Of a stretch of 64,000 nucleotides of DNA, positions 1-64,000 are shown piece by piece. Below the pieces are notes generated by a model that saw only the letters and a program-made list of their open reading frames with translations, had not been told where the DNA came from and did not search any database. The translations under genes and the position numbers were made by a program. The DNA is taken from assembly GCA_950295325.1 (NCBI GenBank), contig OX485807.1:52440796-52504795 (forward strand), read 5' to 3'. Within the stretch, counting starts at the first letter, position 1. Each line of letters opens with the position of its first letter. This DNA is from Polytrichum commune (lineage: Eukaryota > Streptophyta > Polytrichopsida > Polytrichales > Polytrichaceae).

Positions 1-720
1 TTGTATGCTTTCATGATATTCAACAGTGGAGGATATGCCGAATCCCCTACAACATACGGTAGTATTATTTCATTGTTGATGACGACAGTTGGTCCTTGTA
101 AAATTTCTCTACTCATAAATTTTTTTGTATAAACTTAAAGCATGAAGATGAGTAGCATCATGAGTTCCTCCAAGTGCAAGTACGACAATATCCCAAAAAT
201 TTAAATCACTATCACATACTGCCTGTAATAGAATACTATGGTGGTCATGGCGATTCCAATAATCGGCAGGAACTAATGCTAGTTTTGGCTTGTCTACTAG
301 TCTAATGTGGATCCCATCTATCGCGCCACACATTTGGGAAATTCCAGTTAAAGTTTTGAATTTCCTAATTATTTATGCTAATCGGGGTCCGGAAGGCATA
401 CTAATAAATTGTGAAAATAATTATTCTTTATTTGATAAGACTTCAGTAATTAAAAGTGTATATTCCCACACTGTACTACTATCCGTGCCATATACATTTG
501 CAATATGAGCATTGGAGTATCCGAAAGCTAACATTTTCAATGTTATAGCTAACGCTCGCTCGACTTCTATGGGTGCTCTGAATTTTGTTACTTGTTTCCG
601 CACATAAGGTCTCAAAATGTCACATAGAATGTTGAAAGAGGCCCATGTCATTCTATATTCCTTGTGTCACATATCATCATGAATGATAGGAGTACATCGC
701 CAAACTACTTCGTGCATGAT
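1..720 (-). pseudogene. PIF/Harbinger DDE transposase remnant (HARBI1/ALP1-like)
   Basis: Seen: on the minus strand the N-terminal part (423-651) includes ILRPYVRKQVTKFRAP and GYSNAHIANVYG. The catalytic core (109-333) includes GAIDGIHI and PADYWNRHDHHSILLQAV, and a third piece (1-108, another frame) includes LPYVVGDSAYP. These match the DDE_4 nuclease of plant Harbinger transposases: the first Asp is in GAIDG and the second in GDSAYP. Breaks: in-frame stops at 421-423, about 375 and just upstream of 651, and a frameshift near 110. The C-terminus with the last acidic residue lies beyond the window edge. In the family this enzyme cuts and inserts DNA at 3-bp TWA sites together with a Myb-like partner; this copy cannot be functional. 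A Harbinger-type MITE (57177-57570) and a Myb-like pseudogene (36543-37431) elsewhere in the window show that the superfamily has been active here. Confidence 0.9.
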
Positions 721-3143
721 CCTTCAATTATGAAGCGAACGAGGAAACTTCCACTACTCCCTAGATTGTCTTCTTACAGAATACTCGGTAAAAATTGTGT
801 TGCAAAGTAGAAAAAAATGAAAACAACAAAATGGTTATCACTATCAAGAAGAGAAGACATTAAAATAAATTCAATGGGATCCATTTTAAAAAATCTTTAT
901 TTGGCCCTCCTCGGCACTAATGACACCTGTAGAAGACAATGAAGACCATCATGTGACGTAAGTGTCCTCAAATGAAGATTAAAGAATATCAATTTCAAAA
1001 TTAAAACTCATAAGCTATCATGTTTCAAAAATTCATAAGTCCCTACATACTTTGAACTAAGAAACGTAGCACGTACAAATGCGATCTCAAGAAAAAAAAC
1101 AAATACATTTTAGAGCTTCAAATTTCAAACATTAAACACCAATAGTCTTTGAAATTATAAACCCAAATTGGGGTATACAAAGACAATTTATGTGAAAAAA
1201 ACTACAAAATTGCAAACTTCAAAATTCGTAGCCCACTCAATATTTTGAATTAGAAAACGTGGCACGTACGAATGCAATTTCAAGTAAGAACAACACATTT
1301 TAGAGCTTCAATTTTTACACATTGAACACCTATAGCCTCTAAAATCATTAAACAAAGTTGGCGTGTAGAAAAAAAATTCTGTGAAAATTACTACAAAGGT
1401 GCAAACTTCAAAAATTCATAGCTCACTCAATATTTTGAATTGGAAAACATGCTACACATCAACAAAATTGCAAGAAGAAATCACACATTTTAGAACTTGA
1501 AAATTTTGATTTTGAGTAAGTATACACACCGTAATCAACTGCTGAAATTGTTGTCCAAATACATTTTTCTTACACAAAATCCAAAATTCGTAACTTCTTC
1601 GTCACTTCGAAATATAAAACGTGCTACACACCAATCTCTTCGTCTCAGAAAAATATACACTTCAGAGTCAAGAAAATTTGAAATAAAAAAAAATTGATGA
1701 AGAAATGGAGTATGAAAAAAAAGTGGTGGAAGAGTGTGTTGAATGCCTTGGCTGAGCTCTTGAAAAGGAATTATGGAACTCATCCACTTGTATGAACATT
1801 AGGGGCAGCCCACACCCATGTATCAAAAAGTATACTTTAAATTGCTTCTATTTCATTGGAGGAAAGATACGTCCGTCACCAAAACGTCCGGTGACGCGTT
1901 TTTAAAATGGTTCACAAGATGCGGTGAGGCACAGCATGGTAGTGTAAGGGAATTTCCTGGAGTTCGTTATTTCCATCCACTAGAGTCCAAAAGTCTCGGT
2001 CAAAACTGCCGTTGCATTGGCTGATGTGAGCAGGCCATTAGCGGAGTATCCATTCGACATGATGTCAAAAACCGCAATAGATTTTGGCTAGGAGTAATGT
2101 ACCACATTGAGGGACGTGTAAAATAATGAGCTCAAAAACCTCCTAAAGCCAACAATAGTTTTTGTATATGAAAGAATTGGATTTTAAGTTCTGGTGGTAT
2201 GAGGCAAAGTAAGGATCCCTTGGGTTTTCAACCTGAGGATTGGTATGTACTTACTTTTAGTTTATAAAAAATTTATTCAAGGATTAGAAAGACTTTTTGA
2301 CTAAAAATATCTTAGTTAGTTCTACTCAACGTTTAATTAGTTTGATACAAATTTAATTGTTATGGAGTAGACAATTTAGACCCTTTTAATGTAGTTTTTT
2401 TATTATAATTCAATATAAGGTGGCCTAAAAACTAATATGATACTTCAAAAATTTCTAATTATTCTTAAGAGAAGATGATGATGAAAGGTTTTGTGAGCTG
2501 CTTTACGAAAATGTCTATAACTTCCTATAAGATTTTAAAAATAGAAAAGAATTGTTTAGAATAAAAATATAATTTTTAAGGGTACCTGGAATTATGAAAT
2601 TCATAGAAAATGAGCACTCTAGAAAGCCAGTTGACGTTAACGAGCCAGTAGTACTAATATAGAGGTTATCACACGGAAATGCTCATAACTTCTAGACAAA
2701 ATTATATATAGTAATTAGACTTAATATTAATATGTGGTAAACTTCTAAAATCTACTATTATTTTTTGCATACTATCACTAATTGATGCTTCATTTCATAA
2801 AAAAAAATTATAAAAAAAAGAACTGATAATACAAAAGGTAAGAATTAAATAATATTTTTTAAATGAGAAGAACAACCTCACTTATTTTGAAGAAATATCG
2901 TCATTCAATACTTCCAAATAAACTAAATAATATGATATTCAATAAAGTCGATCGAGGTAAAAAATGATTATTGAGTAGATATATCAAACTTTTGAATCTT
3001 TGGAGGTCTGAAACCAAAAAATTGATCGAAATTGGAGTTAGATTTCATTCGATGAAAATTCAATATTTTTTTAAATAGGATTGCTTCACACTGTAGGCTG
3101 AGTCATTTTGTTTATTCTTGCTTAACTACTGTCCATTTGCATT
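721..3143. other. AT-rich intergenic DNA without a recognisable gene
   Basis: Only short chance reading frames occur. The stretch holds a tandem array (1010-1690) and otherwise low-complexity AT-rich sequence. No promoter, RNA gene or protein similarity could be recognised. Confidence 0.6.
1010..1690. repeat. Diverged tandem array, unit about 189 bp
   Basis: The phrase TGCAAACTTCAAAATTCGTA at 1211 recurs, slightly changed, at 1400, with diverged relatives near 1022 and 1587. Each unit also carries a variant of GAAAACGTGGCACGTACGAA and a phrase like CACATTTTAGAGCTTC. About 3.5 copies are visible. It may be an internal satellite of the neighbouring Harbinger element or an unrelated minisatellite; the sequence does not decide. 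Confidence 0.7.
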
Positions 3144-3267
3144 AACACCATATTCAAAATTTTGGGAGATTTCTAGTCTCCCAATTTGATGAGAGTTTAG
3201 GTCGACTCAACCTAAACTGTATTTTCCCAAAATCATGGAATTTTCCCAAAATTTCGAATATGGTGTT
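3144..3267. mobile_element. 124-bp foldback MITE related to the 16-kb transposon
   Basis: The ends are inverted repeats of 24 bp: the left begins AACACCATATTCAAAATTTT and the right is the reverse complement of AACACCATATTCGAAATTTT. They share AACACYATATTC with the ends of the 16-kb element (AACACTATATTCG). The 4-bp flank CATT is repeated on both sides (3140-3143 and 3268-3271). In the middle, 3189-3211 is an imperfect palindrome (GTTTAGGTCG, then ACT, then CAACCTAAAC), a degraded form of the 22-nt palindrome found throughout the large element. Inference: a non-autonomous derivative mobilised by the same transposase. Confidence 0.75.
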
Positions 3268-4474
3268 CATTGGATCATATTTTTAAAGAATAAGCCATCA
3301 TCCATATTTTTCATTTAAACATTTCATAAATTTTTTGGACTTAATAGTATTAAAAGATATTTGTCAAAATAGATCTTATATTGTCAAGACAAATTGGCTA
3401 AGTCAAAAGGTATTTTCAACATCATTCGCTCAATTTGTTTGATTGTTTTGGCATGTAGTCATTTTAGATCTTTGAAATCTTTTAGATTTTTATGTTTTTA
3501 AACTAATTAATTTTTTATTTTTGTTTGGTTAATCCTAAAAAAATCATCTACTGATTATTTGACGCTCATTAACCGAAGATTTTCTTGCTAAGCTAATTTT
3601 TAAATTCAAAATTTTCCAATTGAACCAATATTTTATTATGTAATTCCTATAAATGAAAACTACTAGGTAAATTGATTAAAAAATCAATTCAAACCTTCAC
3701 AAATGGTCACCTATATCATTTGATTTCGGGCGCATTACTTCTACATTTTCAAACATTATTCTTGTAAATGACAACCCTTACAAGAGTTGCAGTTTTTGAG
3801 ATGATAATATATTATTTTTTAATGTATTCATCAGTAACAAGCTTTCAACCGCATATATGACAATAATTTTTTTCCTTACTCCAAAAGCAATTTTTACACA
3901 ATAAAAGCTGATATATACTCGATTTTGTGAGTACCTATAGATTTGGACAATCGCCTATTGAACAAAACGCCCTAATGACACTAACAATTTTGAAATCCAA
4001 CATGCTATCCAATCAATCCAACTTGCGACTTGTAGAGCCTATACAAAATAATTCTAATATAATTCTAAGTAGGATTGTATGGCATGTAATTTTTATATTT
4101 TATGTTATTTTCATATTCTTCTTGATAGAGATGCACCTTAGATGAGGAGATTGCCAATTGCAAGGCAAATTAATTGTAGTCCACCAAACTGTGACAATTG
4201 CTCTGGAAAGATTTCAATCATGCCTTGTCATTGGAATGCAAGGACAACTGCTCGTCATACATTCGTGAACAAAGTTTTATTCAAACCCTCCCATGGGCTA
4301 ATGTTCCCAATGGTCCTTCAAATAGTCCCAAATTTGACTCCTGAATTGTTCAATATAATGTCCATGGTTTTATGTTAGGCCTACCTCCAAAAGGTGGTTT
4401 TTGAAAATAATTCAAGTGACCATAAAACTTGATCCATTTGATGCCATGTAAGAATCCATATAGACTTTACATCC
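3268..4474. other. Intergenic DNA, no gene seen
   Basis: AT-rich sequence between the foldback MITE and the large transposon. Two short reading frames near 3927-4378 show no family motif and are taken as chance. Confidence 0.5.
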
Positions 4475-4478
4475 ATCT

Positions 4479-4506
4479 AACACTATATTCGTTAAATTGA
4501 GACTTT
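4479..4506 (+). repeat. Left terminal inverted repeat of the 16-kb transposon
   Basis: 28 bp starting AACACTATATTCGTTAAATT, exactly the reverse complement of 20526-20553. It is preceded by the target duplication ATCT at 4475-4478. Confidence 0.88.
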
Positions 4507-4640
4507 TTGGGCATTTTGAGACATTCATAGAAATAAGAACAAGGATAAATGGAACACATATTGGTGAAAGTTGTAAGATGCGAACACTTTGAAGCGGGTG
4601 TTTAGACCAAGAACCCCATTAATAACTCATATTTGTGATG

Positions 4641-4924
4641 GTTTAGGGTGGGCAATCGAAACCTTAGACCAAATTGAAGGGGACATCTTAAAACATTCAT
4701 ATTAATGCACACAAAATATGAGAGCTTGTATGAATATGGTTTAGGTAGGGCAATCCAAACCATAGATCTTATTGAAGGGAAAATCTTAAAACATTCATAT
4801 TAATGCACACAAAATATGAGAGCTTGTATGAATATGGTTTAGGTAGGGCACTCCAAACCATAGATCTTATTGAAGGGGAAATCTTAAAACATTCATATTA
4901 ATGCACACAATAAGGCACTCCAAA
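4641..4924. repeat. Left subterminal tandem repeat with degraded palindromes
   Basis: A unit of 98 bp is repeated about three times. Each copy contains a 22-nt imperfect palindrome at 4641-4662, 4739-4760 and 4837-4858, with a truncated one near 4907-4924. The best arms read GTTTAGGTAG and CAATCCAAAC, 8 of 10 bases each like the arms of the main palindrome family. Inference: subterminal transposase-binding sites or their remains. Confidence 0.6.
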
Positions 4925-5091
4925 CCTTAGACCATATGGAAGGGGAAATCATGTCTAACTTATATTATTGCAAAAAAAAACATACAAAGTGTGGCATGTA
5001 AAATGCATATCATGCTAACACCACACATCCATTGGATAGTGCGACCCAAAATGTTCTTGCCTATGGCCCAAAACCCTACGCCTACTATGGC

Positions 5092-5409
5092 CTATCTAGC
5101 CTCGGATACTACCTCTTTTTCTTTGGCTTCATTTTCTTTTGTTTTTTTTTCTTTTGCCTCTTTTTCTTTTGCTGCAGCTTCTTTTGCTCGCATTGCTTCA
5201 ACATTCCTGAAAATCTCCGCCCCGCGACTATAGCCATTCTTGGGGTGACCGCCATCCATAACACATTTTGGAGTCCGTCGGCCGCCCGAAATATACGTCG
5301 AAGAATTCGAATACGATGAAGTGGATTGTCTCGCATTTCTGGTCATGGCGTACATACGCTCGAACTCGATGGACGCACTAGACCGCATAGGTTTACGGGT
5401 GGGAGCAAC
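5092..5409 (-). CDS. Cargo terminal exon, lysine/glutamate-rich tail
   Basis: 106 codons after an acceptor at 5410-5412, phase 0, ending at a stop at 5092-5094. It opens VAPTRKPMRSSASIEFERMY and ends in a Lys/Glu/Ala-rich run likely to form a single helix or coiled coil. The intron before it contains a G-run (5523-5537 on the plus strand) and a degraded palindrome (5437-5458). No function recognised. Confidence 0.5.
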   Translation of the reverse strand, partial: VAPTRKPMRSSASIEFERMYAMTRNARQSTSSYSNSSTYISGGRRTPKCVMDGGHPKNGYSRGAEIFRNVEAMRAKEAAAKEKEAKEKKTKENEAKEKEVVSEAR

Positions 5410-5542
5410 CTGCAACGCGTCAATGCAAGACCACATGTGTTAGTTTAGGGAGGAAGACCCAAACGTGTCACACGTTCATTTTTTAAGTGCAAAATGATTG
5501 TAATGCGCGGTTAACCAGGTTTGGGGGGGGGGGGGGGTTCAC

Positions 5543-5896
5543 CTTGTCACCGGGGGCGTTCCCGTCGGAGTCGGCGAGGAGGGGCAATGCGTCCCGCAAA
5601 GGAATAGGAAGGGTTCCACTCTTCGTTGGCCGAGCGTCCATCCGCAGCCGCCGTTGAGGTGTACTACTGCCGCCGGGCGGAGAGGGGGATGTCCGGACGC
5701 ATTTGCGATTTATGCCCTTGAGCGGCGACGGGGACGGAGAATGCCGGAAGATTTGCTTGGGTGGGGGGCTATCGACGACGCCGGCGTCAAGAGGCTCCTT
5801 GGAGTAGTCAATGGTCGACGCGGCGTCGTAGACGGTCTCGTAGAAGAAGCTCCCCAAGTCCGACTCGCTGACGATGTCAATCGAGGGCTCCAAACG
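5543..5896 (-). CDS. Cargo downstream exon, Pro/Ser-rich
   Basis: 118 codons between an acceptor at 5897-5899 and a GT donor at 5542, both phase 0. It begins RLEPSIDIVSESDLGSFFYE and becomes Ser/Pro-rich (FRHSPSPSPLKG). No domain recognised. It lies in the same strand and phase as the phosphatase-like exon, but the splice joining them is not settled. Confidence 0.5.
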
Positions 5897-6061
5897 CTGG
5901 CGCAAAAAAGGAAACGAAACAAAACCCAAGGGAGGAGGGTTTGATAGAGCGCGTGAAAATCAAGATACATATGAAGCATATACTACACAAAATGAAAGGG
6001 CACGCCCACACACACACACACACATACATACATACACATACATACAAACACACGTAGTGTC

Positions 6062-6832
6062 TCAAATGAGCTTGTTAAATTTCGCGTGAGATAACAACTC
6101 TCTGTACAAATGGTCTCGTGGATCCAAGTATCTCTCGCCTATTGGATTGTTCCTAACAAAATTGTTTACGGGCAGTCCGCTTCCGCAGAGCGCCTGGAGG
6201 TATTTACCAAGGTCTAACAAAAATCGGTCCCGGACCTTCTCGACCGTCCAGGTAGGGCAAACTATGAGGTTGGCCGTCGGGTTCAACATGTTTTTTGCGG
6301 CGCTGTCGTCCACCATGAGCGTGTTCTCGCGGGTGGGATGGACGTCGTAGGGGACGCCTATCAAGGACGGCCGCTGGTCCCAAAAAATGGGCTTCAAGAC
6401 CTTGAGGTATTGGGGGGAAGCGGGGTTGTTTGGTTTTTTGACGACTTTGCCGTCCGGTGTGTACAATATTCTACAGGCTTCCTGTGCTAGGACCATGCAC
6501 GGGGGCTCGATGCCCTTGAAGATGAACTCCACGACGGCATTGGTGTTCTCGGCCGTCATGGAGCTCCAAACGACCACCCACCATCGTTGTTGGGCCAGCT
6601 GGAGGAAGGTCCGAAGCCACGGGCGGAGGTGAACTAGCTTGCTCTTTATGAACGTGGGCGGGCCGTCGTAATTCGCGTAATTCGCGTAATTCGCGTCCCC
6701 GTTCAGGTCTAACACCAGGAATCGTTTCTTCGGCCGCGGGGGCGGGGCGGGTAAAATCGGGGGCGCCGCCGCGCTGCCCTCTCTGCTCCTTGGAGAAGAG
6801 CGTCGGGGAGCCGCTACGCTATGCTCCGAGCC
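6062..6832 (-). CDS. Cargo exon: FCP1/NIF-like HAD phosphatase domain
   Basis: 257 codons, open. A Pro/Arg-rich lead is followed by RPKKRFLVLDLNGD (motif I with the nucleophile Asp; the usual second Asp is Asn, as I recall for many plant DLNG-type FCP1-like proteins). VVVWSSMTAENTNAVV is motif II, and then come KPIFWDQRPSLIG and NTLMVDDSAAKNMLNP (motif III, paired Asp). After motif I is a short ANY triplet repeat from a microsatellite. FCP1/SCP-type enzymes remove phosphate from Ser/Thr of proteins such as the RNA polymerase II tail; the substrate here is unknown. Acceptor at 6833-6835, phase 0. The frame ends at a TGA (6062-6064), which may be the true end or a mutated codon before the next exons. 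Confidence 0.8.
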   Translation of the reverse strand, partial: GSEHSVAAPRRSSPRSREGSAAAPPILPAPPPRPKKRFLVLDLNGDANYANYANYDGPPTFIKSKLVHLRPWLRTFLQLAQQRWWVVVWSSMTAENTNAVVEFIFKGIEPPCMVLAQEACRILYTPDGKVVKKPNNPASPQYLKVLKPIFWDQRPSLIGVPYDVHPTRENTLMVDDSAAKNMLNPTANLIVCPTWTVEKVRDRFLLDLGKYLQALCGSGLPVNNFVRNNPIGERYLDPRDHLYRELLSHAKFNKLI

Positions 6833-7302
6833 CTGCAGATACGATCGAGAGAAAACGGTGGGCGACTTATGTCATGCTATGTCCAAACGAAGCATTAAAG
6901 AAACGAGTGTTCTCGGTGCAAACACAAAACCATTTGATTCATTTTGGAGGGGGTGCAACAAGGGACACAAGAGAGGCAAGAGCATACAACATACATTCAA
7001 ACACAGGATACGAGTATATAGGAGTAAAAAATGGCGATTATATTGTATACAATGCTCTATGTACATCTTGATTGGGGGGAGCCGCGTTGAACGATGCGTT
7101 CAAACTAGCCTACTTCTACATCTAGCAAAAATTGAAGAGACGGGCCGCCGTGATGAAGACTTCGTCGCAAGCCGGGGGGTATGTGGACGAACGAATGGTC
7201 GGGGGGAAGTGGCGAAGGGCGCGAGTGCCGGGGGGGCGACGTGTCCGTGAGTTTAGGATAGTTAGGGGACACGACCAAGGCAAGAAGACAAAGACCCATG
7301 GA

Positions 7303-7697
7303 GTTTGGGTCGACCGACCCAAACTGAGTGGGGTCAGTGCATTACCTCGCCTTGGTCGTGCCTTGACGACGTGGATGCCGTCACCGCGTGCGCTGCCCCA
7401 CCTCTGTCACCGCCGCCTCCGACGACGACGTCAGCCGCAACCTGCTCCTGCAAAGGCTGACTGTCAGGCCTTTGTCCCAACCCAACCTCCGCATGCGCAT
7501 CATGCATTGGTTCATCGACTGGGTTAGGAGTAGAGGTATCACCAGGCCCTTGCGGGCCTTCAACATCTAGCATGGGCTCGTCCACCGGGGTCTGATCGGG
7601 GACGGGGTTTGGGTCGGCCGACCCAAACCCTGCTGCTTGGCGAGCGTCGCTCTGGGACGCTGCAACGTCGGCACTGTTTGGGTCGGACGACCCAAAC
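7303..7697. repeat. Palindrome cluster a (3 copies)
   Basis: 22-nt palindromes at 7303-7324 (intron), 7607-7628 and 7676-7697 (coding exon). Arms GTTTGGGTCG and CGACCCAAAC are intact in all three; the two middle bases are AC, GC and GA. Confidence 0.9.
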
Positions 7698-8818
7698 ATG
7701 TGGGGGTCGTCCCGCTGGTGGTGTGGGGGCAAGAGGATGGGAGGCCGGAGCGGCGGGGGTGCCAACGGGCTGGAAGCTCCTGGGACGCGCCAAAGGTTGG
7801 GGTCGTCCACCTGCTGGACGGGCGCGTAAGGGCGGGCGTGCGGCTGCAACAAATGCGCGAAGCTGAAGGACTGCTGCGGCGCCGGCCGCGGGCGGATATC
7901 CTGTGGAGGGAAGCCTGCGGGCAAGTGAGGGAATGAACTCGGGGGAGCCATCACCAATCCTTGCGCCAGCATGCCCTGGATCACTTGCGTGATCAGGTCC
8001 GCTTGGGACGGAGGTGGGGCCATCGCCCTTTGCCGCTCCTGCTCCAACAGGAGAGCCCTCAACTCCGCGACTTTGTTGCGGACCAAGGGCTCCTCGGCGG
8101 CGGCCTTCTGCAATCGGACGCGTTGCTCCTCGTCCCGGAGCATCTTCGCGTTGGCCTCCTCCACGGTGAGGACCTCGGGTTTCACCCTCACCATCCCGGC
8201 GAACGCTGTGGAGGAGGCAGGATCCGACCTCAGCCTCTTCGCGAGCTCCATGTCGTCCTCGTCCTCGGAGCTTATGGCGATCGTCTCCTCCACCGCATAG
8301 TCCCCGTACAACTTCTTCCCCTTCAGCATTCGCCGCTCCCTGAAGGTGGCCGTCGCGTCCCTCGAATACATGTCCTTCGCGTCGGCCACCGTTAGGACGG
8401 GTACTAGCTTGCTCTGCGGCGTTGCAGCCCGCATGGCCTTCTTCCGCTGAGGGGCCTCGGATTCTTGAGTGAATCCTGTTGCCCCTTCCTCCACCTCCCC
8501 CTCCACTTTCTCTGCTTCCTCCTCCTCCTCCTCTTCCTCCCCCTCCTCCGCAACCTCGCCACCTGCTCCCATAGAGGGATTGCCCGGATGCAACCCGATG
8601 AGCGGCTCTGGCAATTGAACGGGGGCTCGCATGGCGAATTCACCCGGTTTGATTCGCCTCGCCATATCCAAAGGATTCTCGCCCCCCTCGACGATCTCTT
8701 CGACGTAGGATCCGGGTATCCAGTCGAGGATGTCCATTCTCTTGGCCAGCGCCTTCTGGGTCCTGTAGAATTGAACATCGGCATCCTCCACATAGGAGTA
8801 GATGTTCAACCCAGACAT
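7346..8818 (-). CDS. Cargo exon 3: end of methyltransferase-like fold plus long disordered linker
   Basis: 491 codons, fully open. It begins MSGLNIYSYVEDADVQFYRT directly after the acceptor at 8819-8821, continuing the methyltransferase-like fold. Then come DILDWIPGSYVEEIVEGG, a Glu-rich run (about 8500-8560), a charged helical stretch (KPEVLTVEEANAKMLRDEEQ) and a Pro/Gln/His-rich tail. Two copies of the 22-nt palindrome (7607-7628 and 7676-7697) lie in frame and encode FGSADPN and FGSSDPN. The donor at 7345 is phase 0. No catalytic domain of its own was recognised. Confidence 0.6.
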
Positions 8819-8902
8819 CTGTACAATCAGAATCAATACTATTAGTATTACCAAATGAACAAATAATGGAAAGTGACATCCAAAACAAAATAAGAATAGT
8901 TA

Positions 8903-9102
8903 GTTTGGGTCGAGCGACCCAAACTATGGGCATACCTAGTTTGGGTCGAGCGACCCAAACCATGCATGCCCTAGTTTGGGTCGCTCGACCCAAACAGACC
9001 GTGCCCCTAGTTTGGGTCGAGCGACCCAAACAGACCGTGCCCCTAGTTTGGGTCGAGCGACCCAAACAATGCATGCCCTAGTTTGGGTCGCTCGACCCAA
9101 AC
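8903..9102. repeat. Palindrome cluster b (6 copies) in a cargo intron
   Basis: Copies start at 8903, 8939, 8974, 9010, 9046 and 9081, spaced about 36 bp, all inside the intron 9135-8819. The middle bases are AG or its complement CT in every copy. Spacers such as CAGACCGTGCCCCTA are themselves repeated. Confidence 0.92.
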
Positions 9103-9135
9103 CGTCCATATAGTTCCTTTAGGTTATTTGCTTAC

Positions 9136-10201
9136 CATGGCTGCGAAAACCGGTTTGGAGCCCCCGAAGACGTTGAAGATGCAGTCCCCTCTCTTCGTGA
9201 GGGTCCTCATCATCTGCTAGCTGCAATTTCCGCACGATCTCGTACACCTACTCTGCCCTCCTGTCCTCGACAATCCACAGCCAGACGTCGACCTCCCTGA
9301 ATTTGGGGCTGCCGTAATTCACAAACTTCGTGAAGAACGGCTCGTAGAATGGGGTGCTCATTGTCCCCTCGAATGAGGCTCCAGGGATGTTCCTGAAGTC
9401 TATCATTCTGAAGGGGAAGCGGTCCCCGGCTTTTGTCCTGATAGCCTTCCTGGCATCAGAGCCCGGCCATCATTGGATCTTGAGAGGCTTGAGGGTGACC
9501 AAGTTGAAGTAGGCGTCGCCCTCGAAGCTGACGATCTTCTTCTCCTTTATAAAGTTGGAGAAGGCACGCGCGGAGTGTTCGGGAAACGCTCGGTTCCTCC
9601 CCCCCTTCACAAGCTTGGACTTCAGGAAGTCGTCTCCCGCCTCCCTGATGAGTGCCGCCATTGACGCACTGGTGAACTTGTAGTCGGCTTTGAATGCCCT
9701 CCAGTGCGCCTCGTCGACCTCTCCATCCACTATGAGCTTCCTTTCTGGCACCAGCTTGTGCAGCTCCTGGACGATGGTCGTCTTCTTTTTCCTATTCTCC
9801 GTCCATTCCTTCATGGTGTAGCATGAAGGGACGAAGATTTTGGGCTTGATGAAGATGATCTTCGGGTGGACCCAACATCTCTTCGCCGTCGGCTGCACGT
9901 GAAGGATGTGGGACGCCGCCTTTCCCATCTCTGTCTCCGAGAGACCTTGAAGAGCCCTGAAGAACTCCCTCACCAGAGGCTTCATCTGCTTGAAGCGCGC
10001 AGTCTGATTGAAGAGCATGCCGGTGTCGGGATCCATGAGGTCCCCCGTCTCGTGTTTCTCGAAAACACTCTTCCATCTCCCCCACACGGAGTCAGACGCT
10101 GTGATCAAATAAATTTCTCCTCTTAGCTCGTTGTACTTCTTCTGCTTGTGGGAAGCGTTGTCAATCGAGGAGAATTTGTTGATCATCTGGTATTTGAAGT
10201 C
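9136..10201 (-). pseudogene. Cargo exon 2: DNA N6/N4-methyltransferase-like region
   Basis: The acceptor at 10202-10204 and donor at 9135 are both phase 0. Most of the exon (10201-9473) is open and unrecognised. Its end, after a frameshift near 9210, reads TLTKRGDCIFNVFGGSKPVF. This matches the G-D-x-V-x-D-x-F-x-G-S segment (motif I) of beta-class DNA methyltransferases, and the next exon supplies the expected continuation (GLNIYSYVEDADVQFYRTQK, like the strand after motif I with its acidic residue). A clear DPPY-type catalytic motif was not found, so the domain may be catalytically changed or the call wrong. Stops at 9470-9472 and 9248-9250 break this copy. The length (1066 nt, one more than a multiple of three) agrees with a single indel. 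Confidence 0.45.
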
Positions 10202-10248
10202 CTGCACATGAAGTAAATAACATACGTGAGAAAACTGCGAATGCAAGA

Positions 10249-10441
10249 GTTTGGGCCGATCGACCCAAACTATAAACCTCACGAGAAAAAGTAAGCAATG
10301 TTACAGTTTGGGTCGATCGACCCAAACTATAAACACGACGAGAAAAAGTAAACAATGTTATAGTTTGGGTCGATCGACCCAAACTATAAACCTGAATAAA
10401 AAAGGTAAACAATTCAAGAGTTTGGGTCGATCGACCCAAAC
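10249..10441. repeat. Palindrome cluster c: four 57-bp tandem units in a cargo intron
   Basis: Palindromes start at 10249, 10306, 10363 and 10420, exactly 57 bp apart, inside the intron 10449-10202. The middle bases are AT in all, giving a fully self-complementary 22-mer apart from one arm change at 10249. Confidence 0.92.
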
Positions 10442-10449
10442 ATACTCAC

Positions 10450-11799
10450 CTCCCATTTTGGGTTCTTGTCTTTAGCATTCTCCCTTTCCTTGGGAGGCCT
10501 GCCGTAAAACTCCCACACCTCCCTCGAGGTCATGATGTTCCGAATCCAGGATGCCTGGTACGCCCTCTTCTTGTTTCCCATGTTGAAGAAGCGTGAGATG
10601 TCGGTTAGTACAGTCTCGTTGTCAGACCAAACCACCAATGCCTTCCACACCTTTAGCTTCTCCTTTTGGTTGTTGGGGTCATCCCACTCAGTCATCAGCT
10701 GAATTTTTTTAGACGCCTCCACACTGTGTTGGCCGTCAATCAGCCAGAAGTCGCCTTTGCATATTGTCGGCCACATTTCAGGAGTCGGCATTTTCTTCAG
10801 CCCTTGTGGCATGACAACAATTGTCTGCCTGTCGTCTTTGAATTGCCCTCCCAAGATCTGAGCGACCATCCAGTCGACGTAGGCGTCCTCCTTGGCTCGG
10901 ACACACTTCTCAGGTGGCGCAAGGTGGCACTGTGCAATGTTCACCTCGAACTTGAAGTCCCTGCCCATGAAGAAGCAATGCAGGCACTTCGTCTCGAAGT
11001 TATCATTGATTTTCTGTATCTCGCCTGCATCCACCTCTTGGCCAGGTTTCGGCATCCGCAGCTCCGGGGAAACTGGCTTGGTGGTCATGACAGAGGACTC
11101 TCTCGCCCTCTTCGACGGGGTCGTATGCCGACTTCCGGACGGGGTCGTCTGCCGGCTTCCGGACAGTGTGGGCGTCTCGCTGTCAACCGGCGTTCCTGTA
11201 GTGCTAGGCCGTCTGGAGTCTGCAGGGACCGGACACGGTATCTTCACAGTTTGGGGTATGGACGACCCTGCGCCTTCTTCCGCCGTTGCCTTACGCCTCA
11301 CAGGGTTATGCGTTTTGGCTTTACTTTGCAGCGCCTTGTTGAGGACCGTGATGGCCTGTTTCAATTTTGTAAACCTACTTGCAACCTTCGTGTTGGTTAC
11401 ATTGCCATCTATGAAAATTGTCTCCGGTTTGATTGTTTCAGGCTCCACGCATGACTCCTTGGCGTATATAGTGTCGAATGACTCGGAGAACTGGTGCATG
11501 AACATGTGGGCGTTCTGCACGGCGGAGTTCTCGAGAATTACGTCCACGTAATCCCCGAGGGCTTGGACGGACGCAACCTCCCATCCTGTCAACGTTGTCC
11601 AAGTGTGGTTCTCGTGGGTCCCTACTTTTACCACGAATAGGAGCTTGAACTAGGAGCCCTTTACAACCTGAACTGACCACGCAAGGACAAGCCCATCCTT
11701 GGGCACGTATGAGTCGTCCTGGGGGGTTTCATACTCCTGCCATATTACGTCTGGCGCGAGCATAAAGAACCTTTCTCCAGGTCTCTTCTTGGGGGCCAT
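10450..11799 (-). pseudogene. Cargo exon 1: ParB/sulfiredoxin-like domain
   Basis: 450 codons from MAPKKRPGERFFML, with one stop at codon 50. About residues 110-260 are Ser/Thr/Pro-rich and look disordered. From about residue 285 the order of elements resembles the ParB N-terminal fold: FEVNIAQCHLAPPEKCVRA, then MVAQILGGQF, then IVVMPQG, then FWLIDGQHSVEASKK at about 352-366, then KVWKALVVWSDN and ISRFFNMGNKKRAYQ. The core DGQHS corresponds to the DG-x-(H/R)R-type motif of ParB-like proteins. Bacterial and phage ParB-like domains are often joined to DNA methyltransferases, which fits the next exon. The fold call is inference from reading; a profile search would decide. Confidence 0.5.
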
Positions 11800-11826
11800 C
11801 TGTAAGTCCAGAAATTAAAACTATTA

Positions 11827-12440
11827 GTTTCGGTCGATCGACCCAAAGTAGTCGACAATGCATTTAACATTTGGTGGAAATGGAACAAATGTATTTTATT
11901 GACCAGCCCGAATTCAAGGTTTGGGTCGATCGACCGAAACCTTGAACACTTGGTGGCTCGTATTCTTTAAATGTGGAGGCTAGAGTGTTTGGGTCGAGCG
12001 ACCCAAACATTTCATTAATTTTAAAGCTGATTTCTAGTGTTTCAGTAGATTTGAAATTGGGGTTTGGGTCGCTCGACCCAAACATTTTATTAATTCTCAA
12101 TCTGGTTTCAAGTTTTTTTTTTAATTGAGGTTTGGGTCGAGCGACCCAAACATGAGGCTCTGTGGTTTGGGTCGCTCGACCCAAACATTTTATTAATTCT
12201 TAATATGGTTTCAAGGGTTTTTTTATATTTTGAATTGGGGTTTGGGTCGAACGACCCAAACATTGCAGCCTCATGTTTGGGTCGCTCGACCCAAACATGA
12301 GCCTTTGGGGTTTGGGTCGAGCGACCCAAACATGAGGCTGCAATGTTTGGGTCGATCGACCCAAACATTTAATCAATTTTCAAGCTGATTTTAAATGTTT
12401 CGTTACATTTTAAATTGGGGTTTGGGTCGCCTCCCGAAAC
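11827..12440. repeat. Palindrome cluster d (11 copies) in the cargo 5' UTR intron
   Basis: Copies start at 11827, 11919, 11987, 12062, 12130, 12165, 12240, 12275, 12310, 12345 and 12420. The outermost two are degraded. The middle bases vary (AT, AG, CT, AA). All lie between the coding exon start (11799) and the presumed UTR donor at about 12554. Confidence 0.9.
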
Positions 12441-12554
12441 TACTTAGTTTCCAGAGGCATGTTTAATGTTTAAACATCATATACAATGCATTGTATATGA
12501 AACATGATCGTAAAGGAAGTGAAGCAAATTGTGTAGAGTGAAATGATATACCTT

Positions 12555-12860
12555 GTGTTTGAAACTCTTGTAAGCTGCTCTTACAAGCTGATTCTTATAA
12601 CCAGAATCCAGAAACTCTTGTAAGCTGCTCTTACAAGCTGATTCTTAGATCCAGAATCCAGAAACTCTGTGATATCACTAAAAATCAACACTCAGAAACA
12701 CCTAAAAATCACTATGAATCTCACAAGCACTCTGAAACCCTCTCACAAACACCCTGATTCTTGCAAGCCTTCTGATCACTACTAATAACAACCTGAAATC
12801 ACTCCACAACAACAACAAAACTCTGATGTCACTCACTGCATCCACTCTACAATAAGAAAT
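12555..12860 (-). other. Probable 5' UTR exon of the cargo gene, with a 52-bp tandem duplication
   Basis: On the minus strand CACAAG is followed by GTATAT at about 12554, a plausible donor for the intron that ends just before the ATG at 11799. Within the putative exon, GAAACTCTTGTAAGCTGCTC and the following bases to CCAGAATCCA occur twice (about 12559-12663). Each copy holds a short hairpin, CTTGTAAG against CTTACAAG. No TATA box was identified upstream. Confidence 0.4.
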
Positions 12861-13962
12861 GAATGACACTCAACTAAAGCGATCCGGACTCACTCAATGC
12901 GTGCACGCTGAACCAGGAAGAGAGAATAAGCCTATAATCCTAGAAGAGGACTCGAAGGACCAGAGAGGAGACGAAGAATGCAAAGGAAGAAGTGAAGAGA
13001 AAGACAAAGAGGAAAGCGGCGCGTCCAAGCAATACCCAATGAGCGCAAGAAGCTATGCGAAAAGACAAACTCACAATCGCTTGGCGCGTCGCTATGGAAA
13101 GCGGCGGCGCTTCGCGCGGAGGGAGAGGAAAGCGAGAAAGAGAGAAAGAGAGAAAGAGGAGGGGAGAGAAGGGGAGAGCCGAAGGGGTTCCCCTTCAGAC
13201 AATCCTGGCCATGCGATTTCTCGGGCCCATCAACGGCCCAGAAGCCTCGCGGGCCAAAACCCTGCCAGGTGTCCAAACCTCCTTGGTGGAGGTGGTTGCC
13301 CGCGCGGCTTCTGGTGTTGACACATGGCACCCTATGGACATTGCCTTCGGCATTGTCCTTGCCTCTAGGGGCGGGACATAGGAGGGTCGGCGCCTCTCTT
13401 GGCCGCCCGGCCCCGGCATTCTAACCCGGTATTCATTACCGGCAATTCAAAAACATTCAAAAAGCTACATAGACTAAGGTGTTGCACAATATTTACACCA
13501 TCGCCAACTCTGATTTTAATGGTGTTGAATTGAATGATCGCCCATTGGAATTGATAATTGATAACATCGTAGCCATTATTTGTTTTGGTATTTCAATAAT
13601 GTAGTCGTATGGAATCATATGAGAGTGTTACAAAATCTAAGAGGAGTAATTCATAATTATATTGCAATCTTCAAAGGCAATTACACGGTGCAATTATATA
13701 AATATGGTAACCGTTCACATGGTTAAGGGTATTGGGTTATGTATTCTAATTTCTATGATGGTTGTTGGTAGAGGACAAAGCTCTAGACTACAATGGATAC
13801 CCTAACAAGTAGCATTACAGTGAACATTAACATATGTACTTAGAAGCTCAAATTTGAAGTACATGGGAGAAACAAAATGATAACAAATGTATCTACTTCA
13901 ACCCCATGGACTTCACATATCATATGAAGCCATTTAAACATTCAGTTTTTTGTTCGATGATG

Positions 13963-13986
13963 CCTAAACCCTAAACCCTAAACACC
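13963..13986 (-). repeat. Telomere-like repeat (CCCTAAA), inverted relative to 14688
   Basis: CCTAAACCCTAAACCCTAAA followed by CACC. Its reverse complement GGTGTTTAGGGTTTAGGG also begins the repeat at 14688, so the two face each other about 700 bp apart. Confidence 0.8.
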
Positions 13987-14687
13987 ACAAACCATAAATG
14001 AATGGCACACACGTCAAATGACAGGGCCTTGGTGCTTGTAGTTCTCAATACAAATGTATATTGTCATCATAACATCCTAATTCACGAAAGAATGAACTCA
14101 CAAATGTCATTTGTGATTTATGGTTCCATTAATGACTTCCACATACGTAGGTTAATGTCACACTTGCATGCTTGAGGATGGAGCAATGTTGTGTGCACAC
14201 ATTACAAACAACATATGTTCTTTTGATTAGCGCAAATTGAAAGTTGGCCAAAATATTCAACTTTGTCATGGCATCAATTCCTTGTTTTCAAAATATAAGT
14301 CCTCATGTGAGGGTCTAAATAATTGCATTAACTATTATATTTAGTGACTTTTAGTATATGAGGTTTTATAATATTGGCACCTCTTTTGTCAATATATTGT
14401 TTGAATTATACCACAATGTTTGACTCCAAGTAGAATAAAACCCCTTAGATATAACCTTACATATTGTCATAGGGATATTGGTAATTAGTGTATGCATTCA
14501 TATTTAGTGTATCAAACTCTATATATCCAATTTAGTTTTATCTAGTCAATGAAAGTGTTGTAGTGTCACTACAATGAATATGATAATTACACTCAATATG
14601 ATAGTTAGTGTTTGATACACTTAATAAGAATGTTTAAAATAGATGTTGTTTGTATATGGGGGCATCAGTGAACCACTACTAAATTTT

Positions 14688-14720
14688 GGTGTTTAGGGTT
14701 TAGGGTTTAGGGTTTAGGGG
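14688..14720 (+). repeat. Telomere-like repeat (TTTAGGG)
   Basis: GGTG followed by about four TTTAGGG units. A shorter run of the same orientation is at 15430-15450. These match the Arabidopsis-type plant telomere unit. Confidence 0.85.
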
Positions 14721-15875
14721 ATAGGGTTATAACATATTAATCTATCCAATGTCAATGTATAACATTGTCTTACTCGTGAGAAGAGTCTTATAGGAAGGTT
14801 ATAGTGAAGACGATATTGTGTTTATTTGAGACGTTTAAACGCGATATATTGATTGGTCTTGTGTTTATTCAAATAACATGAAATATTGTGGATGTTAATA
14901 GGGGCTAGGGGTCCAACTTTGGATGTTTCGCTCACTTTAGGGAATCACATATTAGTCGCTAATAAACCATCGTTCATGATGTATTTAATATATGGAATGT
15001 GATGTAAAAGTAAATCGGAGAAGCACAACATCGTGTTGTTATTCATTGTTCTCTCCACGTGTATTAGATAATGGAGGAAGATATAACAGATATTGTTTGC
15101 ATAATATGAAGAAGAGTCTAATCGGAAGGTCATAATAAATACAATCTTGATCATGTTAATATGTTATATGGGACGTTTAAACATGATATCCTAATTGGTT
15201 TTGTATTTAGTCAATGCGTATTTCATGTTGTGGATGTTATAAGGGTTTAGGGTCCAATCTTCGATGTTTTGCTCTCACACATTAGTAAACTTGAAGTGAA
15301 CTTGAGGATGGATTCAAGTAACATTAAAATATTGAACTAAAAAGGGACATTGGTAGTTAGTATCCCCTTAACAACGTCCACATACGTTCATCATTGCCAC
15401 TCTTGCATGCGAGATAATAGAGCAAGGTTCTAGGGTTTAGGGTTTAGGGGAGACAAATAAATATTTCTATTCATCATGACAATGGCCTCAAGCCTTGGAA
15501 ACTCTCTCATAATTGCAGCCTCCAAATGGCCCAAACCCCACCTAAATAGGGTTATACTTGAAAGCATTGAATGGAGTTGTGTTTGGGTCTACATATTGGT
15601 TAAAATATACCTTGATGATACTTGAAAAAATTAATGTGGCCGGCACCCTTCCTCCCAACAGCGTATGTCATATCCACACAAGACAAAAAAAAAAGATTAA
15701 ATATCATAGACTAAGTCATATGACGGCTGGGGTATGAGAGGGGCATTGATAGATGCGCATTTTCTACTATAAACAGAAAACGGGGAATTATGTCAGGAGG
15801 TTTGAAAAAACCGCTGCAGGAGAACAAGGCGGGAAAAGCATCCAATGAGGAAGTCGGAGAAACGGAGGTGGATAG

Positions 15876-15882
15876 TATAAAG
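15876..15882 (+). promoter_or_regulatory. Candidate TATA box of the DUF7869 gene
   Basis: TATAAAG within GATAGTATAAAGGGAC. About 90 bp downstream TTCAAG is followed by GTTCGT (15972), a good donor for a 5' UTR intron ending with the acceptor at 16946-16948, just before the ATG at 16954. Confidence 0.45.
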
Positions 15883-16147
15883 GGACGCACCCCCCAAAAC
15901 TCTGTCCTTTTTTGCTCTTCTCCCACTCTTGAATTCGTACAGAGAACTCTTAGTCGGAGCTATACTTCAAGGTTCGTGCATGCTGCCGTTCATTACCACT
16001 TATCCACAGCATGCAAGTTCATGAGCACCTATCCACAGCATGGAAGCCCACCGGGAACTTTGCAATGAGCTCAAAATCATATGGGATTTCGGATTATCCG
16101 CCGCATTATCCGCCGGATTTTGAGGGTTTTAGTGTGACTCTTATCAG

Positions 16148-16764
16148 GTTTGGGTCGGTCGACCCAAACCCCTCCGCTAGTGTGGGTGGGTTTCAACCTG
16201 ACCCTTACACAGGTTTGGGTCGGTCGACCGAAACCCCTCCACTCGTGTGGGAGGGTTTCAGCCTGACCCTTACACAGGTTTGGGTCGGTCGACCGAAATC
16301 CCTCCACTCGTGTGGGAGGGTTTCAGCCTGACCCTTAACCAGGTTTGGGTCGGTCGACCGAAACCCATCCACTAGTGTGGGTGGGTTTAACCCTAAACCC
16401 TAAACCAGGTTTGGGTCGGTCGACCGAAACCCATCCACTAGTGTGGGTGGGTTTAACCCTAAATCCTAAACCAGGTTTGGGTCGGTCGACCGAAACCCCT
16501 CCACTAGTGTGGGAGGGTTTCAACCTGACCCTTACCAGGTTTGGGTCGGTCGACCCAAACCCCTCCACGAGTGTGGGTGGGTTCAGCCTGACCGTGATCA
16601 GGTTTGGGTCGGTCGACCCAAACCCCTCGACCAGTGTGGGCGGGCTTGACCAAAACCCCTCGACCCCTTGACATACAATGTTTGGGTCGACCGACCCAAA
16701 CCCCAACCCCATCTTGGCCGGCTGGAGGTTGACCATGAGAAGGTTTGGGTCGGTCGACCCAAAC
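16148..16764. repeat. Palindrome cluster e (10 copies), tandem unit about 65 bp, in the 5' UTR intron of the transposase gene
   Basis: Palindromes start at 16148, 16213, 16278, 16343, 16409, 16475, 16539, 16602, 16680 and 16743. The middle bases are GT (AC in one, the same on the other strand). Five copies share the arm change CGACCGAAA. The unit also contains a CTCCACTMGTGTGGGWGGG hairpin, so each 65-bp unit has two inverted repeats. Confidence 0.92.
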
Positions 16765-16953
16765 CCCCTCCCAAAATGTTTTTTGGAACTTGCGCAAAGT
16801 ATTGGGAGTTCACATTGTAGTTGTGTTGCAAATGTCTTTATCCTCGGTGTCCCCATTTATCATGATGTCTTGCATTTTTTGATATTTGATTCTTTTGAAC
16901 CCTTACATGGTGTGCATGTTTGTTGAGGTTTCATGTGCATGTGTGTAGGCGAA

Positions 16954-19900
16954 ATGGAGGGAGCTGGTGGAAGAGGGGATGCCTTCTCTGAAGACATGGG
17001 CAACTCCCATTCTTCGTCTGGGGATGACCTAGACATTGTCGGGGAGGATAGTTTTGGTGACAGTGCAGATGAAGGTCATTTGGGGAGTCCTTCGCCATCT
17101 GCCTCTTCTTGCCCCACTGTGGAATGTGTTGGGCTTTCACGAGCTTCATGGGTGAATTTGGATGTGGTACTTGTTAATGACAGTGGAGTTGCTGTGGCGG
17201 AGGGTATTTGTCGTAACACACATCCACAAGATTGCATTGATGAAAACCCCCTTGGCACCGAGGACGTTGGAGTTGTTATATTGGAATCACTCGTACATTC
17301 CGAAGTGAATCCAACTCATAGGTTCTCGTTGCGAAGGTGGCCGTTGAGGAATGTGACAATTGATGGGGTTAATTTGCATGAGCATGAGCGACGACACATC
17401 CAAATCCAACAGGAGCTCCAAGCAAACATTCGGCCACGTAAAGGCCTACGGAAGTACGATACATTGGCACGTCCTACTCCGTCTGCAAATGAGTGTAAAC
17501 GTCAAAGGTTGCTCTGTGAGGAATCTATTAGAGAAGTTGCCACAAAGGATTGTTGTGTACATCGTTGTTGCCAATTGTTCCCAAGGGATAAATTGAAAGC
17601 CATCCGCGAGGAAATGTGGCTTGGAGATTTCCGTCTAAGATCCACCAAAAAACTTGATGTCCATAGGGCGATACATGTGAACGGAGCGGGTCGAAAGGTC
17701 ATCACCCTTGAGAGCATAGACGTGTGTTGTACGGCATGGTACACCATTCACGGTGTGTCAAAAGCGGAATTTTATAGACAAGCCGCGTATGCCAAGGAAG
17801 GACGCCGGTCCCGTCACCATGGGAATACGGGCTTAAAGAAACCAAGGGAAGCAACGAGACAAGCAACAGCCACTCTGGCAACCATCATTGTCCCCCTTGC
17901 CGATGCAATGCCGCACAAAACACGCACACTCTCAACCGGTGAAAAGGTTGTAGAGAAGGTTCTTCCTACAGGCACGAAATGGAAAGACATATTGTTGGAC
18001 GTAAACGCAGTTGGCGAGAAGGCTGGGTTGGACCCTATTTCGTTGTCGAAACTGAGTGCAATAAAAAAATCTCACTTTAGCGAATACATCACAAAAAGAC
18101 GAGGCGACAAATTTGCCCGTTGTTCCAAATGCGAGAAGTTGAAACGCCTTCGAGATGCACACACGATGGGGACAGAGTCCTATGCCGCACATCAAATGAA
18201 CTATTTCAAGCATGTGAACATGCAAGAGGCACACCGTAATGATTACTACACAAATAGAGCTTTGTCCATCTCTAGGCCTTTGGAGGTCCTTACAATCATC
18301 CATGACAAAATGGACCATGCCAAAACAGCCTCACCATGTTTTGCAAATCGAATAAAAGCCACGGACGGCCTTTTTAAGCTTCCTGTATCGGTTACAGGTG
18401 ATTTCGATAACAATTGCATTGCATTACCTAAACACAAATTTGTGCTTTTAGGTTTGTACTTGGGGCCATAGATGTACACCATGTGAATTTTTTGGTGTTA
18501 TAATTGAATATTAAACCATTGGGTTGGCTTTGCAGGGATGATTGCACATGGACACGGTGATGTCAAGTATGCTCATTATGCTCTTGATTTGTATCCGGCG
18601 GATTCAAACCACACAATAGGGTCATTTGCAAAGCTTTTACGTGATTTGGAGAAACCGCCGTCCTATTCATCAAGATTGTTATTTGAAAACTCGGGATCAA
18701 CACCTCTATATGAAGCGGTCTTGGATGGAAGAGATGTATGCGTGCACTCCTTACCGGAGCCACCAAGTGAAGATGTGATAGCTAAGAATTTGCCCCCAAC
18801 TCTACGTGTCCAATTGGACAATTGTGCGAAGGACAATAAAAGTAGATATGTTTTTGCATATTGGTCGTTGTTGGTTGCGAAAGGCATTTTCAAGGAGGTT
18901 TTTGTGTCCTTTCTATTGGTAGGCCACACGCACGACGATATCGATGCATCTTTTGGACGTTGGAGCATGAAGTTGCGCGAGGAGGATTTTCCAACAATCC
19001 CATTGTTGATGAAGTCGTACATGGATTTGGAGAACATTCCCGTCATCCCCCATATGATCGAGGAGGTTCCCGACTTCAAGGCATTTATAGAACCGTATAT
19101 TCGAAGCGGAGCTCACCGATTGATCGGACATACGAAGGCACAACAATTTCGGTTCTACGTGCGTGACGATGGTGTCCCCGCCATGCAATACAAGTTGTTG
19201 TGCACGTCACAAGACTGGAGCCCGCCGGAGGGTCTCCTTGTATGGCGTGTTGATGGGGAGGGAAGGACGATGTTGCCTGACGGAGAGCCTAAGCCTTGCA
19301 AACCAATACCCATGAAGAATTTGGAGGACATTTGTAAAGGCATATCAGGCTTCATACAATATTGGGAGAGTTTGAGGGTAGCGGATGTTGGTGGATCGTG
19401 TTGGCTTCGTTACGGAAGTTGGATACAATATTGGACACGTGTTCGTGGCGCTTTGGCAAACCTTCATCAAGATACACCCCTTACTTTAAGGCATGGGTTT
19501 TGGCCACAAACACGTGTCAACGTACAAGTTTCGGAGGCTAGTCTTTTGGGAAATGGAGAGGTTCGAGAGGAGTTTGATGTGGACGACCATTACGTGGGAC
19601 CTGCTAGTAGTCGTCCGCCACCATCTTTCCGCATTGTAGTGGATTGTCATGAAGGTTATATGCTCATTTTGCGTCCTGGAGATGAGACATATGCAAAGCC
19701 AGTGTGGGTGGCAAGAGCTTTGTCCAAACCAAATTTTGTAACTTCCAGCCCTCATTTTCGACAAATACAAGTAGAGTACTACCGACCGACAGCAGGGAAT
19801 GAAGATGTTGTTCGGCATTATACAGGCTGGGATACAAACCCTAACTTTCGGTGGAAGGTGGATTCTGAGCACGGTCCATCTTGGGTAGATACAGATTCCA

Positions 19901-20022
19901 TATTCATAGCATGGAAACCACGGAAAAATCATAGTGGATCAGTGTCCATCCCTCAAAAGTACATAACTTTTGCAAAAGACAACCTTGCTCGGATCGCAGA
20001 AGAAGCAACCCACGTTGAATGA
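16954..20022 (+). CDS. DUF7869-family protein, candidate transposase (2 exons, 994 aa, intact)
   Basis: Exon 1 16954-18451 and exon 2 18536-20022, with an 84-bp intron (GTTTGT..TGCAG). The joined length of 2985 nt is open throughout. The start was chosen as the first ATG after the acceptor at 16946-16948. Features: a low-complexity acidic N-terminus; Cys-rich KDCCVHRCCQ; VCCTAWYTIHGVS; CSKCEKL; IIHDKMDHAKT (Asp 451 and 454); VQLDNCAKDNKSRYVF (Asp 594); VGHTHDDIDASF (about 629-639). The last three blocks are the hallmark of DUF7869 proteins, which occur in high copy in many animal and plant genomes and are thought to be transposon-encoded. Their spacing is compatible with an RNase H-like DDE/D active site, which is inference. 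As the only intact nuclease-like gene between the 28-bp inverted repeats, it is the best candidate to move the element. Confidence 0.82.
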
Positions 20023-20525
20023 GAAGTTGGTAGGATTGTGTTAGCATGATTATAGTGTAATATGTAATTCGACGAATATATATTACTCATATGTGTGCTC
20101 CTCAAACTTGGGGCAAAGTTTGGGTAGAACTTGCGAATGCTATATTGTTTGGGGTTGGATGAATATCCATTTACTATATTTCAATACAGTTGTGAAGTTC
20201 ATTTTTTTATTAAGTTTGGGACTAAATTTTCCATTGAAGAAAAATGCATTTATTGCATGTACTTTGTATGTTGCAATGTCTATATTTTATTGACCATGCT
20301 AATAATAGAAATCATTTTATATGTTTCTTGGGTGAAACTAGTTTGGAGTGCTCTACCCAAAGTGTTTTTGTTGATGAAGTTGGTGTTGAGTGCTCTACCA
20401 TATGTGCTTATGTCCACACCCCATAGATTTGGGATATTAGAACATATAATATATTTGAGATTGTTCGCAATATAGTTTCGGAACACGGAATGTTGTTTGA
20501 TCCATATATTAATTTGAGACTAGAG
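20023..20525 (+). other. 3' flank of the DUF7869 gene, with degraded palindromes
   Basis: AT-rich. 20341-20362 reads GTTTGGAGTG, CT, CTACCCAAAG, a degraded copy of the 22-nt palindrome; a weaker one is near 20384. Next to the right end a short hairpin (TTGAGACT against AGTCTCAA, 20513-20537) overlaps the terminal repeat. Confidence 0.5.
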
Positions 20526-20553
20526 AAAGTCTCAATTTAACGAATATAGTGTT
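20526..20553 (-). repeat. Right terminal inverted repeat of the 16-kb transposon
   Basis: Exact reverse complement of 4479-4506. It is followed by the target duplication ATCT at 20554-20557. Confidence 0.88.
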
Positions 20554-20738
20554 ATCTTTGCATTCACTTAATCTGTTGGACCCTCAAGCGTAGTGTGAAA
20601 CAATCTTGGTCTGGCTCCGCCTTTTGCACCAATGAGAGTGCTTGAAGTGCAATGGCCCACAATCTTGTGTGTGAAAGTGGTCCTCATTGATAGTCAATAA
20701 CATACTTAATTTATATTTTATATAGATTACAATACCTG

Positions 20739-20861
20739 CATAACATTACTTAGACCATGAGTTGTGTTCGGCTACCCTAACTCCGGATTCAGTACGAAGC
20801 ACTGAGATTCCGGCATATGAAAACTTTATTCTCGAATCTTCATCAACTAAGTAATGTTATG
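20739..20861. mobile_element. 123-bp foldback MITE, ends CATAACATTACTTAG
   Basis: The left end CATAACATTACTTAG is perfectly inverted at the right end. The first 12 bases are shared with the element at 22431-22586, so both belong to one family. No convincing target duplication was found and the superfamily is unknown. Confidence 0.6.
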
Positions 20862-21612
20862 TGACCCTTTGTATTTGAGCACATTACCTTCAGATTTCCA
20901 GGCCCACGGAACAAGACAGGATTCTTGATGAGGGTTGTTGTGATAAGTTCATCCTTGAATGAATAATTTAAAATATTCATGCATGCTTAAGGATGGGGCT
21001 ATAAAGGGCCCCACTTTTGTGATATCTTGTGGGTGACTACTGTAGCTAGGTAGACAATCCGGTACATAGCAATCTGTAAAGACGAAGAACTTTTGCATTG
21101 TCTAGCTTGCAAATATCGTCCCAACATCCAACTCACCACATGCTTCTCATTGCAATTGGAAACAACAGAAGAATTCAGACTGGGAGTCGCTAGCCTATCC
21201 ATCGCTTTATCCATACAGCCCAAAATGAATTGTAGAATTTCTTGTAGATTTCTTGTTCATTAGGGAGTTTCTTGCTGCATGGCTTACTTGAATGGCAAGG
21301 GTTTCTGGAATCAAAGGTAGCCCAAATATTGTTCATTTTGAGAGATTTCCAGTCCAGAGTGCTTGCTTCTGTATGCAGGTTGACATAATAACCTTTCCAG
21401 TGTTGCATGGTTGGGCATCATTTCCTGTGCCAGGAAGCTATGAACAATTTGGATCTTTCTGATGCTGCTTGAAGGAGCCCCATGGAGTTTCTCACTCTCG
21501 TCTCCTGCAATTTAATGTAGCAAGCTGGCATAACCCTGGTGCAGAACTAGAGGACACCGAGGAGCTGTAGTTTTGTAGGATACGTGTATCTGGGTATCCA
21601 ATCGCACTGACT

Positions 21613-24600
21613 ATGTCACCTCAACGCAAAACCGTTCAAGAGCTGTCCGAGAATGGTCATCTCCGCACAATTCCGGGCGATTTCATTGTTCCTGAAGAGG
21701 AACGGTGCAGTCTCAAGGATAGACCAGTTTTCTCGACCACGGGAGCTGCTCTTGAAATTCCTCTGATTGACATGGACGACGTGGCCAAAGATCAACTGGG
21801 TGCAGGAGATCGCCGCAGTGAGTTATTGCAACAAGTTCGAGCCGCGTGCATGGAGTGGGGGTTCTTTCAAGTGAAGAACCATGGCGTGCCGTTGTCTGTG
21901 ATGACACAGATGCAGCAAGTGGTTCACGAGTTTCTGGAGCTTCCGCCAGAGGAGAAGAACAAAGTGAGGTTCACCAGTCCGGAGGCTTTTACTTATGAAG
22001 AAGGTTACACCAGCAGGCAAGGTAAGAGTGAGGGTGCGATTTCGATGTGGAGCGACCGCTTGCAGTGCCGTTTGTTTCCCATGTGCAATCGGAATTGTGA
22101 CTTGTGGCCGAAGAATCCTCCTCGTTTCAGGTGAGGAATAAATTATCGATATTGAAGTTAATGAGGACAAGTTGTAAGTTTAGATGTAATTTGTTCTTGA
22201 CCCACCTTCATAGCAGGTATTTGCTGAACTAAGGATAATATAAATAGCTGCAACGATGGAGTACGAACTTAGTAGCCTCTGCGCCATCCACCAATTCTTT
22301 ACAGCTTCTTGGACTCGTGTTGATGGAAGATAAGGTTGAGGCATAAAATAAGGGAGTTTGCATCTGTTTAGGAGTAATAGAGGGGAATTTTTTCCTTGCG
22401 AAGAGAAGCAATTTCTAAGGAGAATGTGGACATAACATTACTCAATACCCATTGTTTGTTCAGTGGGCTCTTGGAATAAAACAGTTCATGCTCGAAAAGT
22501 TGAGCAAGAGACTTAGCTTTCCGAGCATCCGATTATTACATTTAGAGGGCCCACTGAACAAACAGTAGGTGCTGAGTAATGTTATGGAATTGCTACATTC
22601 CAATTGTGGTGGCAGCTTGTGATTGATTACTCCATTCGCTTAAAAAATATATAGATCCCATCCATGTCGGCATTACATGACCCTAGTGAGTAGTTAAATG
22701 GACTTGATCGACCATGGATGCCTCAACCTTACTCAAATCTCAGAAGGATCACTCAAAGTAATTTACTTTAGTTGTTCTCATTACAATTAAGCATGTGGGT
22801 TTTAAGTGGTCACTCTTCTTAATCAACATACACCTCCATTTAAGTGGTGAATGGCAAGGGTTATAGCTATAAGTGAACACCAAATTTGAAATATGTTTTG
22901 GTGAGATTGGACTAATTGCTAAGACATATATGGGCATCCTTTATAGGTTATGGAGTTAACAAACTTAGGATAGCTAATGTGATCCCTTAAAGAGAAAGGG
23001 AAGCTTGATCTTGACCTTGACTTATCTATTGCGTCATAACTCTGATTCTAAAACTTGAAATGATAGATGAAACAATTCCCAATCCAATCCAATGGCCAAT
23101 TTTTTGTGTGGAGTTGGAAGTGCCCACAATAAAGCCATTTCCATTACATTATATACATTACATCTTCCTTTCATAAGATTCGAGTGACATCCTGAACATG
23201 ACTGAATTTCAAACGATGGATGAGAGATGCCTAGCATTGGTTCGAGGAATCGAGTGAATAAGTTTTTTTTTTTTTTTTTTTTTTTTTGTGGTTTTGTCCT
23301 GGAAATGACAACAACTGGTCATAACTCCAGTCTGAGATTAACTTGCAATAGCAATTGAAGAAGAATCTGACCTCTAACTCATTGAGCCTAGAAAAGGAAC
23401 TGAAGTTGGGCGTAACAGCAATTTTGCATCATCATGTTTAGTATCAGGTGACAGTGCAACAACTTGTGACTTATAACGTACATAATGATCGTGAAAGCCT
23501 TGTGTACTAGCAAAGATTGGTATTTCGAGCACATTCTCAAACTTTGGGGAGCTCATAAATTAATATGTATTATGTGAGCGTAGTGGGGATACATCAAAAT
23601 GAAAAAATTGAACGCCCACCAATTGAAGGCATTTAATTGCTAAATGACACGGGTTGCTAAGTTGTCAGGTAGTGGGGGGATTGTTGATTTCATGGTGATT
23701 CGATTATTTGAAATTAGGTAAGGTGGGTAAGCGATTATTTATTTATTTATTTATTTTGGGGGGAACCTCTTGGGCACAGTACCGGGTCATGGGCTCTTCT
23801 CACAGTTGTATTTTGCCCTTGCAATGGAAAAATGTTTTTTATTCTCATTTATTTGTTTGTTCTTATTTTCTAACATAATGAGAGTTGTGGCATTTTTTTT
23901 TTTTTTTTTTTTTTGGGGGGGGGGGTAGTGTTGTGATTACCCGACACTTCAAAGAGATATTCTTGTCTTAGCAAAGTTTTAAGTATCGAGTTCACTGCTG
24001 AGAACCCCTATTTCTTGCAGGGTAGTTGCTGAGCGGTATGGCGAGGAGCTAAATAAGCTTGCCAAGAAAATATTGGAGTTGATTTCAGAGAGTTTGGGAT
24101 TGCAACCCTTCTACATGAATGAATACCTCGGTGGTGTCCAAAATCTTCACGTGAATTATTATCCTTCTTGTCCGCAGCCGGATCTCACGATGGGTTTGGT
24201 GAAGCATTCGGACCCTGGTTCAATTACACTTCTTTTGCAAGACGAAAACCCGGGACTACAAGTGCTAAAAGATGGAGAATGGATAACTGTGAAACCCATG
24301 GAGGGTGTGTTTGTTGTGAACTTGGGGGACCAAATCGAGGTAACCAACTGCTTGAAATTTCATGTGACGTGGTCTTTCTTTTTTATCATGTGGAATTGTG
24401 GTTACATGCTCTTCAAATAACAACAATATCTGTTGAAAAATTGAATTCAACAAAACTTGATTTTAATTACTTTATCTGTTGAGTTAAACAAACCAAATTC
24501 AATTACTTTATCTTGATTGGTCACCTATATTTGATTGGTGTGTGCTTAGGTTTGTTTTTAGGAACGGACATCAAAATGCCATGTCTTAAAGTGTTTGGAC

Positions 24601-25581
24601 CATGTGCTCACAAATTGTTAACTATTCTATGTGATCATTTAAGCAGAAAGAAAATCTTCACTTTGAAAATGCATAAGATATGTATATGAGCTCTCTACAT
24701 TTATGAGGAAACTACACTACATATGATATTTCCTGTCACCAAATTCTAATTGTCTTGTTCAATAGTAATTGCAAACCACAGTGTAGTGTCACCAACACCA
24801 TTATATCTCAACCCAACATTATTTGTCATTCCTTGTCATTTTTGGGGGGGTCATTCTAGATATACACTGTTGCAATTACTGCCACTTACCAAATGATTTT
24901 CCATCCAAATTTCAATCACCCATGACAATATTTAATCACAAGTTGTTGACAAGAGAAGGTACGGCATTGGCCGATGGACGAACTCATCCATCATCCATGA
25001 CAACATTTGTTCACTTATTCATAAGAAGTGTCATCCGAAATGTTACCATAGTGACATAAAGTACCATATGACACTAAACATCATTATATTCAGTGTAGCT
25101 ATGGCTTGGTTTGGTCGTGGTAATCTCAAACAATTGTGTGTTTAACTTTCTAGTCGAGTTTAAACCAGGAACCATTTATAGCCCATCCCCCTTAATTTAG
25201 CAATGCCCTGACAAATTGCACAGAGACGGCCGAAGAAATGTTACAATACTATTAACGGAGGGAGATTTGACATCCAGGCGACTGTTGAATCTGTTCCAGG
25301 TTGTAACGAATGGCAGATACAAAAGCATCGAGCACCGAGCTTTTGTGAGCTCACAACCTCGACTGAGCATCGCGACGTTCGTCATCCCTACGGACGAGAG
25401 TATTGTTGGTCCCATTCCCGAATTGCTGGCTGAAAGGGAGCTTCCCAAGTACAAACAACGTTCCTACGATGAAAACAAGAAATCATTCTACAAATCATAC
25501 TTGGGAGGTTGGCGGAAGAGAACATCTGGCAAAGACCATCTGCACACTGTCATGGCTCCACTGCCCAAGTCCCTAAGTTGA
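21613..25581 (+). CDS. 2-oxoglutarate/Fe(II)-dependent dioxygenase, DOXC type (372 aa, 3 exons)
   Basis: Exons 21613-22130, 24021-24339 and 25300-25581, with GT..AG introns. The joined 1119 nt is open. The N-terminal DIOX_N domain has IPLIDMDD and VRAACMEWGFFQVKNHGVP. The catalytic jelly-roll has LHVNYYPSCPQPDLTMGL, the iron ligands His235, Asp237 (KHSDPGSITLLLQ) and His291 (SIEHRAFVSS), and the 2-oxoglutarate-binding Arg300/Ser302 (RLS). All catalytic residues are present and the length is normal. The family covers flavonol synthase/anthocyanidin synthase-like, jasmonate-oxidase-like and other specialised-metabolism enzymes; the substrate cannot be read from sequence. It is a soluble cytosolic enzyme in known relatives. 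Both introns hold repeats: a foldback MITE (22431-22586) and poly-T in intron 1, and a dispersed repeat in intron 2. It looks functional. Confidence 0.95.
22431..22586. mobile_element. 156-bp foldback MITE in intron 1 of the dioxygenase gene
   Basis: Ends CATAACATTACTCAAT and the inverted ACTGAGTAATGTTATG-like right end. The inner arms (TTGTTTGTTCAGTGGGC against GCCCACTGAACAAACA) extend the hairpin to about 38 bp. Same family as 20739-20861. Confidence 0.65.
24630..25080. repeat. Dispersed repeat fragment in intron 2, related to 40740-41120
   Basis: 24788-24930 reads as a diverged copy of the minus strand of 40760-40980 (shared blocks: GTGTCACCAACAC, ATTTGTCATTCC, GCCACTT and TTTCAATCAYCCATGACAAT). 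24630-24670 resembles the plus strand of 41050-41090. It belongs to an unidentified repeat family with internal inversions. Confidence 0.5.
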
Positions 25582-27277
25582 GGCATGAATGCTGGCCAGA
25601 GATGGAGGGCCCGAACATCTCCCCTGTCTGGGACTCTCTGTGCGGGAATATATTCCCATTCTATCCCACTTTCTCGTTGTTCGAAGGCTTGTTGTCCGGC
25701 CCTAGTGTGAGGAACTTGCAATTCCACATGTCGAGGTAGACATGCCTTGAATGGTCACTTCTTGTCCAACTAGCTCGCGTCTACTAGGGTATGGAACATG
25801 CGATTAGTACGAGATGGTTAGCAAATCTAATTCGAAGGTGCATATATTGTTCTCATAATTTTGGAGCTCGTATGAACAAAGAAATATTGATGACACACTT
25901 TTGAAAAGAAACAACGTGATTTGACAAAACCTTAGAGAACAATGCATTGGCAAAGTTTAGTTGACTTCACTGAATTATTTATCACTGCAAATTCTATGCA
26001 TTGATCATGTAAATCAACATGATAATATATATGTCATAAATTAGTATATGGATTTATTTATTTATTTAGGGAAATTGATATATACAACATTTAGGAATTT
26101 AGTGTTCTAGGTACAATGTCCAAAACCATTTGTTAACTTTGTTTTTGTTAAATGGTGTTGAATGAAATCGGTTCCATTGTACATTGATAGCTTACATTTG
26201 CATTTGGAAATTGTATCCCCCATATAACCACTTACATTGAGAGAACAATTTTTGCAATATACAATCCTCTCTTTTGAAAGCATGACATTGTAGGTGCCAC
26301 AAGCAGTACAAGTTTGTTTTTTCAGTTTTAGCATGACAATGTTTCTTTACCACATAGTGACGTCGACAACTCTCAAAGCTTGTATCAGGTCAAAGAAATT
26401 AAATTTTTGTAGGTAACATCGTTGCAGTAGGCAGCACCAATATCATGAATATATTTTGTTCTTGACATGTGACAAGGACAAGGCATTTGTTTTCTTCTTT
26501 GCTCACATACACGGGTAGATGACTTAGTGCATTTTAAAAACGACGTGCGGCATAATATAGAGAGGATTAAAATCATTTGAAATAAAAATTATAAAGGAAT
26601 TCCAAATAATGAAGGGGCCATTAAATGTAGACAATCCCATTATAAGTAAGTTAGATGGACATAAAACGTGGGCCATTATTTTTTGTAAAATTAATATAGG
26701 GGCTGAAGATAAGGATCCTAGAAGGTATGTTTAGTATGTTTGCTATGGCCTCCTATGTGTTTTCTTCATAAATATGTTTGCAATGGTATTATTGTTTGCA
26801 CCCTTCTTTGTCTCCATGCTTTCCCTCAACACTCGTCAATTGTGTTAGGAAGTAAATTAGCTTTTGTTACTTAAAAGGAATATAGAGTACAAAAAATTGC
26901 AGTGACTTGGACAATATAAGTAATGGAAGGGTGCAAACAAATGGGCCATTTTTTAAATTTAAGTAATTATAGGGAGGCTTTAATTCAGCCCTTGAAGGTA
27001 AATAGCCCCAAAACAAAAAAACCCCCAGCCGCACGTGGTGCACAAAAATGCCTTAGAGTGATCTACCCGTGCTCACATAAAAAGTTCTTTTCATTAATGA
27101 ATAATGTTCCAATGCTAAAATTCTGCAATAAATTTTGAAGATCTTCAACCTCCTTATTGAACACAACATCATCATTGACTATCTCAAGGGTTCCTGCAAT
27201 CCTTATTTCTTCTTCATTGGATGGTAATTCCTTGTAGATTACATTGTGTATGCACAAGATATCATCTTCTATAACAA
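25582..27277. other. Intergenic DNA; cysteine-rich coding-like fragments near 26107-26576
   Basis: On the minus strand 26107-26334 reads a short Cys-rich peptide (KQTCTACGTYNVML, IVYCKNCSLNVSG) and 26385-26576 another. They look like remnants of a zinc-binding open reading frame from a mobile element, but no family was recognised. The rest shows nothing. Confidence 0.35.
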
Positions 27278-27835
27278 TTCATTAAGCTTAATTCACATTT
27301 TTTTATGATTCATTGTGCTACTTCCGTCGTGTGTGATTCCGTCCTACATGTGTGTGGACTTTTATCATTCCAATTCCATCTTGTTAATTAGTTGTGAAGC
27401 TCAAAAGCTTGGCAAATCATCAATGACTAATAGTTAGGACAAAGTCCAAGGTAATGTCTTTTGAGTATCGCATTGTCTTTAAGTTTCATGAATTATGCTT
27501 TGCGATAATCTCAAATTTAATTCCTCTTAATTTAATTTGCAATCATTCGGCCATTCTTCCAAGACTGTATTCACCATCTTCATCTTCAGTTTATTTGGTA
27601 ACTTCTCACAACAATTATCCACAAGATTATGTAAAATAATGCATCAACAACTAGGCTACATCCATTAACTACATCCCTTAGTCCAATTTAGTCTCAAATT
27701 GAATTGCCTTTGGTAAAGTCTTACTCCAATCAAATAATTTCTCTTTCTCGAGGTGGTATTGTCCTTTGCACCTTATAGCCTGCTACTAAGCATGTCCATG
27801 GCCTGCATTCATACCATTAGCCTTGTACTGGGTAA

Positions 27836-28737
27836 CAGGCCATAAATTTGACACCCTAGCCAAATTTCCAGGGGACACCCTGTCCCAAATTTTGGGTGTC
27901 CCAAGGACACCCTGCTCCAATTTCTGGGTGTCCTCATATATTTCTCTTAATTTTTTTTTGTCAAAATAGGTACAATTTTGAAAAATATATAATATCATTT
28001 CAAAATCTCAATTAAAAATAAAACAAAATCACTACATATCATAACTTGCAATGCAAATCAAACCTACAAGCGGCGGCCTTTCATAGCACACCACTTTACC
28101 CATACTTGTTCAAAGTCAATGGCCTCTATGGGGATTTTTGCCATTGCAACTCTCATTTGTGCTTCCAAAGTCTCTAATACCAAACTACACCGTAAAGTAG
28201 ATTTAATATGATTTTGAGTAGAAAATCCTCTCTCACAAGAAGCTGTACTAGCAGGAATTACAAGAACAACTTGCCACAACTTTGTCATATGAGGATATCT
28301 TCCAACATAGTCCAAATTGGAAGAATAAACCATCCAAGCTTGGTGCATTTTAAGACCACCACATGAAATATGAAGAGCTTCAAATCAGGAAATCGTTGCT
28401 GCAATGATTCTATCACCTTAACCACATAGGCCTGTGCAATCACCTTGCACCCATGGAGGGTACCATCACCACCAAACTCAATTGCATGAGGCAATGGTGC
28501 ATAATGCAATATATGTGAATGCACCACTCCTGTAGAGTCTTGAAAATGGATCTCACCACCTCTAGAAATGTCCAAAAATTGTGCCACAAATTTGGTATCC
28601 GCTGATAGGCCCTACAAGTACAAGGGACACCCTGAATTTTTTTTGGGTGTAAAAAGGACACCCTGTTTGAGATTTGGGTTTCCTAGGACACTCTAGGAAG
28701 CAAAATACACCCCCCAAGGTGTCAATTTTATGCCCTG
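27836..28737 (-). mobile_element. 902-bp non-autonomous hAT transposon with 8-bp target duplication
   Basis: Ends CAGGCCATAAATTTGACACC and, inverted, CAGGGCATAAAATTGACACC (18 of 20 equal). CTGGGTAA is repeated on both sides (27828-27835 and 28738-28745). Copy B of the host repeat shows the empty site with a single CTGGGTAA. The interior holds the 3' part of a hAT transposase gene on the minus strand. CAGGG-type ends with an 8-bp duplication are diagnostic of hAT. Confidence 0.95.
28064..28600 (-). pseudogene. hAT transposase C-terminal fragment
   Basis: 28064-28348 reads VIPASTASCERGFSTQNHIK and LETLEAQMRVAMAK, the hAT dimerisation domain with its ASCERGFS hallmark. Upstream, in another frame, AYVVKVIESLQQRFPDLKLF matches the stretch that normally precedes it. 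The zinc-finger and catalytic parts are missing, so this is an internal-deletion derivative with at least one frameshift. Confidence 0.9.
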
Positions 28738-29454
28738 CTGGGTAAAGTCAAGTTACTACTCCTAGGCTATATTCTCTCAGAGTTGCCTCTTTGCATTCTT
28801 TCTCATGGTGGAGACATTTGTTAAGCCTATGTGTTCAAATAAAATAAACATGCTCAAAATAAAACACTACTATTAGTTCCATTTTAGAATGACAAAGACC
28901 CTTTCAATGGTAAGTCACAAAAGTTATAATGTCAATGTTAATGAGGGTTTTGTAATGTCTTTAACTTTCTAAGTAAACTTTATGCCTCATTGATGGCTTC
29001 ACTTCGAAAATGTAATCTCAATAAATTGCTTATTTAGTCAACAGAAGTGAACACATATGTTGAATTCTAGACCTTGAATACGAAGTGCACTTAATATGGG
29101 TTACATGAACAAGTGGTCTTTAAGAATGCAAGGGCAATTATATTTTTCGAAGTTGGGCAGAGTGGACAACAATTTTCGGTCGGAATCTGAAAATATTGGA
29201 TTTGTTTTGTGAGGGCTGTGGAGGTGCCGGATCACGGGCCTTAGCCCCTATCCACTTCCTTTTGAAAATTCGTAGGGGAGGTATATTGTCCGCCCTCGAC
29301 CACAATCATCTAATCATGAGACGCCAAAATACTCTCTCCAACTTCCCAACTTCCAAAGTATGCTCTTGAAAGTGATGACCGTGAACTTTTCATTTGTCGG
29401 CAATATCGAGGTTGAATCTTTTTGGAGTCCGTTGGTGAGGAATGGAATTCCACA

Positions 29455-29687
29455 CAGTGATTGGGGAGATTTTTGGGCATACTAATCGGTTGAGATCCTA
29501 GTGTTTGCAAGTCTAATCGGTTACATGCATGTTGACATCCTCCGGTTTTCCTTCATTAAATTGGGGCATATTCTATAGATTCCTCTAAAATGATCTGTAA
29601 TTATCCTGCAGACTTGAACTTCAACCGGTTATTTCTCAAACTCAACCGGTTCATTTGTAACTAACTGCCGGTTCTCCCCGATCATTG
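29455..29687. mobile_element. hAT MITE, copy 1 (233 bp)
   Basis: Starts CAGTGATTGGGGAGA and ends TCTCCCCGATCATTG. Flanks are ATTCCACA and ATTCCAGG (8 bp, 6 equal). Copy B lacks it. Inside are several AACCGGTT-type boxes. Confidence 0.8.
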
Positions 29688-31716
29688 ATTCCAGGTACTT
29701 CTAATATGCTTCGATATTTAGTTTGAATCTTGGTTTCAGAACGCTTGCAATCCAGTGTACTAAAGTGAAATAGGTACAAATAGTGTAACATAACCGGACT
29801 ATGAATGACGAAGAACTATAATTGCCTAGTCTTTGAGGGGAGAGCAATCTGTTGATTTATGACAAGTTGTTATTGACATAAGCTTCTACAGTGGAAAGGA
29901 TCACTAGCAAGCCCCAAAATCTTTGCTGAAGAATGTTATGAATGTAGTTATGCAACTCCAACATCAACATCCTCATGAGAATCGTACATCCAAACATCAT
30001 TCATTATCTAGCATACCTCATTCTAAACAAAAGGAAGCTAGACAATAAACAAACACTAGTATTTCCTCCTCCCCCCCCTCCCCCCAACAAGAAACAATAC
30101 TTGACCTCTCAAACCCAATTGTGTATGTCTTGTCTTCCTGCTCTTCCTCAAGAGGTCCACCTCCCGAAAGGAAAGAAAATTACGCCAGGACTATCATGGG
30201 AACCCATGATCGCCTAAGGTTAACGGGCTTGCACTCACGCTGGTCTATAAGATCGGCGTTCTTTTTCTTCTTTCTAGTTATGCAATTTCCTAGCTTTGGT
30301 GGACTTAGTCAACTATGGATTGTTTGGAGAACATTGTTTGACAAATTGAGATGATACCCAAAATGTGGCAACGTTAATAAAAAAGTGACCTAGCCAAACA
30401 ACATGCTTCAAACAACTGCTTTGTTAAATTGACATGTCAAATATGGACTCCTCATAGATATGTTGCACCAATTTTACAAGCATATTTGTTGAACACCACA
30501 TGTTTCATTGGCTATGGCATTAAGTTTCTACTAGTGCATGCATGTACTACATACTCCCCTATGTCATGGCCTCCCTTCTATAATTTCTCTAGCTAGTTGT
30601 TGGTGGCTTCTTGGAAATGAGTTACGAGAAGTTACACCTTATGATTAGAGTACCATCTTCACTCTAACATTTACCACCTATTCACAAAAAAAATTGACAA
30701 TCAACTTCAACTTCATCATATGCCAACTCTTAAAATAATAGTATAGTGGTAACCGGCATATATAAATTGTCACTTTGGTCACATATCAATGTCTCTAGGC
30801 AATGACCAACTAATTACCAACTAGAATAAGAGCATGTCAACACTGAAAACAATGTGGGATTTTGAGGCACAAATGGGCCCAAACTAGGGGATGGTTTTAC
30901 CTTTGTGCCCACTTCTCCTATAATATCAACTTTTAAATGCCTAGATGAGTAGACTAAAACCAAAATTGTATCATAACATGTATGTTAAAGGTTTGATCTT
31001 GATCTTGGCTTCCAAATGGAATGTGTAGTGCTTGAATATTAGGTCACATCTCTATGATTGGAATCAAAATTATACTGATTATTTTAGAAGTATGTTTCCT
31101 GAATATGATAATATTTTCCTATGAAGTCAATTCCACTTGAGTTTATTTTATTGATACAAGTGCAAGGTCTATGATGATATGAAAAATAAAGTCAAGTGAA
31201 TCTCATCTAAGATATTTAGATCCTTCAAAACTTCCTCATATAGTAAGTTCTCCAACAAAGGATTTTTTGGTGGACATAAAACCATTTTGTTTTTTGTTTT
31301 TTGGAAAACATGCGTATGCCACTTGATCACGAGACACATACCATTTGAAAGAAAATTTTATTATGCATCCACTAATATATGGAGTGACCTTTCCTAAAGC
31401 TTCCTTGTAACAATAAAGTGTGTTCAACGACATTCATTAACCACTATATGGCTTTGTAGGCACAAACAATTCAAACAATATGATTTGCGATACCAAATCG
31501 AAGTCATAATCATTCCCTTCAAAATTGTTTGAGTTCGTATAAATATCTTTTATCTTACTAGATGATAATAGGACCTCTCAATTGTGTTGATTGTTGACCC
31601 TAAGGTAGATGGCACTAAAACCTTCACTTTAAGTGTTGAGCATTGATACCATTAATGGATTAATTGACTAAAAAACAACACCCATAAGTAGTTGACATGG
31701 GATTCCACGGTTCTGT

Positions 31717-31884
31717 GTTTGTCTTATTTGAAGTCCTTATGCATAAGTTATAAGGGTTCAAAAGTTTTATTGGTATATGACCCAAAATAATTAGCATCGA
31801 GCTCATGTGTTGGTTTTGGGTCATATACCAATAAAACTTCTAAACCCTTATAATTTATGCATAAGGACTTCAAATAAGACAAAC
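31717..31884. repeat. Foldback, arms about 71 bp, loop about 26 bp
   Basis: 31717-31787 (GTTTGTCTTATTTGAAGTCC...) is inverted at 31814-31884. Copy B has only the left arm and then different sequence, so the right arm in A arose or was lost after duplication. Confidence 0.8.
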
Positions 31885-32576
31885 ATGAGCTAACCAACCC
31901 ATGTATGGCCTTATAGCCTTTGTGACCAAGTTGGTTCATTATGGTAAACTTGGATAGTTGAAATTTCAATTTAATGCTATCTCCTACACACTCTGGACAC
32001 ATGAGGAATTTTTTTGACACATGTCCTACATCCTAGAATTTTTTATAATATGGTTATGAGGTCTTCTATTACATACTACCATGTGATTTGACATGAGCAT
32101 GCTTATGTCAATTTGGTCATTTTAATAGCAATTTTCCATACATCAAGGATGAGTACTCTATATCAACCTATATGGACAATGCAACTTATTAAGTAATTTC
32201 TAGTGTTAACTTTAAGCGCGTATCCAAGTCTAGTGGTGAGCTCAACTCTTAAGTTCCTCATTTGGATTTGCTAATGTGCTCACGCACTTTATTTTTGACC
32301 TCTAAGCCCCTCATGTGATAGAGTGTTGGAAGTATACATTTTAGAAGTTGATAAGTTGAACCCTCACAAACTTCACTTGTAAATTTGGGCATCGATGGAG
32401 ATGGCACACTCCATGTTGATGCCGTGTTGGTTACATCAATACTCAAAATAACTGAAAGTCAAGTTGCCGGTGTAGTGAACCAAGAAAAAGAATGCTCACC
32501 CTCACATGTACCTAAAATAGTGGAACTCTATCTCGAGGTTGGTCTCCACATTTATTAGATTGGTTTTCAAGTGCAA

Positions 32577-32937
32577 GCTTGAAATTTTTGCCCCGATCTA
32601 TATCACATCTTCATTTGGCTGGGCCTCGCTTCTCTTGCGCCTCTTTCACTGTCTGGTATTTTTGCCCGCACTTGCATGGGAAATTCTTCCTCGTTGGGAA
32701 CAAATGTGACAATACCCGGTCATTTAAGCCATTAACCTCCTTTGACATGTGAAGGAACTTCATGATGAAAGTGATGTCAACTTGAACGTTTGTAAGTTTG
32801 ACCGGGTATTGTCACATTGAGGAGTTTCCATGCAGGTGCGGGCATGAAGACCAGGTAGTGAAGGAGGAGTGGGAGGGGCGGGGCCCAGCCAAATGAAGAT
32901 GTGATCTAGCTAGCCCGGGGCGAAATTGAACTTCAAA
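32577..32937. mobile_element. Foldback element with arms about 150 bp
   Basis: The left arm (CTTGAAATTTTTGCCCCG, CACATCTTCATTTGGCTGGG, GTGACAATACCCGGTCA) recurs inverted in the right arm (TGACCGGGTATTGTCAC, CCCAGCCAAATGAAGATGTG, CGGGGCGAAATTGAACTTC). It would form a long imperfect hairpin if transcribed. Confidence 0.7.
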
Positions 32938-33012
32938 GATGATCAAGTTTCAAATAAGGAAATGGTAGAACCACAACTCCCCCACGTAAGGAGCTTTGAC
33001 ACATGTAGATCT

Positions 33013-33565
33013 ATGCCAAATCAGGAGAAGTAGAAGGCGGTGCAAAATTTCCCAATGTACGATGACATGCACCTAGTCCTAATGAGGACCCCATTGGAAA
33101 TTTATAGGGTGCCATAATTTCGATCAAGTGGGGATTAATCTTGATAATTTCTTTTCAAGGGGGATAAAATTAAGGTTCCATGTTTCACAGTTTCTAAGGA
33201 TTAGTTTCCACGTAGGCCGCTCGCCCACCAAATTCTAATAAAATGCCACCAAGTGGAACCTACAATTCCATAGAATCTGGTGGACAAAGTGACCTACATG
33301 GAGACTAACTCTAAGTCTCCATGATATGACCAGGGAATGCCATGACACACATCCTCGGTTTTAAGTGCTAAATCGAGGAGGAATTGGTCTCAAAAGGAGC
33401 AGTCACGATAGACCCTAATGTATTCAAACCAACTTTTGGCTAGAAAAAAATATTTTAATTTCAATGTAAGGATTCAAATTAACGAAACGTTTGCAGTCAT
33501 CTTGATTTCTTGTCCTCGTACATCGGGAAATATTGCACCACCTTCTACTTCTCCTGATTTGGCGC
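33013..33565. repeat. Inverted repeat pair flanking a small MITE
   Basis: 33013-33066 (GCCAAATCAGGAGAAGTAGA...) is inverted at 33511-33565. A 108-bp MITE (33201-33308) sits between. A related single arm occurs near 42475-42530. Confidence 0.65.
33201..33308. mobile_element. Small MITE, ends TTAGTTTCCACGTAGG
   Basis: The inverted ends are TTAGTTTCCACGTAGG and TTAGTCTCCATGTAGG; CTAAG flanks both sides with a short offset. Second copy at 39214-39312. Confidence 0.6.
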
Positions 33566-34178
33566 AGAGCTTCTTAAGTGATCACTCTCTTGTCCAAATA
33601 CTCTTACCTTACCTTGGCCCACCAAACTTGGTAGCTCAATGTGTGTGTGGCTGAGCCTTTATATTTCAATAAAGAATTGGAACCCTTTGGCCCAACATGC
33701 CAAACTGTACAAAATTTGATACAGCTTTTGCCTAATCTGCGGTATGTGCTAGTTGAACCCATCATAAAATATATCATTGCCTATAATACTATAATGGTAG
33801 TTGAGTATTTGGCAAGCATTTGCCTTGCCAAGTGCACTAACTTAACCCGTTTTATCCCCAAGATTTTGTGGGCTTTCAAAATTAGATATAAAGTGAGATT
33901 TGCAAGCTTGTTTTATAAGATATCCATGAAGCAAATTTGTTGACATAAATTCAAAGAAACACATGCATTTTTAGAGCAGAAAATTCAAGAACACAGTGCA
34001 TTTTTAGAGTGTATGATGGCAATGCAACCAGTTGCAAGAACAAAGTGCATCGGTTGCAAGAACACAATACGTTCTTAGAGCAGAAACTCAAGAAAAACTT
34101 CATAAAATGAAGATGACCGTAGTTTGTTTGGATATTATGCAGAAGTGTTCATCTTATGAAAACTTATGGCACATTTTA

Positions 34179-34227
34179 AAATGCATAAAATGCATAAAAT
34201 GCATAAAATGCATAAAATGCATAAAAT
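34179..34227. repeat. Microsatellite, unit AAATGCATAA, about 5 copies
   Basis: Perfect tandem 10-bp units (AAAATGCAT). Confidence 0.9.
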
Positions 34228-35216
34228 AAATGATTGTATGTATAGAGTGTGAAAAATATTTGTTGAAGAAATTAAACAATGGTCATTTGGTTCATCGAAG
34301 ATGATGTTTTCTTTCTATTTTGATTATCATGCATACATACCATAATCATCTTGGTGATACACATACAAGATTTGAAGTAAATTGCAATTTGCATCAAAAT
34401 TTGAAAATTTATGTGAGTGTAATGCTTATTGATATCCAAATAATGTCAACATACATTCCATTTTGATTTTTTTGGGTGAATATAGAAAAATATTCCCAAC
34501 AACCCTTCTTTGGAGATAAACATCATTTACAAACTTGAAGTCGATAGTTTTCATGAATATAGCGATTCGGTTGGGAAAACTTGTGCACATGTTGGGAGGT
34601 CGGTCATGACCTGAATGCAAGACCAAAAAAATAATATGGTAGACCCAAATCCACTTTTCAAAACTCCATCATAAAACAAACCTTGCACACTCCCCCAAAA
34701 TGTGTTCTCTTGTCCAAAAGAACCTCCAATCGTGTGCTTAGGGGGTAGTATCCCCAAGCTCGAGACCACAATGTGGTCATGAATAACAGTATGGGTTAAG
34801 ATAGAACGCACACCAATTCAGTTCATATGGAGGTCACACATGCTCAAAAACACCAGTTTCCAGACCAAAGTTCACTAAGCCAAAGTAAAAAAATGTGGCT
34901 TAGAACCTTGACCTTTCGGCCTTGATATGTGCCTAACCTTCGGGAGCTTGGTCTTAAAACTTGGTCCCTCTTTTGTTCAGTAGAATCGTTCGTTCTCAAC
35001 TCCAATCCAAGATGGTGGTTGCGTAAGGTTTAAAACCCCCGATTCTAATTGGAAGTTGTCAATGGTCAATTTTAACCCCCCCCAAAAAAGAGGAACAAAG
35101 CTCCTCAAAGTAAGGCACATGTCAAGGATAAAATTCTCCTACCTTGGCCCACCGATCTCCATTTTCAAACGTGTGTGGCCTCCCCTCTCACACCAACGTT
35201 TCCGTTCTGTTCCGAC

Positions 35217-35435
35217 CAGTGCCCGGGAAGTTTTTAAGCATAGTCAGTCAAGATCCTAGTGATTCAAAATCCAACCGATTACATGTTGGCATCTTCTAGT
35301 TTTGCTTTATTCATTTGAGGTATATGCTATAGATTCCTCTAAACTGATTGGTAATTCTCCTAAAGTCTCAAACTTCAACCGGATATTTCTCAACCGGTTC
35401 ATCTGTAACTAGGTCTCAATTCTCCTCAGACAATT
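35217..35435. mobile_element. hAT MITE, copy 2
   Basis: Starts CAGTGCCCGGGAAG and ends with a degraded inverted end. Flanks GTTCCGAC (35209-35216) and GTTCCAAC (35436-35443) agree at 7 of 8. Confidence 0.75.
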
Positions 35436-35507
35436 GTTCCAACCGTAAAATTATTGGGGATCATGTTGAGAAATAGATGTTGGGTCACCACTTTGCACAA
35501 TATTACA

Positions 35508-35733
35508 ATTGGAGATGCCATGCCAAGCCAGCACATGGTGCCAAGACTAGTCATTTGATCATGGCATGGCCACACCAGGGGGAAGGCTGGCCCAGCCAGC
35601 CAGCCCGCCCCATTTGGTGGGCCCCGGATTTCATGGCAGCCATGCCGGAAAAAACAACCGGCTGGTTGGCTGGTTGCAGGCAGCTTGGGGTGCCATCCGG
35701 GCAGCACCACCGCCCCGGGATTGCAACTCCCAT
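35508..35733. mobile_element. GC-rich MITE-like island
   Basis: Sharply GC-rich in AT-rich surroundings. The left end GGAGATGCCATGCCAAGCC resembles the inverse of the right end (GGGAGTTGCAATCCCGGGGC) at about two thirds of positions. A solo piece of the same end (TGGGAGTTGCGTACCCGGGA) is at about 36204-36235. The target duplication is not clear. Confidence 0.4.
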
Positions 35734-36542
35734 ATTATACGCAGGGGACATCGTACTTAAAACGGCTTAGAGGACAACTTTTGTAAAAATTATATCAAAT
35801 TATATCAAATTAAAATGATCAAAAAGTTGGGTGAAGACCAAATTAAATAAAATGAGATGAAAAAAAAGTTGGGTTGCATATTTATTAAGCCTCCCATTAA
35901 AATTATAAGCCACGAATAGTTGCCTCCCATTAAAATTAGAATTCATTCACAATGTTAAAATTTTATTAAAAAATCCAAAAAGTTGGGTAGTTTGACCTAT
36001 GGTACATGTATTAAAAAAATCATATAATTAGGTTTTTAATGCAATTACATGCTTCAAAATATACTCATTTCCTGTATATAATTACATTTTTGGATTCCTT
36101 GTTAGAAAGGCTACAAGGGTTTCCTACATTAAAACAAATTGTATCACTCAATATTGGACTAAAACGCATTATAAGTGATTATAATCAGGACCATATAATA
36201 CGCTGGGAGTTGCGTACCCGGGACCACCGCCGCCCGTTTTTTATTAAAAAAACATAATAATAATTTATAATTTATAATTTTCACTGTTTTAATATAATAT
36301 GATATTAGAGGAAGCTATATAATATCAAATATTAAATAAAATGTAAATGATATAACATATATATGATATAACATATAAGAAATATTACATATAAAATATA
36401 GTGTTTAGGGATTAAGCATCTTTTGAGTAATTTTTCATCACTTTATATATCAAAAAAAAATATTAAGGAGCCAAACAAAAAAGCATAATTCGACCATCAT
36501 CTGCCTATTATTAATCTACACAAAAATGCTAAACTAATTCTA

Positions 36543-37431
36543 AGGGTTGCGGGGATGATCTCTCCTAAATTGTTCCATCATGAATTGAAAATTTTCGGCC
36601 CTCTTGGCCATCTGCTCCTCAAATACGAGATGTGTTTGTTCCCTACACTCCTCAGCCTCGATGTGTTTGTACTACCCCCTCTTGTGCAAGCACATTTATT
36701 TGAGCGATTTGAAGACTTAATTGTACTTAAGCTTCAATTTTTGTATCCTCTTTTGCTGCATATAATAAACCAAAATTGGTGAGTGCATCTGCCATTACCT
36801 GTGCTTCACTATCAACCGCTTTTCTTTTGTCCTTAACGTGTTGACCACTCACATGCTCATCTTTTGTTGGAGTCGTGGATGGAGGATCATTAGCGGGCAC
36901 ACGTGTCGGTCCCTCTTGCTCCTGCACAAATGCATCGAAACCCTCTACGGCATTCAATTCGACAGGCATTGGCACAGAAGATGAACCTGCCACATCGAAT
37001 TGGTCTCCAGTGTCTACTCCTCGTGGTATCCTTGTGGTCTTCGGTGCATTTGCCCATATCCTGTCACAAAAATAAACAAAAATGCCACACTTGGGATGTT
37101 CCTGCACCTGTTGCCCCCACTTGTTTTTTTCTTTTCGGTACCTTTTTTTAAGTGAATCAACTCTTGATTTCACTTGCTCCATTGTGTACACGAATCCCAA
37201 CCCAGACTCATTGCACTTTGCATGAAGGTGTTCCATTATTTCTTTGCACCTTCTCGGTGCAAAATTTGGATTAATTTCCATCCGCCACGTATAATTCCTC
37301 ATACTTCTCTAATAAATCTATCGCGATATTGTCTGGCCACTGCGCAAATGTTGTAGCCAGAGGAAGATTGGAGGTTCCCCACTCCTTCCTCCTCCATGTC
37401 TCCCCGGACTTCCCCCTCCTCTACCTTCCAT
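36543..37431 (-). pseudogene. Myb/SANT-like DNA-binding protein, probably Harbinger ORF1-type
   Basis: The minus strand reads FAQWPDNIAIDLLEKYEELY, then in another frame NPNFAPRRCKEIMEHLHAKC and TMEQVKSRVDSLKKRYRKEK, the spacing of a Myb/SANT-like trihelix domain. The C-terminal part (36727-36990) is low complexity, and the tail EEQMAKRAENFQFMMEQF is in another frame near 36560-36610. At least two frameshifts break it. Such proteins are the DNA-binding partner of Harbinger transposases, but similar domains also occur in host genes, so the origin is inferred. Confidence 0.7.
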
Positions 37432-38034
37432 CGTTGTTTATGGATAACAAGACAATTACGTAAATTCAATGATGATTGCAGTAGAAACAAGTAGGCAAAA
37501 TTTCTTTATCATAGAATGTCAAATACAATTAGACGAAACCAAATGAAATAGTGCCCACCCTTATATACTTAATGACTTTCACTCTTTTACACTTGACTTG
37601 TTCCTAAATTCGTATAGAATTTATGGAATATACCTCAAATTAATGTAGAAAAACCGAAGGATGTCAACATGCAAGCGAATGGACTTGCAAACCGATTATG
37701 CCCAAAAAAATCTCCCCGATCACTGGCCCGGGCACCATATGATCATGCCGGCAACACTTTCGAGTGGCCAGGGTATCAGTCGGCACCGCTTTCATCAAGC
37801 AGGAAGCCGTGTCGCAAGTTCGCAACTGCTGCTCCTGCTGCGGCTAACTCTAATAAGTAAAGTGAAGCTGTGAAGTGACAACTACGCTATTATCAGAATT
37901 ACAAAGAAGAAGCTAGTCGGCTGGAGATGATTACGTTTGTCGGCATGGCCTGTCGGCAGCTAGCTGCAGCCCCGGCCCTTCACGTACACACGTAACCATC
38001 ACCTTCTCCTTCTTCAACGTGGGTTGTTGTTGTT

Positions 38035-38066
<32 letters not shown>

Positions 38067-38742
38067 ACTTCTTTCCTCATTAGAATTTTGGCTTATGAAT
38101 GGTGCTGAATTTGTCCTCGACGTTGCACTTGATATATAGTTGGAATACGCATGAGTTTAGGGAGCCGGGAGGATGTGAGAAACTTTATATTTTGGTTTCG
38201 GCCACAGTAGTCACTTCAGGCCAGTTTCAAGGTACGAGCAGAGGGGGTATGTTCAACATATTCAGGACACTATACGAGCATACGCTGTTCAGGTAGCTGA
38301 TGCCTTTCATTCTGATGGGATCTTTGCGGAACCTTCGGTTTGGAGGACAGCACGTGTGACTTGGAAGTTGCGAGGGCTTGTATTGGTGTGGTGAGACATC
38401 TATCTTCAGCTCGTCGTAGCACGTAAGGTACATGTATTTCATTCGGTGTTCGATCTTAAATGGATATCCATATTTGAGTACTGGTGTATGCTTGGGTGTG
38501 AATCTAGGAATGGATACTAAGAAGACATGTGTAGAAGTGACCTGCTCAAAATTTCTTAAGCATTCTACATGCAATAGTCAACATAATGAGTTGGGGGAAG
38601 GGGAGACATTCATACGAGCTCCAAAAATCTATGAGGAAAGTGCTAATCATCTCGTTCTAATTGCGTGTTTGACATCCTTTGAGGAAGTGGGTGCAGAGAG
38701 AAAAGTGTCTATTTAAGACCCGCTTACCTTGCTCATCAACAA
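37432..38742. other. Intergenic DNA upstream of the AP2-domain exon
   Basis: Contains a trinucleotide microsatellite at about 38024-38067 (GTT then GTC units). Nothing else recognised; no clear TATA box directly before 38743. Confidence 0.5.
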
Positions 38743-39153
38743 ATGGAGTTCCCGGTAGGAGATTGTGTGCAGGTCGATCGGACGCTTAGTTTTGGAGTTA
38801 GATATCGACCTTCTAAGTCGGGCTCCTGGGCGGTGGAGTTTCGGTCGAAGTCGTTTAAAGAGACTGGGAAGATTTGGGTGGGAACTTTCAAGACGAGAGA
38901 GGAGGCAAACAAGGCATGTGATGCAGCCCTCCATTTCCTCGGCCAACCCACGCACTACTACCCTTACCCATCGGAACACTTCGGCGAGATTGGAGAGCTA
39001 CCACAAGATGAAGGCGCTCTCAAAAAACGTGTGAAATCTTTGGCCAAGAAGCATGCAAAACTCCCCCTATCACTTACCGCTGCTGAACTTCAGGCACGTG
39101 CTTTTATTTCTGCTTCTTTTTCCGTATTTTGCTTCGTCTTTTTTGACAAATGA
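38743..39153 (+). CDS. Divergent AP2/ERF-domain protein, probably partial
   Basis: MEFPVGDCVQVDRTL is followed by an AP2-like block at about residues 18-77: FGVRYRPSKSGSWAVEFRSK, KIWVGTFKTREEANKACDAA, LHFLGQPTHYYPYP. Matches to AP2 are GVR-x-RP, W-x-x-E-x-R, WVGTF-x-T-x-EEA and the A-x-D-x-A helix; the usual WLG is WVG. AP2/ERF domains bind GCC or DRE-type DNA elements. The frame runs 136 aa to 39153, but its last 20 residues are hydrophobic and intron-like, so a donor near 39095 and further exons are likely; none was found. The first ATG was taken as start. It may be a functional small gene or an exon of a truncated one. Confidence 0.7.
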   Translation: MEFPVGDCVQVDRTLSFGVRYRPSKSGSWAVEFRSKSFKETGKIWVGTFKTREEANKACDAALHFLGQPTHYYPYPSEHFGEIGELPQDEGALKKRVKSLAKKHAKLPLSLTAAELQARAFISASFSVFCFVFFDK

Positions 39154-39213
39154 AACTCTTCAATTCATTGCCAACAAAGTAGACAACACCGAGAGCACCA
39201 ATGTTGGCTTAGG

Positions 39214-39312
39214 GTTAGTTTCCATGTAAGCTGCTCACCCACAAGATTCAGGTGGAATAATCTACATTTCCACTAGAATTAGGTGGGTGAGAGATCTACA
39301 TGGAAACTAATC
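39214..39312. mobile_element. Small MITE, second copy of the TTAGTTTCCATGTAG family
   Basis: The ends GTTAGTTTCCATGTA and, inverted, GATTAGTTTCCATGTA flank about 70 bp. CTTAG on the left and CTTAT on the right are a possible short target duplication. Confidence 0.65.
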
Positions 39313-41239
39313 CTTATGTTAACCATGCTTATGGGGCATTCCCACCTGACATTAGTTAGAAGTAGTTTTAGTCTAAAAGCGGTTTTAGTTATCTAGGGTT
39401 CACAGATATGGCTCTTTTTAGTGCCGAGCCTAGGTGGCAAATGATGTGGCATGGCTTAAAAGTGGAGGTTTTAAGCCTCAACCACCGACCCTCCCATCGG
39501 TACCTAAACATGAGGCAAGAATATAGGAACTTTAAAAGTGTCGCCTCCCACCCTTGTGATTGGTTGCTTTTTAGTCTTAGCTATGAGGGCACGAGGAGCT
39601 TCATTAACAAAAACCGATGGTAAGATAGGTGAGTAGTAAGGCATTTGGGAATGGGACAAAAACTACCCAACATTCATTGGTTGGTAGATAAAACCATGAA
39701 CATGTGTGAAAGCTACTTAACTAAAACCTACTTGAAAATCTCCGGAGCAAGTTCTTGTAGGTGCATTGGGATAGTCGGATGCCTCCGCTATAACCGAGGG
39801 AGCTTTACCCGGTTTTTAGGAAATACTTTGGGTCTTAACTAAAGTCAGGTGGGAAGGGGGCATTAGGATCTTTACTTTGAGGGGGTTGGTTTGGTTCCAT
39901 CAAGTGCATACAAGAGAGCCCGTTAGTCTCTCTTGTTCGGGCCCCCCTTGGCCTTGTATGGGTTTTTGGCATTAAAATAAACTTCTTTCCATTTTTTCAA
40001 GTTTTTTCTATTAAAAACAAAAAAAACAACTTCACCAAGACATGAAAGCAATGATTTGGGCAACTCTTTGGGGTGCACATGGTGGAGCCAATAAGTGTAA
40101 TACGCCTTAGCATGATTGATAAGTGGGTCTTGTATGGTCACTCTTTTTAATTGACACCTATATTTGAGAGGTATATGGCAAGGCTTGTAGTGAAGAATGG
40201 ACACTACAAAGACATGATGTGTTCTGATGAGCTTTGGAGTATTTGCTCAAAATATAGAGACCATTCTAGGTTCAATAGAGGTGTGCTTTTACTCTACATG
40301 ACTTTTTTTTATTAGACCTTGCGTGTTTTGCAAACAACACATTTCATGTTTGTTGAGTTTGCAGTGCATGTCAGAGGCAATGTGGATGTTTGAACGAAGG
40401 ACATTCTGTATTGTTTCATGGAGGGTCAAATTCATTTTGGCATGCCAAGAGGTGCTCAAATGAGTTTGGCCCACAATGAACCAACTAGGTGGCTCTTCGT
40501 TCAACTTCAAGTACTTCCTCCGAGCATATGCACCACAAGTGAAAACGGATGGTCTTGAATTTGTTTGCAAAGCAACCAATGGGAAATCGTATGCGACAAA
40601 CTCTCGACAAAAAGCCCCACTGTAACAAAGGAGACCTCTAATAGCTTGTACACTAAATGTTGTATTTAGTGTCATAAGGTATTTTATGTCACCAGGGAAA
40701 ACTTTTCTAATGACACTCTTCAACGAATAAGTTTTCAAATACTATCATCCCATCTTACTTTGAATTCATCTACTTTGAATATATTATGCATCCCAACATT
40801 ATGTAATGAAATATTGTCATGGATGATTGAAATGTAGATGGGGAAATGACTTAGGAAGTGGCAATAATCGCAACATCGTGAATCTCTACTGCCCAAAACG
40901 ACTTTATGAGGGAATGACAAATAATGGTAGGTTTACATTTAGTGTTGGTGACATTATTTCAGGCGGTTCACAATGAATATTGAGCAAGATAAATAGAATT
41001 GGTGACACTGATTACAGTATTTACTGTGGTTACACATTTGGGAGGGCTCATGTGACCATTTAAAGAGGAAAAAAGAATCTTCATTTGGAACTCTTGTAAC
41101 TTTTTCATTTCTCCCCCAACACAGAACCTTGAGATGACAATGTTCCTGATTTACAATTGCTAACCGTATGATATCCAGAACTTCCAAGCCGATCCAACGG
41201 TCAGAAATGTTTGTGAAGTTGGAGGCACCCACAATAGTG
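39313..41239. other. Repeat-rich DNA with an unrecognised reading frame (40289-40738, minus)
   Basis: A 149-aa frame on the minus strand starts MKTYSLKSVIRKVFPGDIKY. A second short frame (40735-40920) overlaps a repeat that also lies in intron 2 of the dioxygenase gene. Because the region is shared between loci it is probably mobile-element debris. No domain was recognised. Confidence 0.35.
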
Positions 41240-41640
41240 CCACATACCCTGTAAGTAGTCCGCGCGTCCCAGCTTCTTCTTCCTCGTCTTCCCCCTCCAG
41301 GGAATGGCTGGGAGGACTTTCAAAGTTCTTCATGGCCGACGATCCGGAGGATCGATCCTTGGAGGACAGCGATGAATACAAACAAATTCACGGCGAATTC
41401 CAGGCTTGTGTGGAACATCGGCTCGTGAGGTGGGAGCGGGTTCTGCAGATGTGGCAATCAACTCCGCAAACGAGGAGGCAGCCAACGATTTCATTGGCAG
41501 TATTGATACACCTCTTGCGTCTGTCCCTCGCTTAGAAGCTCATCGCCGACGCCATCGGCTGGAGTTTGCAAGAATTGAAGGCACGGATAATGTGGACCCG
41601 TGGGAGCACGCAGACATGTGCAAGTCCACAGAGGATTGAT
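41240..41640 (+). other. GC-rich coding-like fragment, unrecognised
   Basis: Two plus-strand frames follow each other: MADDPEDRSLEDSDEYKQIH (from 41332) and, after about 41420, EEAANDFIGSIDTPLASVPR ending at 41637-41639. The composition is gene-like, but no family was recognised. It may be a captured exon or a broken gene. Confidence 0.3.
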
Positions 41641-41969
41641 TTCTTTCTCCTTTTGTGCTCTGGGTACTGCTGCCTTGCAAGCAATGTAAATCACGGTGAC
41701 AGAGTGCCCAGACAATTGTCAGTTATCGTCCAACTTCTAACCCTCCCTCTCGTTTCAAGGGAATCTGCACCCTCCCAGCGGGTTTGAGGAGGTGAGAATG
41801 AGTTTACCCTTAAGGTGCTTTGGAAATTCACAATTTCCAGCGTCTCAAGGAATCGAGCCTGGGAGTCCGGGCCTCGCAGGCTTGAACCAAGGACTCACAA
41901 CTAGGGTACTCATCGATCATGTGATGTCTAATCAAGTAGATTAAACGCTTATCCCTGATATGTAGGAGT

Positions 41970-42163
41970 CAGTGCCCGGGAATTTTTTGGCATAATCGGT
42001 CAAGATCCTAGTGATTCTAAATCCAACCGGTTACATGTTGACATCTTCCGGTTTTGCTTTCATTCATTTGAGGTATATTCCATGGATTCCTTCAAAATGA
42101 TGGGTTATTTCTCAAACTCAATCAGTTCATCTGTAACTAACTGCCGGCTCTCCCCGAGCCCTG
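41970..42163. mobile_element. hAT MITE, copy 3 (194 bp)
   Basis: Starts CAGTGCCCGGGAATTTT and ends CTCCCCGAGCCCTG. Flanks GTAGGAGT (41962-41969) and GTGGGAGT (42164-42171) agree at 7 of 8. Confidence 0.85.
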
Positions 42164-42171
42164 GTGGGAGT

Positions 42172-43822
42172 CTCTAGAAATTAGAAATAGGATGCTGAAC
42201 CTATAGTCTTTCAACACATAGTTATGTCAGCCATCAATAGCTGAACTAAGAAGCTATGTATAGAAGCTATGTGAAACAAATATCTCCCTGGAAAATGTGG
42301 GATTCGTATGGGGTAAAAGTGGGATTAGACTTGGGCAAGCGTTGGGACATTTCTAGGGTTCACATGTTAATTACGTGTTTTTAATAAGACCCCTTATGCA
42401 AAAGTTATAAGAGCTGAAATTTATTATTAGAGTAGAGGTATCCATAACTGAACAACTAAGAGATTCTCTGCTAGATCTAGAGAAGTATAAGGGGGTGCAA
42501 ATTTTTCCCGTGTAGGAAGATAGAAATCAAGAGGATTGCAACTTTTTTCAGTAATATTATTCCTTAAACTAAAACTACCATGAATTTTTGAAGGTAGAAG
42601 TTTGCGTGAATGTACTACCAATGTCTAGAGTATGCCATAACCGCTCATTCCACCTCACTGAAAACCAGGCCATGTGTCATGGCACTATTGGTTCCGGCCT
42701 GTTTGAAATTGATTCCCAATTAGATCGAAATTCCAATACCCTATAGATTGCCTACAGGGTTCTGATCGAAAAAAAAGCCTCTACTATATTGGGTAGAGTG
42801 TTGAAGTTCATGCGTAGGTGGTTTGGGCAAAATTGGGAGCAGTTTTGGGAGACAACGGTGTTGGTTTTGGGTGGATGATGAGATGATTTTGGAGTCATTT
42901 GCCATGAAAAAGGGTGGGTCTAGGGAAGGATTTAAGTAGCTAGGGATAAGTGACTTCAAAAAATGATGATCTATCATTTGGTGCGCAATTTTTTTTTTTT
43001 TTTTTTTTTCTTGCCATGTCTAAGCCAACTTGCTAAGCCAATCGTGCATTCCACTAATCCAAATGGACTACTAAAATAGGCCAAATTAGCCAAAGGGTTG
43101 GTTTAAGCACCTCTACCTTACATTAGCCCAATTTGGATTTGTCCATGTGTGGAAGTGTTCTATTGACTAACAAATATTAATATTGTGTAAGCTGAAATGC
43201 AGATATTCACACAGTCGAGGATGACTATTGCTCGACAGTTCTACGCATGTCACGCGTGCTTATGTACAAAATTATGGACTAGATATATAACCAACAAGAG
43301 GAGAGTGGACGACAAGCCACGGGAGTGGTGAATCATCTACCTACTTGAGTTGGTGTTTGGACATGACCGATCAACTCATGGACCGAAGCTGAAGAAAATG
43401 GATGATATCACTCCCACATGGTTGGCCCAGTAATCGTGACAAGTTCTAACAATCCTTCTGCTCTTGGATGAGCAATCAGATACGTTTGCATAGTGGTGGC
43501 TAGCAACAAATAGTGAAGTTGTGTTGTTCTAGTTAACATGTCTAGTTGGATGCTACTAAGTCTTCATCTTGAAATTTGTTGCATGATTGAGTTTTGCTAA
43601 GTTCCTCAAGATAGGGCCTCCAATGTTAAAATAGTTTATATCATGAATGATTACACTGTCATTCGTGAACAACCATGGAGCCAACACAGTACAATTGGTG
43701 ATATGGCCGTTGATTATGCACTGATTGTTATCTGCTCATTGTGTGCATCCATTTGACTTGCAATTTTGACCAGTTTCTCTCTGTACAGGTCTTTGTCGAC
43801 TTACTTGACACTGAGCTTAACG
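42172..43822. other. Intergenic DNA, no gene seen
   Basis: Contains a poly-T run near 42989-43009 and a fragment (42475-42530) related to the inverted-repeat arms at 33013 and 33511. Nothing else recognised. Confidence 0.5.
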
Positions 43823-44224
43823 TAGGGGTGGCAATTTCCGTGCGGGTCCTAAAGTCGACCCCTATGTCGGAAGCACCTATTTAGGTGTTTTTACCTGGGT
43901 TTACAAAAGCACCTATCAAGGTGTTTTTACCGTTCACAGCGATTCCAGCATTTCATTGGCTGCCAACGGTCGGTTTAATGCTGCCCGCGGTCAGTTTTAG
44001 AAATCCACCCTGTGGATATACCATGTACCCTATGTGCGAATGTTGGTCACTCTACAAGGTTTCCTTTAAAAATTTGTAGGAAATCATAAACATGCTGGAA
44101 AATTTTGATTTTTTCATAGTTGCTCTTGCACCAGCTTCGCGGAGCGCTCAAATTTTAAAAAAAAAAATAGTTTCAGCATCCCAACTAGGCACATCTGAAA
44201 TCTGAACGGAAATTGCCACCCCTA
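43823..44224. mobile_element. 402-bp hAT-type MITE
   Basis: The ends are perfect 19-bp inverted repeats, TAGGGGTGGCAATTTCCGT, of the TAGGGGTGGCAA type typical of hAT elements. The 8-bp flanks (GCTTAACG and CCTTACAC) agree poorly, so the duplication has decayed or the ends were altered. The interior repeats AGCACCTATTTAGGTGTTTT-like phrases. Confidence 0.8.
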
Positions 44225-44889
44225 CCTTACACAAGGCAAGAGCGAACGGTGACAAGGTCATCAAACCTGATAAATTAACGTCCATCAGTTTTGCCCTGTG
44301 AGAGAGAGAAATTTATGTTTCTTGCAATCAATGCAGTGCGATATTCTTAGTCACCTAGTCTTCCCCAATGATACTTGAATGCAGTGTTGAAATGCACCAA
44401 ATAAAGGATGCAGACTCCAGAGTAGTGTTGATTGCCAGCCAGAATGGTCTTTCACCCCAAAAAGTAGATCATAAATTACTAGTGTGATTTGACTTAGTGA
44501 CAAAGGGATAGATTTCTTGTTGCACAATTTGGGTTACGTTAGAATTGGGTCTATTTATACATCTTGCAATAAGATGAGGTTCAATTTGGCCCTTTTTGGG
44601 AGGAAGATGAACTTTCTCTCTAAACTCATGTAAAGAAATATCACTAAGTATATTCTTAATAAGGCGTGACAAAGGAGAATATCTCCCAAAGAAATCCCAA
44701 AAAGAATGGAAAACACACCTCTCTACCTATCACCTAATCCGGAAAGCCATATACATTATAAAAAAACAACCCCAATTGGCATAATCATCTCATTATTACA
44801 CAAGAAATTAACAACCATAGTCACGTCACAATACCCCCACCACCAAAACCCCCCCCCCCACACGAATGAAACATGGATATAAAATTTAG

Positions 44890-46700
44890 CAAATATCGTC
44901 AAAGAAGCTAAAAACAAAGCTCGCAAAATCACAACCGAGTATACCACCAAACAAATCAAAAAAACCATATCCAAATACCAACAACTTTATGACAAAAACC
45001 CCAAGACAATCAATAGAAAAGTCTTCAAAAACATGGAAACCCCCCCACTTGACTCCCTCATAGATAGATTCAACAATATCCTTACAAGTCCAAAAGACAT
45101 AGCACAAGAAATACATGCCCAACAATCCATCAGTAATAGACCAACCGTGCCAACATGTCATTACCAACCAGATCATATTCACCAATGTGATGCGAAGTTA
45201 GACAATACCCATGGCACGACCTAAATGGATATACTCTAGAAAAGAGGGATGAGGCTCTAATCCCCTTGCACACATATCTAGACCAAGAAACATATGATAT
45301 ATGCCTCAAAAATTTAGCCAATGGGAAAACCCCCGGACCCGATAAAATCCCTAACATCATTCTAAAAAACATGCCACTAAGATTTCATACGCTCTTATTA
45401 TTATTCTTCACCCATTGTTACAAGCAAAAACAAATTCCAGAAGCTTGAAAAATAAACCTCACAATATTACTATACAAAAAAAGAAACCCCCACCAACTTA
45501 CCAACCACCGACCAATCGCACTCGCCAATACTATTTATAAACTATTCTCTAATACACTTACAAGTATAGTCTCATCATACGGAGAAAAATACCAAATTCT
45601 ACATGATAGTCAAGAGGACTTTAGAGCTAAAAGATGCACCGCCAGACAACTACAAACTATTATCGCAGCACTAGAAGATGCAAGACTTACCAACCAAGAT
45701 ATCTATATCTTATACATAGATTTCAAAAACGCCTTTGGCTCCATTGATCATGCTAGATTACTTGTCATTATGAAAGACCTTGGCTATCTATAAGATGCCG
45801 TAGCACTCGTAGGTAATATATACTCGCAATCCAATACAACATTTATAGGTGAACATTTCGACAAAACACAACCAATACCTATACAAAGAGGAACAATACA
45901 AGGCGACACCTTGAGCCCATACCTCTTTATCATCTTTCTTAAACCACTTCTTAGATGGCTACAACAAGGAAATAACGGATATACCTTCAACACCTCCAGC
46001 ACAAAATTAAGTTCCGTAGCCTACGCCGATGACCTAGCAGCCATATCCAACAATATAACATCCCGCCAACACCAACTAAATAACTAAGACAAATACTGTG
46101 AATGGGCAGGTATGGACCTCGGAATACCAAAATGTACCGTCACATGATGCCCCAATAAATCAAAACTAAACCCCCAAGCCTTCAAAACCCATCTTAGAAA
46201 TATTAACATAAATTTCCGAAACCAATCCATACCTATCCTAAGCCAACATGAGCCATATGTCTACCTTGGAATCAATCTAGTGCCATCACTACAATGGAAA
46301 ACACAAACGCACATTACGACAACTAAACTAATCAAACAATGCAAACTACTAACCACATGTCCAGCCACCATGAAGCAAAAATTTCAAATGGTCGACACAA
46401 TCATAAGAGCCGGTATCACCTACAGCTTCTACGCCGTACCTTATTCTCTCCCCGCCATCAAAAAATTAGATAAAAGAATAATTGCCCTGCACAAAACCAT
46501 ATGTGGTCTCCCGAAATACCTATCCAAGGCCGTTACACAACTCCCACAAAATATGTTTGGCACCGAAGCCTTCTCACTCAAAAACGCATATATAACATGT
46601 ATAGGCGAACAACTCATCAATGCCCTCATAGACAAAGATAGACTAGGAAGAATCTATAATGGTTTAACCAAACACATACTTGCCAAACATGGCGGCTGAC
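44890..46700 (+). pseudogene. LINE reverse transcriptase region
   Basis: Motifs in one frame with stops: NGKTPGPDKIPNIIL, NHRPIALANTIYKLF, LYIDFKNAFGSIDHARLL (first catalytic Asp), QGDTLSPYLFIIFLKPLLRW, VAYADDLAAISNN (catalytic YADD), GMDLGIPKC and YVYLGINL. These are the palm and finger blocks of a LINE reverse transcriptase, followed by a thumb-like stretch to about 46699. Confidence 0.93.
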
Positions 46701-46847
46701 TTAATACACCACGCATAACCCACACATGACTGCCTAGGATCACCAATCACAAGAACATTATTCCTCCTCAAAACCACTAGTAAAACCCACCTTAGAAGAA
46801 CACTAGAAAAATTTCCCCTCCTCCCCACACCATTAGAGACACAATGT

Positions 46848-48330
46848 TTGCGCCAAGCACAAAATATCCCAACGATAACCCCCACTACCTCCCTAAAATA
46901 CTTACATAAATTAATACTACAAGACATAACCGAACTCAAACACATAACACACCCCAATGGCATACAATTAATGACGAATGACGATTTCAAACATTATTAT
47001 ATCTCCCCCACTAAAACAATTAAAGCCGCCCTAGAACACGCACGAATGCTCTTCTGCGAACCAACATGCCATAATCAATGCCCAAACAATTGCTCAACAC
47101 ATGTCATACCAAATACCCTCAAGACCGCATATAAGATACAAAACCATCACATCCACATAAGAAATAGTAGACATAACCCACACCCTCCGCCACCTCCGCC
47201 ACCGGAATACCCAAAACCTCCCCCGCATATCCAAAGAAACCATATCCAATTTCCAATACAATCTATAATAAACGACCGTCTTCACACTTCCAAAGATAAT
47301 AAAAAAATTATGAAAAAATATACATCCTATCTATGCCAATGGCAACTTCCAAACGAAACAAATTACAACAAATGGCTCCCACAAAGAGACTTATTCCCAT
47401 GGAACAACCAAAACACCATAAACCATAACATACTACTCCTAACACGATACTACACCCAAAAACAACACAAACACTTCACCAACATCCTACAACTAAATTT
47501 TAACGAAGGACAATCAAGAGATACAAGATACATCCCCCCCCCCCCCTCCACACAGAACATGCCCCTATGTCATATCCACATTAACGAATGCAATCCCGAT
47601 AATGACATCACCTGCACACAACATACCATTCAAAGCCAACATGGCGTATCACATATTTACGACAATGATGGTCGCCACCTAGTTACCATCCCGGAACAAA
47701 GATTACAATGGCTATGGAAACAATACCAAGACGCACTAACCAAAGTACATAACTTAGAACCCCCCATACAAACATTTGAAAAAGAAGTGGCATGGTTGTA
47801 CCAAAGGTACAAATATAGAATACCCAAAAACGACCCCCTCGAACTCGCACAATACACCCTCCCAAATACCATCATTGAAAACATCATCAACTCCTTCCAC
47901 ATCACCCACTCCTACTTCTCGTCACCTGTAACATGCCCTACCACGCTAAGATAATTTTCCTCCCTTTTTTCCCGAGACAAAGTATTTGGATCAATAGGAA
48001 CAACATTCCAACATAAATGGATAGGGAACGGGTATGCCCATCCACGTACAGAAACGGACACACAACAAGCCCTACATTGGGCAAGACTTGCAGCCCAAAA
48101 TAACCCAAATACAATTACAATACTGGTAACAACCGACCCAAATTGGTACCACAACCTTCAACCGCATGTAGGCCCTTTTCCAGATTCACACGTCATCACA
48201 CACTTTAAAGCGGACACCATTATATACGATGAACCCACAATCCCACCAGAACTACGAATTGAACCACGCACAAAAAACGTGACATCCGCAAACTATGTAT
48301 ACATCACAAAACCACGTCACTTGGCCCGAT
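46848..48330 (+). pseudogene. LINE middle region, domain unknown
   Basis: An open stretch of 368 codons (46848-47951) with a Cys cluster (FCEPTCHNQCPNNCSTH) and a Pro run, then KVFGSIGTTFQHKWIGNGYA further on. I recognise no family. Its place between reverse transcriptase and RNase H suggests a connection region. Confidence 0.6.
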
Positions 48331-48346
48331 AAACTACGCACACCGA

Positions 48347-49639
48347 ATGGACATTATTGGCAACACCTTACAAATATCCATTATTTTTAACACAACGGCG
48401 CCACCCACACCAATGAACACCCTAGTAAACCGTAGCAAGAAATGGTCCCAACTCATATACCCTCCCCCACCTACGACTCAAGTTACTAACGTCCCCATCA
48501 TCATAAACCAAGAAATATGCCTTCCCCTCAAATATCAACCACAGTTATGCTATTACACAGACGAATCCTTCATCCCACCCAAAGAAACAACCCATGGACA
48601 TTGGAAACGAGAAAAAACAGGATATGGCATATATAACCCTTTCAAAAATCTCCAAATCGTAGAAAGACTACCCGGACTCCAAAATATACTAAGAGCCGAA
48701 CTAATGGCTATACACCATACCCTCCGCCTCCTCACTACCACATATCGAAATGAACCGGCACACATCTTCACAGATTGTCTTAATGTACTATACCTACTAA
48801 ACACGCAAACAAAACACCCAACTCTACATAATAGCCACCCGGACAAAAAGATACTCGAATCTATAATTGAGATGTTGCAATCCCGCTCACAAACCACCAC
48901 ACTCCATAAAGTCAAAGCTCACACAAACATTAGTGGTAACGAACAAGCGGACAAATTAGACAAAATGGGTTGTGAACTCGAACATAGAGATGCCACAACC
49001 ACATACGAACATGCACACCCCACGCCATACTACCTACAGAAAAATTGGTGGCACTCAATGCAAGAAACACCAGATAAAGGCCCCATCCGACACCTTGGTA
49101 AATACATTGCTAAACATGACAAAAAACATAACCTATCCATTATAGCAACCCAGACACATCAACTACACAAGTGGCTCGACAACAAAGATATTGACAAAAC
49201 ACTATCAAACGATTTCTGGAACAACCCGCTTATCACTGATAAACAAAAAACATGCCTAGTAAAATTCAGAACCGGACAATACATGGGACATGCTAGAAAA
49301 CAACTCTTCTTCGGAAGAAATGCATACCCCTCACACACATGCCCCATATGCAACGCCCAAGAAGCAGACACATGGTTACATGTACTCCTCAAATGCAAAC
49401 AACAACACATACATGCACTAATAACAAAAAGACATAACAAAACCGTATGGGAAATACGCAAACTTCTCATCTCAAACAAAATAACAAGGTATTACATACT
49501 TATGAATGAATATAACAAGGTACATATAATGAGCTCCCCCAAGAAAACACAGTACCATCATGGTTACTTCCATGCACATGTAACACCCAAAGATGTCACT
49601 GCAACGCTAGGCTCAAACGTGACATATTATGTATACTAG
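48347..49639 (+). pseudogene. LINE RNase H and CCHC-like region
   Basis: 430 open codons. The RNase H active-site blocks are YYTDESF (Asp), ILRAELMAIHHTL (Glu), HIFTDCLNVLYLL (Asp) and HTNISGNEQADKLDKMG (His and last Asp), so all four acidic positions are present. CPICNAQEADTWLHVLLKC follows, a C-x2-C-x8-H-x5-C knuckle like those after RNase H in other LINEs. The open frame contrasts with the broken reverse transcriptase. Confidence 0.9.
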
Positions 49640-50061
49640 GACATCCATATAAATCCCCACCACCAGACGCACCCACACCGGAACTTACAGTCCAATTCAT
49701 AGAATTCACATACTGTAACGATAGGTTCTCCACAGAATCACTAGAAAGAAAAATCAATAAATATCAACCACTCATCAACAATATCAAAGACAAAGGATGG
49801 AACGTAGCCCCGCTTATAGTACTAGCATCAGGTGCCAGAGCCACAACATATATCCCTTCAATGGCAGAATTGGAGACAAAACTTAAACTCCCTAAATCAC
49901 AAATCCCGAACACATTTAGACAAATTAACATAATCGCCACACAATATGCACACTCAATACTAATCCATAAAAGGAGAATAGAAAATAACCAACCCATCAT
50001 CGACCTTCAACATAATATATACATCCCACACCCAACACACTCACCCCCCCCCCTCCCCTAG
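49560..50061 (+). pseudogene. LINE C-terminal PD-(D/E)XK-like endonuclease
   Basis: In a frame shifted from the RNase H frame: a Cys-rich start (CTCNTQRCHC), then LTVQFIEFTYCNDRF, LERKINKYQPLINNIKDKGW and PLIVLASGARATTYIPS. The pattern acidic residue, strand, Glu-x-Thr/Phe, then Lys-x-x-K-Y and a later strand resembles restriction-like endonucleases of R2-type LINEs. Homology is inferred from reading only. Confidence 0.5.
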
Positions 50062-50300
50062 TTCATGATTACCGGCTAAACCGGTAAACAACTACTAGTT
50101 ACTCAAATAGTGTCTACTCCCTGCAAAGGGTGAAGTAGTATTACATCCAAAGCCATTACCCTGGGGTATGGCCAAGGATGTCCTACGAACAGACACTCTA
50201 TTCACTCCGGCCTTCCATGAGAGACCGGAGTTCTTCTTCTTCTTGTCATTCCCTTTCCATATTTGTGACAATGATTTCGTATCATACCAGAACATTCCTT

Positions 50301-51267
50301 GCGGTGCATTAGGTCACTCTCATAGTGAATTCTTGGGAAACAATACCCTCTCCACATGCTCTAGGGCATCCCATCTCTAAGTGAATTTGAGATGGTAGGG
50401 ATGGACGTTAAGGTTCATTCATTTTTAATTTCATAGTTATTCATTCAAACGAATAGGTTGGGTACAAATGTGCAGCATGATATTTATAAAACTAAGGACT
50501 GGTTTGGAGAATCATTGTGTGCTGTAACTACGCTAAAGAATGGATACAATTCCTCGTAAACCTCAAGAATGTTATGACACTCCGATTCGCAAGAGAATGC
50601 AAGGAATTGGTATTTTGGTAATTCCATACTTTTGGATAGTCGGGAATTATGCATGCCTTGTGTGATAACAAACAAAACATAGTGTAAACACACAACTACA
50701 TCATCATAAATGTATGATAAAACATCAATAGAAGTCACACATGAGGCACAAAAACAAAGTTGTGAGAAGAAGTCACCGTATCGAGGGGCTTTGGAAGATG
50801 ATGTCAAACAATGGTTTTCCCAGGAATTGGCCACAATGCCCAAAACCACCTAAGTTCTAGTTAAGGTGGACGGATCTCTAACATCAATAATTTTGGTTTC
50901 AAGAGCATCTAATTAGCAATGTGTATGTTTGACAAACTTCATTTGACAGTCAACTTCACATCCAAAGTGTCACGTGACGTTTTCATAACCAAAAATTAAT
51001 GTCAATTAACATCTACATTTACTCTAAAATGCCATCTCAAAGTCACATGCCTAGTAGTATGTGTCATTTCAATTTCTAGGATGTCAATTTTTTTCCACTA
51101 ATCACTCTACATGTCAAATTTTAAATTGTGTGTGTTAGTTCACATATTTTTATTCTTGTTTTTGCATGTCAAACGTCAAAACTTATAAGAAAATTTATTA
51201 AGAAAACTAATTGATAGTTAGTTCCTAATCATAGACTAATATAGCTAATGTCCTATAAGTAAGTGGG

Positions 51268-51298
<31 letters not shown>

Positions 51299-51879
51299 GC
51301 AAGTTGCCACATGGCACATAGGTAAGTGCTCATCCTTAACCCCTAAACACTCAAGCCTTCACATTCCATTTTCAGGCATTTCCAGCATCAATTTTATGTT
51401 ATGTAGAGAATAAGACTTTGTTTTCTTGAAATCGAACTGTACGGATGTGAACTAGACTACCATATATTCTTGCTAGGAAAATTTGTAATCAATAAAGCCA
51501 CATTTGCTAGGTCAATTAATTAGCATATGAGCATGGCCTTCATCCGAGGAGCAGCTAGAGAAAATTATGAATTTTTTCATTTCATGACCATTTCGGTCAT
51601 GCCTGCAAATTTTGGAAAGTTGGAAACTATGCCATAATATGTTATGTGGATGACAAATGAGCTGCTCCCAAGTATTTGGGGTTATCTTTAGCAAATTTAG
51701 ATGAAGTCATTCACCCTCAAAGTTGAAGGGGCTACATGAGGTCATTTGGGGAGATTTTCCTTTTTTCATGGAGCAAGCAACATGTGCACTCATTTTATTC
51801 AAATCCATCCACTCAAGTCATGCACAACTATCACCTTGTCCTAAGGCGATAAAAAAACCCCATCCAAAATGGGTATCAC
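50301..51879. other. Intergenic DNA, no gene seen
   Basis: AT-rich. Contains a GATA microsatellite (about 51269-51297, eight units). The short minus-strand frame at 50484-50849 has no motif. Confidence 0.5.
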
Positions 51880-53120
51880 ATGTGAAAGATGTTGGCTCTT
51901 AAATTTGGACAACACATGGAACTGCCCAAGTCAGTGAGGCGCTGTGAACGGGCCATGTGTGGTCATGGGCAGGGCCAATTTGCACCGTCAATCCATCCAC
52001 GCCCATCCAACGGCCTCACTGAGCCAAGGTGGCACTGCTTGGCTGCCAACAAAACTTGCCGCAATGTGGATGGGGCCGGCGCGAAGCTTGCGAGCTCTAG
52101 CATGCTACTTTCTATTTGTACTCCAAAAATGAAGAGTGTCGCTCGGTGCAGGAGGAGTTTGTTGAGTTGGGATGGGTTGCAGGGTAAGTTGCAGGAGGTG
52201 ATGAATTTGATCCTCCCAAGGGAAGTATTTTGGGTTGAAGGATGACGAGGAGGACTCTGTGTACTACAAGCAAGAGAGGGTTTACAACTTTTGAGGATAA
52301 AGTTAAGTGGGCATTTACGCAGTTCTAGTAGATCCTCTTACTAGCAAGGTGTTGGTGGTCGAATTTCTTTAGTGGTCGTGATGAATCTCAGAGTGGTGTG
52401 CAGGGTGACGTAATCTCCAAAGAAATCAACTCAAAGAATCAAAAGCAAATGTAGCACGACAAAAGGAAGCCACAAGGGTTGAGAAAGAGGAGAGGCCGAA
52501 GCGGAAAGAGATCGAACGAGACGACGAATGCAGGGCGAAGGAGATCCGCACGGCTAAACTTGTTGAGGCGCGTGCGCAAAAGATGGCCCAACGCGAGGAC
52601 GCGAGGGCAGTCAAGGAGGCCCGCTCAGCAAAGACAACGCATGCGAGGGCGCTAAAGGCTGCCAAAAAGGAGTAGTCGAAGCGGCAGAGGGCGGAGCGTG
52701 CAATCCACATAGCTGAGGCGCGCATGCGGAGGGAAGGCGAGAAGGCAAGGAGGGCCGCAGAGGCGCTCACAAGGGCGACGGAGACGGCACAGGGGCGGCA
52801 AGCCCGAGCCCGACATGCAGGGCCAAGGAATTCCTCGCAGGCAGGACCTTTCCCAACGGAGTTCTCCGCCTTCGACCTCACCACCCCCCCCCCCGGCTCC
52901 AACCATTGGCATAGCCTGCAGCAACCCATCTCCCATTCGGAGGATTTGTCACCCATGCGACATCTACACTGCTCTTCCCACCAAAGCCCCCCCCCCTCAC
53001 CACGGCAAGCAACCAATTCGACCATTGCCAACCATGTCACAACATCAGCCCATGGCAGATGAAGGAGGGCACCATTTGAGTGTGCAGGACTTAGGAGAAC
53101 CGGATAAGGGGCGTTACCCA
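51880..53120 (+). pseudogene. Unrecognised coding-like region, charged coiled-coil composition, broken
   Basis: GC-rich compared with its surroundings. A plus-strand frame from about 52430 to 53062 is rich in Ala, Arg, Glu and Lys and helical in character, followed by a Pro/Ser/His-rich stretch. Coding-like DNA also precedes it from about 51940. Several breaks are present. It could be the first open reading frame of a mobile element or a degraded host gene; nothing identifies it. Confidence 0.35.
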
Positions 53121-54925
53121 TGAGCGTTCACTTCAAATCTTGAATTTAGTGCGAATCGGTCAATGGGTTTTTTGATAATGCTTGCATATACCAGCTGTTG
53201 ACAACTATAATGTCAGTGACGGGCTACTAGTGATCCCTAAGATGTTTCTAGGAAGATATGGTAACGGTTTAGTAGTTGCTTTTGTTGACAGTTTTGGCAA
53301 CATTGCCGGCCAGAAATTAGTATTGGCTTGATCGGCCTATGTATTGGTTGTGTGTTCAAGAGAAAATATTGCTTCAAAAATTCGTAGACATGTACATATT
53401 GCTCCAAAATAAAAACAAAAATTTGCATTCTTCATAATTTTTATTTCCCCTCGTGGGAAGAATCACCCTTTAGCATTACTCCCCCCAGTTCACTGCAAAT
53501 TCTCTTATATGGTCGATTTTAGGTGCCTCGACCTTAGATGCCAATGGACTCCTCATGTGCCCCATTTGGGCAAGTATTGATGAAGTTATGCATGTTCAAA
53601 CCTTGGCAATCTCGGGAGCCACTCCCAGGCCATTGTTGTGCTAGGGCACTGTCCTGGGACAGCGCCCCACTCAAATTGCCATATCTCCTAGCTCACACCT
53701 CGGATTGAGGTGCCCTTGAGCATTCTAGAATCCGCACACCATATGCTACGCATAGCTCATGGTCTTACCCTTGTGCCTCCTTGTCTCTATGGGTGGGAGG
53801 CGTTCTCAAAACCCCGGGCCCTCACCCACACTAGGATCACTTGGGCCCTCTCACCAATGGCGCCACAAGTCCCGGGTGTCACTCCGGGGTCCCCCTTGTG
53901 CCCATGATGTTTCGGGCACTCCTCATGGAGAGGTGCGTGACAGACTATTTCTCACAATCATTTCGTTGTACTTTTTGCTGTTATTTAAAATTCTATTAAC
54001 CATATTCTCTTGAACGTCAAGGGGTAGAGTTAAAAACAATTCTTTGAACTATCTAGAAATATTGATTCTATTTGGGGTTGTGTAAAGACCATTATCCCAA
54101 TAACCGGATCAAAAGAGTTGGTGTAAAATAACAAACAAATAACCATTTGAGTACAAGACCTCTTCAAGGGTCCTTGTAACTTGCCAACACCATGTCATTA
54201 TTTCATAAAAAAAATAAACTAGAACAATAGGGACATTGAGTTATGTCTATTATTTTAAGTAAACTAGGTATCTTTGTATGAATATTCTTATGAAACTCCC
54301 TATGATTATTAGATTACATTCTAATTTGGTCCTACGAATTTCTATTAGATTCCTCTCTACACTCCTCAGCTTCACCTTACTGAATTTGTTTGCAATTGGG
54401 AGCTTGTTTCCTTGGTATCGGTCTCTCTTTGATCTTTTAGACATATCATATATGTAATGTTCTGGCCCAATTAGTTCATCTATGAAGATGGTTAGAAGTT
54501 CATAAATTCTAGTGTCAATTCTTACAATGGGTTCGGGTACTAGATGAATCCTATAAGGTCTAGGAGGAAGAGTAGGGTTGGGGATAGGTATGTGTAATTA
54601 GTGTTGGGATTGACTTCCACAACTTTTATATCTATTTCTACGTCCTCTAAACCTCCTACTATTTTGTGCATTCATTGTAACAAATTTTGACACTAACCTT
54701 TTTTTTTATTAAGTCGTTTCCAATTTAACCTTAAAGGACGACCACAACCATCTCTGACAGTGGCGCCAAATTATAGTTAGCTTCTTGTTATCACTTGAAT
54801 ACTCAAACAAAAACAACCTTGGAAACTAGATAATAAGGAAGATTGAGCTAGTGTCTATAAAGGTTAATGTCACGTTGAACTAAAGATTTAATAGCATTCT
54901 AGGTCTTTGACTCCCTCATTCCTTC
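53121..54925. other. Intergenic DNA, no gene seen
   Basis: A moderately GC-rich patch near 53620-53920 has an open frame with no motif. The rest is AT-rich and featureless. Confidence 0.45.
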
Positions 54926-57900
54926 TTCATTAAGCTTAATTCACATTTTTTTATGATTCATTGTGCTACTTCCATCGTGTGTGATTCCGTCCTACATGTG
55001 TGTGGACTTTTATCATTCTAATTTCATCTTGTAAATTAGTTGTGAAGCTCAAAAGCTTGGCAAATTATCAATGACTAATAATCAAGACAAAGTCCAAGGT
55101 AATGTCTTTTGAGTATTGCATCGTCTTTAAGTGTCATATTTTATGCTTTGCAATAATCTCAAATTTAATTCCTCTTAATTTAATTTGCAATCATTCGGTC
55201 ATTCTTCCAAGACTGTATTCACCATCTTCATCTTCAGTTTATTTGGTAACTTCTCACAACAATTATCCACAAGATTATGTAAAATAATGCATCAACAACT
55301 AGGCTACATCCATTAACTACATCCTTAGTCCAATTTAGTCTCAAATTGAATTGCCTTTGGTAAAGTCTTGCTCCAATCAAATAATATCTCTTTCTCGAGG
55401 TGGTATTGTCTTTTGCAGCTTATAGCCTGCTACTAAGCATGTCCATCGCCTACATTCATGATACCATTAGCCTTGTACTGGGTAAAGTCAAGTTACTACT
55501 CCTAGGCTATATTCTCTCAGAGTTGCCTCTTTGCATTCTTTCTCATGGTGGAGACATTTGTTAAGCCTACGTGTCCAAATAAAATAAACATGCTCAAAAT
55601 AAAACACTACTTTTAGTTCCATTTTAGAATGACAAAGACCCTTTCAATGGTAAGTCACAAAAGTTATAATCTCAATGTTAATGAGGGTTTTGTAATGTCG
55701 TTAACTTTCCAAGTAAACTTTATGCCTCATTGATGGCTTCACTTCGAAAATGTAATCTCAATAAATTGCTTATTTACTCAACATAATTGAATACATATAT
55801 TGGATTCTGGACCTTGAATATGAAGTGCACTTAATATTGGGCTACATGAACAAGTGGTCTTTAAGAATGCAAGGGCAATTATATTTTTCGAAGTCGGGCA
55901 GAGTGGACAACAATTTTCGGTCGGGATTTGAAAATTTTGGATTTGTTTTGTGAGGGCTGCCTAGAGGTGCCGGATCACGGGCCCCAACCCCTATCCACTT
56001 CCTTTTGAAAATTCGTAGGGGAGGTATATTGTCCGCCCTCGACCATAATCATCTAATCATCAGACGCCAAAATATTGTCTCCAACTTCCCAACTTCCAAA
56101 GTATGCTCTTGAAAGTGATGACCTTGAACTTTTCATTTGTCGGCAATATCGAGGTTGAATCTTTTTGGAGTCTGTTGGTGAGGAATAGAATTCCCGATAC
56201 TTCTAATATGCTTCGATATTTAGTTTGAATCTTGGTTTCAGAACGCTTGCAATCCAGTGTACTAAAGTGAAATAGGTACAAATAGCATAACATAACCAGA
56301 CTATGAATGACGAAGAACTATAATTGCCTAGTCTTTGAGGGGAGAGCAATCTGTTGATTTATGACAAGTTGTTATTAACATAAGCTTCTACAGTGGATTG
56401 GATCACTAGCAAGCCCCAAAAACTTCGCTGAAGAATGTTATGAATGTAGTTATGCAACTCCAACATCAACATCCTCATGAGAATCGTACATCCAAACATC
56501 ATTCATTATCTAACATACCTCATTCTAAACAAAAGGAAGCTAGACAATAAACAAACACTAGTACCTCCTCCTCTCCCCCCCCCCCCCCCCCAAGCAAGAA
56601 ACAATACTTGACCTCTCAAACCCAACTGTGTATGTCTTGTCTTGCTCCTCTTCCTCAAGAGGTCCACCTCCCGAAAGGAAAGAAAAATACGCCAGGACTA
56701 TCATGGGAACCCATGATCGCCTAAGGTTAACGGGCTTGCACTCACGCTAGTCTATAAGATCGGCGTTCTTTTTCCTCTTTCTAGTTATGCAATTTCCTAG
56801 CTTTGGTGGACTTAGTCAACCATGGATTGTTTGGAGAACATTGTTTGACAAATTGACATGATACCCAAAATGTGGCAACATTAATAAAAAAGAAGTGACC
56901 TAGCCAAACAACATGCTTCAAACAACTGCTTTGTTAAATTCACATGTCAAATATGGACTCCTCATAGATATGTTGCACCAGTTTTACAAGCATATTTATT
57001 GAACACCACATTTTTCATTGGCTATGGCATTAAGTTTCTACTAGTGCATGCATGGACTACTACTCCCCTATGTCATGGCCTCCCTTCTATAATTTCTCTA
57101 GCTAGTTGTTGGTAGCTTCTTGGAAATGAGTTACGAGAAGTTACACCTTATGATTAGAGTACCACCTTCAATCTAAGGTGGTACCCACACGACCGGCAGG
57201 CAGCCGGAACCGGTGGCCGTCATTGGCTGAGGGGCCCCCTGGCTTACCACACAAGCGGCATTTTATGAGGCGGGAAGTCTACGTGGCGTGGAAGAATTCT
57301 CCCTTGTACTACCAGGGGAAGGAGGTTGGAAGTCCTTGTAATCTGGGCAATCAGAGGCCCGGGCCCACCCTACATGTCTTCTCCCTCCCTCGCGCAGAGA
57401 ATCGCCTCGCTCCCTGCGCCGAAAACGAAGATGCCGAGAAGTTACTGTTCGGTGCTCACAATGCCGGCAGCCTGGTGCCTGCAGGGACGGCCTGATGACG
57501 TGGCTACAGTTGCCCGTAGGTTACCCTATCCTGCATGTGGGAATTGCATGCCGGCCGTGTGGCTACCCCCTAACATTTACAACCTATTCACAAAAAAAAA
57601 TGACAATCAACTTCAACTTTAGCATATGCCAACTCTTAAAATAATAGTATAGTGATAACCGCCATAGATTGTCACTTTGGTCACATGTCCATGTCTCTAG
57701 GCAATGACCAACTAATTACCAACTAGAATAAGAGCATGTCAACATTGAAAACAATGTGGGATTTTGAGGCACAAATGGGCCTAAACTAGGGGATGGTTTT
57801 AGCTTTGTGCCCACTTCTCCTATAATATCAACTTTTAAATGCCTAGATGAGTAGACGAAAACCAAAAATGTATCATAACATGTATGTTAAAGGTTTGATT

Positions 57901-59248
57901 TTGATCTTGGCTTCCAAATGGAATGTGTAGTGCTTGAATATTAGGTCACATCTCTATGATTGGAATCAAAATTATATTGATTATTCTAGAAGTATGTTTC
58001 CTGAATATGATAATATTTTCCTATGAAGTCAATTCCACTTGAGTTTTTTTATTGATACAAGTGCAAGGTCTATGACGATATGAAAAATAAAGTCAAGTGA
58101 ATCTCATCTAAGATATTTAGATCCTTCAAAACTTCCTCATGTAGTAAGTTCTCCAACAAAGGATTTTTTGGTGGACATAAAACCATTTGATTATTGTTTT
58201 TGGAAAACATGCATATGCCACTTGATCATGAGACACATACCATTTGAAAGAAATGTTTTATTATGCATCCACTAATATATGGAGTGACCTTTCCTAAAGC
58301 TTCCTTGTAACAATAAAGTGTGTTCAAAGATATTCATCAACCACTATATGGCTTTGTAGGCACAAACAATTCAAACAATATGATTTGTGATACCAAATCG
58401 AAGTCATAATCATTCCCTTCAAAATTGTTTGAGTTCATATAAATATCTTTTATCTTACTAACTGATAATAGGACCTCCCAATTGTGTTGATTGTTGACCC
58501 TAAGGTAGATGGCACTAAAACCTTCACTTTAAGCATTGAGCATTCATACCATTAATGGGTTAATTGACTAAAAAACAACACCCATAAGTAGTTGACATGG
58601 GATTCCACGCTTCAATGTTTGTCTTATTTGAAGTCCTTATGCATAAGTTATAAGGGTTCAAAATTTTTATTGGTATATGACCCAAAACCAACACTTGAGC
58701 TTGATGCTAAAGTGCATTCTCATAATTATTTATGAAATTTTCATGGTGCAAATTCTAGGGTGTTGGTTTTAGCACCATCACCTTGAGGCAAGCATGTCAT
58801 AGCTTCACGGGTATCACCTTTGGAGATTCATATTATTTCAATGTAGGCTCCCAATTTCTCTCTGATTGAACTTGGTTTCTTCATCCGCATTCGCGGATCG
58901 ACTAAAATGTAGGTCTCACGAGTTGGAGTTGTAGTTCATAGCAAACATGAAAATAAATCCATTCAAGACCCATGTACGGCCTTATAGCCTTTGTGACCAA
59001 GTTGGTTCATTATGGTTAACTTGCATAGTTGAAATTTCAATTTAATGCTATCTCCTTTACACTCTGGACGCATGAGGAATTTTTTTGACACATGTCCTAC
59101 ATCCTATAATTTTAATAATATAGTTATGAGGTCTTCTATTACATACTACCATGTGATTTGACATGAGCATGCTTATGTCAATTTGGTCATTTTAATAGCG
59201 ATTTTCCATGCATCAAGGATAAGAACTCTATATCAACCTATAAGGACA
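54926..59248. repeat. Long dispersed repeat, copy B
   Basis: Same orientation as copy A (27278-32178), about 22.7 kb apart. It lacks the hAT element and hAT MITE of A but carries a 394-bp Harbinger-type MITE (57177-57570). Between about 58682 and 58977 its sequence differs from A, where A has the second arm of a foldback. Its right edge cuts into the HMA-domain gene. Confidence 0.85.
57177..57570. mobile_element. 394-bp GC-rich PIF/Harbinger-type MITE
   Basis: Ends GGTGGTACCCACACGACCGG and, inverted, GGGGGTAGCCACACGGCCGG (21 of 25 equal over the full end). TAA flanks both sides (57174-57176 and 57571-57573), the TWA duplication expected for Harbinger. Copy A shows the uninterrupted site (CTCTAACATTT). 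It is GC-rich in an AT-rich setting. Confidence 0.88.
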
Positions 59249-60257
59249 TCCATTGAGAAGCTCTCCGGTGAGTGTCAGAGCTGCCCTCTTCACATTCTGC
59301 TGAACCTGCTTGAAAGTCAAGTGCCGAGAAAAGAAAACCAAAACATGCAGAAACAGAAACAGAAACAGGAAAATTAAAATTAACAAGGGATCCGGTCCAA
59401 AGAAAAGTCAACTAGAAGTGGAGATGCTAAAGTTTCTTGAAGTTCTTGATAATTTGCAGGTGTGCAAGACGTGAACTAAAAGAACTCTCTACGATTCAAA
59501 GATTAAAAGAACAGTCATGGCTAGAGATTCTAAAGTTTCTTGACACTTTGCAGGTGTGCAAGACGCGATCACCGATCCAACGCGATCGCTGGTAACCGTG
59601 TTCGGCAACGCCAACACGCACGACCTGATGAAGAAGGCAAAGAAGGTGGACAAGAACGCAGCGCTCCTCGCAACCGAGTCTTACAACAATAGAGGCCACT
59701 CCGTCTACGGCGGCTATGGCCACAGCAAGTACAAGAAGCCGCAGAGCACAAGCCTCATCGGCTCCCTGTTCTCTCCGCTTAGCTACAAGCACAATGAGTA
59801 CCGCCATGGCCATGGCCGTGACCTCTACTACGACTCCGCACCTCGTTACCTTTCCGGACCAGTGGAGTACGCAAGCAGCCCGCAGATCCACCGTGACTAC
59901 CACCGCTCCTCAGGTTACAACTCTGGCCGAGCAACTACAACGTTCGTACCGAACGATTACTACGCAAGCAGTCCACAAGTGTACCGAGACTACAACATGA
60001 GAGGAAGCGGCTACAATGATCACGATGTAATGAGAGATGGCCGTGACTACCGCGACTACAATGGCCGAGACCAGTATAGCCGTGGAGGAGATTACTATCA
60101 CCAGCCTGGATATGGCTACGAGCGCGATGACTACGGATACTCGTACAACGAATACAGGCCGAGCCAGAGCTACCCCTCCCGATACGAGAGCGAGTACCAA
60201 GACTCGGATGTTTATGCTACAAACCCTTCCTACATGAAGCAGATCGTGTGCTATTGA
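59249..60257 (+). pseudogene. HMA-domain (metallochaperone/HIPP-like) gene, metal-binding half missing
   Basis: An exon remnant (59249-59267, reading SIEKLS with GTGAGT donor) splices in phase to the exon 59554-60257, giving SIEKLSGVQDAITDPTRSLV and VTVFGNANTHDLMKKAKKVD, the second half of an HMA fold. The first half with the Cys-x-x-Cys copper/metal site should lie just upstream, but there the sequence is repeat B. The C-terminal 180 residues are rich in Tyr, Arg, Gly, Asp and Ser (repeated YRDYN and SSPQ-type phrases), unlike the Pro-rich linkers of typical HIPPs, and the end MKQIVCY lacks a CaaX prenylation box. The large exon is open. With no start codon or metal site it is probably a truncated gene, unless another upstream exon is used. 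Confidence 0.72.
59422..59575 (+). repeat. Duplicated splice acceptor and exon start in the HMA gene
   Basis: The phrase CTAAAGTTTCTTGA..TTTGCAG followed by GTGTGCAAGACG occurs at 59427-59471 and again at 59530-59565. The second is the exon used above. The first, if used, reads VQDVN and then a stop. Confidence 0.8.
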
Positions 60258-61431
60258 AACCTGCATCGCGATGAAGTTCTTTCCATTTGGTGCGATGATG
60301 AGGGTGATGATTGCTAAGGTTTCTTTTAGCCATATGATGCACCAATTTTGAATGCGATTATAGATACCGTGGTAGTATAAAGTTGAACAGGTGATAGTGG
60401 TGATGGTGGTGATGATGATGGTGTTTTTCGTCATGTTTGTAAAGAAGGCAGTGATGTTGTTTCTGAGTGAGTTGTGCAATTTGTACAAAAGAAGATAGTA
60501 AGCGGAAAAAAAGTTTACAAAGCTCCCGAAACAATTGCTCATGTAGAAATTAGTTGGAACCATTACTACAGGTTTTGTTGCATAGAGTCGGTGTAGACGT
60601 TGATGCTGTGTTTTTTTTAGTGCATCAGATTTTGTACCATAGAGTTCAAGTTGGAGTAAATCAATCTCTCAATACAAGACACTCTATTCGGGTAATTCGT
60701 GGTGATCGATGATCATCCGGTGTCGATGATGTGTGCTGTGAACTTTCTTTCTCACCAGTAGTGCTGTGGCGTCTTTCATCATATGAATAATATATACTGG
60801 GGACTGTTAAATCGACCACACATCGGTTTAAACAACCAGAGTCGGTATATGTATGGTGTCATCCAAGTTGGCCAAGTTTATCAATACTAACACAAAGCTG
60901 ATATTGTGCTCCTCTTCATGTGTGCGATGAAGAATCAATGACAGGTTATGTGACCGCACGATGCGTCTCTCTGGTCGACTTAACAATTCCCTATATTTAT
61001 GTATCCGACCTTAGTCTTCTATGGAGGCACTGGTGTGAAACTATCTGTGCACAGGAAGCAAAGGAGGAAACAGAGCAAAGAACCCTAAGCAACAAAACGA
61101 AGTAGGTGGAATGTATGAGAGGTTAGTAGCTACCAAAGTATGATGATATTATTGTATACATGCAATAAACGTTGAGATTTGAAACAATTCACGGTATTTG
61201 GACTAAGCCTTTGGAGGTGACACTTGAACATAAGATGGCAGTTGGGCGACGTTGAGTTGAATGAGCAAAATGTCAATTTAGAGAGGACAATCAGTGTGTG
61301 AGGGGGGCCACTCCGGCCAGGAGGGCACGTATTTTGTGACCAGGTGCGGATTGTTGGAACTTGTCAATGGGGAGAAAGTAAAAAGAAGAAGATGGCAACT
61401 AATTTGATTGAAAGGGAGACATAGCCAGGAC
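60258..61431. other. 3' flank of the HMA gene, no further gene seen
   Basis: Contains a GTGATGGTGGTGATGATGAT-type low-complexity patch (60394-60422), probably in the 3' UTR. Nothing else recognised. Confidence 0.5.
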
Positions 61432-61661
61432 CGGTGTCCGGGGAGATTTTTGGGCATAGTTGGTTGAGATCCTAGTGTTTCCAAGTCCAACCGGTTACAT
61501 GTTAACATCCTTTCGCTTTTCCTTTATCAAATTTGAGGTATGTTCTCTAAAAGATTCTTCTAAAGTGATTGATAATTTTCCTAAAGCTTTGGACGTTAAT
61601 CGGTTATTTTTCAAACGCAATTGTTCATCTATAAGTAGCGGAAGGTTCTCCCCATTAATTG
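61432..61661. mobile_element. hAT MITE, copy 4 (230 bp)
   Basis: Starts CGGTGTCCGGGGAGATTTTT and ends TTCTCCCCATTAATTG. Flanks GCCAGGAC (61424-61431) and GCCGGGAC (61662-61669) agree at 7 of 8. Confidence 0.85.
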
Positions 61662-61669
61662 GCCGGGAC

Positions 61670-63629
61670 AATGATCTTCTTACAAAAGTTTAAACTTTTG
61701 GTCCTCATTTTAGGGCAATTTTGCGATCATTTGAATGTTGAGGTATCAATTAGCTCAGTGGATGCTGTGTAGATGGCAATAAAATCAACAGCCTAGATTC
61801 TCGCGCAGAAGTATACATTGAGATACGAGAATGTCCATCACCTTAACATTAGGTTTTGTGTGGGTTTTGGAACATTTATTGATGCACTTCTAGATCCTTA
61901 TCACTTTTGCATTTGGTATTTAAATGTGGAATTCAAATAAGAGATGTTTTGGTGGGTTGGAATTCCATGTCAATTGCTAATGAGAATAAATTAAACATTT
62001 TGAATGTGATAGTAGTATCCATGCTCAATGCTTTAAATGCTAGTTATCATGTGACTTTTTCCTTGAAAAACCTTAAACCTTGATTATAGAGGTTCATTTG
62101 CAACTCCATGAGTGGAGCTACAATGACATGCCCACCCTCAAACATATATTGTCTCGCCGTGTTTTGTTGGATAATGTTGTTTTATAACATGCATGCCCTC
62201 AAACATATAGAAAAGTCATTCATCAACAATATGGAGATACACTTATTTCTAATGTATGGAAGAGAAAGAGCGATGGATCCCAAAGACATTAATGTCACGT
62301 CTGTCCATTTTGACACTTTCCGTGACATAATGTCCTTAGAAGTCACGTTCGTCCATTTTGATGTGTAATTTCCTCGACTACAATAATGATTTCTAATGAT
62401 AGAAGTTTTGTTATTTGATTGGCAACAAATTCAAATCATGTATACCACTAAGTAATGACACGGGTTTCATCTATGTATGGGCCTGGCCCATGGTTATATA
62501 TATCATGGCCCCGGCCCATGGTTATATATATCATGGCCCCTTAATTTGGAGTTGTCATAATCATGTCCTAGCATTCTCGATGTATATCTACCCAGTATAC
62601 ATTTATGACACACCCAATTCTAGCACTTGTCATCTAGGACGCGTCATTCAACCACATGCTCTTTTTGTAATTAATGTTGAGGAACTTGGTATCTACATCG
62701 TTGATTGGGTTATTTATTGCAAGGGGAACTTGGTGTAGATCCTCTCGTGTGTCTACTAGTGAATGGGGTGTACGTACGTACGAGGTTGTCATGAATGAAT
62801 TGAAAAGTGCCACGGTTGTAGACTTGGAAACTTTTGCAATTAGTGGGCTACACACAAAGGGGACACCACCCCGGCCCCTTCATTATGTACGTGTGCCGTA
62901 CACTAGGGGTGGGGCAATAAGGAACCTAGGGTGTCCCCTCTACTTTCGTCATCTCAATTAGTGTGGTCCACACTAACTTGCACAACAAACATTAGTAGTA
63001 GATCATAATTAGTGTGAAGTTTTGCACCCATTTACGTCACCCGACGTTGTTATTCCCTAAAGGCCAAAGCGACACCTACCCGAAATTGTGTAAAACGAGT
63101 TCGTCCCAATTCAACTTCTTTTTAAAGAAAATAAGTACCTCTATTGGTGGATATGTCCATATGGATGGCATCTCTGTAAAGTTAGAATTGTCCTAAGAAA
63201 GTGTTAGTTGCCCATGGCAGACGCTAAAGGGACCCCAACGAGTTTTTGGGATGCGAGTTTGCTAAACTAGTCTAGTGCATGGGGCCCGAATGTTTTCCAA
63301 GAGGAGGTTACCAGAAAGGAATGAATGTCAAATATGGACGTTGAGCTATGAGGACTAACAAATAGTGGCATTGTGCCGAACCGACACATGAGCCACCAAC
63401 GGTAACATGAAAAGTGGACCCGCTAGTGGACTTGGGACTTAGGAAATTGTAGTACCAATCCATGTGTCCATGTTAAACAGTCTTACTTAATTTGGTAAGC
63501 ATACTTTTTGATTCATTTGGGCTTAATTAGGATTAATCAGAATTAATTGGAATTAATTACATTAAATCACACTTAATTGATTAATTGTGTATGAATACTT
63601 GTGAAAGTAGACAGCATTACTAAAATATT
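61670..63629. other. Intergenic DNA, no gene seen
   Basis: Includes a 28-bp tandem duplication (62485-62540, GGCCCATGGTTATATATATC...). Short frames near 62108-62961 have no motif. Confidence 0.5.
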
Positions 63630-64000
63630 ATAAAATATACATACTAAATCAGCACACTAAATTTAAGTCTCATTTTAGAATGACAAAGACAATTTCAAAT
63701 GGTAAGTCATAAAAATTTTAACCTCAATGTTAATGAGGATTTTGTAATTTTATTTGACCTCCAAGTTAATTCCGTGTTTCATTGATGGTTCACTTCCGGA
63801 ATGAAATCCCAATGAATTGCTTATTTACTTATTGGAAGTGCACATATATATTGGATTTTAGACCTTGAAGGTGAAGTGCACTCAATATGGGGTTTGTAGT
63901 CAAGTGGCCTTCAAGAATGCAAGGGCAATATTTTTTCGAAGTTGGGCGGGGCGGATAGCAATTTTCCGTCAGGTTCAAAATTTTCCCTGGAGGTTGCCCC
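63630..64000. repeat. Third, diverged copy (C) of the long dispersed repeat, cut by the window end
   Basis: From about 63630 the sequence follows copy A from about 28840 and copy B from about 55585 (shared CATTTTAGAATGACAAAGAC, AAGAATGCAAGGGCAAT and TTTTTCGAAGT). Divergence is much higher than between A and B. Confidence 0.8.

Follow-up and report, generated by a model that had tools for sequence, protein, structure and literature searches.

A putative Sola-type transposon of Polytrichum commune with a DUF7869 transposase candidate and arrays of intronic palindromes

In the 64-kb window (the whole stretch of Polytrichum commune DNA that was analysed, 64,000 nucleotides) a DNA transposon of 16,075 bp with perfect 28-bp inverted ends occupies positions 4479–20553. 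We suggest, with a probability of about 0.6, that it is a cut-and-paste transposon of the Sola type carrying an accessory gene, and that its palindromic repeats are sites of an element-encoded DNA-binding protein; the fit to Sola is one of described features.

The repeat search of the window yielded two inverted arms of 29 nt (4478–4506 and 20526–20554) which are 100% complementary. As one base of each arm belongs to the ATCT flank, the element spans 4479–20553 and its ends are 28 bp long. A 25-nt end of this element has just two sites in 64 kb at up to three mismatches (mean of 100 shuffles, 0). The initial annotation had described a single element with perfect terminal inverted repeats (TIRs) and a matching 4-bp flank, and both parts of this description are borne out by the complementary arms and by ATCT on both sides. 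The features near the boundaries are:

4475–4478, left target-site duplication (TSD) ATCT, read from the letters
4479–4506, plus strand, left TIR of 28 bp, AACACTATATTCG..., 100% complementary to 20526–20553
4638–4910, minus strand, subterminal tandem repeat of 98 bp, 2.8 units (TRF)
20341–20362, plus strand, right subterminal motif GTTTGGAGTGCTCTACCCAAAG from the motif scan, with a half copy at 20383
20526–20553, minus strand, right TIR, 100% complementary to the left end
20554–20557, right TSD ATCT, read from the letters

The motif scan placed a 22-bp motif related to the internal palindrome in three 98-bp units (4641, 4739, and 4837); the best pair matches the motif at 20341 in inverted orientation at 19 of 22 positions, the maxima of 30 mononucleotide shuffles being 15–18.

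A sequence search in the window revealed a second, much shorter element:

3144–3267, miniature transposon of 124 bp with ends AACACCATATTC and TSD CATT/CATT
3195–3217, palindrome GTTTAGGTCGACTCAACCTAAAC with one arm mismatch, central in the miniature (sequence comparison)

The ends of the miniature and of the large element, which start with AACACC and AACACT, agree at 11 of 12 positions, and the miniature has its own 4-bp TSD. Perfect matches to AACACYATATTC number four in 64 kb (expected 0.015), every one of them an end of the large or the miniature element. According to the Repbase rule, as given in the part of the source available, a shared TSD length and no more than one mismatch over positions 1–11 place non-autonomous elements in one superfamily (PMC4455052).

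The right arm of the element harbors the gene which had been proposed as a transposase candidate, and it holds its place as the best candidate in the element:

16954–20022, plus strand, DUF7869 transposase-candidate gene, 976 aa, intact (exons 16954–18397 and 18536–20022)

The DUF7869 domain was identified by Pfam (PF25273, E = 8.7e-42). The protein is identical in 429 of 928 aligned columns (46%) to a frame of L002, a DUF7869 homologue in the metagenome bin G001, which is labelled as a cyanobacterium. The aspartates of the motifs QxD and GHTHxDID are invariant in all five DUF7869 sequences, and an upstream D is present in four of them, the fifth being a short fragment; the 62-aa frame L001 was dropped as a relative because it is probably a chance match. 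Two structure models were both poor (pLDDT 35.5 and 45.6). In the low-confidence model the order of strands and helices is RNase-H-like by eye, and a Foldseek search with the poor model gave no matches at E ≤ 0.001, an outcome to which we gave no weight. We suggest that the DUF7869 protein would act as a DDD-like transposase generating the 4-bp target duplications; the duplications are observed, the catalysis we infer.

Sola transposons are characterized, in the available parts of the reports, by a DDD transposase, 4-bp TSDs, TIRs of 11–1124 bp, and a size of 2 to >15 kb, and they occur in moss (PMC10741241, PMC9033089). The statement of the initial annotation that no described plant superfamily matches the element therefore fails on features, as Sola offers the TSD length, the proposed type of transposase, the size, and moss hosts. 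Both elements of the window have a 4-bp TSD (ATCT/ATCT and CATT/CATT), and the TIR of 28 bp and the size of 16,075 bp fall within the published ranges, which are permissive. In addition, the available account of the 21.5 kb element Sola1-1_Ec32 from Ectocarpus reports a gene for a 1104-aa ParB-like and DNA methyltransferase protein opposite to the transposase strand (PMC12477816); in the window a gene which may be of this type lies on the minus strand and the DUF7869 gene on the plus strand, which confirms the divergent gene arms proposed earlier. As far as the available descriptions of Ectocarpus Sola1-1_Ec32 and Physcomitrella Sola1 go, the likeness comprises the 4-bp TSD, the candidate DDD-type triad, the large size, the variable TIRs, and the occurrence in moss. 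In contrast to Sola1-1_Ec32, the accessory protein here is longer (1,615 aa in the homologue L026, with the 5′ end missing) and has a NIF phosphatase besides, the methyltransferase part seems degenerate, and intronic palindrome arrays are unmentioned in these descriptions of Sola1.

A possible, though less probable, reading is that the element is not Sola and that DUF7869 together with AACAC ends marks a superfamily which has yet to be described. It would fit the result that no Pfam transposase family besides DUF7869 matched at E ≤ 1 in the ten element frames scanned, our literature search on the term DUF7869, which found no paper, and the fact that the comparison with Sola is one of described features. 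Nevertheless, the published accounts of Sola, as far as they are available, match the element in TSD length, candidate triad, size, host group, and accessory gene. Elements of the CACTA (En/Spm) superfamily begin with CACTA/G and have a 3-bp TSD. The inverted ends here contain CACTA, and subterminal motifs are a further likeness; however, CACTA begins two bases inside the end and reads CACCA in the miniature. This superfamily was rejected because of the starts AACACT and AACACC, the 4-bp TSD of both elements, and the absence of a match to a CACTA transposase domain in Pfam at E ≤ 1. In the available part of the same survey the termini of Ginger are TG...CA and the TSDs of Mutator 7–12 bp (PMC10741241). 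Ginger was rejected as the termini here are AA...TT, and membership in VANDAL (Mutator) was rejected in view of the 4-bp TSD and the lack of a Mutator transposase match in Pfam at E ≤ 1.

The initial annotation had described cargo genes, which suggested an element able to modify or regulate DNA or chromatin. In place of several such genes we find in the left arm mainly one accessory gene, which is broken in this copy:

6062–11799, minus strand, left accessory gene, broken copy (exons 11799–10450, 10201–9136, 8818–7346, and 6832–6062; splice models)
5543–5896, minus strand, downstream exon resembling the 3′ frames of L026 by eye, followed by an intron (5410–5542) with a degenerate palindrome at 5443
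5094–5409, minus strand, downstream exon with an open frame after a CAG acceptor, C-terminal part or separate small gene

The gene has ParB-like, methyltransferase-like, and NIF phosphatase regions. The NIF domain was found by Pfam (E = 1.4e-11), whereas the labels ParB-like and methyltransferase-like rest on weak similarity. Homologues are encoded on two intron-bearing contigs, L026 and L027, of the same cyanobacterium-labelled bin. In L026 the three regions form a single open frame; the region order of the left gene matches that of L026 and, up to the contig end before the NIF domain, that of L027. The motif INGQHSVAAS/IDGQHSVEAS is conserved in all three proteins. ParB-superfamily proteins of prokaryotes and viruses (DUF6551, DndB, and the GmrSD N-terminal part) have an (I/D)(D/N)GQH motif and a similar continuation by eye, but just 19 columns align between the ParB-like part and L028, a viral-contig protein assigned to DUF6551 (E = 4.2e-10), with an hhalign probability of 72%, and the transposon proteins (window, L026, L027) gave no Pfam ParB-type match. 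L028 was also the one match of the GQHS pattern in viral contigs; the pattern GHTHxDID had none there, searches of these contigs with DUF7869 and one left-arm exon found no relatives, and tblastn of the ParB-like part against phages found none. The match of L026 to the methylase family PF01555 is sub-threshold (E = 0.027, 14.8 bits against a cutoff of 26.7), L026 is devoid of a DPPY-type catalytic motif, and neither L027 nor the left gene of the window gave a Pfam methylase match. The window copy contains three in-frame stops and one frameshift; compared with both homologues it also lacks a large internal stretch, including part of the methyltransferase region. It is thus doubtful that the element can modify DNA; the copy combines an intact transposase gene with a broken accessory gene. 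An Rfam scan gave no match, and sequence searches of PHROGs, NCBIfam, PADLOC, and PDB gave nothing useful apart from the NIF domain.

The repeat family which had been called private to the element is indeed confined to it: the 22-bp palindrome GTTTGGGTCGNNCGACCCAAAC occurs in 33 copies at up to three mismatches (0 expected), all of them between 7303 and 16764, with the rest of the window free of it. The copies are grouped as follows:

7303–7697, cluster A, 3 copies, one intronic and two in an exon
8903–9102, array B, 6 copies, in the intron 8819–9135
10249–10441, array C, 4 copies, in the intron 10202–10449
11827–12366, array D with 10 copies, within the putative 5′ intron of the left gene (acceptor at 11800 and a possible donor around 12551)
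16148–16764, array E with 10 copies, within the putative 5′ intron of the DUF7869 gene, the acceptor of which is placed at 16948

Outside the modelled exons lie 31 of the 33 copies, the other two being exonic; no palindrome is present in the 3.8 kb that separate array D from array E, presumed promoters included, or in the intron between the two coding exons of the DUF7869 gene. The five arrays share the consensus at all 20 fixed positions, with flanks only 26% alike, and the core CpGs are kept throughout (66/66). The arrays are tandem, with unit lengths between about 35 and 110 bp. Tandem repeats may gather where coding permits, and the intact CpGs may reflect recent duplication.

Palindromes of other spellings are found in the relatives, within introns in L026 and L027 and upstream of the ATG in L002; the palindrome of the miniature falls within a 26-nt, 92% match to one of the latter. 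The spellings are GGGTCG-NN-CGACCC, AGCTCGA-N-TCGAGCT, and AGGTCGA-N-TCRACCT. The palindromes occupy corresponding introns in the window element and in L026/L027 and differ in spelling between the lineages (a weak palindrome of L027 at 1432, with five mismatches, was omitted from the placement count). DUF7869 contigs of another branch (L003–L005) have no palindromes. Each contig of the relatives carries one gene, and both genes occur together on none. The ends AACACYATATTCG had no matches in G001, and hence no relative joins these ends with these genes. The case for a eukaryotic origin of the G001 contigs with these genes is built on the presence of introns in L026 and L027 and on the rarity of DUF7869: among the genomes sampled in two phyla it was found in one of 386 and in one of 395, each time the centre genome, and it was found in none of 14 controls; the contigs may stem from a moss (biocrust). 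Chlorophyll-binding and histone markers were set aside as evidence for plant DNA in G001, as a search for the former gave matches in a control cyanobacterium too and no histone was found.

The palindromes might instead act in RNA, as hairpins of 9–10 bp in intron pre-mRNA which affect splicing, export, or small-RNA production. Folding of a perfect copy of each of the three spellings gave −12.3 to −13.2 kcal/mol (shuffle means −2.6 to −3.7), the symmetry is kept while the letters change between families, and the location of the copies outside exons, with none between arrays D and E, would agree with such a role. We nevertheless consider it unlikely, because a palindrome is present in the 124-bp miniature, which is too short for a gene, and each end of the element has related 22-bp motifs close by, beyond the genes. 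In addition, one base pair is lost in the most frequent variant, the fold of which weakens to −9.2, and at 11827 the opposite half-site carries the mirror image of this change, as is predicted for half-sites in DNA. Passive intronic satellites or sites of a host protein, devoid of an element-specific role, would be improbable as well: slippage expands tandem arrays such as these, noncoding sequence tolerates them, and a host factor could be involved, but the same 20 positions are fixed in five arrays despite unrelated flanks and differing unit lengths, palindromes return in the corresponding introns of another lineage, and a conserved host site would not vary in spelling between families. That the left gene is ordinary captured host cargo is highly improbable: NIF phosphatase domains do occur in ordinary plant genes too, but the region order and the intronic palindromes recur in another organism (in L027 up to the contig end), which, together with the published Ectocarpus gene, argues for a conserved accessory gene.

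Thus we return to sites of an element-encoded DNA-binding protein. The relatives keep the layout and change the spelling, which suggests that the palindrome is a tag which the element reads on itself. The noncoding parts of VANDAL elements hold short tandem motifs to which, in the available accounts, VANC proteins bind, and these motifs differ between families. Arabidopsis VANDAL/VANC, as described there, and the element have in common an extra gene, short tandem motifs in noncoding regions, and a family-specific sequence; on the other hand, the transposase superfamily is a different one and the VANC motifs are quoted as 8–9 nt and non-palindromic, so that the likeness is one of functional analogy only. 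By this analogy the palindromes are probably target sites which act like the anti-silencing sites of VANDAL/VANC. The protein encoded by the divergent accessory gene would be very large and combine ParB-like, methyltransferase-like, and NIF-phosphatase-like regions, and this protein or the transposase would most likely bind the 22-bp palindromes. The intronic arrays could then allow the binding protein to mark the genes of the element, to prevent their silencing, or to regulate them, and, as each family has its own spelling, the protein would act solely on its own kind. More tentatively, and with clear doubt, we propose a self-recognition code in plant Sola: the accessory protein would dimerise on the family-specific palindromes, which most introns of the element's genes would contain, and its phosphatase-like end would thereby reach the gene body under transcription, where it would act on chromatin or RNA polymerase II so that its own family alone escapes silencing. 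Protein and palindrome would change together, giving rise to mutually blind dialects.

Our literature searches found no precedent for a system of intronic palindromes with family-specific spellings. DUF7869 would probably be a transposase domain, and a fusion of the accessory gene with a NIF phosphatase is now seen in a land plant. For the ParB-methyltransferase accessory proteins of algal transposons it was proposed that each binds the element which encodes it and marks it, with no target sequence named in the available part of that report (PMC12477816). The element and its relatives supply candidate targets, namely palindromes in corresponding introns with one spelling per family, and this makes the proposal open to a direct test by binding assays with swapped dialects. 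If true, the self-recognition code would counteract silencing independently of VANDAL/VANC and would use a DNA-binding fold of prokaryotic type.

The transposon at position 4479–20553 is a genuine element that carries two genes and is flanked by a duplication of 4 bp. Its ends form a perfect inverted repeat of 28 bp (29 complementary bases when the adjoining flank base is included) and ATCT is read directly on either side, which bears out the perfect inverted ends and matching 4-bp flank reported in the initial annotation; the overall outline of the element given there is correct as well. With up to three mismatches allowed, the 25-nt end has no further site in the 64-kb window (mean of 0 in 100 shuffles). 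Beginning ∼1 kb to the right are exons (21571–24417) with matches to DIOX_N and 2OG-FeII_Oxy, which belong to a 2-oxoglutarate/Fe(II) dioxygenase gene, and thus the element is inserted near a host gene.

Features of the large element and of the miniature element
4479–20553: DNA transposon, both ends present (inverted ends and flanking duplication)
11799–10450, 10201–9136, 8818–7346, 6832–6062, minus strand: exons of the left gene, GT...AG borders at all three introns between
5896–5543, 5409–5094, minus strand: further downstream exons after the left gene
16954–18397, 18536–20022, plus strand: exons of the DUF7869 gene, 976 aa, stop-free
3144–3267: miniature element of 124 bp from the AACACYATATTC scan, duplication CATT/CATT, different from ATCT
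3195–3217: palindrome with one mismatch, GTTTAGGTCGACTCAACCTAAAC, at the centre of the miniature element

The sequence AACACYATATTC has four perfect matches in the window, namely the two ends of the large element and the pair bounding the miniature element; chance would give ∼0.015 perfect matches over both strands of the 64 kb. When one mismatch is allowed there are six matches, whereas 60 first-order shuffles contained 0.95 on average. The duplications of the two elements are equally long, and their ends differ at a single position among the first 12. In Repbase, non-autonomous elements are assigned to one superfamily if their TSDs have the same length and positions 1–11 show no more than one mismatch (PMC4455052). 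The genome-wide search for further loci with such ends, proposed earlier, is thereby answered in part: the window holds a second locus with its own 4-bp duplication (CATT).

Elsewhere in the window, the regions 27278–32178 and 54926–59248, ∼27 kb apart, are ∼95% identical in several direct pieces and share one short inverted piece; this may reflect a segmental duplication or a mobile element present in two copies. A LINE-like region (45000–50000) contains an open reading frame with RNase H (E = 5.1e-13) and has an extreme strand bias (GC skew to −0.47, AT skew to +0.35). The reading frame at 36730–37308, with a weak Myb/SANT-like DNA-binding match slightly below the Pfam cut-off, is possibly derived from a Harbinger-type transposon, and a tandem repeat of 190 bp (∼2 copies) is found at 1024–1502.

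In the DUF7869 gene, the Pfam domain PF25273 is located in the second exon (E = 8.7e-42). All five DUF7869 sequences compared have the motifs QxD and GHTHxDID, and four also have an upstream D with xM after it; the fifth is a short fragment. In the window protein HDKMDH starts at residue 450, QLDNC at 574, and GHTHDDID at 611, and these conserved aspartates look like a DDD triad. By eye the order of strands and helices appears RNase-H-like in a weak model; the two structure models have pLDDT values of 35.5 and 45.6, and Foldseek gave no match at E ≤ 0.001. A search of open-licence PMC papers found none with the term DUF7869.

A codon pattern for GHTHxDID, run over 84,980 prokaryote species genomes, yielded five contigs, four of which have DUF7869 above the Pfam cut-off; L001, a frame of 62 aa, looks like a chance match and was rejected. 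Contig L002, which comes from a Synechococcales-labelled bin, has an intron-free stop-to-stop frame of 963 aa; of the 928 columns in its alignment with the window protein, 429 (46%) are identical. Its palindrome led to two contigs of the same bin, L026 and L027, which both encode the left gene. L027 codes for 1,339 aa from the ATG in five stop-free exons and ends ahead of the NIF domain; L026 lacks the 5′ end and codes for 1,615 aa over five exons through to the stop, with the ParB-like motif, the methyltransferase-like region, and the NIF domain in one frame. Very probably these contigs stem from eukaryotic contamination: introns are present in L026 and L027, and when genomes were sampled from two phyla DUF7869 turned up in 1 of 386 and 1 of 395, in each case the genome serving as sample centre, and in none of 14 controls. 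In two marker searches of the bin, plant DNA was not evident. Users of this cyanobacterium-labelled bin (G001) should be cautious, since it appears to contain eukaryotic transposon contigs. Three contigs from Bacteroidetes-labelled metagenome bins (L003, L004, and L005), probably also eukaryotic contamination, have DUF7869 frames of a different branch and no palindromes of the scanned kind.

The left gene is broken in the window copy, as it has three in-frame stops, one frameshift, and lacks a large stretch of ∼90 residues present in both relatives. The motif FW(L/I)I(D/N)GQHSV is kept in all three left proteins, and its region aligns over 19 columns to a DUF6551-family protein from a viral contig (hhalign probability 72%). 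Methyltransferase activity is doubtful, because the methylase match of L026 stays below the threshold (E = 0.027), the Pfam search gave none for L027 or the window protein, and L026 has no DPPY-type motif. The NIF domain is clearly recognised in the window protein (E = 1.4e-11) and in L026 (1.9e-14); in both proteins the DxD position reads DLN, which we take to mean that catalysis may be weak or absent.

The initial annotation knew of no described plant superfamily for this element. In the sources consulted, Sola elements are described with a DDD transposase, 4-bp duplications, TIRs of 11–1124 bp, and lengths that may exceed 15 kb; they occur in Physcomitrella and are seemingly uncommon in flowering plants (PMC10741241, PMC9033089). 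A Sola1 element of 21.5 kb from Ectocarpus carries, opposite the transposase, a gene for a 1104-aa protein with ParB-like and DNA methyltransferase parts; its authors point to similar proteins in green and red algae and suggest that such proteins bind the element encoding them and mark it (PMC12477816). Because of the Sola features and this accessory gene we file the element under an already known kind: by its described features it is likely a Sola member. Most likely it is a variant within this known kind and does not represent an undescribed superfamily; 4-bp duplication, size, and accessory gene agree with Sola.

The palindrome GTTTGGGTCGNNCGACCCAAAC has 33 copies (up to three mismatches) in five clusters, every one inside the large element, so that the repeat family is indeed private to the element within the window. 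Modelled exons make up 51% of the element and 31 of the 33 copies lie outside them, the exceptions at 7607 and 7676 being in exon 8818–7346 of the left gene; the binomial tail of 3e-8 is an overstatement, as tandem copies are not independent. The 3.8 kb separating arrays D and E and the DUF7869 coding intron contain no GTTTGGGTCGNNCGACCCAAAC palindrome. The array consensuses are identical at 20 of 20 fixed positions, and their flanks agree at 26% over 30 positions, about chance level. All 66 core CpGs are intact, which recent duplication could explain; CpG o/e is 0.62 in the remaining non-coding DNA of the element and 0.57 in the right flank.

The palindromes retain their symmetry and intron places while their sequence differs between families. 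In L026 and L027 the spelling is TTCAGCTCGA-N-TCGAGCTGAA, and in L002, with three copies upstream of the ATG, TTTAGCTCGA-N-TCGAGCTAAA. Introns 1–4 of L027 contain 3, 1, 1, and 3 palindromes (eight of nine matches; the ninth has five mismatches). Introns 1–3 of L026, which correspond to introns 2–4 of L027 since the L026 contig begins inside the gene, contain 2, 3, and 2, and with two more downstream of the NIF stop all nine are outside exons. The corresponding window introns (acceptors 11800, 10202, 8819, and 6833) contain 10, 4, 6, and 1, a correspondence judged from aligned exon ends and, because of an additional small exon in L026, approximate for the last intron. In open-licence PMC papers we found no description of intronic palindromes of this kind.

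Near both ends of the large element, in opposite orientation, there is a 22-bp motif that shares the outline of the palindromes, GTTTGGAGTGCYCTACCYAAA (best pair 19/22 matching; 30 mononucleotide shuffles reached 15–18). The palindromes could act as RNA hairpins, which fold well, but a palindrome also lies inside the miniature element, which at 124 bp has no room for a gene, related motifs are near the element ends, and the same half-site variant recurs in mirror positions (11827 versus 11919 and array E). Thus, we favour recognition of the palindromes as DNA.

We suggest that an element-encoded protein would bind the palindromes as a dimer, the ParB-like accessory protein being the first candidate and the transposase the second. 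VANC proteins of Arabidopsis VANDAL transposons are described to bind short, tandemly arrayed motifs of noncoding regions and to induce loss of DNA methylation, and related VANDAL families use different motifs (PMC5735166, PMC10398659). With noncoding motif arrays that differ between families, this system is the nearest working model for the predicted binding. Because of this likeness, the role that we favour for the palindromes is anti-silencing or regulation by which the element would target itself. What is surprising here is the palindrome system and its family-specific spellings, whose mechanism we infer.
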